The notes under the pieces were generated by a model that worked only from the letters and a program-made list of their open reading frames with translations, did not search any database and was not told the DNA's origin. From NCBI GenBank assembly GCA_001941045.1, contig MSHD01000047.1, forward strand, positions 1-46,878: a stretch of DNA of 46,878 nt, written 5' to 3'. Below are positions 1 through 46,878 of this stretch, one piece after another. The DNA is from Lachnospiraceae bacterium Zagget2. GTDB taxonomy: Bacteria; Bacillota; Clostridia; Lachnospirales; Lachnospiraceae. The first letter of the stretch is position 1, and each line of letters starts with the position of its first letter. The translations under genes and the position numbers were made by a program.

Positions 1-148
1 CGCGCTGTCTGTAAAGGATGTTTCCGGCCTTCACGAACTGGCCGTCAGCTCTCTTCGCGCCGAGTCTCTTGGACTTGGAATCTCTGCCGTTCTTGGTGGA
101 GCCAACGCCCTTCTTATGCGCATACATCTGAAGATTCATATTCAACAT
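1..148 (-). CDS. rpmA: 50S ribosomal protein L27 precursor (3' end beyond window)
   Basis: Partial gene; the first 49 codons are present and the rest lies left of the window. L27 sits near the peptidyl-transferase centre of the 50S subunit. The N-terminus reads [10 protein letters not shown] followed by [20 protein letters not shown], the L27 core start. The leading ten residues match the Firmicutes-type prepeptide (usual form LxLQxFA before the KKG core) that Prp protease removes, with Tyr in place of the second Phe. I chose the ATG at 146-148 because it gives the complete prepeptide and has GGAGG nine bases upstream. It is the last visible gene of the rplU-rpmA unit, 29 bases after rplU, and prp lies just upstream of rplU. 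Identification is secure; exact cleavage is inferred from the family. Confidence 0.97.
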
Positions 149-177
149 AGGTCTGCACCTCCTCTAAAATCTTCTGT

Positions 178-486
178 CTACTTATTGATCTTTTCAATCT
201 TGACAGCGGTGTACTGCTGCCTGTGACCATTTTTCTTGTGATATCCAGATTTTCTCTTGTACTTGTAAACGATGACTTTCTTTGCCTTGCCGTCACCGAT
301 CACAGATGCTTCTACGGTAGCGCCCTCGACTACCGGAGTACCCACGCTGAGCGTCTCGTCGCACACGGCCAGAACCTGGTCAAATACATAGCTTGCACCC
401 GCTTCTACGCCGAGCTTTTCGACCTTGATCACGTCGCCCTCGGATACCTTATACTGTTTACCACCTGTTGCAATTATCGCGTACAT
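178..486 (-). CDS. rplU: 50S ribosomal protein L21
   Basis: A 102-residue protein of normal L21 length starting [14 protein letters not shown] and carrying the basic [12 protein letters not shown] segment near the C-terminus. It binds 23S rRNA in the large subunit. AGGAGG at 493-498 lies six bases before the ATG. It has its own consensus promoter at 576-604 and a structured leader, and rpmA follows 29 bases downstream. The stop codon is TAG. Since TAG ends such a highly expressed gene, this genome probably does not reassign amber codons broadly. Confidence 0.98.
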
Positions 487-568
487 ATGGCACCTCCTGT
501 ACTTTACTCGCCAGCTTCGGCGCTGTCCTCTCTTAAATGGACAGACTTACAGCCCCACTGTGCGGCAT
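487..568 (-). promoter_or_regulatory. Candidate L21 leader (rplU 5' UTR)
   Basis: Between the predicted transcription start (about 568) and the rplU ribosome-binding site the RNA can form two adjacent hairpins. One pairs CTGTCC with GGACAG (539-544 with 523-528). The other pairs CGCC with GGCG around a six-base loop (509-522), ending about ten bases before AGGAGG. Firmicutes rplU operons commonly carry an autoregulatory L21 leader in this position. I see the hairpins and the position; equivalence to the described leader family is inferred, not verified. Confidence 0.45.
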
Positions 569-575
569 CCGTAAT

Positions 576-604
576 ATCATACCAAATGCTGCAAAAACTG
601 TCAA
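576..604 (-). promoter_or_regulatory. Sigma-A promoter of rplU-rpmA
   Basis: Minus strand TTGACA (599-604), a 17-base spacer, then TATGAT (576-581): a full-consensus -35 and a 5/6 -10. The TGA stop codon of prp lies inside the -35 hexamer, so the promoter begins in the last codons of prp. It allows ribosomal protein expression independent of the RNase/prp transcript. Confidence 0.85.
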
Positions 605-912
605 GCGTCTACGGAAATATATTTTCCGTAAGATTTTTCAATATTTTTCAGGCCCAGCAACAGGGAATCCATCAGAAGCTCCGTCTTCTCCGTCACATCG
701 GATGTGAACTCCCATCTCCGGATCTGGCCGTCCGCGCAGTCACAGGTGAAGGCGTCCTCCGTGAAAGCCTCGATCGAGTTGATCGCGTTGATCACGAGCG
801 CCGATACCGCGGAGCAGACGATGTCCTCGCCCTCTTCGGCATAGTCCGCGTGACCGTCGATCGAAAAGCTCCGGTAATGTCCTTTTATTTTCTTCGCGCT
901 GACTTCAATCAT
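601..912 (-). CDS. prp: Ribosomal-processing cysteine protease Prp (YsxB/DUF464)
   Basis: A 103-residue protein of the Prp (formerly DUF464/YsxB) family, the cysteine protease that removes the N-terminal prepeptide of L27. The catalytic pair is visible as His21 in DGHADYAEEG and Cys33 in EDIVCSAVSA, twelve residues apart as in characterised Prp. I chose ATG 910-912 over the in-frame GTG twelve bases upstream because the RBS AAGGAG would abut the GTG. The ATG overlaps the ancestral stop of the RNase E/G frame as ATGA. In many Firmicutes prp sits between rplU and rpmA; here it lies before rplU and outside the rplU promoter, so it may be expressed separately. Its substrate motif is present in the neighbouring rpmA. 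Confidence 0.92.
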   Translation of the reverse strand: MIEVSAKKIKGHYRSFSIDGHADYAEEGEDIVCSAVSALVINAINSIEAFTEDAFTCDCADGQIRRWEFTSDVTEKTELLMDSLLLGLKNIEKSYGKYISVDA

Positions 913-986
913 AACAATCCACACTCCTTTGCCTGTTCTCTGAGCGGTTTTTTCTTTTTCCGGCGCGTCAGCTCCATGAGACCGAG

Positions 987-2105
987 CTACGTCATGTCGA
1001 CCGCCGTCGCCTTCATCGGGTCGTCCCGCAGGCGCTCCCGCATGAAGGATAATAATTCGTGCGGCCCGTCGCCGTCCATGTCGACGAAATCCACCAGAAT
1101 CATGCCGGACAGATTGCGCAGACGCAGCTGGCGGCTGATCTCCGCCGCAGCCTCGAGATTGATCTTCCTTACCGTCTCCCGCTTATCCTTCCCGGTGATA
1201 CATTTCCCGGTGTTTACGTCGATGACGGTCATCGCCTCTGTATGCTCGATGATAAGATAAGCGCCCGACTTCAGCCACACGCGGGGCGAAAGTGCGTCGG
1301 AGAGCCCTTTCTCGAGCCGGTACAGGCTTTTCAGCGGCTGCATTCGCTCCTCATAGAGCCGGAGTTTTCCCTTTTCCTCCGGCATCTCCTCCCGCAGGAA
1401 ATCCTGTATTTCCTGAAAAATGGATTCGTCGTCGGTGATGATTTCCTTTAAAGTACCGCTGCGGTTTCCGAGGATGGCATTCAGATAGGCCGGCCGCTCC
1501 CGATATACGCAGGAAAATACGGCCCGATGGATGGCCTGCCCGGTCAGAAAGTTCTGCTTTGCCAGTAATTTATCAAATTCGGCATGCAGCTCTGCCTCCT
1601 GCATCCCCTCCGCATTCGTGCGCACAATCAGGCCGCAGCCCTCCGGCAACGGAAAGCGCTCCGCCAGTCCTTTCAGCCGCTGTCGTTCCTCTGCTGAGAG
1701 CTTTGAGGAGCAGCCGACGCCCGGCTTACCCAGGTTCAGCACGAGATATTTCCCGGATAAAGAAAGCTGTGTCGTCGCGGACGGCGCCTTCGTCTTCTGC
1801 GCCTCGCGGCTCACCTGCACGAGCAGTTCGTCGCCCACTGCCAGACGTTCCGTCTTCTTTGGCTTTGTAAAGATCGGCGCCTTCGCATCCTCGAGCGGCA
1901 GATAGCAGAGCATGCCATCCTCGATCTCGACGAAGGCTGCGCGGATATTTTTGACGATGTTTTTTACCCGGCCTACATAGATATTGCCGAGCAGCGGGCG
2001 TGTGTCCGACGGGCTGAGCGAGAGCTCGCTCAGGCGTCCGTCCGTCAGCAGCGCGTCAGCCAGTACGCCCTCTTTTATATAGGTGATGACTCTCGTGTTA
2101 TCCAA
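987..2105 (-). CDS. Ribonuclease E/G family endoribonuclease, interrupted near its C-terminus by in-frame TAG
   Basis: Single-strand-specific endoribonuclease of the RNase E/G family. The S1 RNA-binding domain lies at roughly residues 40-95 (GNIYVGRV). The DNase I-like catalytic domain carries the metal-binding aspartates Asp296 (MTVIDVNTG) and Asp339 (ILVDFVDM), 43 residues apart as in E. coli RNase E. I chose the TTG at 2103-2105, which overlaps the upstream stop and follows a GGGGG RBS; starting further upstream would extend 64 bases into the neighbour. The frame stops at TAG (987-989) after AVDMT. The same frame then continues LGLMELTRRKKKKPLREQ and ends at 909, overlapping prp as ATGA. 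LGLMELTRRK matches the conserved family tail (LGLVEMTRKR in E. coli RNase G), so 25 residues are lost if TAG terminates. The Zn-link cysteines of long RNase E forms are absent. Confidence 0.9.
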   Translation of the reverse strand: MDNTRVITYIKEGVLADALLTDGRLSELSLSPSDTRPLLGNIYVGRVKNIVKNIRAAFVEIEDGMLCYLPLEDAKAPIFTKPKKTERLAVGDELLVQVSREAQKTKAPSATTQLSLSGKYLVLNLGKPGVGCSSKLSAEERQRLKGLAERFPLPEGCGLIVRTNAEGMQEAELHAEFDKLLAKQNFLTGQAIHRAVFSCVYRERPAYLNAILGNRSGTLKEIITDDESIFQEIQDFLREEMPEEKGKLRLYEERMQPLKSLYRLEKGLSDALSPRVWLKSGAYLIIEHTEAMTVIDVNTGKCITGKDKRETVRKINLEAAAEISRQLRLRNLSGMILVDFVDMDGDGPHELLSFMRERLRDDPMKATAVDMT

Positions 2106-4653
2106 TCTCGGCCCCCAGTTCTTCCAGGGGGACAAGCTTTCGTTCCTCTTCTGCCCCCAGATCTGCATAGATCTCTTTCCTTCTCACCAGCAGTGCGAAA
2201 CGCGGGAGTTCCCAGCCCTCCTGCTCCGCGAAGGCCTGCAGCAGGAGCTCCGGCTTCAGATTGCCGGCGCTTCCGGTGGACACAGTGAGGAAGATAACGC
2301 CGTCCCGCACTTCGCAGGCGTAGACCCAGGGACGGATGTCGATCTCCTGCACGGTCTTTTTCTTTGTCTCTTTGCGCACCGGAATTTCCGTTCTCTGCAG
2401 AAATGAGGCGAAACGCTCCTCCCAGCCCTCCGGGGGTTCACAGCCTTCGCGGAAGCGAACTTCATAGTCCGCGGCGGCGACGATCGACATCGCGTTTTTG
2501 CTGCCCTCCGGCAGCTCCCGCCAGCTTAAGACTTCGATACCCTCGGCTCCGTTTTCATTGAGAAGCCGCACCGCCTCCGCGGAGGACGGCGTGCTGTTCA
2601 CGCGGATATCCATGTATTCCCCGTCGCTCTCGAGACCGACGCCCAGCGGCTGCGCGAAGGACATGATCATATGCGGCGTGAAACCCTCCGAATAGCAGAC
2701 ATCCAGCCCCGCGCGGCGTATGGCCTTCTGAAAATAGCGCATGGTGTCGAGATGTCCGATGAACCGAAGGTTGCCATATTTGCGGAATTTGACTCTAATG
2801 TTCATGACAGAACCTCCTCCGTAGGACGCGGCTCCGCAGCCGGAACACTTCATACGACAGTTCTCCGTGACAACGCCCTCCTGCGCGCGCTTCCATTCCC
2901 GCTCAAGGAAACCGCGCGTCACACCGATATTGATGAAATCCCAGGGGAAGCGCTCGTCAAGCGCGCGCTCCCGCACGGTATAGAAATCCGGGTCGACGCC
3001 GCATTCTGCGAAAGCCTCTTCCCAGAGCTCATTGCGAAAATTCTCCGTCCAGGAGTCGAAAAGCGCTCCCTTCTCATAGGCACGGCGGATGACTGCTCCG
3101 ACTTTCCGATCCCCGCGCGCGAGTACGCCTTCGAGAATCGTCACATCCGCCTCATGCCAGTGATAACGGATGCTCTTGTGATTTTTCTGCTCTTTTATCT
3201 CATGATTGACGACATAGGCGCGGTCGAGGAATTCCTCCTTCGTACACATTCTGGCCCACTGGAAGGGGGTGAAGGGCTTCGGCACAAAGAAAGAGGTACT
3301 CACCGTGATCTGACATTTCCCGTTCCGCTTCTCCTTCGGCACCTCATAGTAGCGCTCGGCGATCTTCTGGGCCAGATGCGCGATTCCCTTTATGTCCTCC
3401 TCCGTCTCACCCGGCAGCCCCAGCATAAAATAAAGCTTCACGCGGCTCCAGCCGCCGTCGAAGGCCTGCCCGGCGCCGGAGAGAATCACTTCCTCCGTGA
3501 GTCCCTTGTTGATCACATCGCGCATCCGCTGAGAACCGGCCTCCGGCGCGAAGGTGAGGCTGCTCTTCTTCACATCCTGGATCCGGCCCATGACATCGAG
3601 CGAGAAGGCGTCGATGCGCAGGGACGGCAGCGAGATACGGATGCCGCGCGTTCCGAACTCCTCGATCAGGAAATTGACCAGTTCGCCCAGGTGCGAATAG
3701 TCGCTGGTGCTGAGCGAACTCAGGGAAATCTCGTCATAGCCTGTATTTTTCAGCATCGCGTGTGCGGTGCGCTTCAGCATCCCGATCTCACGCTCTCTGG
3801 TCGGGCGGTAGAGCATGCCGGCCTGGCAGAAACGGCAGCCGCGGATGCAGCCGCGCTGAATCTCCAGCACCACGCGGTCCTGGGTGATCTGGATAAAAGG
3901 AACAACCGGTTTCTCTGGATAATAGGTATCCGTCACATCGAGCACAAGTTCCTTCCGCACCTTGCGCGGTGCCTCCGGGCAGAGCGGCTCCATCGCGGCG
4001 ATCGTACCGTCCTCGTGGTAGCTCACCTCATAGAGTGAAGGCACATAGATGCCGGGAAGCTGCGCCGCCATGCGCAGGAAATCTTCTCTCGCTGCGCCGC
4101 TCCTCTTCCACTCCAGATACTTATCCATCAGATCAAAATAGATGGTCTCCCCGTCCCCGATGTAGAAGAGATCGAAAAATTCCGCGAGAGGCTCCGGATT
4201 GTAGGTGCAGGGGCCGCCGCCGATCACAAAGGGATGCTCATCCGTGCGCTCCACCGCCGTGAGTGGAATGCCGGACAGATCGAGGATCTGCAGGATGTTC
4301 GTATAACACATCTCATACTGAATCGTGATGCCGAGAAAGTCAAAATCCCTCACCGGATCCTGCGACTCAAGCGCAAAGAGAGGAATCTGCTTCTCCCGCA
4401 TCAGCCTGTCAAGATCATTCCAGGGCGAGTAGACCCGTTCGCACCAGATATCGTCCCGGCGGTTGAACATGTCATATAAAATCTGAATGCCGAGGTGCGA
4501 CATCCCGATCTCGTACACGTCCGGGAAGCACATCGCGAAGCGGATGTCCACCCGCTCCTTATCCTTCATGACCGCGTTCACCTCGCCGCCGATGTAACGG
4601 GCTGGCTTCTCAACGCTCATCAATATTTCATCCGATAACGCAAGCTTTCGCAT
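2098..4653 (-). CDS. TIGR03960-type B12-binding radical SAM protein fused to DUF2344 (TIGR03936) domain
   Basis: An 851-residue protein. The N-terminal ~230 residues resemble a B12-binding Rossmann region (FPDVYEIGMSHLGIQILYD). The radical SAM core has its [4Fe-4S] ligands Cys269, Cys273 and Cys276 in QRGCIRGCRFCQAG. A cysteine-containing linker near residue 620 leads into a C-terminal ~220-residue DUF2344 domain (VKFRKYGNLRFIGHLD). The two halves are separate genes in some Firmicutes. This family is usually encoded just upstream of RNase E/G and L21/L27, as here; its reaction is, to my knowledge, unestablished. A 17-base-spaced promoter lies at 4720-4748, and the stop codon overlaps the RNase E/G start. 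Confidence 0.93.
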   Translation of the reverse strand: MRKLALSDEILMSVEKPARYIGGEVNAVMKDKERVDIRFAMCFPDVYEIGMSHLGIQILYDMFNRRDDIWCERVYSPWNDLDRLMREKQIPLFALESQDPVRDFDFLGITIQYEMCYTNILQILDLSGIPLTAVERTDEHPFVIGGGPCTYNPEPLAEFFDLFYIGDGETIYFDLMDKYLEWKRSGAAREDFLRMAAQLPGIYVPSLYEVSYHEDGTIAAMEPLCPEAPRKVRKELVLDVTDTYYPEKPVVPFIQITQDRVVLEIQRGCIRGCRFCQAGMLYRPTREREIGMLKRTAHAMLKNTGYDEISLSSLSTSDYSHLGELVNFLIEEFGTRGIRISLPSLRIDAFSLDVMGRIQDVKKSSLTFAPEAGSQRMRDVINKGLTEEVILSGAGQAFDGGWSRVKLYFMLGLPGETEEDIKGIAHLAQKIAERYYEVPKEKRNGKCQITVSTSFFVPKPFTPFQWARMCTKEEFLDRAYVVNHEIKEQKNHKSIRYHWHEADVTILEGVLARGDRKVGAVIRRAYEKGALFDSWTENFRNELWEEAFAECGVDPDFYTVRERALDERFPWDFINIGVTRGFLEREWKRAQEGVVTENCRMKCSGCGAASYGGGSVMNIRVKFRKYGNLRFIGHLDTMRYFQKAIRRAGLDVCYSEGFTPHMIMSFAQPLGVGLESDGEYMDIRVNSTPSSAEAVRLLNENGAEGIEVLSWRELPEGSKNAMSIVAAADYEVRFREGCEPPEGWEERFASFLQRTEIPVRKETKKKTVQEIDIRPWVYACEVRDGVIFLTVSTGSAGNLKPELLLQAFAEQEGWELPRFALLVRRKEIYADLGAEEERKLVPLEELGAEIG

Positions 4654-4719
4654 AAATAATTTCCTGTCTGATTGTAGTTTTTCAGAACCGGATCTCTGCC
4701 GCGGTCCTGAGCAAATATC

Positions 4720-4748
4720 ATTCTAACATGTTGAAAAAGATCTGGCAA
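4720..4748 (-). promoter_or_regulatory. Sigma-A promoter of the radical SAM-RNase-prp operon
   Basis: Minus strand TTGCCA (4743-4748), 17 bases, TAGAAT (4720-4725). It lies about 70 bases upstream of the radical SAM start codon, with no other gene between. Both hexamers match consensus at five of six positions. Confidence 0.75.
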
Positions 4749-4774
4749 GGTTCCGGAAAACGGACAGTCCTGCA

Positions 4775-5821
4775 TCAGCAGATCTTTATGACAGCTTTCA
4801 CAATGTCTGCTTTGTCACGGACACTACGGTCCATGGCATTCTGAATATCATCAAGATCGAAAACATTGGTCACGATCTTTTTCACATCGACCTTTCCGTC
4901 TGCTACGGCCTGAATCGCCATGGGATAAATATGACGATAACGGAACACGGACTTGATCGTGATTTCCTTATCGCAGACCAGCCCCATGGGCAGATTCATA
5001 TCGCCGGATTTACTGTATCCCACCTGCACCAGGGTGCCGCCTTTTACCAGTGCCTCGATCCCCTGACGGGCGCAGATCTCTGTCCCGGATGTCTCAATGA
5101 CCAGGTCACAGCCCTCGCCGTCTGTAAGCCTGCAAATTTCCTCTACAGTGTCTGTTTCTACAGCGTTTACAACTGCGCTCGCACCCAGCTCAAGGGCTTT
5201 GTCCAGACGCTTCTGCATTACATCCACCATATAGACGGTGGATACGCCGAGGGCCTTTAATGCCATCATGGAAACAAGGCCAATGCAGCCAGAGCCCATG
5301 ACAACCGCGGTCTGTCCCATATGCGCTCTGCCCTGCTGTGCGGCATGAAACCCGACTGCCAGCGGTTCAATCAGAGCGCCTTCCATCGTACTCACATTGT
5401 CAGGGAGCTTAAAACAGAGCCCCGCCTCATGCGCAACATATTCCTGAAATACGCCGTCGACCGGAGGCGTCGCAAAGAAAACAACATCCGGGCAGAGATT
5501 ATAGCGGCCGGTGCGGCAGAATTTGCAGTGTCCGCAGGTTTTTCCGGGTTCAAGAGCTACCCGGTCACCTGCCTTCAGATTTGTCACATTTTTTCCGACT
5601 TCCACAACGACGCCTCCGGGCTCGTGACCCAGCACGAAAGGCGGCTCCACAATGTAGTTCCCGATCCGCCCCTGCTCATAATAGTGAAGATCGGAGCCGC
5701 AGATTCCGACATACTCTACTTTTACCAGCACCTCGTCGTCCTTCGGCGTCGGAATCTCGCGCTCCTCGAAACCCATATTTCCAATGCCGAGCATCACTGC
5801 TGCCTTCATTTTCCCGTTCAT
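4775..5821 (-). CDS. Zinc-dependent medium-chain alcohol/polyol dehydrogenase (sorbitol/xylitol dehydrogenase-like)
   Basis: A 348-residue medium-chain dehydrogenase oxidising a polyol or secondary alcohol with NAD(P). Catalytic zinc ligands are Cys41 (GICGSDLH) and His66-Glu67 (LGHEPGG), with a further Glu in ALIEPLAVG. The structural zinc site is Cys96, Cys99, Cys102 and Cys110 (CGHCKFCRTGRYNLC). A Rossmann segment GSGCIGLVSM follows near residue 175. The tyrosines after GSDLHYYEQGRIG and the IEP motif resemble sorbitol (L-iditol)/xylitol dehydrogenases more than ethanol dehydrogenases; the substrate is not determined. It appears monocistronic. AGGGGG precedes the ATG, and the enolase terminator lies immediately upstream, so its own promoter is not obvious. 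Confidence 0.88.
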   Translation of the reverse strand: MNGKMKAAVMLGIGNMGFEEREIPTPKDDEVLVKVEYVGICGSDLHYYEQGRIGNYIVEPPFVLGHEPGGVVVEVGKNVTNLKAGDRVALEPGKTCGHCKFCRTGRYNLCPDVVFFATPPVDGVFQEYVAHEAGLCFKLPDNVSTMEGALIEPLAVGFHAAQQGRAHMGQTAVVMGSGCIGLVSMMALKALGVSTVYMVDVMQKRLDKALELGASAVVNAVETDTVEEICRLTDGEGCDLVIETSGTEICARQGIEALVKGGTLVQVGYSKSGDMNLPMGLVCDKEITIKSVFRYRHIYPMAIQAVADGKVDVKKIVTNVFDLDDIQNAMDRSVRDKADIVKAVIKIC

Positions 5822-5844
5822 ATGAATCCCCCTTTTGCAAATTT

Positions 5845-5886
5845 AAAAAAGAGCTTCCACGACAGATTGATTGCAGAAGCTCTTTG
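5845..5886 (-). terminator. Rho-independent terminator of eno
   Basis: Minus strand AAAGAGCTTC pairs with GAAGCTCTTT around an 18-base loop and is followed by a T run (TTTTTTAAA). It starts 15 bases after the enolase stop codon. Confidence 0.85.
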
Positions 5887-5900
5887 CACTTCAGATAAGA

Positions 5901-8449
<2,549 letters not shown>

Positions 8450-8456
8450 TATGAAT

Positions 8457-8483
8457 AAAAAAGAGCCCGGATTTTCGGGCTCT
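8457..8483 (-). terminator. Rho-independent terminator after the tRNA pair
   Basis: Minus strand AGAGCCCG pairs with CGGGCTCT around a six-base loop and is followed by six T residues. It lies about seven bases past the tRNA-Ala 3' end and directly before the carboxypeptidase start. Confidence 0.9.
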
Positions 8484-8489
8484 ACAGGA

Positions 8490-8562
8490 TGGAGCATACG
8501 GGATTCGAACCCGTGACCTCTACAATGCGAATGTAGCGCGCTCCCAACTGCGCTAATGCCCC
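8490..8562 (-). tRNA. tRNA-Ala (anticodon CGC)
   Basis: A 73-base cloverleaf. Acceptor GGGGCAT pairs with ATGCTCC (one G-U). The anticodon stem CTACA/TGTAG encloses loop TTCGCAT, so the anticodon is CGC, reading GCG. The T arm contains GGTTCGAATCC. The discriminator is A and CCA is not encoded. Co-transcribed behind tRNA-Val. Confidence 0.96.
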
Positions 8563-8587
8563 ATGATACGAATATAGACTTTTTGAA

Positions 8588-8661
8588 TGGAAGCAATGGG
8601 GCTCGAACCCATGACCTCTCGCGTGTGAGGCGAACGCTCATCCCAGCTGAGCTATGCTTCC
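8588..8661 (-). tRNA. tRNA-Val (anticodon CAC)
   Basis: A 74-base cloverleaf. Acceptor GGAAGCA pairs with TGCTTCC. The anticodon stem TTCGC/GCGAG encloses loop CTCACAC, so the anticodon is CAC, reading GTG. The T loop is GTTCGAGCC. CCA is not encoded. It lies 25 bases upstream of tRNA-Ala under the promoter at 8694-8721. Confidence 0.96.
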
Positions 8662-8693
8662 TTTTTTGCTCGCCCTTGCGGCTCACGAATGCT

Positions 8694-8721
8694 ATTATAA
8701 CACGTCCGGCAAAAATTGCAA
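8694..8721 (-). promoter_or_regulatory. Promoter of the tRNA-Val/tRNA-Ala pair
   Basis: Minus strand TTGCAA (8716-8721), 16-base spacer, perfect TATAAT (8694-8699), about 33 bases before the tRNA-Val 5' end. Confidence 0.85.
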
Positions 8722-8759
8722 GCACAAAATTTAAAAAGATGACCCGGGCGCAGGAAAGC

Positions 8760-9293
8760 TTACCACAGGTCATCGTAGTCGCTTTTATACAGGACGATTT
8801 TCCCCGTCTTTCTCGTCCCTGGCAGGTCAATCACGCGCTGGTTATCGCTTCCCCGATACTGCAGCGTCAGGTTGCGCTGGGCCAGAATAAAAGGCCCGTC
8901 CACAAGGACATCGGCAAGCTCGAGGAGCCGCTGCACGCCGCTGTCCTGCATTTTCAGCAGGTCTTCATAAAGGTAACCGGTGTAGATCATCAGATGCTGC
9001 CCGGCGGATTTCACAGCCTCTGCGATCGGGACCAGCGCCTGCGCCTGGCAGAAAGGCTCGCCGCCCGAAAAGGTGACGCCGCCCAGCAGAGGATTCGCCG
9101 CGATTGCGGCGAGTATCTTTTCCGTATCTGCGACAGAACCGCCTGTGAAGTCATGCGTCTGCGGATTGTGACAGCCCGGACAGTGATGTGGGCAGCCCTG
9201 GGTAAAGATCACATAACGAAGCCCCGGGCCGTCCACGATCGAGTCCTGCACCGTTCCCGCAATGCGCAGTTCAGGAAAGGGTGTGCTTGACAC
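8760..9293 (-). CDS. nrdG: Anaerobic ribonucleotide reductase activating protein (radical SAM)
   Basis: A 177-residue radical SAM enzyme that generates the glycyl radical on class III ribonucleotide reductase using SAM and a [4Fe-4S] cluster. The cluster ligands are Cys34, Cys38 and Cys41 in QGCPHHCPGCHNP, followed by the glycine-rich TFSGGEPF SAM-binding motif. The start is GTG (9291-9293) with GAGG nine bases upstream. It overlaps the last 23 bases of the small glycyl-radical-domain gene, so the two are translationally coupled. It is the last gene of the nrdD operon, which converts NTPs to dNTPs without oxygen. Confidence 0.95.
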   Translation of the reverse strand: MSSTPFPELRIAGTVQDSIVDGPGLRYVIFTQGCPHHCPGCHNPQTHDFTGGSVADTEKILAAIAANPLLGGVTFSGGEPFCQAQALVPIAEAVKSAGQHLMIYTGYLYEDLLKMQDSGVQRLLELADVLVDGPFILAQRNLTLQYRGSDNQRVIDLPGTRKTGKIVLYKSDYDDLW

Positions 9294-9429
9294 GGTCTCT
9301 CACCTCGGCTCGCTTCGCGTTGTTGAAGCGGTCCATCGTACCCACCAGATAACCGGTGATTCTGCGGATGCGGTCAAAACCGACATTCTCTCCCACTTCT
9401 CCGTTGTTCGGTAATACTTTTGTCGCCAT
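9271..9429 (-). CDS. Separate glycyl-radical domain of class III ribonucleotide reductase (52 aa)
   Basis: A 52-residue gene, easily missed by length filters, between nrdD and nrdG. The sequence includes VGFDRIRRITGYLVGTMDRF and ends AEVRDRVKHTLS. RRITGYLVG corresponds to the radical-bearing C-terminal motif normally at the end of NrdD (R-x-x-G-Y-L-G), with Gly26 the predicted radical site. A strong RBS (AGGAGG, eight bases before the ATG) and a 25-base gap from the nrdD stop show that it is translated as its own polypeptide. Reading through the nrdD TAG would land in another frame, so this is not a stop-codon artefact. It would have to associate with NrdD to complete the active site and be the substrate of NrdG. 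I recall similarly small NRDD-family entries in Clostridia, but this is from memory. Confidence 0.85.
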   Translation of the reverse strand: MATKVLPNNGEVGENVGFDRIRRITGYLVGTMDRFNNAKRAEVRDRVKHTLS

Positions 9430-9454
9430 AATATGTTCCTCCTTCTCTTATTCT

Positions 9455-11770
9455 CTAGTGATTTGCATCTAAATAAACCGGGATATCCGGGTATTTTTTG
9501 CGCAGCTCATTCAGCCGCTCAATCGAAACAGCCTCGCCCTCGCGGCGTCCGCAGCGCGGGCACACGTCGTCGATCACGCCTGTGTAGCCGCAGACTGGGT
9601 CGCGATCCACCGGATGGTTGACCGAGCCGTAGCCTACACCGTTTTCCTTCATGCAGCGGATAACAGCTTCGAAAGCCTCCGGGTTCTTTGCCGTGTCGCC
9701 GTCGAGCTCCACATAGCTGATGTGCCCGGCGTTCGTAAGCGCGTGGTACGGCGCCTCGATCTTAATCTTTTCAAAGGCGCTGATCGGATAATAGACCGGT
9801 ACGTGGAACGAGTTTGTATAATATTCTCTGTCTGTCACACCAGGAATTGTCCCAAAGCGCTTCTGATCGATGCGGACAAAACGTCCGGACAGGCCCTCCG
9901 CCGGCGTCGCGAGCAGTGTGAAGTTCAGTCCCGTCTTCTCGCTCTCGTCATCGAGATATTTGCGCATATGAGAAATAATCTCATAGCCGAGCTTCCGGCT
10001 CTCTTCGCTCTCGCCGTGATGCTTTCCGGTCAGAGCGACAAGCGTCTCCGCGAGGCCGATGAAGCCGACGCTGAGCGTCCCGTGCTTCAGAATCTCCCCG
10101 ACCTGATCGTTTACTCCGAGATCATCCGAACCGAGCCAGATGCCCTGTCCCATCAGGAAAGGATAATTCTTGACCGTCTTCTTCTTCTGGATCTCGAAAC
10201 GGTGCAGCAGCTGTCTGCAGCAGAGTTCCATACGCCTGTCCAGATTCTTATAAAAGAGATCAATATCGCCCTTCGCAGTGATGCCGAGGCGCGGCAGGTT
10301 GATCGAGGTAAAACTTAAATTGCCGCGTCCGCAGGTAACCTCATGCGTCGGATCATAGTGATTGCCCATCACTCGCGTACGGCAGCCCATATAGGCGATC
10401 TCTGTGTTGTAATCTCCTTCTTTATAGTACTGGAGATTAAAGGGCGCGTCGATAAAGCTGAAGTTCGGGAACAGGCGCTTCGCGGAGACCTTGATCGCCA
10501 TGCGGAACAGATCGTAATTCGGGTCGCCCGGATTGTAATTGACGCCCTCCTTTACCTTGAAGATCTGCACCGGGAAGATCGCTGTCTCGCCGTTTCCAAG
10601 GCCAACATCGGTGACCTTCAGAAGATTGCGGATCGCCATGCGTGCCTCCGGCGTCGTGCAGGTGCCATAGTTGATGGAGCTGAACGGAACCTGCGCGCCC
10701 GCGCGGGAATTCATGGTGTTCAGATTGTGGATCAGCGATTCCATCGCCTGATAGGTCGACTTGTCGGTCTCCTTCATCGCGATACGGATCGAGGTCTTGT
10801 GGCAGCGCCGGATGTCCTCCTCCGACACCTCCCGGCCAATCCAGTCCTTCGCACAGCCCAGCAGCCATTTCACCAGACACTCCTCGTAGCTGTCGATATT
10901 CGTCATGTCGATGCGCTCCGGCATCGCGTCCTTGAGGGCCTGACGGAAATCATCCTCCAGCACACGCTCACAGCTGTACTCCAGCCAGAAGTAACGCTGT
11001 ACCGCGTCGTAATATTCCTTGCGGAAGGTACAGGCCACGCCCTCCGCCATCGCATAGTCAAAATTCGGCACCGACTGGCCGCCATGCATCTCATTCTGGT
11101 TTGCCTGGATCGCGATGCAGGCGAGCGCTGCGTAGCTGACGATCGACTTCGGCTCGCGGATGTAGCCGTGGCCGGTCGAGAATCCGTCATGGAACAGTTT
11201 CAGCAGGTCGATCTGGCAGCAGGTCTCGGTCAGCATGTAGAAATCCTTATCGTGGATATGGATGTCTCCATTGATATGCGCCGCCGCGATGTCCTTCGGC
11301 AGAATATAGTTGTCAACAAAATAATTCGCACCCTCGGAGCCGTATTTGAGCATCGTGCCCATCGAAGTGTCCGCATCGATATTCGCGTTCTCACGCTTGA
11401 TATCGGCATCCGCCGCGCTCGTAAAGGTGAGCTCCCGGTAAATATTCACCAGGTCCGCCTCGGTCTTGCGCACCTTCGTGTGCTCCGCGCGGTATAAAAT
11501 GTAGGCCTTTGCGGTCTTCGCAAAACCATGTCGGATCAGCTTCTCCTCCACAAGATCCTGGATCTGCTCCACCTCCGGCGTCTGTCCCTCCGGGATAGCC
11601 TCCACAATTTCATTTACCAGTTCTTCAAACTGAAAGGGGGCGATCGCCTCCACCTGCGCCGCATTGTTCGCCTTGCGGATAGCGTTTTCAATCTTCTCTA
11701 CATCGAACGCTACCGGCGTGCCGTCGCGCTTTTTGATCATTTCCGGGTACACGATGCCGTTTTCACTCAT
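9455..11770 (-). CDS. nrdD: Anaerobic (class III) ribonucleoside-triphosphate reductase, catalytic subunit lacking its glycyl-radical tail
   Basis: A 771-residue class III reductase reducing NTPs to dNTPs. The N-terminal ATP-cone spans about residues 8-95 (MIKKRDGTPVAFDVEKIENA). The ten-stranded barrel core follows, with ETCCQIDLLKLFHDG, GGQSVPNFDYAMAEG and the active-site cysteine region SSINYGTCTTPEAR. Zinc-site cysteines are near the C-terminus (DPVCGYTG, DVCPRCGRRE). The protein ends YPDIPVYLDANH without the RxxGYLG glycyl-radical motif, which is supplied by the next gene (9271-9429). The ATG at 11768-11770 has GGAGG six bases upstream and begins just before the ATP-cone. A likely NrdR operator lies at 11815-11830. 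The stop codon is TAG. Confidence 0.96.
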   Translation of the reverse strand: MSENGIVYPEMIKKRDGTPVAFDVEKIENAIRKANNAAQVEAIAPFQFEELVNEIVEAIPEGQTPEVEQIQDLVEEKLIRHGFAKTAKAYILYRAEHTKVRKTEADLVNIYRELTFTSAADADIKRENANIDADTSMGTMLKYGSEGANYFVDNYILPKDIAAAHINGDIHIHDKDFYMLTETCCQIDLLKLFHDGFSTGHGYIREPKSIVSYAALACIAIQANQNEMHGGQSVPNFDYAMAEGVACTFRKEYYDAVQRYFWLEYSCERVLEDDFRQALKDAMPERIDMTNIDSYEECLVKWLLGCAKDWIGREVSEEDIRRCHKTSIRIAMKETDKSTYQAMESLIHNLNTMNSRAGAQVPFSSINYGTCTTPEARMAIRNLLKVTDVGLGNGETAIFPVQIFKVKEGVNYNPGDPNYDLFRMAIKVSAKRLFPNFSFIDAPFNLQYYKEGDYNTEIAYMGCRTRVMGNHYDPTHEVTCGRGNLSFTSINLPRLGITAKGDIDLFYKNLDRRMELCCRQLLHRFEIQKKKTVKNYPFLMGQGIWLGSDDLGVNDQVGEILKHGTLSVGFIGLAETLVALTGKHHGESEESRKLGYEIISHMRKYLDDESEKTGLNFTLLATPAEGLSGRFVRIDQKRFGTIPGVTDREYYTNSFHVPVYYPISAFEKIKIEAPYHALTNAGHISYVELDGDTAKNPEAFEAVIRCMKENGVGYGSVNHPVDRDPVCGYTGVIDDVCPRCGRREGEAVSIERLNELRKKYPDIPVYLDANH

Positions 11771-11814
11771 GATATTCCTCCAAAACAATATCTGGTATTT
11801 TCTAAAATGCGTTT

Positions 11815-11830
11815 GCACAAAATATAGTAT
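11815..11830 (-). promoter_or_regulatory. Candidate NrdR box upstream of nrdD
   Basis: Minus strand ATACTATATTTTGTGC resembles the NrdR operator consensus ACACwATATATwGTGT, matching the central ACTATAT and TTGTG blocks. It lies 45 bases before the nrdD start, over or beside the probable -10. NrdR boxes normally occur in pairs; a second clear copy is not visible. Confidence 0.45.
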
Positions 11831-11945
11831 CATGAAATGACTATAAGCGCAAGAACAATTTGTATGAACTGTATGTTTTCGTCAGAATGCACGAATATTC
11901 TTCAAAATCCATATCCTATAGAGAAACCATCCGGAGGGTAAGCCC

Positions 11946-12698
11946 ATGGAAACCTTGCTTCAGGCAGATCATGTTTCTTATTCCTATCACAACCTGTCGG
12001 GGGAAACCCCGGCGTTATCGGATATTACCTTCTCTGTGAAAAAGGGAGAGTTCCTTTCGCTCGTGGGTCCCAGCGGCTGCGGCAAATCCACGCTCCTCTC
12101 GCTGCTGGCCACTCTCCTGAAACCGGAGAGCGGAACTGTCACAATTCAGGGGCGGATCGGTTACATGCTGCAGAAGGATCATTTGTTTGAGTGGAGAACG
12201 ATCTGGAAAAATGTAACGCTCGGACTGGAAATACAGAAGCGAATGACGCAGGAGAACCTCGCGCGCGCGCAGCAGATGATGAAAGATTATGGCCTGTGGG
12301 AATTCCGGGACGCCAGGCCCTCAGAACTCTCCGGCGGCATGCGGCAAAGAGCTGCGCTGATCCGCACGCTGGTGCCGGATCCCGATCTTCTGCTTCTCGA
12401 TGAGCCCTTCTCTGCGCTGGATTATCAGACGCGGCTGCATGTGTGTGACGACGTTTGCCGGATCATTAAAAAAGAAGGTAAGACAGCCATTCTTGTGACC
12501 CATGATCTCTCCGAGGCGATCAGTGTGTCAGACCGCGTCCTGATTCTCAGTCATCGCCCGGCATCCGTTCGCCGCGAGCTGCCTTTGTCCTTTACCGATT
12601 CCCGGCTCACGCCGATGGCGCGCAGGCAGACGCGGGAATTTCAGGATTATTTCAACATAATATGGAAGGAGCTGAATGCTGATGAAAGCGAGATCTGA
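11946..12698 (+). CDS. ABC transporter ATP-binding protein (nitrate/sulfonate/taurine-type)
   Basis: A 250-residue nucleotide-binding subunit. Walker A is GPSGCGKST (residues 41-49), the signature LSGGMRQR, Walker B LLLLDEPFSALD, and the H-loop VTHDLSEA. Overall it resembles SsuB/TauB/ThiZ-type ATPases that energise uptake of small organic ions. GGAGGG precedes the ATG. The permease gene overlaps its end by 23 bases. No substrate-binding protein is adjacent, so the substrate is unknown. It is divergent from nrdD. Confidence 0.9.
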   Translation: METLLQADHVSYSYHNLSGETPALSDITFSVKKGEFLSLVGPSGCGKSTLLSLLATLLKPESGTVTIQGRIGYMLQKDHLFEWRTIWKNVTLGLEIQKRMTQENLARAQQMMKDYGLWEFRDARPSELSGGMRQRAALIRTLVPDPDLLLLDEPFSALDYQTRLHVCDDVCRIIKKEGKTAILVTHDLSEAISVSDRVLILSHRPASVRRELPLSFTDSRLTPMARRQTREFQDYFNIIWKELNADESEI

Positions 12699-13500
12699 GA
12701 AGCTGACGCTGCAGGAGGCTTATGTTCAGAGCCATCACAGACACCATCGGCTCGTTGGCCTCTGCCGTTTTCTGTGTTTTTTCACATTTTTGTCCGCCTG
12801 GGAGCTGTGTGCGGATCTGGATATTATCAATTCCTTTATTTTCAGCAGTCCGAGCCGCATTGCATATACCATCTTTCTTATGTGGCAGGACGGCTCTCTC
12901 TTTCTTCACACCGGCGTGACCCTTCTGGAAATACTGATCAGCTTCGTACTCGTGGCGATTGTAAGCCTGGGAACCGCCACGCTACTGTGGTGCTCGCGTA
13001 CGCTCTCGGAGATCCTTGAACCCTGGCTTGTCATCCTGAACAGCCTGCCGAAATCGGCGCTCGCGCCGTTGCTCATCGTCTGGCTCGGCTCCGGCATGCG
13101 CACAATCATTATCGCCGGTATGTCTGTCGCGCTGTTCGGCAGCGTGATCAGCGTCTGCACAGCATTCCGTGAAAGCGCCCCGGAAAAAATCCGGCTCATC
13201 TACACACTCGGCGGAAATCAGGCGCAGGTACTCTATTGCGTCATCTTCCCGGAGAGCCTTCCTGCGATCATCAGTATTCTGAAAGTCAACATCGGACTCT
13301 GTCTGGTCGGCGTCATCATTGGTGAATTCCTGTCCGCCAGACAGGGGCTTGGCTATCTCATTATCTATGCAAGCCAGGTCTTCAAGCTGAATTACCTGAT
13401 CGCCGCGCTGATCATTCTCTGCGTCATCGCTTTCGGACTGTACCAGATCATCGCGCGGCTGGAACATCGGGTGCGCAAAAGTCGGCAGGCACAGCCCTGA
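12676..13500 (+). CDS. ABC transporter permease (SsuC/TauC-like)
   Basis: A 274-residue integral membrane permease, predicted to have about six helices. A BPD_transp_1 core with an EAA-like loop lies around FRESAPEKIRLIYTLGGNQ, and SARQGLGYLIIYASQ is typical of nitrate/sulfonate-type permeases. Either ATG 12676 or 12682 could be used; AAGGAG lies 4 or 10 bases upstream respectively. It pairs with the preceding ATPase. Its 3' end overlaps the convergent P1 peptidase gene by 53 bases, a tail-to-tail overlap. Confidence 0.88.
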   Translation: MLMKARSEKLTLQEAYVQSHHRHHRLVGLCRFLCFFTFLSAWELCADLDIINSFIFSSPSRIAYTIFLMWQDGSLFLHTGVTLLEILISFVLVAIVSLGTATLLWCSRTLSEILEPWLVILNSLPKSALAPLLIVWLGSGMRTIIIAGMSVALFGSVISVCTAFRESAPEKIRLIYTLGGNQAQVLYCVIFPESLPAIISILKVNIGLCLVGVIIGEFLSARQGLGYLIIYASQVFKLNYLIAALIILCVIAFGLYQIIARLEHRVRKSRQAQP

Positions 13501-14452
13501 GGATTGCCTCGGCCATGACCTCCGCAGCGAGCGTCCCTGTCACGTTGATATCTGCCGGAATGTCCCCGACGGACGCCGCATAGATCGTATCTCCGTCCGC
13601 GAGTGTCCCGACCGGGCGAATACAGCGGGCATAGGCGTTACGCGTCATCGAGGCAATCTTTGTGAGCTCCGCCTTCGAGAATTTTCCGTTTGTGACAATC
13701 GCTCCGATGGTCGTATTGCCGGTGAAGAGATCCGTGCGCCGCGCCAGGCGATACAACTCCTCACAGGTATCAGCGAATCCTTCTCCAGCCGCGGCGCGCA
13801 GCCCCGCGATCTTCTGTCCGCTCTCCGGGTCAAAGATATCCCCGAGCGCGTTGAGCACGACGACAGCCGCGATCTTCAGCTCGCCCAGCGCGAATGCACA
13901 GACACCGAGGCCAGTCTTCGTTGCCCGCTCCATCCCGCAGAGTTTGCCGACCGCCGCGCCGGTTCCGGCACCGAGGCTGCCACAGAGCCCGGGGAGCGCT
14001 GCATTTTGCCCGGGTTCTGTGTCCGGGCGCCTGCGTTCCGCGTCCATGCAGGCCGCATAACCCATCCTGGCATCCGGGCGTACGGTTGCGCTCCCGATAC
14101 CAAGGTCGTAGATGCAGGACTGACAGACGAGCGGTACCTTTGCAAAACCCGTGTCGTAGCCGATCCCGCGCTCCTCGAGATAGCGCATCACGCCGTCCGC
14201 GGCGGCCAGCCCATAGGCCGAGCCGCCGGAAAAGACGATCGCGTCGATCGGATTGTCGGCTGTCACCGGCGAGGTGAGCGGCGTCTCACGCGAGGCGGGA
14301 CCGCCGCCGCTGATATCGACGCCGACAGTAGCACCTCCGTCGAACAGAAGGACGGTCACGCCGGTCTTCGCTTCCTCGTCCTGTGCATTTCCGATGCGCA
14401 GGCGCTTCATCTCCGTGAGGGGAATTTCCTTTATCAAATCTGAATCTCTCAT
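13448..14452 (-). CDS. P1 family (S58, DmpA/BapA-like) aminopeptidase
   Basis: A 334-residue self-processing N-terminal-nucleophile hydrolase of the P1/S58 family, which includes D-aminopeptidase DmpA and beta-peptidyl (beta-alanyl) aminopeptidases. Seen here are the N-terminal SGGGPASRETPL, the VFSGGSAYGLAAADGVM block, and the cleavage region TGNTTIGAIVTNG. There the residue after Asn would be a threonine nucleophile where DmpA has serine. RBS AAAGGA precedes the ATG. It starts 11 bases after the ECF S-component gene and is almost certainly co-transcribed with it. A link to beta-alanine or pantothenate-derived compounds is inferred from the family and the neighbour only. Confidence 0.85.
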   Translation of the reverse strand: MRDSDLIKEIPLTEMKRLRIGNAQDEEAKTGVTVLLFDGGATVGVDISGGGPASRETPLTSPVTADNPIDAIVFSGGSAYGLAAADGVMRYLEERGIGYDTGFAKVPLVCQSCIYDLGIGSATVRPDARMGYAACMDAERRRPDTEPGQNAALPGLCGSLGAGTGAAVGKLCGMERATKTGLGVCAFALGELKIAAVVVLNALGDIFDPESGQKIAGLRAAAGEGFADTCEELYRLARRTDLFTGNTTIGAIVTNGKFSKAELTKIASMTRNAYARCIRPVGTLADGDTIYAASVGDIPADINVTGTLAAEVMAEAILRAVPADFCAPDVPAAR

Positions 14453-14463
14453 TTTTTCCTTTC

Positions 14464-15069
14464 TCAGCTCTGCTTCAAAGCCAGCGCCAGCGTACGCGAT
14501 ACGATGCCCGCGATCGTGAAGCAGACCACGGCTTCGATCAGCCCCTGCGCTCCTACAAAAGCCACGACAAAGGCCAGCGGATTCGTTACGCCGAGCGTAC
14601 TCACAAAGCTCTGGATATAGTCGGTATTGTAAAAGAAAAATACCAGGGACGACATATAGAGCAGCGTGTTGAGCAGCGGGCAGGCAAGACTCGCGATGAA
14701 GTAAGCCGGATTTTTCATGAATTTGCGCAGCGCCTTAAAGATCAGGCCGCAGAGCCAGCCCTCCAGCACGCGCGGCACGATGCAGGTGAAGGCGGTGCCG
14801 ATGGGATTGATGCTCAGAAGCATCGTTCCGAAGGCGCTCAGGCCAAAGCACTGGATCAGGCTCGTGATACCGAAAGCCAGACCACAGATCGCACCGGCCT
14901 TCGGTCCCAGGATAATCGCACCGACCGCGACTGGCACAGTCAGAAAGGTGATTGAGAGTCCCGGTGTCTTCAGATAGCCGAGCGGTGTGAAGGCCATGAT
15001 AAAGATGATCGCGATCATCAGGGCAAGCTCCACCATAAATAGCGTTTTCGACGAGTTACTGTTCTTCAT
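14464..15069 (-). CDS. ECF transporter S component (vitamin uptake, possibly pantothenate-type)
   Basis: A 201-residue membrane protein with five or six predicted helices. The ECF S-component hallmark is TPLGYLKTPGLSITFLTVPV followed by GAIILGPKAGAICGLAFG. S components bind a vitamin and dock with a shared energising module (EcfA/A'/T), not encoded here, so this is a group II system. The ATG at 15067-15069 has AAGGAG upstream; the longer open frame extends through the leader and is not protein-like. The sequence reminds me of S components assigned to pantothenate, but specificity cannot be read from sequence alone. Confidence 0.85.
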   Translation of the reverse strand: MKNSNSSKTLFMVELALMIAIIFIMAFTPLGYLKTPGLSITFLTVPVAVGAIILGPKAGAICGLAFGITSLIQCFGLSAFGTMLLSINPIGTAFTCIVPRVLEGWLCGLIFKALRKFMKNPAYFIASLACPLLNTLLYMSSLVFFFYNTDYIQSFVSTLGVTNPLAFVVAFVGAQGLIEAVVCFTIAGIVSRTLALALKQS

Positions 15070-15301
15070 TTTCTCTCCTTTTCCGGTGAAACGGCGCGAT
15101 ACGCGTCCCCTGTCTCCCGGCGTTTTATTTATTCCATAGCGGAACATGGGGAAATGTGAACGTACTCCTGAACATAGACATAAGAAAAACACAGCTTTCC
15201 TCAAAAGTTGCCGCCGCGTGCGGTCAGCACTTTCCTCCTTCTGTGATGCGAAAGATATGTAACTGTAAATAGTCGATGCGTCTTCCGTGGGAATAACGTT
15301 C
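15070..15301 (-). promoter_or_regulatory. Long 5' leader of the ECF S-component operon
   Basis: About 230 bases separate the predicted transcription start near 15302 from the S-component start codon, with no convincing gene inside. Several short complementary segments exist, such as GTGC...GCAC and TTCC...GGAA. I recognise no known vitamin riboswitch core: there is no thiamine, cobalamin, flavin or preQ1 consensus. The length suggests RNA-level control but does not prove it. Confidence 0.35.
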
Positions 15302-15307
15302 TTCCTT

Positions 15308-15350
15308 ACTATAACATAATTTCCGGAAATGACAAGCATTTCCGGAAATT
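15308..15350 (-). promoter_or_regulatory. Promoter with 14-bp inverted-repeat operator for the ECF S-component operon
   Basis: Minus strand TTGTCA (15330-15335), 16-base spacer, TATAGT (15308-15313). A perfect 14-base inverted repeat with a five-base centre (15318-15331 and 15337-15350) straddles the -35. Each arm contains the self-palindrome ATTTCCGGAAAT, with centres 19 bp apart. This is the geometry of a dimeric repressor bound twice on one face. It abuts the stop codon of the HEPN gene. There is no T run after it, so a terminator role is less likely. Confidence 0.65.
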
Positions 15351-15768
15351 AAAGTTCCTCATTCTCGGCCTTCATGATCTGTATGACCTTCGACTGAAAT
15401 TTTTCCAGTTCTCCGATGAATACCTGCACGATTTTCTCGCAGTGGTTTTTCACAACTTCGCCGTCATAGTCGTGTGCAAGATTGTTACGCACCGCGAGCA
15501 TCTCCATCCAGACATCTCCTTCTATCAGCTCTGCTTTGAATGAAGCTTTCAGCACTTCCCGCGGCGAACCGGAGACGAAATCTGTGATCGCGTAGCACTC
15601 GACCAGAATGTCTTTCATCAGCTTCCAGGCCAGATCGAAGGTAATGCTGAACTTTGCGCCTGTCCCGCTCAATACGAAGGAATCGGAAAGATCCCGCTGC
15701 CTTGCCTCCGAAAGTGAAAGCAGGGAGTTCCGGAAGGATTCATATCTTTTGGTAAATTTTGCGTCCAT
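15349..15768 (-). CDS. HEPN-domain protein, HI0074 family (nucleotidyltransferase partner)
   Basis: A 139-residue all-helical protein of the HI0074/HEPN type that forms a complex with a minimal nucleotidyltransferase. The HEPN RNase motif Rx4H is intact: Arg94 and His99 in VRNNLAHDYDGE. In characterised HEPN/MNT modules the HEPN protein is an RNase toxin neutralised by AMPylation from the MNT partner. It overlaps the MNT gene by 29 bases with GGAGG inside that gene, so translation is coupled. Whether it acts as a toxin here is inferred. Confidence 0.85.
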   Translation of the reverse strand: MDAKFTKRYESFRNSLLSLSEARQRDLSDSFVLSGTGAKFSITFDLAWKLMKDILVECYAITDFVSGSPREVLKASFKAELIEGDVWMEMLAVRNNLAHDYDGEVVKNHCEKIVQVFIGELEKFQSKVIQIMKAENEEL

Positions 15769-16021
15769 ATTGCTCGATGTCCTCCTTCAAAAGCGTGTTC
15801 ATGCAATGATCCAGATCAACTAAATCGATGGTATACAGCGTCGGTATCTGCTCCATTTCCTCTTCAAGATCTGCAAAATCAAGCACACCTCGAACCGCGA
15901 GATCGATATCGCTCCTCTCCCGCGCGGTCCCCTTGGCACGGGAGCCAAATAATATCACTTCTGAAGCCTCATGGCGCTGGCACAGCGCAACTGCCTGCTC
16001 CAGGATCTGATCGACTGTCAT
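15740..16021 (-). CDS. Minimal nucleotidyltransferase (MNT), HI0073 family
   Basis: A 93-residue polymerase-beta-type nucleotidyltransferase. The catalytic signature GSx10DxD is Gly26-Ser27, Asp38 and Asp40 (FGSRAKGTARERSDIDLAV). It is the putative antitoxin partner of the following HEPN protein. I chose the ATG at 16019-16021 (GGGAGGG nearby) over one six codons upstream. A possible extended -10 (TGCTAAAAT, minus strand, near 16060) is its likely promoter. It is divergent from sdpR. Confidence 0.87.
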   Translation of the reverse strand: MTVDQILEQAVALCQRHEASEVILFGSRAKGTARERSDIDLAVRGVLDFADLEEEMEQIPTLYTIDLVDLDHCMNTLLKEDIEQYGRKIYQKI

Positions 16022-16117
16022 TGTTCCCTCCCAAGTCAAAAAAATCTCTGATATGGTCTCATTTTAGCACATGCGATATGATTTTAACAGTCACTTTTCA
16101 GCAGTTTCACAAATCTC

Positions 16118-16176
16118 TTGACAGTCTTTATCTACCATGTTATTCTTTACTTAGATATTTAGATAATTGTCTAAAT
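16118..16176 (+). promoter_or_regulatory. sdpR-sdpI promoter and palindromic operator
   Basis: TTGACA (16118-16123), 17 bases, TATTCT (16141-16146). Just downstream, ATTTAGA-N6-TCTAAAT (16157-16176) is a perfect inverted repeat covering the expected transcription start. An extra TTAGATA half site precedes it. An ArsR-fold autorepressor (SdpR) is encoded immediately downstream and probably binds here. Confidence 0.75.
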
Positions 16177-16199
16177 AATAAAAAAGGAGGAAAATAATC

Positions 16200-16478
16200 A
16201 TGGGCTTTCAGGAGAGCTTCAAGGCCTTGTCCGATCCCACCCGCCGCGAGATCCTGAATCTCCTGCGCGCGGGCCCGATGTCTGCCGGGGATCTGCTGAA
16301 ACATTTTTCCATGACCGGCGCTTCCCTCTCTCATCATCTGTCCATTCTGAAAAATGCGGGGCTGATCGACGACGAGAGGCAGGGAAAATACATTTTCTAT
16401 ACGCTGAATACGACGGTACTCGACGATATTATGAACTGGATGCTGTCCCTGAAAGGAGAAAACAGAGATGAAGAATAA
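16200..16478 (+). CDS. sdpR: SdpR-family ArsR-type autorepressor
   Basis: A 92-residue winged-helix regulator of the ArsR/SmtB fold. The recognition helix region is MTGASLSHHLSILKNAGLI and the wing DERQGKYIFYTLN. There are no metal-binding cysteine pairs of classical ArsR. SdpR proteins repress their own operon until the partner SdpI sequesters them at the membrane. AGGAGG precedes the ATG and the sdpI start overlaps its end by 11 bases. The operator candidate is at 16157-16176. Confidence 0.9.
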   Translation: MGFQESFKALSDPTRREILNLLRAGPMSAGDLLKHFSMTGASLSHHLSILKNAGLIDDERQGKYIFYTLNTTVLDDIMNWMLSLKGENRDEE

Positions 16479-17103
16479 AAAGCTGCGTATCGCAAACTAC
16501 GCCATCCCGCTGCTGGCGCTGCTTGCCCTCGCACTGCTCTACCGCCGTCTACCGCAGCAGGTCCCCTTAAGCTGGGGCTTCTCGGGAGATGTATCTTACG
16601 GCAGTAAGATGGAACTTTTTATGTCGTTCGGCCTGGGCGTCGTGCTGGCGCTTCTGTTCGACGCACTCCCGCATATCGATCCGCGGAAAGCAAATTATGA
16701 GAAATTTGGCTCTTACTATGACCTCTTCTGCGTCTTTATGCAGATATTTCTGCTTATCGTGAACGCAATCATTCTGGTGGAGAGCTTCCGCCCCGGCACG
16801 TTGTCGGTGCCGATGATCATCCTTATTCTGGTCGGCATTCTGTTTCTGTTCTTCGGGAATATTATGCCGAAGGTCAAAAGTAACTTCTTCATGGGCTTTA
16901 AGACGCCATGGGCGCTCTCGAGCGAGGAGAACTGGAGACGGACGCAGCGACTCGGCGGCAAATGTCTCTTCATCGCCGGTTTGCTGACCATCCTCCTCGC
17001 CTTCCTGCCGAATCAGGAGCTGGCTTTTATCCTTCTTATGGCGGTGCTGATCGTGGCCTGCCTGATCCCGGTGCTGATGTCCTGGCTCTGGTGGCGTGGC
17101 TGA
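16468..17103 (+). CDS. sdpI: SdpI family membrane protein (DUF1648)
   Basis: A 211-residue protein with about six predicted membrane helices. The N-terminal DUF1648-like segment is LPQQVPLSWGFSGDVSYGSK, and a C-terminal SdpI segment contains NFFMGFKTPWALSSEENWRRT. In Bacillus subtilis SdpI gives immunity to the SdpC toxin and signals by binding SdpR. No sdpC-like toxin gene is in the window, so its role may be sensing or defence against foreign SDP-like peptides. It ends just before the hairpin at 17103-17139. Confidence 0.88.
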   Translation: MKNKKLRIANYAIPLLALLALALLYRRLPQQVPLSWGFSGDVSYGSKMELFMSFGLGVVLALLFDALPHIDPRKANYEKFGSYYDLFCVFMQIFLLIVNAIILVESFRPGTLSVPMIILILVGILFLFFGNIMPKVKSNFFMGFKTPWALSSEENWRRTQRLGGKCLFIAGLLTILLAFLPNQELAFILLMAVLIVACLIPVLMSWLWWRG

Positions 17104-17139
17104 AAAAAAGAGGTCTGACACATCAGGTGTCAGACCTCT
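17103..17139 (-). terminator. Terminator between sdpI and the SseB-like gene
   Basis: A 13-base stem, AGAGGTCTGACAC with GTGTCAGACCTCT, around loop ATCAG (17109-17139). On the minus strand it is followed by seven T residues. It begins inside the last codons of the SseB-like gene. The plus-strand side has no T run, so it serves the minus-strand unit mainly. Confidence 0.85.
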
Positions 17140-18019
17140 CCATTCCGAAGCGCTTCAGGATCCGCGGGATCATCTCCGCGTTCAACGGAAGCGAAAATCC
17201 AAGCGGATTGAGCATATAAGCATTTACATCCTTCGACTGAAATTTTGTCACGTCCCGGAAGGGCACCTGGATGGAGCGGATATTCTTCTTGCCCTTCGTG
17301 TACTTCTGGAACTCCCAGACATCGGTAAAGAGCGGGAGATATGTCTGCCCGTTCTGATGCTTCAGATACGGCAGACGGCACTCCTTCAGTTCCAGCTTCT
17401 CAGCCTTCTCCTGCCCCTCCGGCGGAATCAGAGCAATGAACAGCCTGGATTTTGCAAGATTGGAAGAAAACTCCTCATCAAGCGCCTGCAGATGCTTTCG
17501 ATCGACCCATTCCTTCCTGCGCCGGGCCTCCTGCATGAGGTAGAGGCCGGTAAGCTGCAGGTTTGGCTGATAGAGCGGATTCTCCGCCACTTTCTTTTCG
17601 AAGCCCTCTGGCAGAAGATCCCGCACCGGAACTGCATAAGGCTCGCCGTCCGCCGGATAATAGTATACTTCGTTCGTACCGATAAAAGGCAGAATGCCGA
17701 GGTGCTGGCGCACCTGATTCAGAAACAGCTTTTTGCGGGAAGCGTCTGCCGCTGCAGGCTTTGCAGGAGCATAAATCTCTATCGTCTTCAGCTCCTTCAC
17801 GTTCACGCGAACGCCGTCGTCCTCGTAATCCGCTGCCGTCCGGTCTGCTGTCGCTTTTGATTCAAAGAGCAGCGTACGATCGTTGAAATTCTCCTTCTCA
17901 CACTCCACATAAGGCATGTTCGTCAGAGGAGATACCAGCGTATATGCTTCCTTCAGATTTTTCACGATCTCAGCTCTTGAGAGCCCTCGCTCCCGGTATT
18001 TCTCGATATCGATCGCCAT
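17123..18019 (-). CDS. SseB-like domain protein, function unknown
   Basis: A 298-residue cytosolic protein with no signal or membrane segment. The region TRPLYLPLFTD-like (QTYLPLFTDVWEFQKY, about residues 230-245) and the closing QVPFRDVTKF...NPLGFSLPL match the SseB N-terminal domain fold found in many Firmicutes proteins of unknown role. A second similar module may occupy residues 100-215. GAGGAAAGC precedes the ATG. It follows the cupin gene by 20 bases in the same transcript and is closed by the terminator at 17103-17139. Confidence 0.7.
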   Translation of the reverse strand: MAIDIEKYRERGLSRAEIVKNLKEAYTLVSPLTNMPYVECEKENFNDRTLLFESKATADRTAADYEDDGVRVNVKELKTIEIYAPAKPAAADASRKKLFLNQVRQHLGILPFIGTNEVYYYPADGEPYAVPVRDLLPEGFEKKVAENPLYQPNLQLTGLYLMQEARRRKEWVDRKHLQALDEEFSSNLAKSRLFIALIPPEGQEKAEKLELKECRLPYLKHQNGQTYLPLFTDVWEFQKYTKGKKNIRSIQVPFRDVTKFQSKDVNAYMLNPLGFSLPLNAEMIPRILKRFGMERSDT

Positions 18020-18039
18020 GCTTTCCTCACGCTCCGTCT

Positions 18040-18381
18040 TTATTCGTTGTAAACAAGCGCCATCATCGTAAGTTCTTCGTCAGAGTCATTCTCAAAGCCA
18101 TGACTCTGCCCGCACTCGATCAGACATACATCGTCCGGCCCAACAGGGATCCGGCTCCCGTCATTATCAATAAATGTCCCATGTCCCGACAGGACGTAGT
18201 ATGGCTCAGTCTCCCCAATATGCTCATGAACTCCGATACTGCTGTGCGGCGGCATATTCACCATCGCATACATTCTCCCGTGTCCGTTCAGCTCCTCCGC
18301 TTTCAGAATGTGGTGCATCTCCAGCGTGCCCTCGCCTCCGCGAAGATTTTCCGCCATTTTTATCTCTGCTTTACGTACCAT
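18040..18381 (-). CDS. Small cupin-domain protein
   Basis: A 113-residue single-domain cupin. Cupin motif 1 is visible as GVHEHIGETEPYYVLSGHG, with metal-ligand histidines and a glutamate. Motif 2 is near VCLIECGQSHGFEN. Such small cupins are often metal-dependent sugar-binding or isomerase proteins; no substrate can be assigned. The ATG at 18379-18381 follows AAGGAG. The promoter is at 18412-18441 and it leads the cupin/SseB-like transcript. Confidence 0.85.
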   Translation of the reverse strand: MVRKAEIKMAENLRGGEGTLEMHHILKAEELNGHGRMYAMVNMPPHSSIGVHEHIGETEPYYVLSGHGTFIDNDGSRIPVGPDDVCLIECGQSHGFENDSDEELTMMALVYNE

Positions 18382-18411
18382 AGTGTTCTCTCCTTTCCTG
18401 ACAATGCTAAA

Positions 18412-18441
18412 AGTATAACACATTTCTCCGGCATATGCCAA
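18412..18441 (-). promoter_or_regulatory. Promoter of the cupin/SseB-like unit
   Basis: Minus strand TTGGCA (18436-18441), 18-base spacer, TATACT (18412-18417), about 30 bases before the cupin start codon. Confidence 0.7.
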
Positions 18442-18460
18442 CTGCGTTTATAATTTAGTC

Positions 18461-18489
18461 TTGCTTTTTTTGTCTGACTGTGTTATTTT
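18461..18489 (+). promoter_or_regulatory. Possible promoter and repeat-containing leader of the PTS IIC gene
   Basis: TTGCTT (18461-18466), 17 bases, TATTTT (18484-18489). The remaining 90 bases before the gene contain ACCTGT twice and GCCTGT once, plus an AGGAC/GTCCT hairpin. These may be regulatory, but no known element is recognised. Confidence 0.4.
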
Positions 18490-18578
18490 CTTTTCTGCAA
18501 GGCTGTCTTGTCACCTGTAAAACACCTGTGGCAGGACGCCTGTCCTAATCCAGATAAAATAAAAAAGAGGAGAATCTT

Positions 18579-19655
18579 ATGAGTGAATCAAAAGGCGGCG
18601 CAGTCCGCCAGTTCCTGGAACGTAAAAATATCATCTTTTCAGCCAGACGCTATGGTATTGATGCGCTTGGCGCCATGGCGCAGGGGCTTTTCGCGTCGCT
18701 GCTGATCGGCACGATCATAGCCACCCTTGGAGAACAGGCGGGAATTCCGTTTCTTGTGGATGCCGGCGGTTATGCGAAGGCGGTATCCGGCCCGGCCATG
18801 GCCATTTCCATCGGTTACGCCCTGCAGGCGCCTCAGCTCGTGCTGTTTTCCCTTCTGGCCGTCGGACAGGCCGCCAATGATCTGGGCGGAGCCGGCGGGC
18901 CGCTGGCTGTCCTCATTGTCACAATCTTTGCCACAGAATGTGGAAAGGCTGTATCCAAGGAGACTAAGGTGGATATTCTCGTGACACCGCTTGTCACGAT
19001 CCTGGCAGGCGTACTTCTATCCGTCTGGTGGGCTCCTTCCATCGGTGCTGCGGCGAGTTCGGTCGGACAGCTCATTATGTGGGCCACGGATCTGCAGCCC
19101 TTCTTTATGGGAATCCTGGTCTCCGTCATCGTCGGCGTTGCGCTGACGCTTCCGATCAGCAGCGCGGCGATCTGCGCGGCACTGGGTCTCACCGGGCTGG
19201 CCGGCGGCGCGGCCGTTGCAGGCTGCTGCGCGCAGATGGTTGGATTCGCTGTCATGAGCTTCCGGGAAAACCGCTGGGGCGGACTGGTCTCACAGGGGAT
19301 TGGCACCAGCATGCTGCAGATTGGAAATATTGTTAAAAATCCACGCATCTGGATACCGCCGACACTGGCCGCTGCGATCACCGGTTCTGTCGCGACCTGC
19401 GTTTTCGGTCTCGAGATGAACGGCGCTTCTATCTGTGCCGGCATGGGAACCTGTGGCTTCATGAGCCAGATCGGCATTTATACCGGCTGGCTGAATGATA
19501 TAGCGGAGGGCACGAAAACCGCGATCACGGCCATGGACTGGATTGGCATGATACTCGTCTGCTTTATCCTTCCGGCTGTTCTGAGTTTCCTTTTCTGTGA
19601 GATTCTGCGCAAGATGGGCTGGATCAAAGAGAACGATCTGAAACTGGACGAATAA
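18579..19655 (+). CDS. PTS transporter subunit IIC, EIIC_2 family (orphan)
   Basis: A 358-residue polytopic membrane protein of the PTS_EIIC_2 type, recognised by the N-terminal RRYGIDALGAMAQGLFASLL and the repeated glycine/alanine-rich helices. No IIA, IIB, HPr or catabolic enzyme gene adjoins it. Phosphorylation would need subunits encoded elsewhere, or the protein works as a facilitator or sensor. GAGGAG precedes the ATG. It is a single gene ended by the hairpin at 19668-19700. Confidence 0.85.
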   Translation: MSESKGGAVRQFLERKNIIFSARRYGIDALGAMAQGLFASLLIGTIIATLGEQAGIPFLVDAGGYAKAVSGPAMAISIGYALQAPQLVLFSLLAVGQAANDLGGAGGPLAVLIVTIFATECGKAVSKETKVDILVTPLVTILAGVLLSVWWAPSIGAAASSVGQLIMWATDLQPFFMGILVSVIVGVALTLPISSAAICAALGLTGLAGGAAVAGCCAQMVGFAVMSFRENRWGGLVSQGIGTSMLQIGNIVKNPRIWIPPTLAAAITGSVATCVFGLEMNGASICAGMGTCGFMSQIGIYTGWLNDIAEGTKTAITAMDWIGMILVCFILPAVLSFLFCEILRKMGWIKENDLKLDE

Positions 19656-19667
19656 ATGTAAGACACA

Positions 19668-19700
19668 AAAGGGCTGCTGTTTTCTCACAGCAGCTCTTTC
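19668..19700. terminator. Bidirectional terminator between the IIC and XRE genes
   Basis: GCTGCTG (19673-19679) pairs with CAGCAGC (19688-19694). T-rich tracts follow on both strands: TCTTTCTCTTC on plus and CCCTTTTG on minus. It overlaps the last codons of the XRE regulator. Confidence 0.75.
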
Positions 19701-20041
19701 TCTTCTTTCTCAATCTTTTTCATCGCACGCATCAGCTTCAGCACCAGACGGCGGGAGTCCCTGTTCAGCGATTCATAGTTGTCAATGAGTTCCTGATATT
19801 CCTCCATCTTGTACCGGAGTCTTGCCTCCTGCGCGGAGCCGTGCCGCTCCTCCGACAGACAAAGCAGATAATCGGTCGTCACATGAAAATAATCGGATAT
19901 CTCAATCAGCAGATCGATGCCAAGGTTTTCCGTGTTCCGCTCCACCCTGCTGATTTTCTGCTGGGATACGCCGACAAAGCCCGCCAGAGTATCCTGATTC
20001 ATTCCACGCTCCTCGCGAAGTTCCCGGATTCTGTTTTCCAT
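19685..20041 (-). CDS. XRE-family helix-turn-helix regulator
   Basis: A 118-residue protein with an N-terminal HTH_3 domain (residues 1-62; the recognition segment is VGVSQQKISRVERN) and a charged helical C-terminus with predicted coiled-coil character (about 70-118). There is no enzymatic or peptide-binding domain. AGGAGG lies nine bases before the ATG. The start codon and RBS lie inside a 10-bp-arm inverted repeat (20039-20074), which suggests autoregulation. Target genes are unknown; neighbours are the orphan IIC and a MATE transporter. Confidence 0.88.
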   Translation of the reverse strand: MENRIRELREERGMNQDTLAGFVGVSQQKISRVERNTENLGIDLLIEISDYFHVTTDYLLCLSEERHGSAQEARLRYKMEEYQELIDNYESLNRDSRRLVLKLMRAMKKIEKEEKELL

Positions 20042-20074
20042 AGTACCACACCTCCTAAGAGATATGGTACTATG
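20039..20074 (-). promoter_or_regulatory. Inverted repeat spanning RBS and start codon of the XRE gene
   Basis: Minus strand CATAGTACCA (20065-20074), 16 bases containing AGGAGG, then TGGTACTATG (20039-20048), whose ATG is the start codon. The arms are perfectly complementary over ten bases. It could be an operator for the XRE protein or an RNA hairpin presenting the RBS in its loop. Confidence 0.6.
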
Positions 20075-20121
20075 CTTTCCATTTTGTCTTACTCAGATAC
20101 CGCGTAACCTTGTAATTCAAA

Positions 20122-21528
20122 TCAGCTTATCTGTGTTTTTCTTTCAGATGCTTCCTTTTTCAGCGGCCTCAGAATATCCCGGTTGATTCGGTACATAAAA
20201 ATGATATTGCAGGCGACCGCAGCGACCTCTGCGATCGGCCAGGCAAGCCACACCATGTTGACATTTCCGCTCTTCGAGAATAAAACTGCCAGCGGAACGA
20301 GAAATACCAGCTGACGGAACAGCGACATCAGCATGCTGTAAACGCCATTTCCCACTGCCTGAAAGAAGGAGGAGATAACAACATTCGCGCCGGCGACGAG
20401 GAAACATACCGACAGGATCCGCAGCGCCGGAATTCCGATCGAGAGCATCTCATCAGACGCACTGAAAAGCAGGAGCAGCTGTCCCGGCAGCGTCTGAAAA
20501 ATGATGCAGGCAATCAGCATGATACAGGTCGCATAAAAAATCGCCAGCTTCAGCGTTTTGATCATTCGCTCAGGCTTCACCGCACCATAATTGTAGGCAA
20601 TAATCGGTACCATGCCATTGTTCAGACCGAAGATCGGCATAAAAGCGAAGCTCTGCAGCTTGAAATAGACGCCGAATACCGCCACAGCCGTTGAAGAAAA
20701 GACCACAAGGATCCGGTTTACACTGAAGGTCATAATCGAGCCGATCGCGACCATCAGTACGGACGGTATGCCTATGTAAAGAATCTGTCCGATTGCCTTC
20801 AGCTCCGGGCGAAACTTCCGGAAATCCAGCTGCAGCTCCTTATTTACCTTCGTATTAAAGATAAGGGCAAGGCAGCCTGCGAGAATCTGACCGAGTACAG
20901 TCGCCCAGGCCGCTCCGGCGATGCCAAGCTTTGGCGCGCCGAACAGACCGAAGATCAGAATCGGGTCAAAGATAATGTTGAAGATCGCGCCGAGTCCCTG
21001 CGTGAACATGGTGTAGATCGTCTTTCCGGTCGACTGCAGCATCCGTTCAAAGATAATTTCCACGTAGATGCCAAAGCTCATACACATGACGACCGAAAGA
21101 TAATCATGACCATAATCGGCGATCGCAGCGGACGCCCCCTGCACAACGAAAAACCAGCGGGCGATCGTAAGCCCGAGTATCAGAAAAATCAGATAGCCGC
21201 AGACACCGAGAAATACACCGTGCATGGCCATCTGATTTGCCGTATCCTGTTTTTTCTCGCCCAGAGCTCTGGATACCAGGGCGTTCATACCTACCGCAAG
21301 GCCGCTCGCCAGCCCAATCAGCAGGTTCTGCATCGGGAAAGCCATCGACACCGCGGTCAGCGCATCCTCGCTGATCCTCGACACAAAAATACTGTCAACG
21401 ACATTGTAGAGCGCCTGCACAAGCATCGAGATCATCATCGGCAGTGCCATCGTGACAATCAGACGGTTGACAGGCATCGTGCCCATCTTGTTCTCTGTCT
21501 CTACAGGCGCATTTGTTTCATTCGCCAT
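20122..21528 (-). CDS. MATE family efflux transporter
   Basis: A 468-residue protein with about twelve predicted helices and the two-fold MATE repeat. The N-terminal MPVNRLIVTMALPMMISMLV and VYNVVDSIFVSR-like segment (ALYNVVDSIFVSRISEDAL) are family hallmarks. It exports cationic drugs or metabolites using Na+ or H+. The start lies one base after the TAG stop of the IIB-like gene, with GGAGG in that gene's last codons, so the two are translationally coupled. Substrate unknown. Confidence 0.92.
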   Translation of the reverse strand: MANETNAPVETENKMGTMPVNRLIVTMALPMMISMLVQALYNVVDSIFVSRISEDALTAVSMAFPMQNLLIGLASGLAVGMNALVSRALGEKKQDTANQMAMHGVFLGVCGYLIFLILGLTIARWFFVVQGASAAIADYGHDYLSVVMCMSFGIYVEIIFERMLQSTGKTIYTMFTQGLGAIFNIIFDPILIFGLFGAPKLGIAGAAWATVLGQILAGCLALIFNTKVNKELQLDFRKFRPELKAIGQILYIGIPSVLMVAIGSIMTFSVNRILVVFSSTAVAVFGVYFKLQSFAFMPIFGLNNGMVPIIAYNYGAVKPERMIKTLKLAIFYATCIMLIACIIFQTLPGQLLLLFSASDEMLSIGIPALRILSVCFLVAGANVVISSFFQAVGNGVYSMLMSLFRQLVFLVPLAVLFSKSGNVNMVWLAWPIAEVAAVACNIIFMYRINRDILRPLKKEASERKTQIS

Positions 21529-21529
21529 T

Positions 21530-21844
21530 CTATTCCTCCATATAATGTTTGATCGCAGCGATCGCGTCCTGCATCACACGGTCGCCCTTTGCCATGCCGT
21601 AGTCTCTTGTATCTACAGCCAGCACCGGTATTTTTCTCGGGACGCGTTCCCGTACGCTCTGAAGCGCACAGCGGACCTGAGGACCTACCAGGACGATGTC
21701 CGCGTCGTCCCTGTCCCCATCCAGTCCTGCCAGCGAGGAGACAATGATCTCCGCCTCCATCAGATTGGAACGCGCCCAGGCCAGCATGCGGTCCCGCAGG
21801 ATACTGGCCGAGCTCCCGGAATAACTTACAAGAATAATCTTCAT
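21530..21844 (-). CDS. PTS IIB (lactose/cellobiose-type) homologue lacking the phosphorylation cysteine
   Basis: A 104-residue protein with the alternating beta/alpha pattern of cellobiose-type IIB. The first strand and loop read MKIILVSYSGSSAS where active IIB proteins have a phosphate-accepting Cys in LVCSAGMSTS. Here that position is Ser, and the only Cys (VRCALQS) is elsewhere. Later strands ADIVLVGPQVR and KIPVLAVDTRDYGM fit the fold. No IIA or IIC partner adjoins it; it lies between galE and the MATE gene and is tightly coupled to the latter. It may be a phosphorylation-dead adaptor or sensor. Family assignment is moderate. Confidence 0.65.
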   Translation of the reverse strand: MKIILVSYSGSSASILRDRMLAWARSNLMEAEIIVSSLAGLDGDRDDADIVLVGPQVRCALQSVRERVPRKIPVLAVDTRDYGMAKGDRVMQDAIAAIKHYMEE

Positions 21845-21881
21845 GTTTCCTTATCCCCTGTTTCTGAAACGTGTATTGCTT

Positions 21882-22898
21882 TCAGTCCCCGTATCCGTTC
21901 GGGTTCTGACTCTGCCATCTCCAGGTATCTGCGCACATCTCGTCGATACCGTACTGCGCCTCCCAGCCAAGCTCCGCCTTCGCCTTCGCCGGCGTACAGT
22001 AGCAGGCGGCGATATCGCCCGCGCGGCGCGGTTTGATCTCGTAAGGGATCTCCTTCCCGCAGGCCTTCTCGAAGGCTTTGACGACTTCCAGCACACTGTA
22101 GCCCTGTCCGGTTCCCAGATTGTAGATCCGGACGCATTTCTCTTCTTTAAATTTCTGCAGTGCCTTCACATGTCCTCTCGCAAGGTCAACTACATGGATA
22201 TAGTCCCGCACGCCTGTTCCGTCCGGCGTGTCATAGTCATTTCCAAAGACGCCAAGGCGCGGAAGCCTGCCGACCGCAACCTGCGCGATATAGGGGAGCA
22301 GGTTGTTCGGAATTCCCTTCGGATCCTCTCCGATGAGCCCGGATGCATGTGCGCCGATTGGGTTGAAATAACGCAGCAGGATCACATTCCACTCCGGATC
22401 CGACTTCTGAATGTCCGTCAGAACCTGTTCAAGCATCGTCTTCGTCTGCCCGTAGGGATTCGTCGGATTCTGCTTCGGACATGTCTCACTGATCGGGATC
22501 TCCAGCGGATCGCCATAGACCGTGGCCGACGAACTGAAAATGATGTTCTTCACATCATGATGCCGCATCACATCACAGAGAAGCAGCGTCCCGGCCATGT
22601 TGTTGTAATAATACTCGATCGGCCTGGCGACCGACTCTCCGACCGCCTTGTAACCTGCAAAGTGAATCACCGCTTCCGGCTTCTCGATCTCAAAAATACG
22701 GTCCATCGCCGGACGGTCCAGCATGTCCGCCTGATAAAACTTCACCGGCTTTCCTGTGATTTCCTGTATGCGCTGCACCGCCTTCTCGCTGGAATTGTAC
22801 AGATTGTCCATAATGACTACTTCATAGCCCTCATTCAGCAGCTCCACACAGGTATGGCTTCCGATATAGCCCGCGCCGCCAGTCACCAGAATTTTCAT
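21882..22898 (-). CDS. galE: UDP-glucose 4-epimerase
   Basis: A 338-residue short-chain dehydrogenase/reductase interconverting UDP-glucose and UDP-galactose. The NAD-binding motif is GGAGYIGSH (residues 7-15), the catalytic Ser/Thr region SSSATVYG, and YxxxK is NPYGQTKTM. Length and ends are normal for GalE. The promoter is at 22941-22969. It is first in a unit with the IIB-like and MATE genes (37 bases and 1 base apart). Confidence 0.95.
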   Translation of the reverse strand: MKILVTGGAGYIGSHTCVELLNEGYEVVIMDNLYNSSEKAVQRIQEITGKPVKFYQADMLDRPAMDRIFEIEKPEAVIHFAGYKAVGESVARPIEYYYNNMAGTLLLCDVMRHHDVKNIIFSSSATVYGDPLEIPISETCPKQNPTNPYGQTKTMLEQVLTDIQKSDPEWNVILLRYFNPIGAHASGLIGEDPKGIPNNLLPYIAQVAVGRLPRLGVFGNDYDTPDGTGVRDYIHVVDLARGHVKALQKFKEEKCVRIYNLGTGQGYSVLEVVKAFEKACGKEIPYEIKPRRAGDIAACYCTPAKAKAELGWEAQYGIDEMCADTWRWQSQNPNGYGD

Positions 22899-22940
22899 AA
22901 TTTCTCACCTCATTGTTCTCTTTTTCTGACGTTATCTTTC

Positions 22941-22969
22941 AGTGTATCATACTTTATGTAGAATGGCAA
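22941..22969 (-). promoter_or_regulatory. Promoter of galE
   Basis: Minus strand TTGCCA (22964-22969), 17 bases, TACACT (22941-22946), about 43 bases before the galE ATG. Confidence 0.6.
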
Positions 22970-22985
22970 ATGTTCTCTTTGTACT

Positions 22986-23021
22986 GGAAAAGAGACTCTC
23001 CAGTTGCTGAAGAGTCTCTTT
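22986..23021 (-). terminator. Terminator of the UROD-family operon
   Basis: Minus strand AAGAGACTCT (23011-23020) pairs with AGAGTCTCTT (22990-22999) around an 11-base loop, followed by TTTTCC. It lies 27 bases past the CobW-like GTPase stop and ends the long operon that begins near 32830. Confidence 0.8.
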
Positions 23022-23047
23022 GTGGTACCTGACATGTCAGAACATGT

Positions 23048-24007
23048 TCACTTATTTTGCATCTCTATATTTCGAAGCTTTTCTTCCAATGCATCCGCAT
23101 CCAGGTTTTCTCCGATCAGAATCAGGTAATTCAGCTTGTCGGCCGAGAAATGTTCTACCTCCGTCCGGAAGGAATCGCCAAAGACATAGTCGATCTTCTG
23201 AATGGTTCCGTCTTCCATTTTCAGGTAGGCTTTCGCACGCCAGATGCTGCCACTTTCTTTCCCCTGAAACAGCCGGAATAAGGCTTCGAGGTTCCTCTCT
23301 TTCAGATCGCTCTGAAACTGATAACAGAACTGATCTGTACTTTTCTCCCACTTTGAATCAATCGCAACCCGGGGACCTCCCGCTCCGGGTCTGCGTATCA
23401 GCTTTACACGTTTTTCCACTGCGGTCTGCGTCTCCCGGTCCGGAAACACGGTTTCGTCCAGCTTGTCTACCGGACCTTCTACAATCTCCAGCTCCGGATT
23501 TTCTTTCCAGAGGATTTCCTTTACACGCTCAATCTCCTCTTTGTCCATCGTTTCAGTAAAATTAAGATAAGCGGTTCTGGCGGTGCGGATCTGATCCGGG
23601 AAGAACGGGCCGATCACCTTCCAGAGGGAGTGGAATTTGTTGGTTTTCACGATCATGATCATCCGGTTCAGGCAGACGCCGCGGCACTCTGTGCAGGCTG
23701 AGATTACGTCCGACAGAACGGCGACGCCAGACGGCTCGACAATAATATACTCCGGCGCTTCCTGTTTCACCAGAATATCAATCGCATCTGTAAAATTTCC
23801 CTTCAAAGTGCAGCAGACGCAGCCAGAGGTGATTTCTCTGACTGCGACCGCTGCCTGCTGAAATTCTTCAGCATCCAGATTCATTTTGCCAACTTCATTT
23901 TCGATGATCGCCACCTTATGCCCCTGATAGGCCGTGGCCAGCATCTGACGGATGACCGTGGTCTTTCCCGCACCCAGAAGGCCGCAGTAAATATCAAGCT
24001 TTACCAT
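23048..24007 (-). CDS. CobW/COG0523-family metallochaperone GTPase
   Basis: A 319-residue G3E GTPase. The P-loop is GLLGAGKTT (residues 9-17), followed by ENEVGKMNLD and the metal-binding CxCC motif Cys63-Val-Cys65-Cys66 (SGCVCCTLKG). The C-terminal CobW domain carries VFGDSFRTEVEHFSADKLNYL. Such proteins load metals (Zn, Co, Ni) into client enzymes using GTP hydrolysis. It is the last gene of the UROD operon, 20 bases after UROD gene A, whose HxCG motifs suggest zinc sites. I infer zinc or corrinoid-related service to those proteins. This is a COG0523 member and not necessarily cobalamin-biosynthetic CobW. Confidence 0.85.
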   Translation of the reverse strand: MVKLDIYCGLLGAGKTTVIRQMLATAYQGHKVAIIENEVGKMNLDAEEFQQAAVAVREITSGCVCCTLKGNFTDAIDILVKQEAPEYIIVEPSGVAVLSDVISACTECRGVCLNRMIMIVKTNKFHSLWKVIGPFFPDQIRTARTAYLNFTETMDKEEIERVKEILWKENPELEIVEGPVDKLDETVFPDRETQTAVEKRVKLIRRPGAGGPRVAIDSKWEKSTDQFCYQFQSDLKERNLEALFRLFQGKESGSIWRAKAYLKMEDGTIQKIDYVFGDSFRTEVEHFSADKLNYLILIGENLDADALEEKLRNIEMQNK

Positions 24008-24027
24008 GGTCGCGCCTCCTTTTGCAG

Positions 24028-25113
24028 TTACCCCCTGTTGTACAGCTTATTGTAGTATTCCAGAGAATAATGATATAACTCATCCCGTGCGACAACTTCC
24101 TGGGACGGCACGCTCCGGTCTGTCCGGATCCACGGCATGCAACGGCCCTTCGCACCGAAATGATCCACGAAATCACGCATCTTTTTGCGGATTTCCGCTT
24201 CGCTCTCCGTATTATCGATGATCACCTGGAAGCAGTATGTCATCTTGTCGCCGTAATTTTCATACAGGAAATCCGGATCGTTGATAACCGCCTGCGGCGT
24301 CCACATATCGATGCCCATCTCGATCATCTCCGGCACATACTGCACGTTCTTTCCGCAGGAATGGAGCTCGATAAACTTGCCCTGCTCCTTTACATACTTC
24401 AGGAAACGCGTGGTGGCGGGCATGATCTGTTCGCGGAACATCTCGTTCGAGAAGAAGCCCGCTCTCTGGGTGCCCCAGTCGTCGTGATAGAGCACGCCGT
24501 CCACCCGGCCGTAGTTCTCGAATACCTTCCCGCAGCTCTCGATCTTGTAATCTGCCATCTTCTGGAAGAACTCCTCCAGAAGCTCCGGTTCCTCATAGAA
24601 CGCGACCAGGGACTCGTCAAACGGAATCATCTCGTGCAGGCGCTCGAAAATACCTTCCACGCACTCGTAGATATGGACACGGTTCGGATCGAGGAACTTC
24701 TGAAGTTTCGCTCCGTCCGCCTTGAAATCGACGACGGACAGATCCGGCCACTCCAGCTCTTCCTTCCAGTTCGCAAAATCAGAGATCGTGCGGGTGCCGG
24801 GTCTTGTAATCATACCGCCGACAGAGTCTACCATGACCCAGTCCACGCCCCACCAGTCGAAGCCGTCCACCTCCGGTACCGGGTGCTCTTCCATCGCATC
24901 CGGCCAGACAATGTTGGTCTCATACATATAGGCCGGCATCCAGTAGGGCTGCTTTCCTGTCACACAGCGCACATAGTTGTCGCGCACGCTGATCGGGCGT
25001 TCTTCGATCGGCTCCTTCGGTCTCTGGAAAATCCAGGGAAAAGTGCCCGGCTTCTGCCACTCCTTCGAATAATCCCGCTCAGCGGCCTGTTTCATAAATT
25101 TTCCTACAGCCAT
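24028..25113 (-). CDS. UROD-fold methyltransferase-like protein A
   Basis: A 361-residue uroporphyrinogen-decarboxylase-fold protein of the MtaA/MtvB-like branch, not HemE. The N-terminal arginine motif of true HemE is not evident. The probable metal site is His251-Ser-Cys253-Gly (IELHSCGKN), preceded by LYHDDWGTQRAGFF (His210-Asp-Asp). Related proteins transfer methyl groups to or from corrinoid proteins or thiols via zinc. GGAGG lies eight bases before the ATG. It follows protein B by 13 bases. Substrate and acceptor are unknown. Confidence 0.82.
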   Translation of the reverse strand: MAVGKFMKQAAERDYSKEWQKPGTFPWIFQRPKEPIEERPISVRDNYVRCVTGKQPYWMPAYMYETNIVWPDAMEEHPVPEVDGFDWWGVDWVMVDSVGGMITRPGTRTISDFANWKEELEWPDLSVVDFKADGAKLQKFLDPNRVHIYECVEGIFERLHEMIPFDESLVAFYEEPELLEEFFQKMADYKIESCGKVFENYGRVDGVLYHDDWGTQRAGFFSNEMFREQIMPATTRFLKYVKEQGKFIELHSCGKNVQYVPEMIEMGIDMWTPQAVINDPDFLYENYGDKMTYCFQVIIDNTESEAEIRKKMRDFVDHFGAKGRCMPWIRTDRSVPSQEVVARDELYHYSLEYYNKLYNRG

Positions 25114-25126
25114 CTATCTGTCCTCC

Positions 25127-26191
25127 TTATGCAAGCAGTTTTCTGCTCTGGATGTACAGTTCCTCCCGCAGCTTCTGCGGCATGACCAGCGTGCAGCAGT
25201 AGACAGGGGCATTCTCCATATCCTGGCAGTAGGTCTCCAGGAACTTCGCGGCGGCTTCCTTCAGCTGCTCATCCGTCGCATTCTCCGGGAAATCAATATC
25301 AACGCCCAGAACGATATCTTTTCCATACTTTTCATGGAGCATCTTCTTGTCGTTCATCGGCTGCCCTGCCCAGACATCGACGCCGGCCGCGATCATCGCG
25401 GGCACCAGCTTCTCATCTTTTCCGCAGCAGTGGAACTCAAAGCGAATGCCGAGCTCATGGCAGCAGTCGACAATCTTCTTAAGATAAGGAACGATCATCT
25501 CCATGCAGGTATCCAGCGAGAAGAACGGAGCTCTCTGTGCGCCCCAGTCATCGTGGAAATACAGCACATCAAAATCAAAGTATTTCTTCTGCTTCCGGAT
25601 CATGTTGCAGTAGAGATCGCTGAGCGCCGCGAACAGGGAATGTACGTCATCCTGCTGGCTGTCGTCGATCAGCGCTACTGCCGCGTCCTCAAAGTCCATG
25701 AAGGAGATCAGACGCTCAAAAAGTCCGGTAAACATCCACATCGTAGTCACACGATCCGTGTGAAGGTATGTGCCTTCATTTCTCGCTGCACAGCCTTCCC
25801 AGTCCCAGGTCTCGATATCCGGGAATTTGACTTTTTCATGCCATTCGGAAGCGTCCGACATCAGCGGATTGCCCGGCTTTACCATGGAACCGCCTGCGAC
25901 GTCGATGTACTCCCACTCGATGCCAAACATATCCTTACCGCCAAACTTTTCCCGTGGAAGCGCGTCCGCCTCGATGACAAAGCCTCTGGCAATATTGTCC
26001 GGGATGATCTGCGGCACAAAGGTCCGGAAGTCATAATAGATCGGAAGCCACTGCGGCTTCTCACCGGCCAGCATCGACAGATAATTCTCTCTCGCCGTCA
26101 CCGGTGTGCTGTAGCGCGGCATCGGACCGCCTGGTGTCATATACTGACCATTCACAGTCAGCTCTTTCTCTGAAAATTTTACTCTCTCCAT
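25127..26191 (-). CDS. UROD-fold methyltransferase-like protein B
   Basis: A 354-residue paralogue of protein A. The same architecture is visible: LYFHDDWGAQRAPFF (His213-Asp-Asp) and the metal motif His254-Cys-Cys256-Gly (FEFHCCGKD), with a doubled cysteine. The N-terminus RYSTPVTARENYLSMLAGEKP aligns with the ARENYLxxxxGxxP segment shared by all four HxCG members. The C-terminus includes VLGVDIDFPENATDEQLKEA. It lies between UROD genes C and A in one transcript. The reaction is inferred only at family level. Confidence 0.82.
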   Translation of the reverse strand: MERVKFSEKELTVNGQYMTPGGPMPRYSTPVTARENYLSMLAGEKPQWLPIYYDFRTFVPQIIPDNIARGFVIEADALPREKFGGKDMFGIEWEYIDVAGGSMVKPGNPLMSDASEWHEKVKFPDIETWDWEGCAARNEGTYLHTDRVTTMWMFTGLFERLISFMDFEDAAVALIDDSQQDDVHSLFAALSDLYCNMIRKQKKYFDFDVLYFHDDWGAQRAPFFSLDTCMEMIVPYLKKIVDCCHELGIRFEFHCCGKDEKLVPAMIAAGVDVWAGQPMNDKKMLHEKYGKDIVLGVDIDFPENATDEQLKEAAAKFLETYCQDMENAPVYCCTLVMPQKLREELYIQSRKLLA

Positions 26192-26225
26192 TTATTTTAC
26201 TGCCCTCATTTCTGTAATTTCTGTC

Positions 26226-27230
26226 TCAGTGATTGTAAAATGTCCTTCCGTAGGCGTCATACTCTTCCTGAATCCAGCGCCTTTTATTATTCATCTCCTC
26301 GTCGTCAGGCGCGCCGTAGACGCTTCCCCAGAAGATAAAGCCGCCGCCCGGAGCAAAGGTGTCGATCACTCTGCGGACCTCAGCACGCACCAGCTCTTCC
26401 GAGGCTCCCGGCCATCCGGCCGCACCGGATGAATCCCAGCAGCCTTCCAGTACGAGACGATTGCCATATTTTTTCTTAATGCCTTCGAGGTCATTCATGA
26501 CCTGCGCCGGGTTCCATACACAGACGCCGAAATCCAGCCAGTCGTCAATGAAATCTTCACATCTGCCGCAGTTGTGCATGTCGATGGGAAGTCCTCTGTC
26601 CGTGCCGAACTTCGCTTCTCTTGCGTGGAACGGCTTTACCATTTCGCGGTACATCTCCAGAGAAATAAACGGATTATTCGCGGTGGCGGTATCGTCCGTG
26701 ATGCACCAGACATCCGGCTTATAATACTCCATGAACTTCTCATCCATCATGCAGTAGAAGTCAGACATGTATTCGAACAGCGCCATGACTTCCTCCGGTT
26801 CCTCCGACATCGCGCAGAGTCCTTCGGTAAAGCCCATGAAATTCATCAGCTGCTGGAAATAGCCCACGTGCATGACGCCGCAGACGGCGGTCTGGCTACG
26901 GTCGATATTCTCCAGATCCTTCTTCGCCATCGCCTCCCAGTCAATATGTGAGACGTCCGGGGCCTTGATGACGTCACGCCACTTGGTAATATCGTCCAGC
27001 ATGAACTGTCCGGGTTTCGGGAGCGCCATATAACCGGTCTCCCTCGTGGTGACCAGCTCAACGCCCCACTCATTGACGCCGCCTTCCGGCGTGCGGCGCG
27101 CATTCAGAATGCCAGGTGCAACCCAGGCGCTGGCCGGGGCGTGGCCGGGACTCGGGGCAAGATTCCGGGGAACCCATTCGGGGACTTCTCCTCTTGCAGC
27201 CATCAGATAATTTTCCTTTTCAGATAACAT
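26226..27230 (-). CDS. UROD-fold methyltransferase-like protein C
   Basis: The shortest paralogue, 334 residues. It keeps the SEKENYLMAARGEVPEW start and the metal motif His219-Asn-Cys221-Gly (IDMHNCGRC). The HDDWG motif is replaced by CITDDTATANNPF, losing the histidine and the aromatic-glycine pair, so its active site probably differs from A, B and D. The C-terminal FAPGGGFIFWGSVYG resembles the GGG-FI segment of UROD enzymes. It is 35 bases downstream of the SLC13 gene. Confidence 0.82.
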   Translation of the reverse strand: MLSEKENYLMAARGEVPEWVPRNLAPSPGHAPASAWVAPGILNARRTPEGGVNEWGVELVTTRETGYMALPKPGQFMLDDITKWRDVIKAPDVSHIDWEAMAKKDLENIDRSQTAVCGVMHVGYFQQLMNFMGFTEGLCAMSEEPEEVMALFEYMSDFYCMMDEKFMEYYKPDVWCITDDTATANNPFISLEMYREMVKPFHAREAKFGTDRGLPIDMHNCGRCEDFIDDWLDFGVCVWNPAQVMNDLEGIKKKYGNRLVLEGCWDSSGAAGWPGASEELVRAEVRRVIDTFAPGGGFIFWGSVYGAPDDEEMNNKRRWIQEEYDAYGRTFYNH

Positions 27231-27265
27231 GGTCTACACCTCTTTTCTATATTATTTTTTTATTC

Positions 27266-28702
27266 TCAGAACAACATGTTACAAAGCGGATAGATCAGGA
27301 ATACCGTGATTGCCCATGCAACGAAGATCATAACGACATTCCACTTTGCCGTATTCTTTACCGTAATGTGGCCGGGACCGAAAAAGAACGGCGCTGTGAC
27401 CGCCGCCGAAGGCACCAGCGAAGCGAAGCAGGCCATCATACACAGCATGACAATGACGCCGATCACCGGGCCGCCGCCCGCTTCTACGATCGGAACCATG
27501 ACGCTGTAGAACAAAAGCATGCTGACGGTATTCGAGATAAAGTTTGTCAGAATGACACATCCCAGGCAGCCAATGACAACGATCACAAACACGGACATGT
27601 TGGATGTGACCGGCGCCAGAAGATTGCCGAGCCAGGCGGAGATTCCGGCACTCTCACTGCTGATCGCCGTGCCAAGCGTGACGACAACACCGATAAACAG
27701 CAGCGTGCTCACCGTCGTCGTGCTGGTCATCTCGCGGAAGGTCGATATCGGCTTTCCATCCACATGAATGACGCAGAGCAGCGCAATCGCAATGATCAAC
27801 GGCATGGACGATCCCCAGCTATTGTAAAGCGCCATCAGCTGATCGCCGAGCAGATTCGGAAAAACCACCGGTACAATCCAGTAAACAATCACCAGAAGCA
27901 GCATGATCAGGGAAATCAGACCCTGACGGCTTAACTTCGGCAGATTCGCCCTGTGCGCGTCCAGGTCATAATTGCTGAATTTTGACGCCTCCGGACGCCA
28001 TACCAGACAGATGACCAGGATGGATGCCACTGAGATCAGGATTGCAGCCGGAAGGCCGACCGAAAGCCACTGCGCATAAGTGATGTTATAGCCGCCCGCT
28101 GCCGCGGCGTTCAGCATGACCACCGGGAGCGCGTGTCCGAGAGGCGAACCTGCGTTGAACGCGTTCGTCACCCAGAACAGACCGATGATCAGCGCCGTAT
28201 AGAAAGGATCACCCTTCTTATAGCCGATTTCATCGCAGATTCCCACAATAATAGAAATAAACACAAGACTGACAGCGCCGACATCCACTGCGAAGCTGAC
28301 CAGCCCGCAGACAGCCAGAACCATCGCGATAAACACATAAGGCCTGTTACGGACAATCTCCATCGTGACCGCATGCTTTACAATATACTCAATCACGCCG
28401 GTATCCGCCAGCACCTTGCTGAACGCCATCATGCCGATTACCGTAATGATCAGAGAGGAACCGAACACGCCGCTGTACACCTCTGCCGGTGTGAGTACGC
28501 CGGTAAAGAAGATCAGCGCCATCGCCAGCCAGCTCGACCAGTCGGTCCCCAGCGTCAGCCATATATACAGAATCGGGATGAAAACGGAGAGCACATTAAC
28601 GCCAATCTCCGTCAGCCCATTGGTCGCCGGCACGAAACGCAGCAGGATAAAAAGCACAACTGCAACTGCCAGATGGATATAAAATTTTTTCGCCGACATC
28701 AT
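27266..28702 (-). CDS. SLC13/DASS-type anion permease
   Basis: A 478-residue permease with about 11-12 helices. It resembles the divalent anion:sodium symporter family (dicarboxylates, sulfate, other organic anions), with duplicated halves carrying NAFNAGSPLGHALPVVML and TNFISNTVSMLLFYSVMVPI. The ATG overlaps the stop codon of the 98-residue membrane protein gene by one base, so the two are made together. In this operon it is the likely importer of the UROD substrate or exporter of a product. The actual ion is unknown. Confidence 0.85.
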   Translation of the reverse strand: MMSAKKFYIHLAVAVVLFILLRFVPATNGLTEIGVNVLSVFIPILYIWLTLGTDWSSWLAMALIFFTGVLTPAEVYSGVFGSSLIITVIGMMAFSKVLADTGVIEYIVKHAVTMEIVRNRPYVFIAMVLAVCGLVSFAVDVGAVSLVFISIIVGICDEIGYKKGDPFYTALIIGLFWVTNAFNAGSPLGHALPVVMLNAAAAGGYNITYAQWLSVGLPAAILISVASILVICLVWRPEASKFSNYDLDAHRANLPKLSRQGLISLIMLLLVIVYWIVPVVFPNLLGDQLMALYNSWGSSMPLIIAIALLCVIHVDGKPISTFREMTSTTTVSTLLFIGVVVTLGTAISSESAGISAWLGNLLAPVTSNMSVFVIVVIGCLGCVILTNFISNTVSMLLFYSVMVPIVEAGGGPVIGVIVMLCMMACFASLVPSAAVTAPFFFGPGHITVKNTAKWNVVMIFVAWAITVFLIYPLCNMLF

Positions 28703-28998
28703 TATGATTCTCCCCCTGTTTGATCCTCATGATCGACATAATCCTCCGGATGCGGGGCGAAATACTGATTGACCTGTGTCGATCCGATCAGGGATGTGCA
28801 GGCTCCGATACCCAGAACGATCAGCTGAGCCTTTCCTGTCAGCAGAACGCCTCCAGCCAATGCGATGATAATGCCGATAGTACCCATAGTCAGACCCGAT
28901 ACTACATAACGGCTGTGAAAGAAATCATGGACAGAAAAGTCATTTCCCACAGGCCGGTTCTGATTCTCCAGGTTTGGCATATTTTTCAGTTGATCCAC
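28702..28998 (-). CDS. Small two-helix membrane protein, unknown; coupled to the SLC13 permease
   Basis: A 98-residue protein with a polar N-terminus (about 32 residues), two hydrophobic segments (VVSGLTMGTIGIIIALAGGV and AQLIVLGIGACTSLIGST) and a short acidic tail (HPEDYVDHEDQTGG). I do not recognise a named family. The GTG start has GGAGG seven bases upstream. Its TAA overlaps the permease ATG. The arrangement recalls small accessory subunits of two-part transporters; that is inference. Confidence 0.7.
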   Translation of the reverse strand: MDQLKNMPNLENQNRPVGNDFSVHDFFHSRYVVSGLTMGTIGIIIALAGGVLLTGKAQLIVLGIGACTSLIGSTQVNQYFAPHPEDYVDHEDQTGGES

Positions 28999-29022
28999 GA
29001 AAAATCCTCCTTTTCTGAAAAC

Positions 29023-29060
29023 GGGGCTGCCGTTTCTTGTTCAAGCTGTGCGGCAGCCCC
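29023..29060 (-). terminator. Strong intra-operon hairpin (attenuator or processing stem)
   Basis: Minus strand GGGGCTGCCG pairs with CGGCAGCCCC (29051-29060 with 29023-29032) around an 18-base loop, followed by GTTTTC. The T run is short, so it may only partly terminate between the MFS gene and the downstream small-protein/SLC13/UROD genes, or protect a processed 3' end. Confidence 0.6.
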
Positions 29061-29098
29061 TTACATGTCACTTCAGAAAGCGAGTGGCTTTATTCTGC

Positions 29099-30490
29099 TC
29101 AGGCGTTCTTCTTTCTCTCAGCGATCTCTTCGGTCATGCGGGCCACATCTGCGCTCGACAGACGGAAAGCGAAAGTGATAACAAGAACCGCAAAGAGATA
29201 GCATCCGGCAGGAATCAGCGTGATTGCGTTCGTCAGACCGGTCTTAACCGCCTGCGGAATGACTTCCATCCCCGCTTCGTAGCCAGTCACTGCCAGAACT
29301 GTCGGGATCAGGACGCCGGTGATCAGGACCGCGACCTTGACCGGGATATTGCTGATACTCATAACGAGGCCGGAGTTGTTGACGCCGGTCTTATGCTCCG
29401 CATAAATTGCGCAGTTCGAATACATCGTCAGGAAGGTGGAGAAGTTGCAGTTGGAGCAGGTTCTCTCACACAGGATGAAGATCGTGAACAGCAGCACGCT
29501 GCCGGAGAAGACTCTCGCCAGGATCAGGAAGATAATGCACAGCGGGAGCAGGCACTGAGACAGCCGCTTCGCCTCCATTCTCCTGCCAAGGATGCCGGCC
29601 AGCAGAGAACCGATCACGGCGCCGAAGTTCGTGGCAGCCAGATAGATCGCCAGCATCGCCGGAGCCTCCAGCGCATAGTTGAACTGATATGCAGCCATCT
29701 GCGCAAGGATAAAGGACACGGTCGTGGTGCCGCACTGTGCGCAGAACAGAGCCAGAAGGGGCGGAGTCTTGGTGATCGTGTTCACGATATCCTTGAAGGA
29801 AGCGCCCTTCTTCGGTGCAGCCGCGGAACCTGCTTCTTCAGTCTCCTCATAGCCATCGGAGATCTTGAAAATAATGTACTGACCGAGCACGCAGAGAACC
29901 GCGAAGATTACGCCGACCAGAATGTAGGGAATAACCGCCGAATCGCCGAAAACACCGGTGAAGCGTGCAATCATGAAGGTAACAATTGCGGAGATCACGA
30001 TCTTATCCGCATTGATCCAGGCCCAGCGTCTGGAAGAAAGGAACGCACGATCCTTCTCCGTCGCGCCGCAGACGGTGATCATTGTCGCGTTCGCGGAATA
30101 CTGCATATTGAAGAATACCGCATAAATCAGAGAACACGCGATGACGGCAACCATCGCCACGTTAGAATCCTTGATAAGACCGGCAGCCAGCCACTGCGAA
30201 AGGCCAAAGATCGCGGTGAACGGGGCAAGTACAAGAACGATCGAGCGATAACGCCCCCATTTCATCGGCTTCAGGCTGTCCATGAGCGCGCCGTACAGGA
30301 ACGACATGATAATCTCGCAGGTGTTGACAACGGAGTTGATGATCGCGACCACCGCCAGAGGCAGTGCAGCCACACTCGTCAGGTAGAAGCTCCAATAGTA
30401 TGTCTTATAACTGGAGTGGAAATCGAACAGGCAGTCGCCCAGACCAAAAAATGTCTTCAGGGCTGAGTTTAACGGCTTCTTGTTATTCAT
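29099..30490 (-). CDS. MFS transporter, GPH (glycoside-pentoside-hexuronide) type
   Basis: A 463-residue transporter with twelve predicted helices. The early FFGLGDCLFDFHSSYKTYYW and SFLYGALMDSLKPMKWGRYR match the GPH signature D-x-x-x-x-x-x-WGRYRP-like loop. GPH members import sugars, glycosides and other small organics with cations. GGGGGA precedes the ATG. It lies between UROD D and the hairpin at 29023-29060 in the UROD operon, giving the operon a second transporter of another family. Confidence 0.85.
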   Translation of the reverse strand: MNNKKPLNSALKTFFGLGDCLFDFHSSYKTYYWSFYLTSVAALPLAVVAIINSVVNTCEIIMSFLYGALMDSLKPMKWGRYRSIVLVLAPFTAIFGLSQWLAAGLIKDSNVAMVAVIACSLIYAVFFNMQYSANATMITVCGATEKDRAFLSSRRWAWINADKIVISAIVTFMIARFTGVFGDSAVIPYILVGVIFAVLCVLGQYIIFKISDGYEETEEAGSAAAPKKGASFKDIVNTITKTPPLLALFCAQCGTTTVSFILAQMAAYQFNYALEAPAMLAIYLAATNFGAVIGSLLAGILGRRMEAKRLSQCLLPLCIIFLILARVFSGSVLLFTIFILCERTCSNCNFSTFLTMYSNCAIYAEHKTGVNNSGLVMSISNIPVKVAVLITGVLIPTVLAVTGYEAGMEVIPQAVKTGLTNAITLIPAGCYLFAVLVITFAFRLSSADVARMTEEIAERKKNA

Positions 30491-30513
30491 TTTGGTTCCC
30501 CCTTTGAATAATA

Positions 30514-31563
30514 TTATTTATTTCCCGATGCGGACGACTCGTCGGACGCCGCATAAACGGTCTTTTTGAGTGCTCCGGGCTTTTCCGGAGGAATGTAGCC
30601 GACCTTTTCCCAGAGCGGCTGGTTGTACTCGTAGAGCACGTCGATCAGAGGCTGGCTGATCGTCGGATCGATCATCGTCGGATGGGCAACCCAGCTTCCG
30701 CCCGGCGCCATCAGCTCTACCCGGTACTTGATCTCATCATAGCGCTCCTGGTAGGTCGCGCCCTGACGGTCCAGCACGTTCTGATTATCGAATCCGCCCA
30801 CAAAGCAGAGATCCTTTGCATATTTCTGCTTCAGCGCATGCGGGTCGTTGGTGAGCTGCAGCGGGTTGAGTCCGTCAAAGCCGAGTTCGATGAATTCCTC
30901 AATCAGCGGAGCGATGTAACCGCAGGAGTGGTGTTCATACAGCATTCCCTCTGCATGAACCGTATCCACGATCCGCTTCAGATGCGGTTTGATCATCTTC
31001 TGCCAGGTAGCCTTCGACATGAACATGCGGTCGTTCGAGCCATAGTCATCATGCATCTGGATCTTGTCAGGCTTGTAATACTTCGCAATCAGCTTGATCT
31101 CCTCGATGCGGTAATCTGTGATCGCATTCAGCAGATCGCAGGTATCCTCCTCTTCCGTAAGAAGATAGCACAGCGCGTCCTCGATACCGGTCATCGCGTG
31201 CAGCTGCTCAAAGAGACCATCCACGATGATGACGCTGCTGATCTTGTTGACGCGGTCCCAGTTCGCGGTGTCCTTTGCCGCTCCGCCTTCCCAGTCATAA
31301 GTCTTCGGGTCCGGAATCTTCAGGACATCACGCCACTCGCAGATATCCTCGATGAGCTGCGTACCGATCGTAACCATGGGACCTTCCATCCCCTTTTCGA
31401 ATGTCCAGCTCACACCAAAGACATCGGTACTCACGCCAAAGCCCTGCGGTCCTTCCGGCACGCATGACGGCAGGCAGGTGTTCTGATCGAGCACCTGGCT
31501 GGGAACCCAGTAGGGCTCCTTGTGATGGTAGGCCATTAAAATATTTTCTCTTGCTGTTATCAT
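30514..31563 (-). CDS. UROD-fold methyltransferase-like protein D
   Basis: A 349-residue paralogue with the shared TARENILMAYHHKEPYW start. The acidic motif is IQMHDDYGSNDRMF (His171-Asp-Asp) and the probable metal site His212-Ser-Cys214-Gly (EHHSCGYIAP). C-terminal LMAPGGSWVAHPTMIDPT parallels the GGG segment of the family. GAGGTG precedes the ATG. It follows gene E by 13 bases and precedes the MFS gene by 23. Function is known only at family level (corrinoid or zinc-dependent methyl transfer). Confidence 0.82.
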   Translation of the reverse strand: MITARENILMAYHHKEPYWVPSQVLDQNTCLPSCVPEGPQGFGVSTDVFGVSWTFEKGMEGPMVTIGTQLIEDICEWRDVLKIPDPKTYDWEGGAAKDTANWDRVNKISSVIIVDGLFEQLHAMTGIEDALCYLLTEEEDTCDLLNAITDYRIEEIKLIAKYYKPDKIQMHDDYGSNDRMFMSKATWQKMIKPHLKRIVDTVHAEGMLYEHHSCGYIAPLIEEFIELGFDGLNPLQLTNDPHALKQKYAKDLCFVGGFDNQNVLDRQGATYQERYDEIKYRVELMAPGGSWVAHPTMIDPTISQPLIDVLYEYNQPLWEKVGYIPPEKPGALKKTVYAASDESSASGNK

Positions 31564-31576
31564 CCTTCACCACCTC

Positions 31577-32830
31577 TCATTTCTTTCCGTAAAGCTCAAT
31601 GGCTTCAAACAGCGCTTCTACATTTTCACGCGGGCACAGGTCCAGGGAACTGCTCAGGCTGAAGATAAAGCCGCCGCCCGGAGCCAGTACATCCATATAC
31701 TCCCTGACCTTGTCCCGGATCTGCTCCTTCGTCCCGTGCGAGACTGTGAACTCGGGGAACCCGCCCATGATGCAGGCAATGCCTCCCAGCGTCTTTTTCG
31801 CCAGGCGAATGTCAATGTCCTCGAAGAGATAGATGACCTTGCCCTTCGGAACATCGGCCAGATATTTCAGTCTGGTGTTATACGCTCCCTCGCAGAAGAC
31901 AACCGGCACGATTCCTTCGTCGATCAGCGCCATGATCCACTGTCTCAGGTAGGGCCAGTAAAACTCCGCATAGGTATTGTCACCGATAAAATTGTCAAAG
32001 CCCTTGTGCAGCATTACCCACTGATAACGGTTTCCGGTGCGCTTATAACTCTCGATCGACTGGGCAATGTGGATCTTCACAAACATCTCGCAGGCGTGCT
32101 TGACATTTTCCGGCTGCTCCAGCAGATCCGGCATCATGCCGAAGGTGCCTCTAAGGCCGTCCCCCAGCATATCAAAGGCCGTTGCGCTGCCGCCTCCGCA
32201 CAGAGACGGGAAGCCCTCCTCCTTCAGCATGGCTGAACAGCGTCCGCATGCCGCGAAGAAACGCTGCTGCTCTTCTGCAGCGTCCAGGATCTTCCGGTAA
32301 GATTCCAGAAGTTCCGGCGCCATAAAGATATTCGGCACCGCATTGTAGGAGCCGGTGATCGCCGCAGGATAATCAATCTTCGCAAAGGGTTCAAATACCT
32401 CAAAAACGCGCGGCAGCCATTTGCGCCAGGCGAACCCCGCAGGATCATTGAAGAACTCATCGTACTCGTCTTCCATCAGCGTCGCATACTCCACATACTG
32501 AAGCGGAGCATTCTCATCCAGCCCCTTCGGGTCTCCCGGCCAGCGCAGACACTTTACGCCGAACAGTTCCAGCACTTTGGATGAAAACTGCGCCGAAATG
32601 GAGCAGCCGATATCCGGCTGAAACTCCCGGTGATAACGCATATACGCATCAATCGCCCTGTCATAATCCTTCATCGAGTCCGCAATGCTCACGCCATACT
32701 CGTAGAACGGAAAATAATTGACTCTCACGCCATTGGGCACCCGGTCGGTCTCTCTCAGACACAATGCATCATCCAGAAGTTTTGAACGCTCCTCATAAAG
32801 CTCCTGTCCCGTCTTCTGACTCATCCGCAT
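31577..32830 (-). CDS. Divergent UROD-family protein E (FCEG type), first gene of the operon
   Basis: A 417-residue, larger and distant UROD-family protein. Where A-D have HxCG, it reads VVFCEGAYNTRLKYL (Cys313-Glu-Gly), followed by GKVIYLFEDIDIRLAKK and MDVLAPGGGFIFSLSSS. This FCEG-type subgroup is often annotated uroporphyrinogen decarboxylase family without known activity. Two start codons, 32830 and 32824, follow AAAGGAGG at 4 and 10 bases; either is possible. As the first gene after the divergent regulatory region it may define substrate entry. Substrate unknown. Confidence 0.8.
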   Translation of the reverse strand: MRMSQKTGQELYEERSKLLDDALCLRETDRVPNGVRVNYFPFYEYGVSIADSMKDYDRAIDAYMRYHREFQPDIGCSISAQFSSKVLELFGVKCLRWPGDPKGLDENAPLQYVEYATLMEDEYDEFFNDPAGFAWRKWLPRVFEVFEPFAKIDYPAAITGSYNAVPNIFMAPELLESYRKILDAAEEQQRFFAACGRCSAMLKEEGFPSLCGGGSATAFDMLGDGLRGTFGMMPDLLEQPENVKHACEMFVKIHIAQSIESYKRTGNRYQWVMLHKGFDNFIGDNTYAEFYWPYLRQWIMALIDEGIVPVVFCEGAYNTRLKYLADVPKGKVIYLFEDIDIRLAKKTLGGIACIMGGFPEFTVSHGTKEQIRDKVREYMDVLAPGGGFIFSLSSSLDLCPRENVEALFEAIELYGKK

Positions 32831-32971
32831 ATCCCCTCCTTTGTCCTGTATTTATCAGAAATTGCCATATTCTCTGTCCAACTTCTAAAATTTTTATTAA
32901 ATTTTAATATAATAATAGCGCAGGACCGGAGATTTTAGAATGGAACACGAATACAAAAATGCAGTCGGAAT

Positions 32972-33023
32972 ATTGTACATTTTGGTATTTTAAAACCATA
33001 AAATCTATGTTAAACTGTACAAT
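32972..33023. promoter_or_regulatory. Divergent regulatory region with paired TGTACA sites and pucR-type promoter
   Basis: The 235-base gap between UROD E and the regulator contains ATTGTACA (32972-32979) and its inverted copy TGTACAAT (33016-33023), 44 bp centre to centre or about four helical turns. Between them, on plus, TTGGTA (32982-32987), 18 bases, TATGTT (33006-33011) is a plausible promoter of the regulator. TGGT-N8-ACCA forms a smaller dyad around 32983-32999. On minus, an AT-rich stretch (32890-32930, with TATTAT/TATATT) should hold the UROD operon promoter, but no clear -35 is seen. These are candidate sites for the PucR-family protein. Confidence 0.55.
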
Positions 33024-33065
33024 GAAAAAGAAATATCAGCCTCAGGCAGGCCGGGGGACATGAAA

Positions 33066-34574
33066 ATGCAGCTCAGTATGTGGATGATTGCCAATCAGCT
33101 GGCAAATTTTGATATAGAAACGGATATTCAGAAGGACGCACCGATCGTGCTGCGCAGTGCGCGCAGAGCTTATGCGACAGAGTGCGTCCATGTCATGCCC
33201 ACCGGAAATGATGTTCTCTGCACGGGGGATGGAGGAAAGATTCTGATCCGTGACATCGAGATCGAATATGCGTTTGAGATCATACAGTCTATTTTTGACA
33301 CTTATGACGCCTGGAATGCAGATATTCTCCGCTCCGCCGCACACAATGACTTTCAGGCGATTGTCAACGACTCCTGGCATGCGTTTCACAGCCCGATCGT
33401 CCTTTTAAACGAAGATTTCAAAGTTCTTGCCATGACAGAGAGCACCGACATGGGCGGTTCTGATGAAGAGTGGGCCTACTTAAAGGAAAACGGTTACAGC
33501 TCTTACCGCGCCATCAAAAATATTACCCAGGACGGCGAATGGCGAAAGCACCGGGGCAAAATCGACGCCCAGCGCTTTCATTTTCCGGATAAGAAAAAGA
33601 TGAGCAGCTGCATCAGCGCTGCCGTCATTCATGACAACGTGCGTTACGGACGTATCAATGTACTGGAAAAAGACCGGCCTCTGAACGAGGGCGACATGCA
33701 GCTGCTCAGTCATCTTGCAAGGACGGTTGCGCCTTATCTGAGCCTGTATTATATGAAAGATGCAAACTCTGAAAGCTACAATGTATTTCTGGAGATGCTG
33801 AAGGGCCATCACACGGAAAAACGTGTGTTTGAGACCCGCATGGCCTACAAGCAGTGGTCTCAGAGCGATACCTATGTAGTGATGGTCATCGATTTCCGTG
33901 GCGATCGCAGCGTGATGCGCATGTGTGTACAGCAGCTGTCAGCACAGCTCCCGCACACCGAGCTGACTCTGCTGGAAGATCATGTAATTGCCATCGTCAA
34001 CAAGACACGGGATGATTATGAGAGAATCCGCCGGATCATTGAAAATATGGTTGTCAACTGTGATAAGTACCTCGGCGTAAGCCTTCCTTTCGAAGGACTC
34101 ACCTGGGTTCAGCATTACTATCATCAGGCGGCGGCAGCCATTCAGTACGGCATCTGTTTTCAGAATTCGAACCCGGCACGGGAAGGAAGCGTCTTTGAAT
34201 TCTATGACTATGCTGCAGATTATCTGTATGAGACCGCTTCCGGAAATGACTGTGCTCAGCTCTGCGCCTGCTCTCCGGACGCCGTCAGCCTGGTCAGAGA
34301 GAGTTACCGGGACGGAAATGATGAGAGGAGCAATACGCTGTATATCTACCTGAAAAACGACTGTTCTCTTTCCAGAACCGCACAGGAGATGCATCTTCAC
34401 AAGAACACGCTGCTCTATCGCCTGAAGAAAATCATGGACAGCCTGCAGTATCCCACGGAAGATAAATACAGCCGTGATTATCTGTATGGCTCGCTTCGGC
34501 TCCTGTGGCTTTATCAGCTGAAGTATCCGAAACTGCTTGCCCGCTTCTGTGAAAATGAACTGGACCAGGACTAA
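33066..34574 (+). CDS. PucR-family transcriptional regulator
   Basis: A regulator of about 500 residues. The N-terminal ligand-sensing region of about 350 residues resembles those of other PucR-like proteins (MWMIANQL, then a GAF-like middle around SSCISAAVIHDNVRYGRINV). The C-terminal HTH_30 domain has CSLSRTAQEMHLHKNTLLYR (about residues 425-447). PucR-type proteins usually activate adjacent catabolic operons in response to substrate. The ATG at 33066 is preferred because GGGGG is eight bases upstream; ATG 33060 is only two bases from it. It is divergent from, and so probably controls, the UROD operon. It ends six bases before the convergent cobO stop. Confidence 0.88.
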   Translation: MQLSMWMIANQLANFDIETDIQKDAPIVLRSARRAYATECVHVMPTGNDVLCTGDGGKILIRDIEIEYAFEIIQSIFDTYDAWNADILRSAAHNDFQAIVNDSWHAFHSPIVLLNEDFKVLAMTESTDMGGSDEEWAYLKENGYSSYRAIKNITQDGEWRKHRGKIDAQRFHFPDKKKMSSCISAAVIHDNVRYGRINVLEKDRPLNEGDMQLLSHLARTVAPYLSLYYMKDANSESYNVFLEMLKGHHTEKRVFETRMAYKQWSQSDTYVVMVIDFRGDRSVMRMCVQQLSAQLPHTELTLLEDHVIAIVNKTRDDYERIRRIIENMVVNCDKYLGVSLPFEGLTWVQHYYHQAAAAIQYGICFQNSNPAREGSVFEFYDYAADYLYETASGNDCAQLCACSPDAVSLVRESYRDGNDERSNTLYIYLKNDCSLSRTAQEMHLHKNTLLYRLKKIMDSLQYPTEDKYSRDYLYGSLRLLWLYQLKYPKLLARFCENELDQD

Positions 34575-34580
34575 GGGGCG

Positions 34581-35114
34581 TTACATCTCGATTCCTCTGC
34601 GCGCAGGGATCCCCTTCTCAAAAGGATGTTTCACCTTACGCATCTCAGTCACATAATCGGCGAGCTCCACGAGCTCTTCCCCCGGATCACGGCCGGTCAG
34701 GACGATCTCCAGATGTTCCGGACGGTTCATAAGAAAGTGAAGCGCTTCTTTCTGGTCGATCAGCCCATGGTTGTAGGCGCTCATAAACTCATCTACGATC
34801 AGAAGATCATATTCCTCATCCCTCGCCTTTTGTGCAGCTTCCAGAAAGATTGCGGTATAGGCCTTCGCCGCCGCCCGCTTCTGCTCTTCATTCATATTCC
34901 AGTAGAATCCAAAGTGTTCCGTACAGCAGCGGTAAGTGACGCCGAGCTGCTGCAGCATCTTTACCTCCCCGGAGCTCCCGTCCTTCATCACCTGGCAGAA
35001 CAGCACCTTCAGCCCGGTGCCGGCGGCACGCACCGCAAGACCAACCGAAGCAGTCGTCTTTCCCTTTCCATCCCCGCAGTAGATCTGCAGACATCCCTTT
35101 TTCAAAGCAGCCAT
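34581..35114 (-). CDS. cobO: Cob(I)yrinic acid a,c-diamide adenosyltransferase
   Basis: A 177-residue CobA/CobO-type enzyme transferring adenosyl from ATP to Co(I) corrinoids. The P-loop GDGKGKTTASVGLAVRA is near the N-terminus; later blocks are LLIVDEFMSAYNHGLI and LTGRDPGEELVELADYVTEM. The ATG overlaps the end of cbiB by 13 bases, with GGAG in front. It is the last gene of the cobalamin cluster, converging on the PucR regulator. Confidence 0.95.
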   Translation of the reverse strand: MAALKKGCLQIYCGDGKGKTTASVGLAVRAAGTGLKVLFCQVMKDGSSGEVKMLQQLGVTYRCCTEHFGFYWNMNEEQKRAAAKAYTAIFLEAAQKARDEEYDLLIVDEFMSAYNHGLIDQKEALHFLMNRPEHLEIVLTGRDPGEELVELADYVTEMRKVKHPFEKGIPARRGIEM

Positions 35115-36070
35115 AAAATTACTCCTTTTATGATTCCAAATACAACAAGTGCCAGAACCGCCGTCGCATACATGAGCCGGTTCGCACGGCGGATATCCTC
35201 ATACTCGACCGGACGGTCGGGATCTCCGATCGTCGGTTTCTCATACAGCTTACCAAAATAATACGCGTTGCCCGCAAGCTGGATATGCAGCGCCCCGGCG
35301 GTCGCCGCCTCGGTATGGGCGGAGTTGGGGCTCGCGTGATTGCGCCGGTCTCTTTTGCAGATGCGCCACGCATTGCGTCCGTCCATCCCGCAAAGTCCGG
35401 CAGCTGCCACCATCAGCAATGCCGAAAGGCGGGCGGGAATAAAATTCAGCACATCGTCAAACTTCGCCGCCGCGCGCCCGAAATACAGATATTTTTCGTT
35501 TTTGTAGCCGACCATTGAATCCATCGTATTTACAGCCTTGTAAAAAAAGCCGAGTGGTGCGCCGCCGATGATCAGAAACAGAAGCGGTGCGACGACACCG
35601 TCCGAGGCATTCTCTGCCACGGTCTCCACCGCGGCCTTCGCGACGCCGATCTCATCCAGCACCTCCGTGTCCCGCCCGACGACCATGGAAACGGCATAGC
35701 GGGCCTTCTTAAGATCGCCTTCCTTAAGCGCATCATAGACCTTCATGGTCTCCGCCTTCAGGGATTTTGCCGCCAGAAGCTGCCAGCAGAAGAAAGTCTC
35801 CAGGGCGAAATGCGCGTATGGATGCAGAAGCCCGGCAAGGTACAGCAGTCCCCATGCCACTGCCGTCGTGATTCCTGCGGTCAGAATCAGCAGGAAGACG
35901 CCTGCGATGAGCTCTCCACTCTCCGACTTTGGAAAAAGTCCGCGCAGTATTTTTTCGAGCCCACTGATCAGATGGCCTACCAGCCGGATCGGATGGTAAA
36001 TCCAATGCGGATCTCCGAGTAAAAGATCGAGCAGGAAGCCGAGCACTACGGCAAGTATCGATAATTCCAT
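35102..36070 (-). CDS. cbiB: Adenosylcobinamide-phosphate synthase
   Basis: A 322-residue membrane enzyme attaching aminopropanol (phosphate) to adenosylcobyric acid. Family blocks are LLDLLLGDPHWIYHPIRLVG at the N-terminus, SMVVGRDTEVLDE, VETVAENASDGVVAPL, NTMDSMVGYKNEKY and RDRRNHASPNSAHTEAATAG. Overlaps of 25 and 13 bases join it to the phosphatase and cobO. Confidence 0.95.
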   Translation of the reverse strand: MELSILAVVLGFLLDLLLGDPHWIYHPIRLVGHLISGLEKILRGLFPKSESGELIAGVFLLILTAGITTAVAWGLLYLAGLLHPYAHFALETFFCWQLLAAKSLKAETMKVYDALKEGDLKKARYAVSMVVGRDTEVLDEIGVAKAAVETVAENASDGVVAPLLFLIIGGAPLGFFYKAVNTMDSMVGYKNEKYLYFGRAAAKFDDVLNFIPARLSALLMVAAAGLCGMDGRNAWRICKRDRRNHASPNSAHTEAATAGALHIQLAGNAYYFGKLYEKPTIGDPDRPVEYEDIRRANRLMYATAVLALVVFGIIKGVILWLL

Positions 36071-36621
36071 CGCTTCGTTCCCTCCACCGGCGTCAGCAGA
36101 TAGCCGCAGCCGTTTTTTACCTGATAGTCAAAATAATTCATCTCCGGATAACCAAAGCGCTCGAGAATCGCCATGATCGTGCCGCCGTGCGCGACAATGC
36201 CCACGCGGGCAGCTTCCGGAAGTGCTTCCACGATCCGCTCAAATGCGTGGCAGCAGCGGGACCGGAAGAAATCCGTCGCCTCCCCGTTCGGGAAAGGCAG
36301 CGTCCCTCCGCTGTCGACCCAGGTCTGATAATCTGGATTGCCGGAGAGCTCCTCATAATTTTTATTTTCAAAATCACCGAAATCGGTCTCCCGAAGGTTC
36401 GGAACGATCTGCAGCGGTGGATGTTCCGGCCAGAGTAATTCTGCCGTCTCGGTGCATCGCTTCATCGGACTGACGAAGAGACGCTCCACCGCCGGCATCT
36501 GCTTCCCTGCAAGCTCGCGCCTCCCCTCCTCGCAGAGCGGTTCATCCGTGCAGCAGCCCACATAACGGTGTTCCAGATTTCCCGCTGTCTTTCCGTGGCG
36601 GATCAGCAGAATTTCAGGCAC
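36046..36621 (-). CDS. cobC: Histidine phosphatase, probable alpha-ribazole phosphatase
   Basis: A 191-residue phosphoglycerate-mutase-fold phosphatase. The catalytic RHG motif is LIRHGKTAGN (residues 6-15), with Arg/Glu in LRETDFGDFENKNYEEL and the second catalytic His in GIVAHGGTIMA. Its place among lower-ligand-assembly genes supports the CobC role, dephosphorylating alpha-ribazole-phosphate or cobalamin-phosphate. It overlaps its neighbours on both sides (8 and 25 bases). Confidence 0.85.
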   Translation of the reverse strand: MPEILLIRHGKTAGNLEHRYVGCCTDEPLCEEGRRELAGKQMPAVERLFVSPMKRCTETAELLWPEHPPLQIVPNLRETDFGDFENKNYEELSGNPDYQTWVDSGGTLPFPNGEATDFFRSRCCHAFERIVEALPEAARVGIVAHGGTIMAILERFGYPEMNYFDYQVKNGCGYLLTPVEGTKRWNYRYLP

Positions 36622-36994
36622 GTTTGATCACCGTTCCAATCCCGCACACAACGCGGTGCACTTCCTTTGCCCGCTTTGCGATCTCGCAGCAGACGCGCCC
36701 TGTCTTTTCCCGGTATTCCCGGTCGAACTGATCAACCGGTACTACGCCATAGCCGAGCTCATTCGTCACCAGGACAATATCCGGATTCTCCTGCTGCAGT
36801 TTTTCAAGGTCGATCTCCTGCCCGGTCTGTAGCATTCGCCGGATATACTCATGGAAATGGTACAGAAGCTTCACCTCGAAAATGGCCTCCATCGCACAGT
36901 CTGCGCCGTCCGCGGCGTCCTTCCGGGCAATCTGAAAAGTCTCAAATGCGTAATCTTTTTTTCCCTGAAAGCATCCCCCTGTTACCAGTATCAT
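36614..36994 (-). CDS. Short CobU-like protein (degenerate adenosylcobinamide kinase fold)
   Basis: 126 residues against about 180 for CobU. The N-terminus MILVTGGCFQGKKDYAFETF keeps a P-loop outline (Gly6-Lys12) but has Lys13 where kinases have Ser/Thr. The C-terminus VLVTNELGYGVVPVDQFDRE and VVCGIGTVIK matches CobU. The middle segment with the guanylylated histidine (RxxHxxR) is missing. A complete cobU lies two genes upstream, so this is a divergent paralogue, perhaps regulatory or with nucleotide-binding lost. The frame is intact and overlaps cobC by eight bases, so it is maintained rather than decayed. Confidence 0.7.
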   Translation of the reverse strand: MILVTGGCFQGKKDYAFETFQIARKDAADGADCAMEAIFEVKLLYHFHEYIRRMLQTGQEIDLEKLQQENPDIVLVTNELGYGVVPVDQFDREYREKTGRVCCEIAKRAKEVHRVVCGIGTVIKRA

Positions 36995-37021
36995 TCCCTG
37001 TTTCCTCCAGACCTTTCGTAT

Positions 37022-37789
37022 TTATCGCAGAAGACACTGCGCAATCATAACCGTGCAGGCGCAGGCAAGCTCCATGACCTGCAGAAAAAATCCCGCGATA
37101 TCCCCGGTCGTTCCTCCGAATTCCTTCATCGCCATGTGATGGTAATACCAGAATACCACTGCCGCTGTCGCCAGAATGATCAGCGCGTAACGCCAGTCCA
37201 TACAGGCCAGCAGCCCCGCGCAGCCGATGATCCAGACTGCAAGCGATACAAGCAGCACCTTTTTCTGCGCCGCATCGGAGAAAAGGGCGAGCGAACCTTT
37301 TTTATTCGCCTTCGGAAAGACCGAGAGCGCCAGAGCGCTTAACGCGCGCGACAGTACAAAAACCACCCCCAGCACAGGGTAAAGCTGCGTATCAAGCTCC
37401 GTCCAGGCGCCAAGAGCGAGTGTAAAGTATGCACAGCCCATGATAACGGCAAACGCGCCGGCATGAGAATCCTTCAGAATCTCGACTTTCCGTTCCTGCG
37501 GCTGGTGAGAACTCAGCGCATCCATCGTGTCGAGAAAGCCGTCCAGATGGATTCCTCCCGTCACGATTACCGGCAGCAGCACACAGCCCGCCGCGCGCAT
37601 CAGATCGCCGAAACCAAGCCATGCCGCGAGATATCCCCAGCCACAAAGAAGCAAACCGATGACCGCGCCGATCGCCGGGAAGAAGCACATCATATATTTC
37701 ATATTTTCTTTTTCCCAGTCCGCGCGCGGTACCGGGATACGCGAATACATCGCAAAGGAAATCAGAAAACTGTTCCAGACCCGTTTCAT
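37022..37789 (-). CDS. cobS: Adenosylcobinamide-GDP ribazoletransferase (cobalamin synthase)
   Basis: A 255-residue membrane enzyme joining adenosylcobinamide-GDP and alpha-ribazole. Key blocks are FAMYSRIPVP at the N-terminus, the metal-binding GGIHLDGFLDTMDAL with KDSHAGAFAV, and GGTTGDIAGFFLQVMEL at the C-terminus. Its ATG overlaps the cobU stop (ATGA). Confidence 0.95.
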   Translation of the reverse strand: MKRVWNSFLISFAMYSRIPVPRADWEKENMKYMMCFFPAIGAVIGLLLCGWGYLAAWLGFGDLMRAAGCVLLPVIVTGGIHLDGFLDTMDALSSHQPQERKVEILKDSHAGAFAVIMGCAYFTLALGAWTELDTQLYPVLGVVFVLSRALSALALSVFPKANKKGSLALFSDAAQKKVLLVSLAVWIIGCAGLLACMDWRYALIILATAAVVFWYYHHMAMKEFGGTTGDIAGFFLQVMELACACTVMIAQCLLR

Positions 37790-38328
37790 ACAGACACCTC
37801 ATCCCATGGAGTTTTCCCTTTATGAACCAACGGAATCGAATAGACGACCTCGACGAGCAGATCGGCTGTCCTGGCAAGATGCCGGTTGATATTCCCAAGG
37901 CAGCGCTGATAGCGGGCAGTCTCCGGATCGTAGTCGATGCCGTCAGAAAAGATCTCGTTTGTCACGATAATCAGATTGCGGCATTGTCCATACACCTGCT
38001 CCACCCCGGCCAGAATCTCCTCCGCACTTCGCTCTCCGGCGCCGTCCTCCTGATACATCTCATTGGCGATCAGATTCGACATGCATTCGAGCAGCACCGT
38101 ATCATAAGCGCGGACATCGGCATGCTTCAGATCTGTGTAACATTCCAACGTGTCAAAGCCTTTGTCCTTCCGCATCAGACGATGCCTGGCGATCCGCCGG
38201 TGACTCTCCTCATCAAAAGGATACATGGTGGCGATATAGAGTTTTGGCCCGGCGGCAAGACGCATAACCAGCGATTCCGCATATTCGGATTTTCCGCTGC
38301 CGCTCCCGCCTGTCACAACAATCAGCAT
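37786..38328 (-). CDS. cobU: Adenosylcobinamide kinase / adenosylcobinamide-phosphate guanylyltransferase
   Basis: A 180-residue bifunctional enzyme activating adenosylcobinamide. The P-loop is VTGGSGSGKSEYAE (residues 5-18), the guanylylated His49 lies in RRIARHRLMRKDKGFDTLE, and the C-terminal NEIFSDGIDYDPETARYQR fits the family. The ATG at 38326-38328 is chosen because GGGGAG lies eight bases upstream; it starts just before the cbiA stop. An alternative ATG six codons earlier lacks spacing for an RBS. Confidence 0.93.
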   Translation of the reverse strand: MLIVVTGGSGSGKSEYAESLVMRLAAGPKLYIATMYPFDEESHRRIARHRLMRKDKGFDTLECYTDLKHADVRAYDTVLLECMSNLIANEMYQEDGAGERSAEEILAGVEQVYGQCRNLIIVTNEIFSDGIDYDPETARYQRCLGNINRHLARTADLLVEVVYSIPLVHKGKTPWDEVSV

Positions 38329-39689
38329 AAGGCATACTCCCCGCATTTTTTCAGAAAGCTGTATGCAGCTTCCGGGTTGGACCAGAGGAAAAGATGCGGA
38401 AATCCCGCGTACAGGCGTTCATCCCCGACCACGCAGTCCCACTCCCGCCTGCCGACCGGCTTTTTTGCGTGGAACATATCCCCGCAGTGCTCGCTCTCCC
38501 AGTAATGAAATTCATGGCCGCGCAGCGTGGTTCCGGCAGGACCCAGTAATCCGTCTCTTGCTGCACACAGGTTGATATAACCGAAGCGTCCGAGCCGGTC
38601 TGTCCGATAAGCGCGCGCATCAAGCGCCCCCGCCATCGGATAAAAATTCCCGTCATCCCCCTCCAGTTCCCGGTGCAGATAGAGGAAACCGCCGCACTCG
38701 GCGATGCAGGGCATACCGTTCTTCAACGCATCACGAATCGCGGCACGCATGTTTTCGTTCCCGCTCAGCTCCTTCACGTGAAGCTCCGGGTAACCGCCGC
38801 TTAAGATAAGCCCGGAAATCTGCTCCGGCAAGTGCTGGTCTTTCAACGGGGAAAAGGGGACGAGTTCCGCACCCATTTCCTGCAGAAGCTCCAGATTGTC
38901 GAGGTAGGTGAAGCAAAAAGCATCGTCCTCGGCGACCGCAATGCGCAGCGGTCCGGCAAGCGCCGGAATTTCCGGCTGGTCCGCCGAAAGTTCCCCGCTT
39001 TCCTTCGCCAGCGCGATCAGCTCATCTATATCAATCGTTTCTTCCAGTTTTTCTGCAAGCCGGTTCAGCTTTTCCTTCAGCGCTTCGATCTCCCCCGGCA
39101 GCACAAGTCCCAGATGCCGGCTCTCAAGATTCAGATCGGTAAGCTTCGGCACATAACCCAGCACCCGAATGCCCAGCTCTTCTTCAATCAGAGGTGCCAG
39201 CTGTGCATAGATCATCGGTGAAATCTGATTCAGGATCACCGCCTGAATATGACTGTCCCTCTGATATTCCAGGAAGCCCTTGATCGTCGCCAAGATGGAG
39301 AGGCTCGCGCCCCGGCAGGGCACGATCAGCACTGTGGGAAGATCAAGCACGCAGGCGACCTCATAGGTGCTTCCCTTTGTGCTCACGCCTCCAAGGCCGT
39401 CATAATAGCCCATAACGCCCTCTGCAACCGCAATCTCACAGTCTTCGGTATTCTTAAGAAACAGATAACGGGTCGTATTCTCATCTGTAAAAAAGGTGTC
39501 CAGATTGCGTGACTTCGTACCGATCACGCGCCCGTGAAACATCGGATCGATATAGTCCGGCCCGCATTTGAAAGAAGCCACCTGCAGGCCGCGGTTCACG
39601 AGCGCCTGCAGGATCCCGCAGGTGATCAGCGTCTTGCCGCTGCCGCTCGCCGGGGCGGCCAGAAGAATCCTCGGCATCCGCTTTTTCAT
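38322..39689 (-). CDS. cbiA: Cobyrinate a,c-diamide synthase
   Basis: A 455-residue glutamine-dependent amidase making cobyrinate a,c-diamide. The N-terminal ATPase domain has PASGSGKTLITCGILQAL (about 13-30) and VAEGVMGYYDGLGG. The C-terminal class I glutaminase domain (about 248-455) has LILSGGYPELH and the nucleophile Cys332 in CIAECGGFLYLHREL. It overlaps cbiJET by four bases and cobU by seven. Confidence 0.95.
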   Translation of the reverse strand: MKKRMPRILLAAPASGSGKTLITCGILQALVNRGLQVASFKCGPDYIDPMFHGRVIGTKSRNLDTFFTDENTTRYLFLKNTEDCEIAVAEGVMGYYDGLGGVSTKGSTYEVACVLDLPTVLIVPCRGASLSILATIKGFLEYQRDSHIQAVILNQISPMIYAQLAPLIEEELGIRVLGYVPKLTDLNLESRHLGLVLPGEIEALKEKLNRLAEKLEETIDIDELIALAKESGELSADQPEIPALAGPLRIAVAEDDAFCFTYLDNLELLQEMGAELVPFSPLKDQHLPEQISGLILSGGYPELHVKELSGNENMRAAIRDALKNGMPCIAECGGFLYLHRELEGDDGNFYPMAGALDARAYRTDRLGRFGYINLCAARDGLLGPAGTTLRGHEFHYWESEHCGDMFHAKKPVGRREWDCVVGDERLYAGFPHLFLWSNPEAAYSFLKKCGEYALC

Positions 39690-41713
39690 TCTCCGGTTCC
39701 TCCCCTCAGTGTGACAATGTAGATCGGATTCTGTCCCATCATCAGATGATAACTGCCAAGAGCCTTCGCGCGGGCGACACTGACAGAAATGATCTCCTCC
39801 TCAATCAGAGGCAGCTCTTTCAGGCAGTCCGTCACCTCGCCAATCGTCTCGAGCGTCACGGTATTGATCACCAGGCGGACGGACGGATTTTTCTTCAGAA
39901 TAACCTGAAGGATTTCTTTCAGATTACCGGCGGAACCGCCGACAAACACGTGCGTCGGCGCCGGCAGATCTTCCAGCGCCTCCGGGGCAAGCCCATGAAT
40001 CACCTGAATATTCGGCGCGCCGAAACGGCGCTTATTTTCCTCGATCAGGGAGCAGGCCTCCTCGTTCCGCTCGACGGCATATATGGCTCCGTCGCAGGCG
40101 GCGAGCGCAAGTTCAATTGTCACAGAACCGGTCCCCGCGCCTACATCATAGACAATCGCATCTTTTGTAAGCTGTAACTTGGCAACCGACAGACTCCGGA
40201 TCTCACTCTTCGTCATCGGCGCCTTACCGCGAAGGAATTCTTCATCATCAATGCAGCAGCGAAGTCCTGCGAGGGGAGTCGGATTCTCGATCAGGGCCAC
40301 GCAGAGGCCATCCCAGTTTCTATCCAGAAGCTGTGCGGGTGTACCGCTGCTGATCCGTTCGTCCGCATAGCCAAGCCGCTCGCCGATAAAGACTTTCACA
40401 TCGCCAAGTCCATATTCGGAAAGCTCCGTGCAGAGCTTTCTCACACTGCCCTTCGCGCTCAGCAGCGTGAATGTGCGTGCGTGGCTCTTCACCGCTGCCA
40501 CAAGATTTGCCTCGCGTCCATGTGTGCTCAGGAGGCAGACATCCTCCCATGCGACATGCAGTTTTCCACAGAAATAGACAACGGAGGAAATCCCGCACAG
40601 GCTACGAACCTCACAACCGTTTCCTTCCAGTGCGTCATAGAGCTTCTTCGCGCCGCTGTAAAAACCAATATCGCCAGAGAGCAGGATTGCAATGCGCGAA
40701 TACTCCGGGTGCTGCGCAATATATTCCGCAATCTCATCCGCATTGTAGGCTGTATAGCACGGTTTTGCCGGCTCGTCTGCCGCCTCCAGCATCCGCTTCG
40801 CGCCGATCAGGAGCTCCGCCTCATGAATCGCACGCGCTGCTTCCACGGTCATGCCCTCCGGCGTGCCCATGCCGATGCCGATGAGGGTGACTGTACGGGC
40901 CGTGGGCTCTGACGCGGAAGGGATCGGTGTCAAAGAATCGTCGCAGAAGCCTGCGACCCCCAGACGCTCTTCCAGCAGCCGAAGAACTTCTTTAATGGAA
41001 TAACCCTCCTGTTCCTGCGGCCTTCCAACCAGTACCAGCTGAGCCCCGGCCTTTCTCGCGGCGCGCACCTTTTCGCCGAAGCCCCCTGCCTTTCCGGTCT
41101 CCTTCGTGACGAGATACTTGCAGTCAAACTGCCGTAGCAGCGCCGTGTTCAGCTCCTCACTGAAAGGTCCCTGCATGCAGATCAGATTCTTTCCGACGAA
41201 TCCAAGCTTTTCACAGGCGGCTGCCACCTGCCCGGTGGAAAGCACCCGCGCGAAGACCCGTTTCTCATAGTCCGGGATCGCCGTATATTTGTGGAGTTCC
41301 TTGCTTCCTGTTGTCGCAAGGATATTTCCTTCCTTATCTTTTAAATATTCCACGGCCTCATCCACGGAAGCTGTTATCACCGCGCCTTCTGCATCCCATG
41401 CATCCTGATCGCGAATCAGGCGGATGTATTCCGCTCCTGCTTCCCGACAGGCCGCCGCGACATTCCGGGACACTTCCACTGCGTAGGGATGTGTGGCGTC
41501 CACGACGAGTTCCGCCTCTTTTTCACGGAGAAATGCTGCCATCGCCCACTCATCCATGCGGCCGGCATGTACGTGAAGATATTCATTTTCTGTGAGCAGC
41601 GTCTCTCCATAGTCCGTCGCAACGCAGGCCGTCACGGCGATTCTCTTTCCGGAGAGAAATTCTGAAAGCGTCCGTCCTTCGATGGTTCCCGCAAAAATGA
41701 TCACAGGTTTCAT
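39686..41713 (-). CDS. CbiJ-CbiE-CbiT fusion: precorrin-6A reductase with precorrin-6B C5/C15 methyltransferase-decarboxylase
   Basis: A 675-residue triple fusion. Residues 1-250 are CbiJ/CobK (IIFAGTIEGRTLSEFL at the start, VVDATHPYAVEVS, ATTGSKELHKYT). Residues 274-478 are CbiE, the C5 SAM methyltransferase (TLIGIGMGTPEGMT, ILLSGDIGFYSGAKKL). Residues 489-675 are CbiT, the C15 methyltransferase/decarboxylase (RGKAPMTKSEIRSL and SAM motif YDVGAGTGSVTIELAL at 522-537). Three consecutive ring-contraction-stage steps are thus on one chain. Internal reading is uninterrupted. It lies four bases after cbiG. Confidence 0.92.
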   Translation of the reverse strand: MKPVIIFAGTIEGRTLSEFLSGKRIAVTACVATDYGETLLTENEYLHVHAGRMDEWAMAAFLREKEAELVVDATHPYAVEVSRNVAAACREAGAEYIRLIRDQDAWDAEGAVITASVDEAVEYLKDKEGNILATTGSKELHKYTAIPDYEKRVFARVLSTGQVAAACEKLGFVGKNLICMQGPFSEELNTALLRQFDCKYLVTKETGKAGGFGEKVRAARKAGAQLVLVGRPQEQEGYSIKEVLRLLEERLGVAGFCDDSLTPIPSASEPTARTVTLIGIGMGTPEGMTVEAARAIHEAELLIGAKRMLEAADEPAKPCYTAYNADEIAEYIAQHPEYSRIAILLSGDIGFYSGAKKLYDALEGNGCEVRSLCGISSVVYFCGKLHVAWEDVCLLSTHGREANLVAAVKSHARTFTLLSAKGSVRKLCTELSEYGLGDVKVFIGERLGYADERISSGTPAQLLDRNWDGLCVALIENPTPLAGLRCCIDDEEFLRGKAPMTKSEIRSLSVAKLQLTKDAIVYDVGAGTGSVTIELALAACDGAIYAVERNEEACSLIEENKRRFGAPNIQVIHGLAPEALEDLPAPTHVFVGGSAGNLKEILQVILKKNPSVRLVINTVTLETIGEVTDCLKELPLIEEEIISVSVARAKALGSYHLMMGQNPIYIVTLRGGTGE

Positions 41714-41717
41714 ATCC

Positions 41718-42773
41718 CTAATCCTCCATGCATACCGTATAATCCATTATGGCCGCCGCAACTGTAACGCCCTGCTTTGCCGTCTTCGGGATCAGCAGGC
41801 GGCGTGCGCCGCTGGCCTTCAGAGCTGCGCGCTCACATACGTTTCCCACACCCGTCACGGATTTCACAAAGTCAGATTCCGAAAATTCTTCATCTGACAG
41901 TACGTTTTCGAGTTTCTCAGCCGTATAGGTCTCAAAAGGAACTCCGATGCTTTCCGCAAAACTGCATAGTCCCTGTTCTTCCTTTTTCAGGTCAATGGAG
42001 GCGATTTTCGCAATACTTTCCGGAAAAATCGCATATCGGGAAAGCGTCTCGCAGACGAGCGAGCGAATGGCCTCCTCTTCTGTCCCTTTTTTGCAGCCTA
42101 TGCCGAGCACGACCGCGCGCGGCACGAGATGCAGTGTTTTTTCAAACGGTGCGTCTTCCCGGACCGTAACGGAAAAACCAATCTCCTGTATTCCATCCTG
42201 ATCAAGCTCGTCTGGCACCGATCCGAAAACCGGAAATGCGCTGCGCATCCCCACGCGCCTGCCTTCCACCAGCGCGGCGGCTATTTCCTTGGCAAGCGGC
42301 ATGGAATCCATGTGAAGAGCACGCCGCGCCGCAAAGGCGTCGACTGCAAATTTTCCATTCAGATCAGTCGCTGTCGTAATGACCGGCTCCGCGCCCGTGA
42401 TCTTCGCCGCGAGCAGCGTCAGCGCATTTGCCCCGCCGATATGACCGGACAAAAGAGAGATCACATGCCGTCCCTGCTCATCCATGACGAGTACCGCCGG
42501 GTCCGTCTTTTTACTCCTGACATACGGCGCGATGCTACGCACTGAGATCCCCGTCGCACCGATGAAGATCAGCACGTCATTTTTCGAAAACTGCGCTTCC
42601 GTCCAGGCGGAGAGGGAGCCGTCAAGGACCTGAATATCAGGAAAATCCGACGCGGAAGCGTTCCTTTTTTTCAGCCATAATCCACAGATAATCTGCTGCT
42701 CTTTTAAGCCGGCGGCGAGTTTGCGCGCCAAACTGGCACCATGTTCTGTAAAACTGATAATCGCAGCCCTCAT
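41718..42773 (-). CDS. cbiG: Cobalt-precorrin 5A hydrolase
   Basis: A 351-residue enzyme opening the delta-lactone of cobalt-precorrin-5A and releasing acetaldehyde. The N-terminal and middle regions contain FIGATGISVRSIAPYVRSKK, PAVLVMDEQGRHVISLLSGH and GGANALTLLAAKI. The C-terminal domain has VVLGIGCKKGTEEEAI. It overlaps cbiD by four bases (ATGA-type). Confidence 0.95.
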   Translation of the reverse strand: MRAAIISFTEHGASLARKLAAGLKEQQIICGLWLKKRNASASDFPDIQVLDGSLSAWTEAQFSKNDVLIFIGATGISVRSIAPYVRSKKTDPAVLVMDEQGRHVISLLSGHIGGANALTLLAAKITGAEPVITTATDLNGKFAVDAFAARRALHMDSMPLAKEIAAALVEGRRVGMRSAFPVFGSVPDELDQDGIQEIGFSVTVREDAPFEKTLHLVPRAVVLGIGCKKGTEEEAIRSLVCETLSRYAIFPESIAKIASIDLKKEEQGLCSFAESIGVPFETYTAEKLENVLSDEEFSESDFVKSVTGVGNVCERAALKASGARRLLIPKTAKQGVTVAAAIMDYTVCMED

Positions 42774-43927
42774 TTTATTCTTTGCTCCGCAATCTTCTCC
42801 ACGAGCTCCGGAACCTTCGCCGTCTGCCCGAGGACGCCATAAACATTTGAAAAGGTGATGACGCCGAGTTCCAGTTCGTTCATTGCCCGCTGATTCACAT
42901 AGAACTCCATGCGTTCCATCAGACGCTCCATAACCGGCTCGACCATGTGTGCCTCGTCAAGATATTTCAGCGCGTCGTCAGTCGTCACGCAATCCATCAT
43001 CTTCTGCAGCAGTTCCACCGGCGCGCCAAGAAGCGCGGCATGTACAGTCAGAAGTTCCATGCGCGCATCCGCATTATGCGAGTGCGTATTCATAATGCCG
43101 CCTGCCAGCTTGACAAACTTTCCGATGTGTCCGACCAGCAGCACACCTTTCGCACCGAATTCTACGGCAGCGTCGAGTGCTTCTCCGACAAAATTGCTGC
43201 ATTTTACCGCATCATCAAGATCAAGACCGTGTCCGTACTGCGAGAGAAAATCGATGCCGTAGTTGCCCGGAACTACCAGCAGGTATTTCATGCCGTTCGC
43301 CAGCTTCTGACGCATCTCCACGCGGATCGTCTCAATCAGTGCCTGCTCACTCATCGGCTCGACAATCCCGCTCGTGCCGAGCACGGAAATTCCACCCACA
43401 ATGCCAAGTCTGGGATTGAAGGTCTTCGCCGCGAGTTCCTCTCCTGCCGGAATCGTGATAAGCACGTCGAGGCCGCTGTTATAAGCATACTTTGCACACA
43501 CTGCTTCCAGATTCTCGCGGATCATCTGCCGCGGCACCCGGTTGATCGCCGCCGCGCCGACCGGCTGTTCCAGACCCGGCTTCGTGACGCGTCCTACGCC
43601 GGCTCCGCCGTCGATGTGGATGCGGCTGTCATCACCGGGAACGCTGCTGCATCTGTTCACCTTTGCATAAACGAGAATCCCGTTCGTCACATCCGGGTCG
43701 TCGCCGCCGTCCTTCCGGATCGCGCAGCTCACAGAGTCGCGTTCCCACCGGATATCCAGCACCTCCAGATGAAGCGCCACGCCCTTCGGCGTCATCAGCT
43801 CGACATACGAGACCTCACGCCCGCTCAGGAGCATGGTGGCAGCAGCCTTCGCCGCCGCTGCCGCGCAGGAGCCGGTCGTGTAGCCGAAGCGCAGCTTTTT
43901 ATGATTTTTATAGACAAATTCTTCCAT
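42770..43927 (-). CDS. cbiD: Cobalt-precorrin-5B C1-methyltransferase
   Basis: A 385-residue SAM-dependent enzyme of the anaerobic corrin pathway. It starts with LRFGYTTGSCAAAAAKAA, the CbiD hallmark, followed by KDGGDDPDVTNGILVYAKV and VGRVTKPGLEQPVGAAAINR. Later, VLLVGHIGKFVKLAGGIMNT is also diagnostic. It lies 18 bases after cobT. Confidence 0.95.
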   Translation of the reverse strand: MEEFVYKNHKKLRFGYTTGSCAAAAAKAAATMLLSGREVSYVELMTPKGVALHLEVLDIRWERDSVSCAIRKDGGDDPDVTNGILVYAKVNRCSSVPGDDSRIHIDGGAGVGRVTKPGLEQPVGAAAINRVPRQMIRENLEAVCAKYAYNSGLDVLITIPAGEELAAKTFNPRLGIVGGISVLGTSGIVEPMSEQALIETIRVEMRQKLANGMKYLLVVPGNYGIDFLSQYGHGLDLDDAVKCSNFVGEALDAAVEFGAKGVLLVGHIGKFVKLAGGIMNTHSHNADARMELLTVHAALLGAPVELLQKMMDCVTTDDALKYLDEAHMVEPVMERLMERMEFYVNQRAMNELELGVITFSNVYGVLGQTAKVPELVEKIAEQRIK

Positions 43928-43945
43928 CGAGTGCTCCTGCGATGA

Positions 43946-45007
43946 CTATTTCAGATGCTCGTAGGCCTCTACCTTCGCTCCGTCCCAGGTCACCATGTGA
44001 TAATAGACGTTCATGGCCTGATCAATCAGTGCCAGCCCCATGATTGCGCCTGTCCCCTCGCCAAGATGCATGCCGGCCTGCAGCGGGGCTTTCATCCCGA
44101 GCTGTTCCAGAATCATATGCGCTGCCGGTTCCGTCGAATCATGCGTCGCGATCATGTACTCTTTCGCCGTTTCACAGAGCATCCCCGCCAGATAAGCAGA
44201 AACCGCCGAAATGAAGCCGTCGATCAGAACCGGCATATGCTCGTGCGCCGCGCCGAGATAACAGCCGACAAGCCCGGCGATGTCGAGTCCGCCGACCTTC
44301 GAAATCACGTCGATCGCATCCGTCTTATCCGGCTGATTGACTGCGATCGCACGGCGGATCGCGTCCACCTTGCGCTTCAGGCCTTCTGTGGAAAGTCCCG
44401 CTCCGCGCCCGGTGACCTCCTCAGGATCCTTCTCAAAGAGTACCGCCGCACAGGCCGCGCTGGTCGTCGTATTTCCAATGCCCATTTCGCCGGTGACAAT
44501 GAGCTGATAGCCATCCTTTTTCAGCTCCCGCACGACGTCGACGCCGGTCATGATCGCCCGCACACACTCCTCGCGCGTCATGGCCGGTCCTGTCGCGATA
44601 TTTCCGGTGCCATAGCGCACGACACGGTTCTGAATCTTCGGATGCTTCGCATCAGTCAGAGACCCGATATTGATCGGCACGGAGTCGCAACCGGCCAGCT
44701 TTCCCATAATACAGGCCGTGGACATACCGTCGCCCATATTCTCCAGCACCTGGATCGTCACCGAACTGTCAGTCTGCGTCACGCCCTCCGCGACGACGCC
44801 GTTGTCCGCGCCCATGATGACGGTAGCCCGCTTATCCGGATGCGGCGTAGTCGTCCCCATGATGCCGGCGATCTGCACGAGCGCCTCCTCAAGCCAGCCT
44901 AAGCCCCGCAGCGGCTTCGCAAGCGAATCCCAGCACTTCCAGGTTTCCTCCATGATGTCCCGGTCGATCGGGACGATTTCCGAGATAATCTTTTGTAAGT
45001 CTTCCAT
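43946..45007 (-). CDS. cobT: Nicotinate-nucleotide--dimethylbenzimidazole phosphoribosyltransferase
   Basis: A 353-residue enzyme activating the lower-ligand base to alpha-ribazole phosphate. Blocks seen: WDSLAKPLRGLGWLEEALVQ, MGADNGVVAEGVTQTDSSVT, GEMGIGNTTTSAACAA and the catalytic-site region MHLGEGTGAIMGLALID. It is the first gene of the cobalamin cluster. GGAGAGG precedes the ATG by about seven bases. Only 67 bases separate it from the upstream gene, and no cobalamin riboswitch fits in that space. The lower-ligand base actually used cannot be told from sequence. Confidence 0.95.
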   Translation of the reverse strand: MEDLQKIISEIVPIDRDIMEETWKCWDSLAKPLRGLGWLEEALVQIAGIMGTTTPHPDKRATVIMGADNGVVAEGVTQTDSSVTIQVLENMGDGMSTACIMGKLAGCDSVPINIGSLTDAKHPKIQNRVVRYGTGNIATGPAMTREECVRAIMTGVDVVRELKKDGYQLIVTGEMGIGNTTTSAACAAVLFEKDPEEVTGRGAGLSTEGLKRKVDAIRRAIAVNQPDKTDAIDVISKVGGLDIAGLVGCYLGAAHEHMPVLIDGFISAVSAYLAGMLCETAKEYMIATHDSTEPAAHMILEQLGMKAPLQAGMHLGEGTGAIMGLALIDQAMNVYYHMVTWDGAKVEAYEHLK

Positions 45008-45074
45008 CCTTTATTCCTCTCCTTACTCCAATAAATATCCAGCCTTAAAAGACTCTTCCAGACAGCTCAGGTTC

Positions 45075-45365
45075 TCATAATATACTCCCGTAGAAAAATC
45101 CGATATCCATAAACCCGGGGATACGGTATTTGCAATTCGTGACTGTATCGAAATTTCCATCTGTCACAACGTACTGCCCGATCAATTCATCTGAGACTTG
45201 TTCAAAAGAAAGACAGTGATTGACTTCCGCATCTTTGAGCTGTTTCCTGACGCCATCAAGTCCCAGAGCATCTACCACAATGCCCCTCTTGTTATTTGTT
45301 TTTCGCGCCGTAAATTCAATCAATGAACAGACATAAAAGTAATCATTTTTTTCTTTATCTGTCAT
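45075..45365 (-). CDS. Small conserved protein of the DUF3990/DUF3791-associated type, unknown function
   Basis: 96 residues, no membrane segment, rich in charged helices. It starts DKEKNDYFYVCSLIEFTARK and ends NCKYRIPGFMDIGFFYGSIL. I recall Lachnospiraceae proteins with the same plan (YFxxSLIEYxARKTKN... to ...NCKYxxPxxWDIGxxY) encoded beside DUF3990 and DUF3791 proteins, often thought toxin-antitoxin-like. That is memory, not a search. It overlaps the DUF3990-like remnant by 11 bases, the spacing expected of an operon partner. Possibly an orphaned partner of a decayed module. Confidence 0.6.
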   Translation of the reverse strand: MTDKEKNDYFYVCSLIEFTARKTNNKRGIVVDALGLDGVRKQLKDAEVNHCLSFEQVSDELIGQYVVTDGNFDTVTNCKYRIPGFMDIGFFYGSIL

Positions 45366-45502
45366 AGATGACCTCGCTTCCCAGAAACACCAGACAGTTC
45401 AGTGCATTTAACGTATGAAAACTGATCTGGTGCGTCGGATATCGAAATTTTACGAACCTCAGGCCAGGGGACTTCCGCCTTGCTGGCGTGATATAAAATC
45501 AT
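45355..45502 (-). pseudogene. Internally deleted DUF3990-like gene remnant
   Basis: After RBS GAGGAAAC, an ATG at 45500-45502 opens MILYHASKAEVPWPEVRK, which resembles the DUF3990 N-terminus (MILYHGSxxxVExPEIR). The frame then loses similarity. In the +1 frame, YPTHQISFHTLNALNCLVFL and a few more residues to TAA (45355) resemble the family's C-terminal QISFHTxKALxCLxF segment. About 100 middle residues, including the DFGxGFYxT motif, are missing and the two ends are out of frame. This points to a deletion remnant. Family recognition is from memory. Confidence 0.55.
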
Positions 45503-45527
45503 ATTCTGTTTCCTCATTAAATCGCAT

Positions 45528-46265
45528 TCATTTTACGTTTCTATACTTTACTCCAAAATAATCCAGATATTTTTTTAACCGATTCTGCGCAGTCAGGCAG
45601 GTGTCCCGCAAATACCCTCTCTCTGACTTCCATTCATGAAGTCCGCGATAATAATAATATTTCAAATCATCCGTAATGATAAAAGGAACGATATCATTAC
45701 GCAGACACTCTTTCAGAAGAATCAGTCGTCCCACACGCCCGTTTCCGTCCTGAAAAGGATGAATCCGCTCGAAAGAATAGTGGAATTCCAGCAACTGTTC
45801 CAGAGTTTTCTTTTCATTGTCTACATAGAGACTCAGCAATTCCTTCATGCACCGCGGCACATCCTCCGGCGCGGTTGTCTCCATCATTCCAACCTCGTTT
45901 GCCAGCTTTTTATATTCTCCGACAGCAAACCAGTCCTTGCGGGAATCGCTGGTACCTGTTTTCAAGATTCGGTGAAGTGCCTTGATCAATTCTTCGCTCA
46001 GTGGGTGTTCCGCTTCTTCGATCACCAGATCAATACAGCGAAAATGATTGACCGTCTCCACGATATCGTCCACATTCAGCGCCTCTCCCTCTACGCCCAC
46101 CGTGTTTGTCTCGTAGATATACTGCGTCTGTTCCTGCGTCAGGCGGCTGCCCTCCATATGGTTGGAGTTGTAGGTCATCTCGACCTGAAGCCGATGATAA
46201 ATACCGCCTTTTATCTTTCCTTTCTTTTCATGCCGCAGTGTTTCCAACAGTGTCATATTACTCAC
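45528..46265 (-). CDS. Fic/DOC family protein (probable AMPylase) with N-terminal inhibitory motif
   Basis: A 245-residue Fic-domain protein. The catalytic motif HPFxDGNGRxGR is complete: IHPFQDGNGRVGRLILL. Near the N-terminus, NSNHMEGSRLT fits the (S/T)xxxE(G/N) inhibitory helix, making this a self-inhibited class II Fic rather than one needing a separate antitoxin. Fic enzymes transfer AMP or other nucleotide parts to Ser/Thr/Tyr of proteins; the target is unknown. It lies next to the DUF3990-like remnant and the small hypothetical gene, so the area resembles a small toxin-type island. Confidence 0.9.
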   Translation of the reverse strand: MSNMTLLETLRHEKKGKIKGGIYHRLQVEMTYNSNHMEGSRLTQEQTQYIYETNTVGVEGEALNVDDIVETVNHFRCIDLVIEEAEHPLSEELIKALHRILKTGTSDSRKDWFAVGEYKKLANEVGMMETTAPEDVPRCMKELLSLYVDNEKKTLEQLLEFHYSFERIHPFQDGNGRVGRLILLKECLRNDIVPFIITDDLKYYYYRGLHEWKSERGYLRDTCLTAQNRLKKYLDYFGVKYRNVK

Positions 46266-46339
46266 CTGTTTCTACTATCATTCTTCTCTTTCCATTGTCA
46301 GCAGTCCTCGACAAACCATCAGAATATCTCTGATTATTG

Positions 46340-46831
46340 CTAAAGAACATGATAATACGGGCAGATATCCTCATAATGTCCGTCTTTCATACGAAACCCT
46401 CCCGGAATCACGCCGAGCTGCGTGAAACCGAGACGCTCGTAGAGATGCCGCGCATGCATATTTGTGGCAACGACCGCATTGAATTGCAGCACACGGTAAC
46501 CGCAGCGCTTCGCCTGCGCAAGGCAGTCCGATACCAGCTGTTCGCCGATATGCAAACCGCGGCTGTCTCTACGCACCGCATAGCTCGCATTGCAGATGTG
46601 ACCGCAGCGGCCGATATTGTTCGGGTGCAGGATATAGAGTCCGTAGATTGTACCGGTATCGGTATCCTCTGCAACGCCGCAGTAAGTCTGCCCGGCGAAA
46701 AACGCGCGACCAGTCTCGTCGTTCAGGAATTCTTCCTGTGGGAACGCGACCCCGTCCTCAATAACCTCATTCCAGATCGTGTTCATGGCGGGAACATCAG
46801 CCTCCGTATATTTTCTGACTGCGATACTCAT
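46340..46831 (-). CDS. GNAT family N-acetyltransferase
   Basis: A 163-residue GNAT-fold protein. Motif A (acetyl-CoA pyrophosphate loop) is VRRDSRGLHIGEQLVSDCL, followed by LQFNAVVATNMHARHLYERL and GFTQLGVIPGGFRM. The order resembles phosphinothricin-type or ribosomal-type acetyltransferases; the substrate is not predictable. It stands alone upstream of the Fic gene, 74 bases away. Confidence 0.9.
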   Translation of the reverse strand: MSIAVRKYTEADVPAMNTIWNEVIEDGVAFPQEEFLNDETGRAFFAGQTYCGVAEDTDTGTIYGLYILHPNNIGRCGHICNASYAVRRDSRGLHIGEQLVSDCLAQAKRCGYRVLQFNAVVATNMHARHLYERLGFTQLGVIPGGFRMKDGHYEDICPYYHVL

Positions 46832-46878
46832 ATATTAACCCTTCCAGTACAGCAGGTAGTGTCAAAAGCTACCTCGTT

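Follow-up and report, generated by a model that had tools for sequence, protein, structure and literature searches.

A nine-gene operon with five UROD-superfamily proteins is a candidate methyltransferase-I module served by a distant corrinoid hub in a Lachnospiraceae genome

The window (the whole 46,878-nucleotide stretch of DNA analysed here, from the gut bacterium Lachnospiraceae bacterium Zagget2) carries a nine-gene operon that encodes five UROD-superfamily proteins (A–E). From sequence comparison we consider it likely, at a probability of roughly 0.78, that this operon is an import-and-demethylation unit, namely the methyltransferase-I (MT-I) module within a corrinoid demethylation system of hub-and-spoke type that would feed the Wood–Ljungdahl pathway. 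Such modular layouts recur in relatives of the bacterium. The chemistry would be already known and the architecture a new variant, with methoxylated aromatics as the lead candidate substrate class; the compounds stripped of methyl groups are probably plant-derived.

Results

Layout of the operon and its surroundings

All nine open reading frames of the operon (23048–32830) were recovered on the minus strand, and the features of this region are listed below.

31577..32830, minus strand: UROD E, CdmB-branch methyltransferase-I and O-demethylase relative; phmmer match to CdmB (9rui) at E 1.9e-28; clusters with other E-type proteins
30514..31563, minus strand: UROD D, methyltransferase-I-like; motif HSCG
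29099..30490, minus strand: GPH-type MFS symporter; PF13347 (GPH/MFS_2) at E 1.2e-47, TIGR00792 under cut-off
28702..28998, minus strand: small 98-aa protein; hydrophobic stretch seen by eye; counterpart of 98% identity in L051
27266..28702, minus strand: SLC13/DASS-type permease; PF03600 (CitMHS) and PF00939 (DASS), TIGR00785 under cut-off
26226..27230, minus strand: UROD C; motif HNCG; Sporobacter and Alkalibaculum proteins (47% identity) in the same clade
25127..26191, minus strand: UROD B; motif HCCG
24028..25113, minus strand: UROD A; motif HSCG; orthologues of 69–81% identity in 8 other genera (family sample)
23048..24007, minus strand: CobW-family GTPase; PF02492 at E 5e-30 and PF07683 (CobW_C); GCVCC motif seen by eye
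22987..23020, minus strand: rho-independent terminator, read by eye; 9-bp stem, 11-nt loop, T run
32831..33059, no strand: divergent promoter region, flanked by E and the PucR gene
33060..34574, plus strand: PucR-type regulator (GGDEF_2 and HTH_30), divergent from the operon
34581..45007, minus strand: cobalamin biosynthesis cluster (cobA/btuR, cbiB, cobC, cobS, cobU, cobB/cbiA, cbiJ-cbiET, cbiG, cbiD, cobT)

The genes lie 13 bp (E–D), 23 bp (D–GPH), 100 bp (GPH–small protein), 35 bp (SLC13–C), 34 bp (C–B), 13 bp (B–A) and 20 bp (A–CobW) apart, with an overlap of 1 bp between the small-protein and SLC13 genes, and this spacing is consistent with a single transcript. Together, the reading-frame positions, gaps and hairpin confirm a preliminary description of the region as one minus-strand run of nine genes closed by a terminator. 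An automated terminator scan did not list the 22987–23020 site because it limited loops to 8 nt. Pfam and NCBIfam model searches returned no family match for the 98-aa protein. The CobW-family GTPase is likely to be a metal chaperone, and two other genera have CobW-like genes placed between C and A. In the cobalamin cluster, cobA, cobC, cobS, cobU and cbiG score under curated cut-offs; these adjoining B12-synthesis genes and the divergent PucR gene had been overlooked in the preliminary description.

Five UROD lineages

The Pfam URO-D model matched A, C, D and E above its cut-off and B just below it (23.1 versus 23.9 bits). In a tree of UROD proteins, A–D belong to one superfamily clade and E lies outside it, in another branch, where the E-type branches are long and the inner order is unsure. 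Each of the five falls in a separate supported group with relatives elsewhere; judged by this tree, the operon URODs are separate old lineages, and recent tandem duplication is ruled out.

A–D are remote from all solved enzymes, with a profile match (E 4e-7) to MtaA only; scores with the MtaA/CmuA model TIGR01463, whose cut-off is 235, are 18–28 bits. A–D retain the H-x-C half of the zinc site of MtaA, a methylcobamide:coenzyme M methyltransferase (4ay7): their H-x-C-G motif aligns with the zinc ligands in its HICG, and over 35 aligned clade members the His is invariant and the Cys at least 90% conserved. The third Cys of the MtaA site is the point of difference, as it is not conserved in the A–D clade alignment and is absent in C and D, so that part of the zinc site is missing at the sequence level. 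A coenzyme M role would not be expected in this bacterium. As a correction to the preliminary description, H-x-C-G is the motif of A–D, and E, a member of a different UROD branch, has F-C-E-G. Residues 198–416 of E align with 207–428 of CdmB by phmmer, a relationship that holds over the catalytic domain. None of A–E matched an NCBIfam HemE model at E values up to 1e-3, which rules out HemE identity, and we found no evidence for the removal of carboxyl groups that had been raised as an option.

A single corrinoid hub elsewhere in the genome

A genome-wide profile search detected a single PF02607 corrinoid protein, on contig C35 (39164–39796), and two RACo_C_ter activases, one of them beside it; these were the genes that the preliminary description had proposed to look for. 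The C35 hub combines the corrinoid protein with a methyl-tetrahydrofolate methyltransferase (MT-II), the activase and a PucR regulator. MT-II, acetyl-CoA synthase and FTHFS exceed NCBIfam cut-offs; for the corrinoid protein and the activase, scores pass the Pfam cut-offs and fall short of those of the NCBIfam models that they matched. As previously noted for its near surroundings, the operon has no corrinoid protein or activase, and it also lacks an MT-II; in the genome-wide searches neither a PF02607 protein nor a RACo_C_ter activase lay on the window's contig, and MttB (PF06253) gave 0 matches in the whole genome, which rules out an MttB-type demethylase.

Excerpts of PMC12915777 and PMC8359953 give the components of O-demethylases as MT-I, corrinoid protein, MT-II and activating enzyme. 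By sequence A–E qualify as UROD-superfamily MT-I proteins, and the other three components are present in the genome (L012 genes). They are encoded apart from MT-I in the window and together with a clade member in another genome, L184.

Hub and UROD genes in relatives

In L184, which is of the same genus, the order is PucR, MT-II (80% identity), corrinoid protein (75%), a UROD (65% to own14a), activase and DUF2284, and this UROD joins the own14a group with support of 100/100 on the A–D side of the tree. Thus, hub orthologues and an A–D-clade UROD form one cassette in a same-genus genome. MT-II, corrinoid protein and an E-type UROD lie in series in L190, and MT-II directly follows a C-type UROD in L098. 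The lone PF02607 protein with its MT-II and activase supports the earlier suggestion of a corrinoid protein encoded elsewhere and shared by several methyltransferase-type URODs; together with the in-line pairing in the sister genome, it speaks against the companion suggestion that the URODs work without one.

Orthologues of A at 69% identity or more occur in 9 of 397 family genomes, and all nine belong to the 29 genomes whose hub protein scores at least 268 bits (hypergeometric 1.6e-11; 2.0e-7 if the 75 genomes that reach 200 bits are taken instead), values that are uncorrected for phylogeny and of which the first uses a threshold (268.6 bits) set post hoc at the lowest hub score of any genome that has a close A orthologue. 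Bit scores were used because a hub search at E 1e-30 was too loose, matching 360 of 397 genomes, many through frames of ~810–950 aa resembling methionine synthase. Three genomes count against the proposed system: one that is 81% complete (G403) has an A homologue (33%) and no hub match at E 1e-30; two others, 88% and 77% complete (G008 and G015), have C-homologous URODs and no PF02607 match.

Five genomes counted for A–D-profile matches gave 14–33 each. Sporobacter termitidis, for which an excerpt of PMC4585845 reports growth on methoxylated aromatics only, has 30 such matches (E 1e-20 or better) versus 5 corrinoid matches. The ratio in Alkalibaculum is 17 to 12, so few carriers per UROD are not universal. 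UROD sets vary among the fetched stretches: A alone (L147, L150), A+C, B+C, E+D+C+B, and six URODs with other members. With this six-UROD cluster, from another genus of the family, multi-UROD clusters are not unique, and the rarity suggested earlier is not supported. Stretches L091 and L110 lie in the genomes listed as G297 and G241 (identical hub coordinates and scores) and are not independent of them; L090, L092 and L104 correspond in layout to G009, G013 and G005. Some neighbours were identified by eye, from their first residues and without a model: the carriers that adjoin A in other genera, galE, cobA and the Wood–Ljungdahl genes of G277.

PucR regulators

PucR genes also occur at other UROD, hub and Wood–Ljungdahl loci; in 12 of 14 hub stretches one lies no more than 2 kb from hub genes, and 2 of 8 A stretches have none. 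The UROD module is probably under PucR control. The hub palindrome TTCCTAC-N5-GTAGGAA is missing from the window's intergenic region, and a footprint over three divergent regions gave conserved blocks with no shared palindrome visible by eye; the idea of one operator shared by the two loci was rejected.

Discussion

In the mechanism that we propose, the GPH and SLC13 carriers would import methylated compounds, probably methoxylated and partly anionic. The five MT-I enzymes, each acting on its own substrate or ring position, would load the methyl group onto Co(I) of the C35 corrinoid protein, from which the adjoining MT-II would transfer it to tetrahydrofolate for acetyl-CoA synthesis (C12); the nearby activase would restore oxidised corrinoid. 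CobW may furnish the URODs with their metal, most likely zinc. The PucR of the window would turn the module on when substrate is present, and the hub would answer to its own PucR.

The four-component O-demethylases of acetogens (Odm, Vdm, Mtv) share with this system a UROD-superfamily MT-I, a corrinoid carrier, a pterin-binding MT-II, a RACE-type activase, and the methyl route to tetrahydrofolate and acetyl-CoA synthase. They differ in arrangement, as the window has five MT-I genes and two carriers in one operon with no other component, whereas corrinoid protein, MT-II and activase are encoded once, elsewhere, with PucR at both loci. E is a homologue of CdmB from the CdmBCA chloromethane system of Acetobacterium dehalogenans; according to an excerpt of PMC13222342, CdmB works with a corrinoid protein and MT-II, and A. 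dehalogenans reportedly has 26 methyltransferase systems. Unlike CdmBCA, the operon has no cdmC or cdmA analogues; A–D stand apart from E in the tree, and the likeness of E to CdmB is one of sequence.

The five URODs might instead act serially on a single polymethylated substrate, with a separate position for each enzyme; a polymethoxyflavone, a lignan or trimethoxybenzoate would be examples. Such a chain would suit the retention of five separate lineages and common carriers in one transcript, as well as the joint presence of A, B, C, D, GPH, SLC13 and PucR, differently arranged, in G013. An obligate chain is expected to stay whole, however, and UROD content varies among stretches, though missing members could lie elsewhere in those genomes. 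Modules that differ in the URODs they hold fit independent enzymes better, and we regard action on one substrate, an option of the preliminary proposal, as rather unlikely; its several methyltransferase-type URODs per transcript are supported. Some of A–E could also be other UROD-fold lyases or decarboxylases, given their distance from every solved enzyme (A–D) and the incomplete zinc ligands; the conserved His and Cys, the clade member in an in-line hub cassette and the co-occurrence with the hub make this improbable.

Aliphatic methyl ethers, namely methylated sugars or methylated uronic acids, are an unlikely alternative to methoxylated aromatics as the substrates. The GPH family name covers glycosides and hexuronides, a UROD in the same genome adjoins tagaturonate reductase and a galactarate-dehydratase-like protein, and a UROD by a TRAP-type cluster in G011 has its own hub copies (81–82% identity); the window operon, however, holds no sugar-catabolic gene, and the UROD linked to hexuronates is no more than a remote relative of A–D (phmmer 1e-15 to 1e-5). 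Type 1 mlp clusters likewise hold several UROD-superfamily proteins with a distant relation to MtaA, and PMC10418091 describes them as encoding a corrinoid protein and an activase themselves, with zinc sites that are nearly always His-Cys-Cys, and links them to methyl selenium and sulfur. The window operon encodes no corrinoid protein or Ram/RACE activase and keeps only the His and first Cys throughout A–D, the third being absent in C and D, so Type 1 mlp membership is ruled out. A looser mlp-like role in methyl selenium or sulfur metabolism is very improbable in view of these differences, the low TIGR01463 scores, the GPH and SLC13 carriers and the link to a methoxylated-aromatic specialist.

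The proposed demethylation module bears on MT-I genes that are hard to assign when no corrinoid protein is nearby: here the sister-genome cassette, the co-occurrence and the recurring regulator class tie them to one genomic hub. A single reconstituted hub (corrinoid protein, activase and MT-II) could be used to assay all MT-I proteins that the organism encodes. For O-demethylation in the gut, the assignment of genes is incomplete; in Eubacterium limosum, an excerpt of PMC12915777 states, three MT-I knock-outs did not abolish etoposide demethylation, and part of PMC13222342 describes the regulation of the 26 systems as largely unexplored. The PucR–MT-I pairs provide a list of genes and a class of candidate regulators. 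Tentatively, and with more doubt than for the module itself, we suggest that the A–D clade may be a large uncharacterised MT-I family that enables Clostridia of the gut and the termite gut to demethylate many different methyl ethers, perhaps those of sugars among them, by way of one corrinoid hub or a few that are shared, with dedicated PucR regulators governing each spoke and the hub independently. If so, regulon structure could predict substrates.

Gene content of the operon

The nine-gene minus-strand run of the preliminary description was recovered in full at 23048-32830, with intergenic distances of -1 to 100 bp. A hairpin and T run 3' of the CobW gene, seen by eye in the sequence, agree with the proposed terminator; the automatic hairpin scan, with loops limited to 8, did not list it. 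Pfam and NCBIfam bore out the family assignments: A-E have the URO-D fold (B slightly under the curated score), the CobW gene product matches CobW and CobW_C, and the carriers match GPH/MFS_2 and DASS/CitMHS. No Pfam or NCBIfam family matched the 98-aa protein, which may be a small subunit of a carrier. The earlier inventory thus stands for the nine genes; it had overlooked a PucR gene and a cobalamin-biosynthesis cluster.

28702-28998, minus strand, 98-aa protein containing a hydrophobic stretch; its gene shares one base with the start of SLC13
33060-34574, divergent from the operon, PucR-type regulator gene
34581 to 45007, cobalamin-biosynthesis cluster

Relationships of proteins A-E

A HemE identity was rejected for A-E, which gave zero matches to HemE models in NCBIfam. 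In a 53-protein tree, A, B, C, D, and E fall into five separate groups, each with relatives in other genomes. A to D share the motif H-x-C-G, and E has F-C-E-G. A profile of the A-D clade, built from 35 proteins, matched MtaA (4ay7; E 4.2e-7) alone among solved proteins at E 1e-5 or better, and the profile alignment places H-x-C-G opposite the HICG of MtaA, whose H and C we take to be zinc ligands; the third zinc Cys lies within the LAPGCG stretch of MtaA. In the alignment, C and D have no Cys counterpart to this residue, and A and B have a Cys near its position in a register that is not clear. Within the UROD superfamily, His-Cys-Cys marks S-methyltransferases and O-methyltransferases are recognized by substitution of one or both Cys, according to excerpts of PMC10418091, and the A-D zinc-site pattern therefore leans towards O-methyl substrates. 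E matched CdmB (9rui) at 1.9e-28. In excerpts of PMC13222342, CdmB is grouped with the O-demethylases MtvB, OdmB, VdmB, and MtoB, is reported without zinc, and does not convert methoxylated aromatics.

A corrinoid hub elsewhere in the genome

The preliminary description had envisaged either a shared corrinoid protein encoded elsewhere or action without one, and a search of the whole genome (3.34 Mb, 98% complete, 66 contigs) for MtaC-like and RACE genes located one PF02607 protein and two RACo_C_ter proteins. The same genome holds no MttB and 16 UROD-superfamily genes, comprising 12 PF01208 matches plus C, E, C18:8439, and C53:58524, which are absent from the PF01208 listing.

C35:39164-39796, corrinoid protein (PF02607)

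Adjoining it on contig C35 are a methyl-H4folate methyltransferase (MT-II, over its NCBIfam cut-off), a divergent PucR gene, a DUF2284 protein, and an activase; the nearest UROD found to this hub is about 14 kb off on the same contig. Acetyl-CoA synthase alpha/beta, its methyltransferase, FTHFS, and a further PucR are encoded on contig C12.

An A orthologue of 69% identity or higher is present in 9/397 family genomes, that of the window among them; 12 carry an A homologue (E 1e-60), and in 29 the best hub corrinoid score reaches at least 268 bits. These 29 include 9/9 of the orthologue genomes and 11/12 of the homologue genomes, with hypergeometric values of 1.6e-11 and 4.7e-13, respectively, which ignore relatedness and use a threshold set after the scores were seen; with the 75 genomes that score at least 200 bits, the values, again ignoring relatedness, are 2.0e-7 and 5.9e-8. 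Three genomes speak against the association: G403 (81% complete), with a 33% A homologue, gave no match to the hub at E 1e-30, and C-homologous URODs occur without a PF02607 hit in G008 (88% complete) and G015 (77% complete).

Hub genes adjoin UROD genes in other genomes. In same-genus G012 (L184), the order is PucR, MT-II, corrinoid protein, UROD, activase, DUF2284, with MT-II and the corrinoid protein 80% and 75% identical to those of the hub; the UROD is 65% identical to UROD own14a and groups with it (100/100 support) on the A-D side of the tree. G007 (L190) has MT-II (45%) and corrinoid protein (40%) followed by an E-type UROD, and in a Clostridiales MAG (L098) the gene immediately after a C-type UROD encodes an MT-II 54% identical to the hub's. 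Inspection of the named C-type loci other than L090, L092, and L104 also found a corrinoid protein ~5 kb away in L113 and a DUF2284 gene in L115; the remaining loci examined had no hub gene in the stretch.

PucR regulators

Ten HTH_30 matches in the genome exceeded the cut-off, six at UROD, hub, or Wood-Ljungdahl loci and four elsewhere, two of the latter in short frames (67 and 149 aa). Among 14 hub stretches fetched via the corrinoid protein (six same-genus, eight from other genera), 12 have PucR within 2 kb of a hub gene, one of these being a short partial frame; PucR is also present in 6/8 A stretches from other genera. The two hub stretches without PucR are L173 (G277), where hub MT-II and corrinoid genes follow and adjoin acetyl-CoA-synthase-like genes (by eye), and L175 (G219), where they follow and adjoin activase-like genes and are followed by an MFS carrier resembling, by eye, the partner of UROD A. 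At L018:10503-12058 (G000:C18), the reading frame of a PucR gene beside two URODs is broken into two, which may reflect a pseudogene or a fault in the assembly.

Between the hub PucR and MT-II genes lies the palindrome TTCCTAC-N5-GTAGGAA. Exact sites number 8 in 17 genomes, 7 upstream of hub MT-II and 1 upstream of an activase gene. At no more than 1 mismatch there were 13 sites vs 10 for a reversed-pattern control, and the palindrome is therefore not in excess by number; 2/5 inexact sites are likewise upstream of an MT-II gene. The palindrome is absent from the window promoter, and thus each PucR probably has its own binding site. In the literature matches listed, as far as their available text extends, the sole mention of PucR is an unrelated table entry (PMC9503626).

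Variable modules and few corrinoid proteins

The same operon recurs in G009 with 96-99% identity. In G013, GPH and D lie to one side of PucR and SLC13-C-B-A to the other, with identities of 70-84% for these genes and 56% for PucR; the stretch contains no E or CobW. Other arrangements are GPH-D-E, PucR (frame broken), an unassigned 474-aa ORF, C, and B (L091); C-CobW-A-PucR (G218); PucR-carrier-C-A-UROD (G297); and, in G274, six URODs (own13a-like, B-like, own14b-like, C, A, and own14a-like) with a CobW GTPase, a His-rich protein, and PucR. In G008 (L057), the same chromosomal site, flanked by galE and cobA (by eye), is occupied by a different module of PucR, GPH, and own14a-like and E-like URODs, part of which also occurs in G005 (L056). 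This swapping of modules speaks for independent methyltransferase-I (MT-I) units and against a single obligate chain of five steps. At L146:8344-9419 and L149:10454-11505, UROD C and A are separated by a short CobW GTPase (~206 aa) and then a small protein, which in L149 is rich in His and has a C-x-C; the pair resembles a split CobW plus a metal-binding partner.

At least five matches to UROD C were found in 12/17 same-genus genomes, 8 of these 12 having exactly one PF02607 protein (G000, G001, G005, G006, G009, G010, G013, and G014); counts were 4 in G002, 4 in G007, 6 in G011, and none in G008. For five genomes accessed via named contigs, the ratio of A-D-profile matches (E 1e-20) to corrinoid matches (E 1e-30) was 30:5 in Sporobacter termitidis, 17:12 in Alkalibaculum sporogenes, and 33:3, 19:1, and 14:1 in three others. 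According to excerpts of PMC4585845, S. termitidis grows only on a restricted set of methoxylated aromatics, by way of O-demethylation and ring cleavage, both also recorded in PMC8359953; the parts of the open literature listed gave no phenotype for A. sporogenes. Mainly because of the S. termitidis counts and growth habit, we infer methoxylated aromatics as the substrate class.

Three further loci differ in their neighbors. At L017:6171-10454 (G000:C62), a UROD (HSCG) comes after tagaturonate-reductase- and galactarate-dehydratase-like genes within a TRAP-transporter cluster (TRAP by eye), and at L193:6864-15479 (G011:C19), a UROD adjoining a TRAP-type cluster has its own MT-II (81%) and corrinoid protein (82%) after it; these loci suggest that a methylated uronic acid, perhaps 4-O-methylglucuronate, is demethylated in a corrinoid-dependent manner. 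At L068:8354-9397 (G000:C53), an own14a-like UROD (54%) lies among alcohol dehydrogenase-, flavin oxidoreductase-, and transketolase-half-like genes (by eye).

Proposed pathway

Genes, gene order, families, and co-occurrence are direct observations, from which we infer chemistry, substrates, metal, and sensing. Substrates would be imported by the GPH and SLC13 carriers and sensed by the local PucR; A-E would move the methyl group to the shared corrinoid protein, MT-II would pass it to H4folate and then acetyl-CoA synthase, and CobW may act as a metal chaperone. This chemistry is of a known kind, that of acetogen O-demethylases. Excerpts of PMC13222342 report 26 methyltransferase systems in one acetogen, with partner genes scored at distances of up to five genes or at other genomic positions, and MT-I genes apart from their partners are therefore not new as such. 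The open literature, in the parts available, gave no account of the operon-plus-hub arrangement. What is new is a five-enzyme, two-carrier operon that lacks a carrier protein, the identification of its hub, and the recurrent association with PucR regulators.
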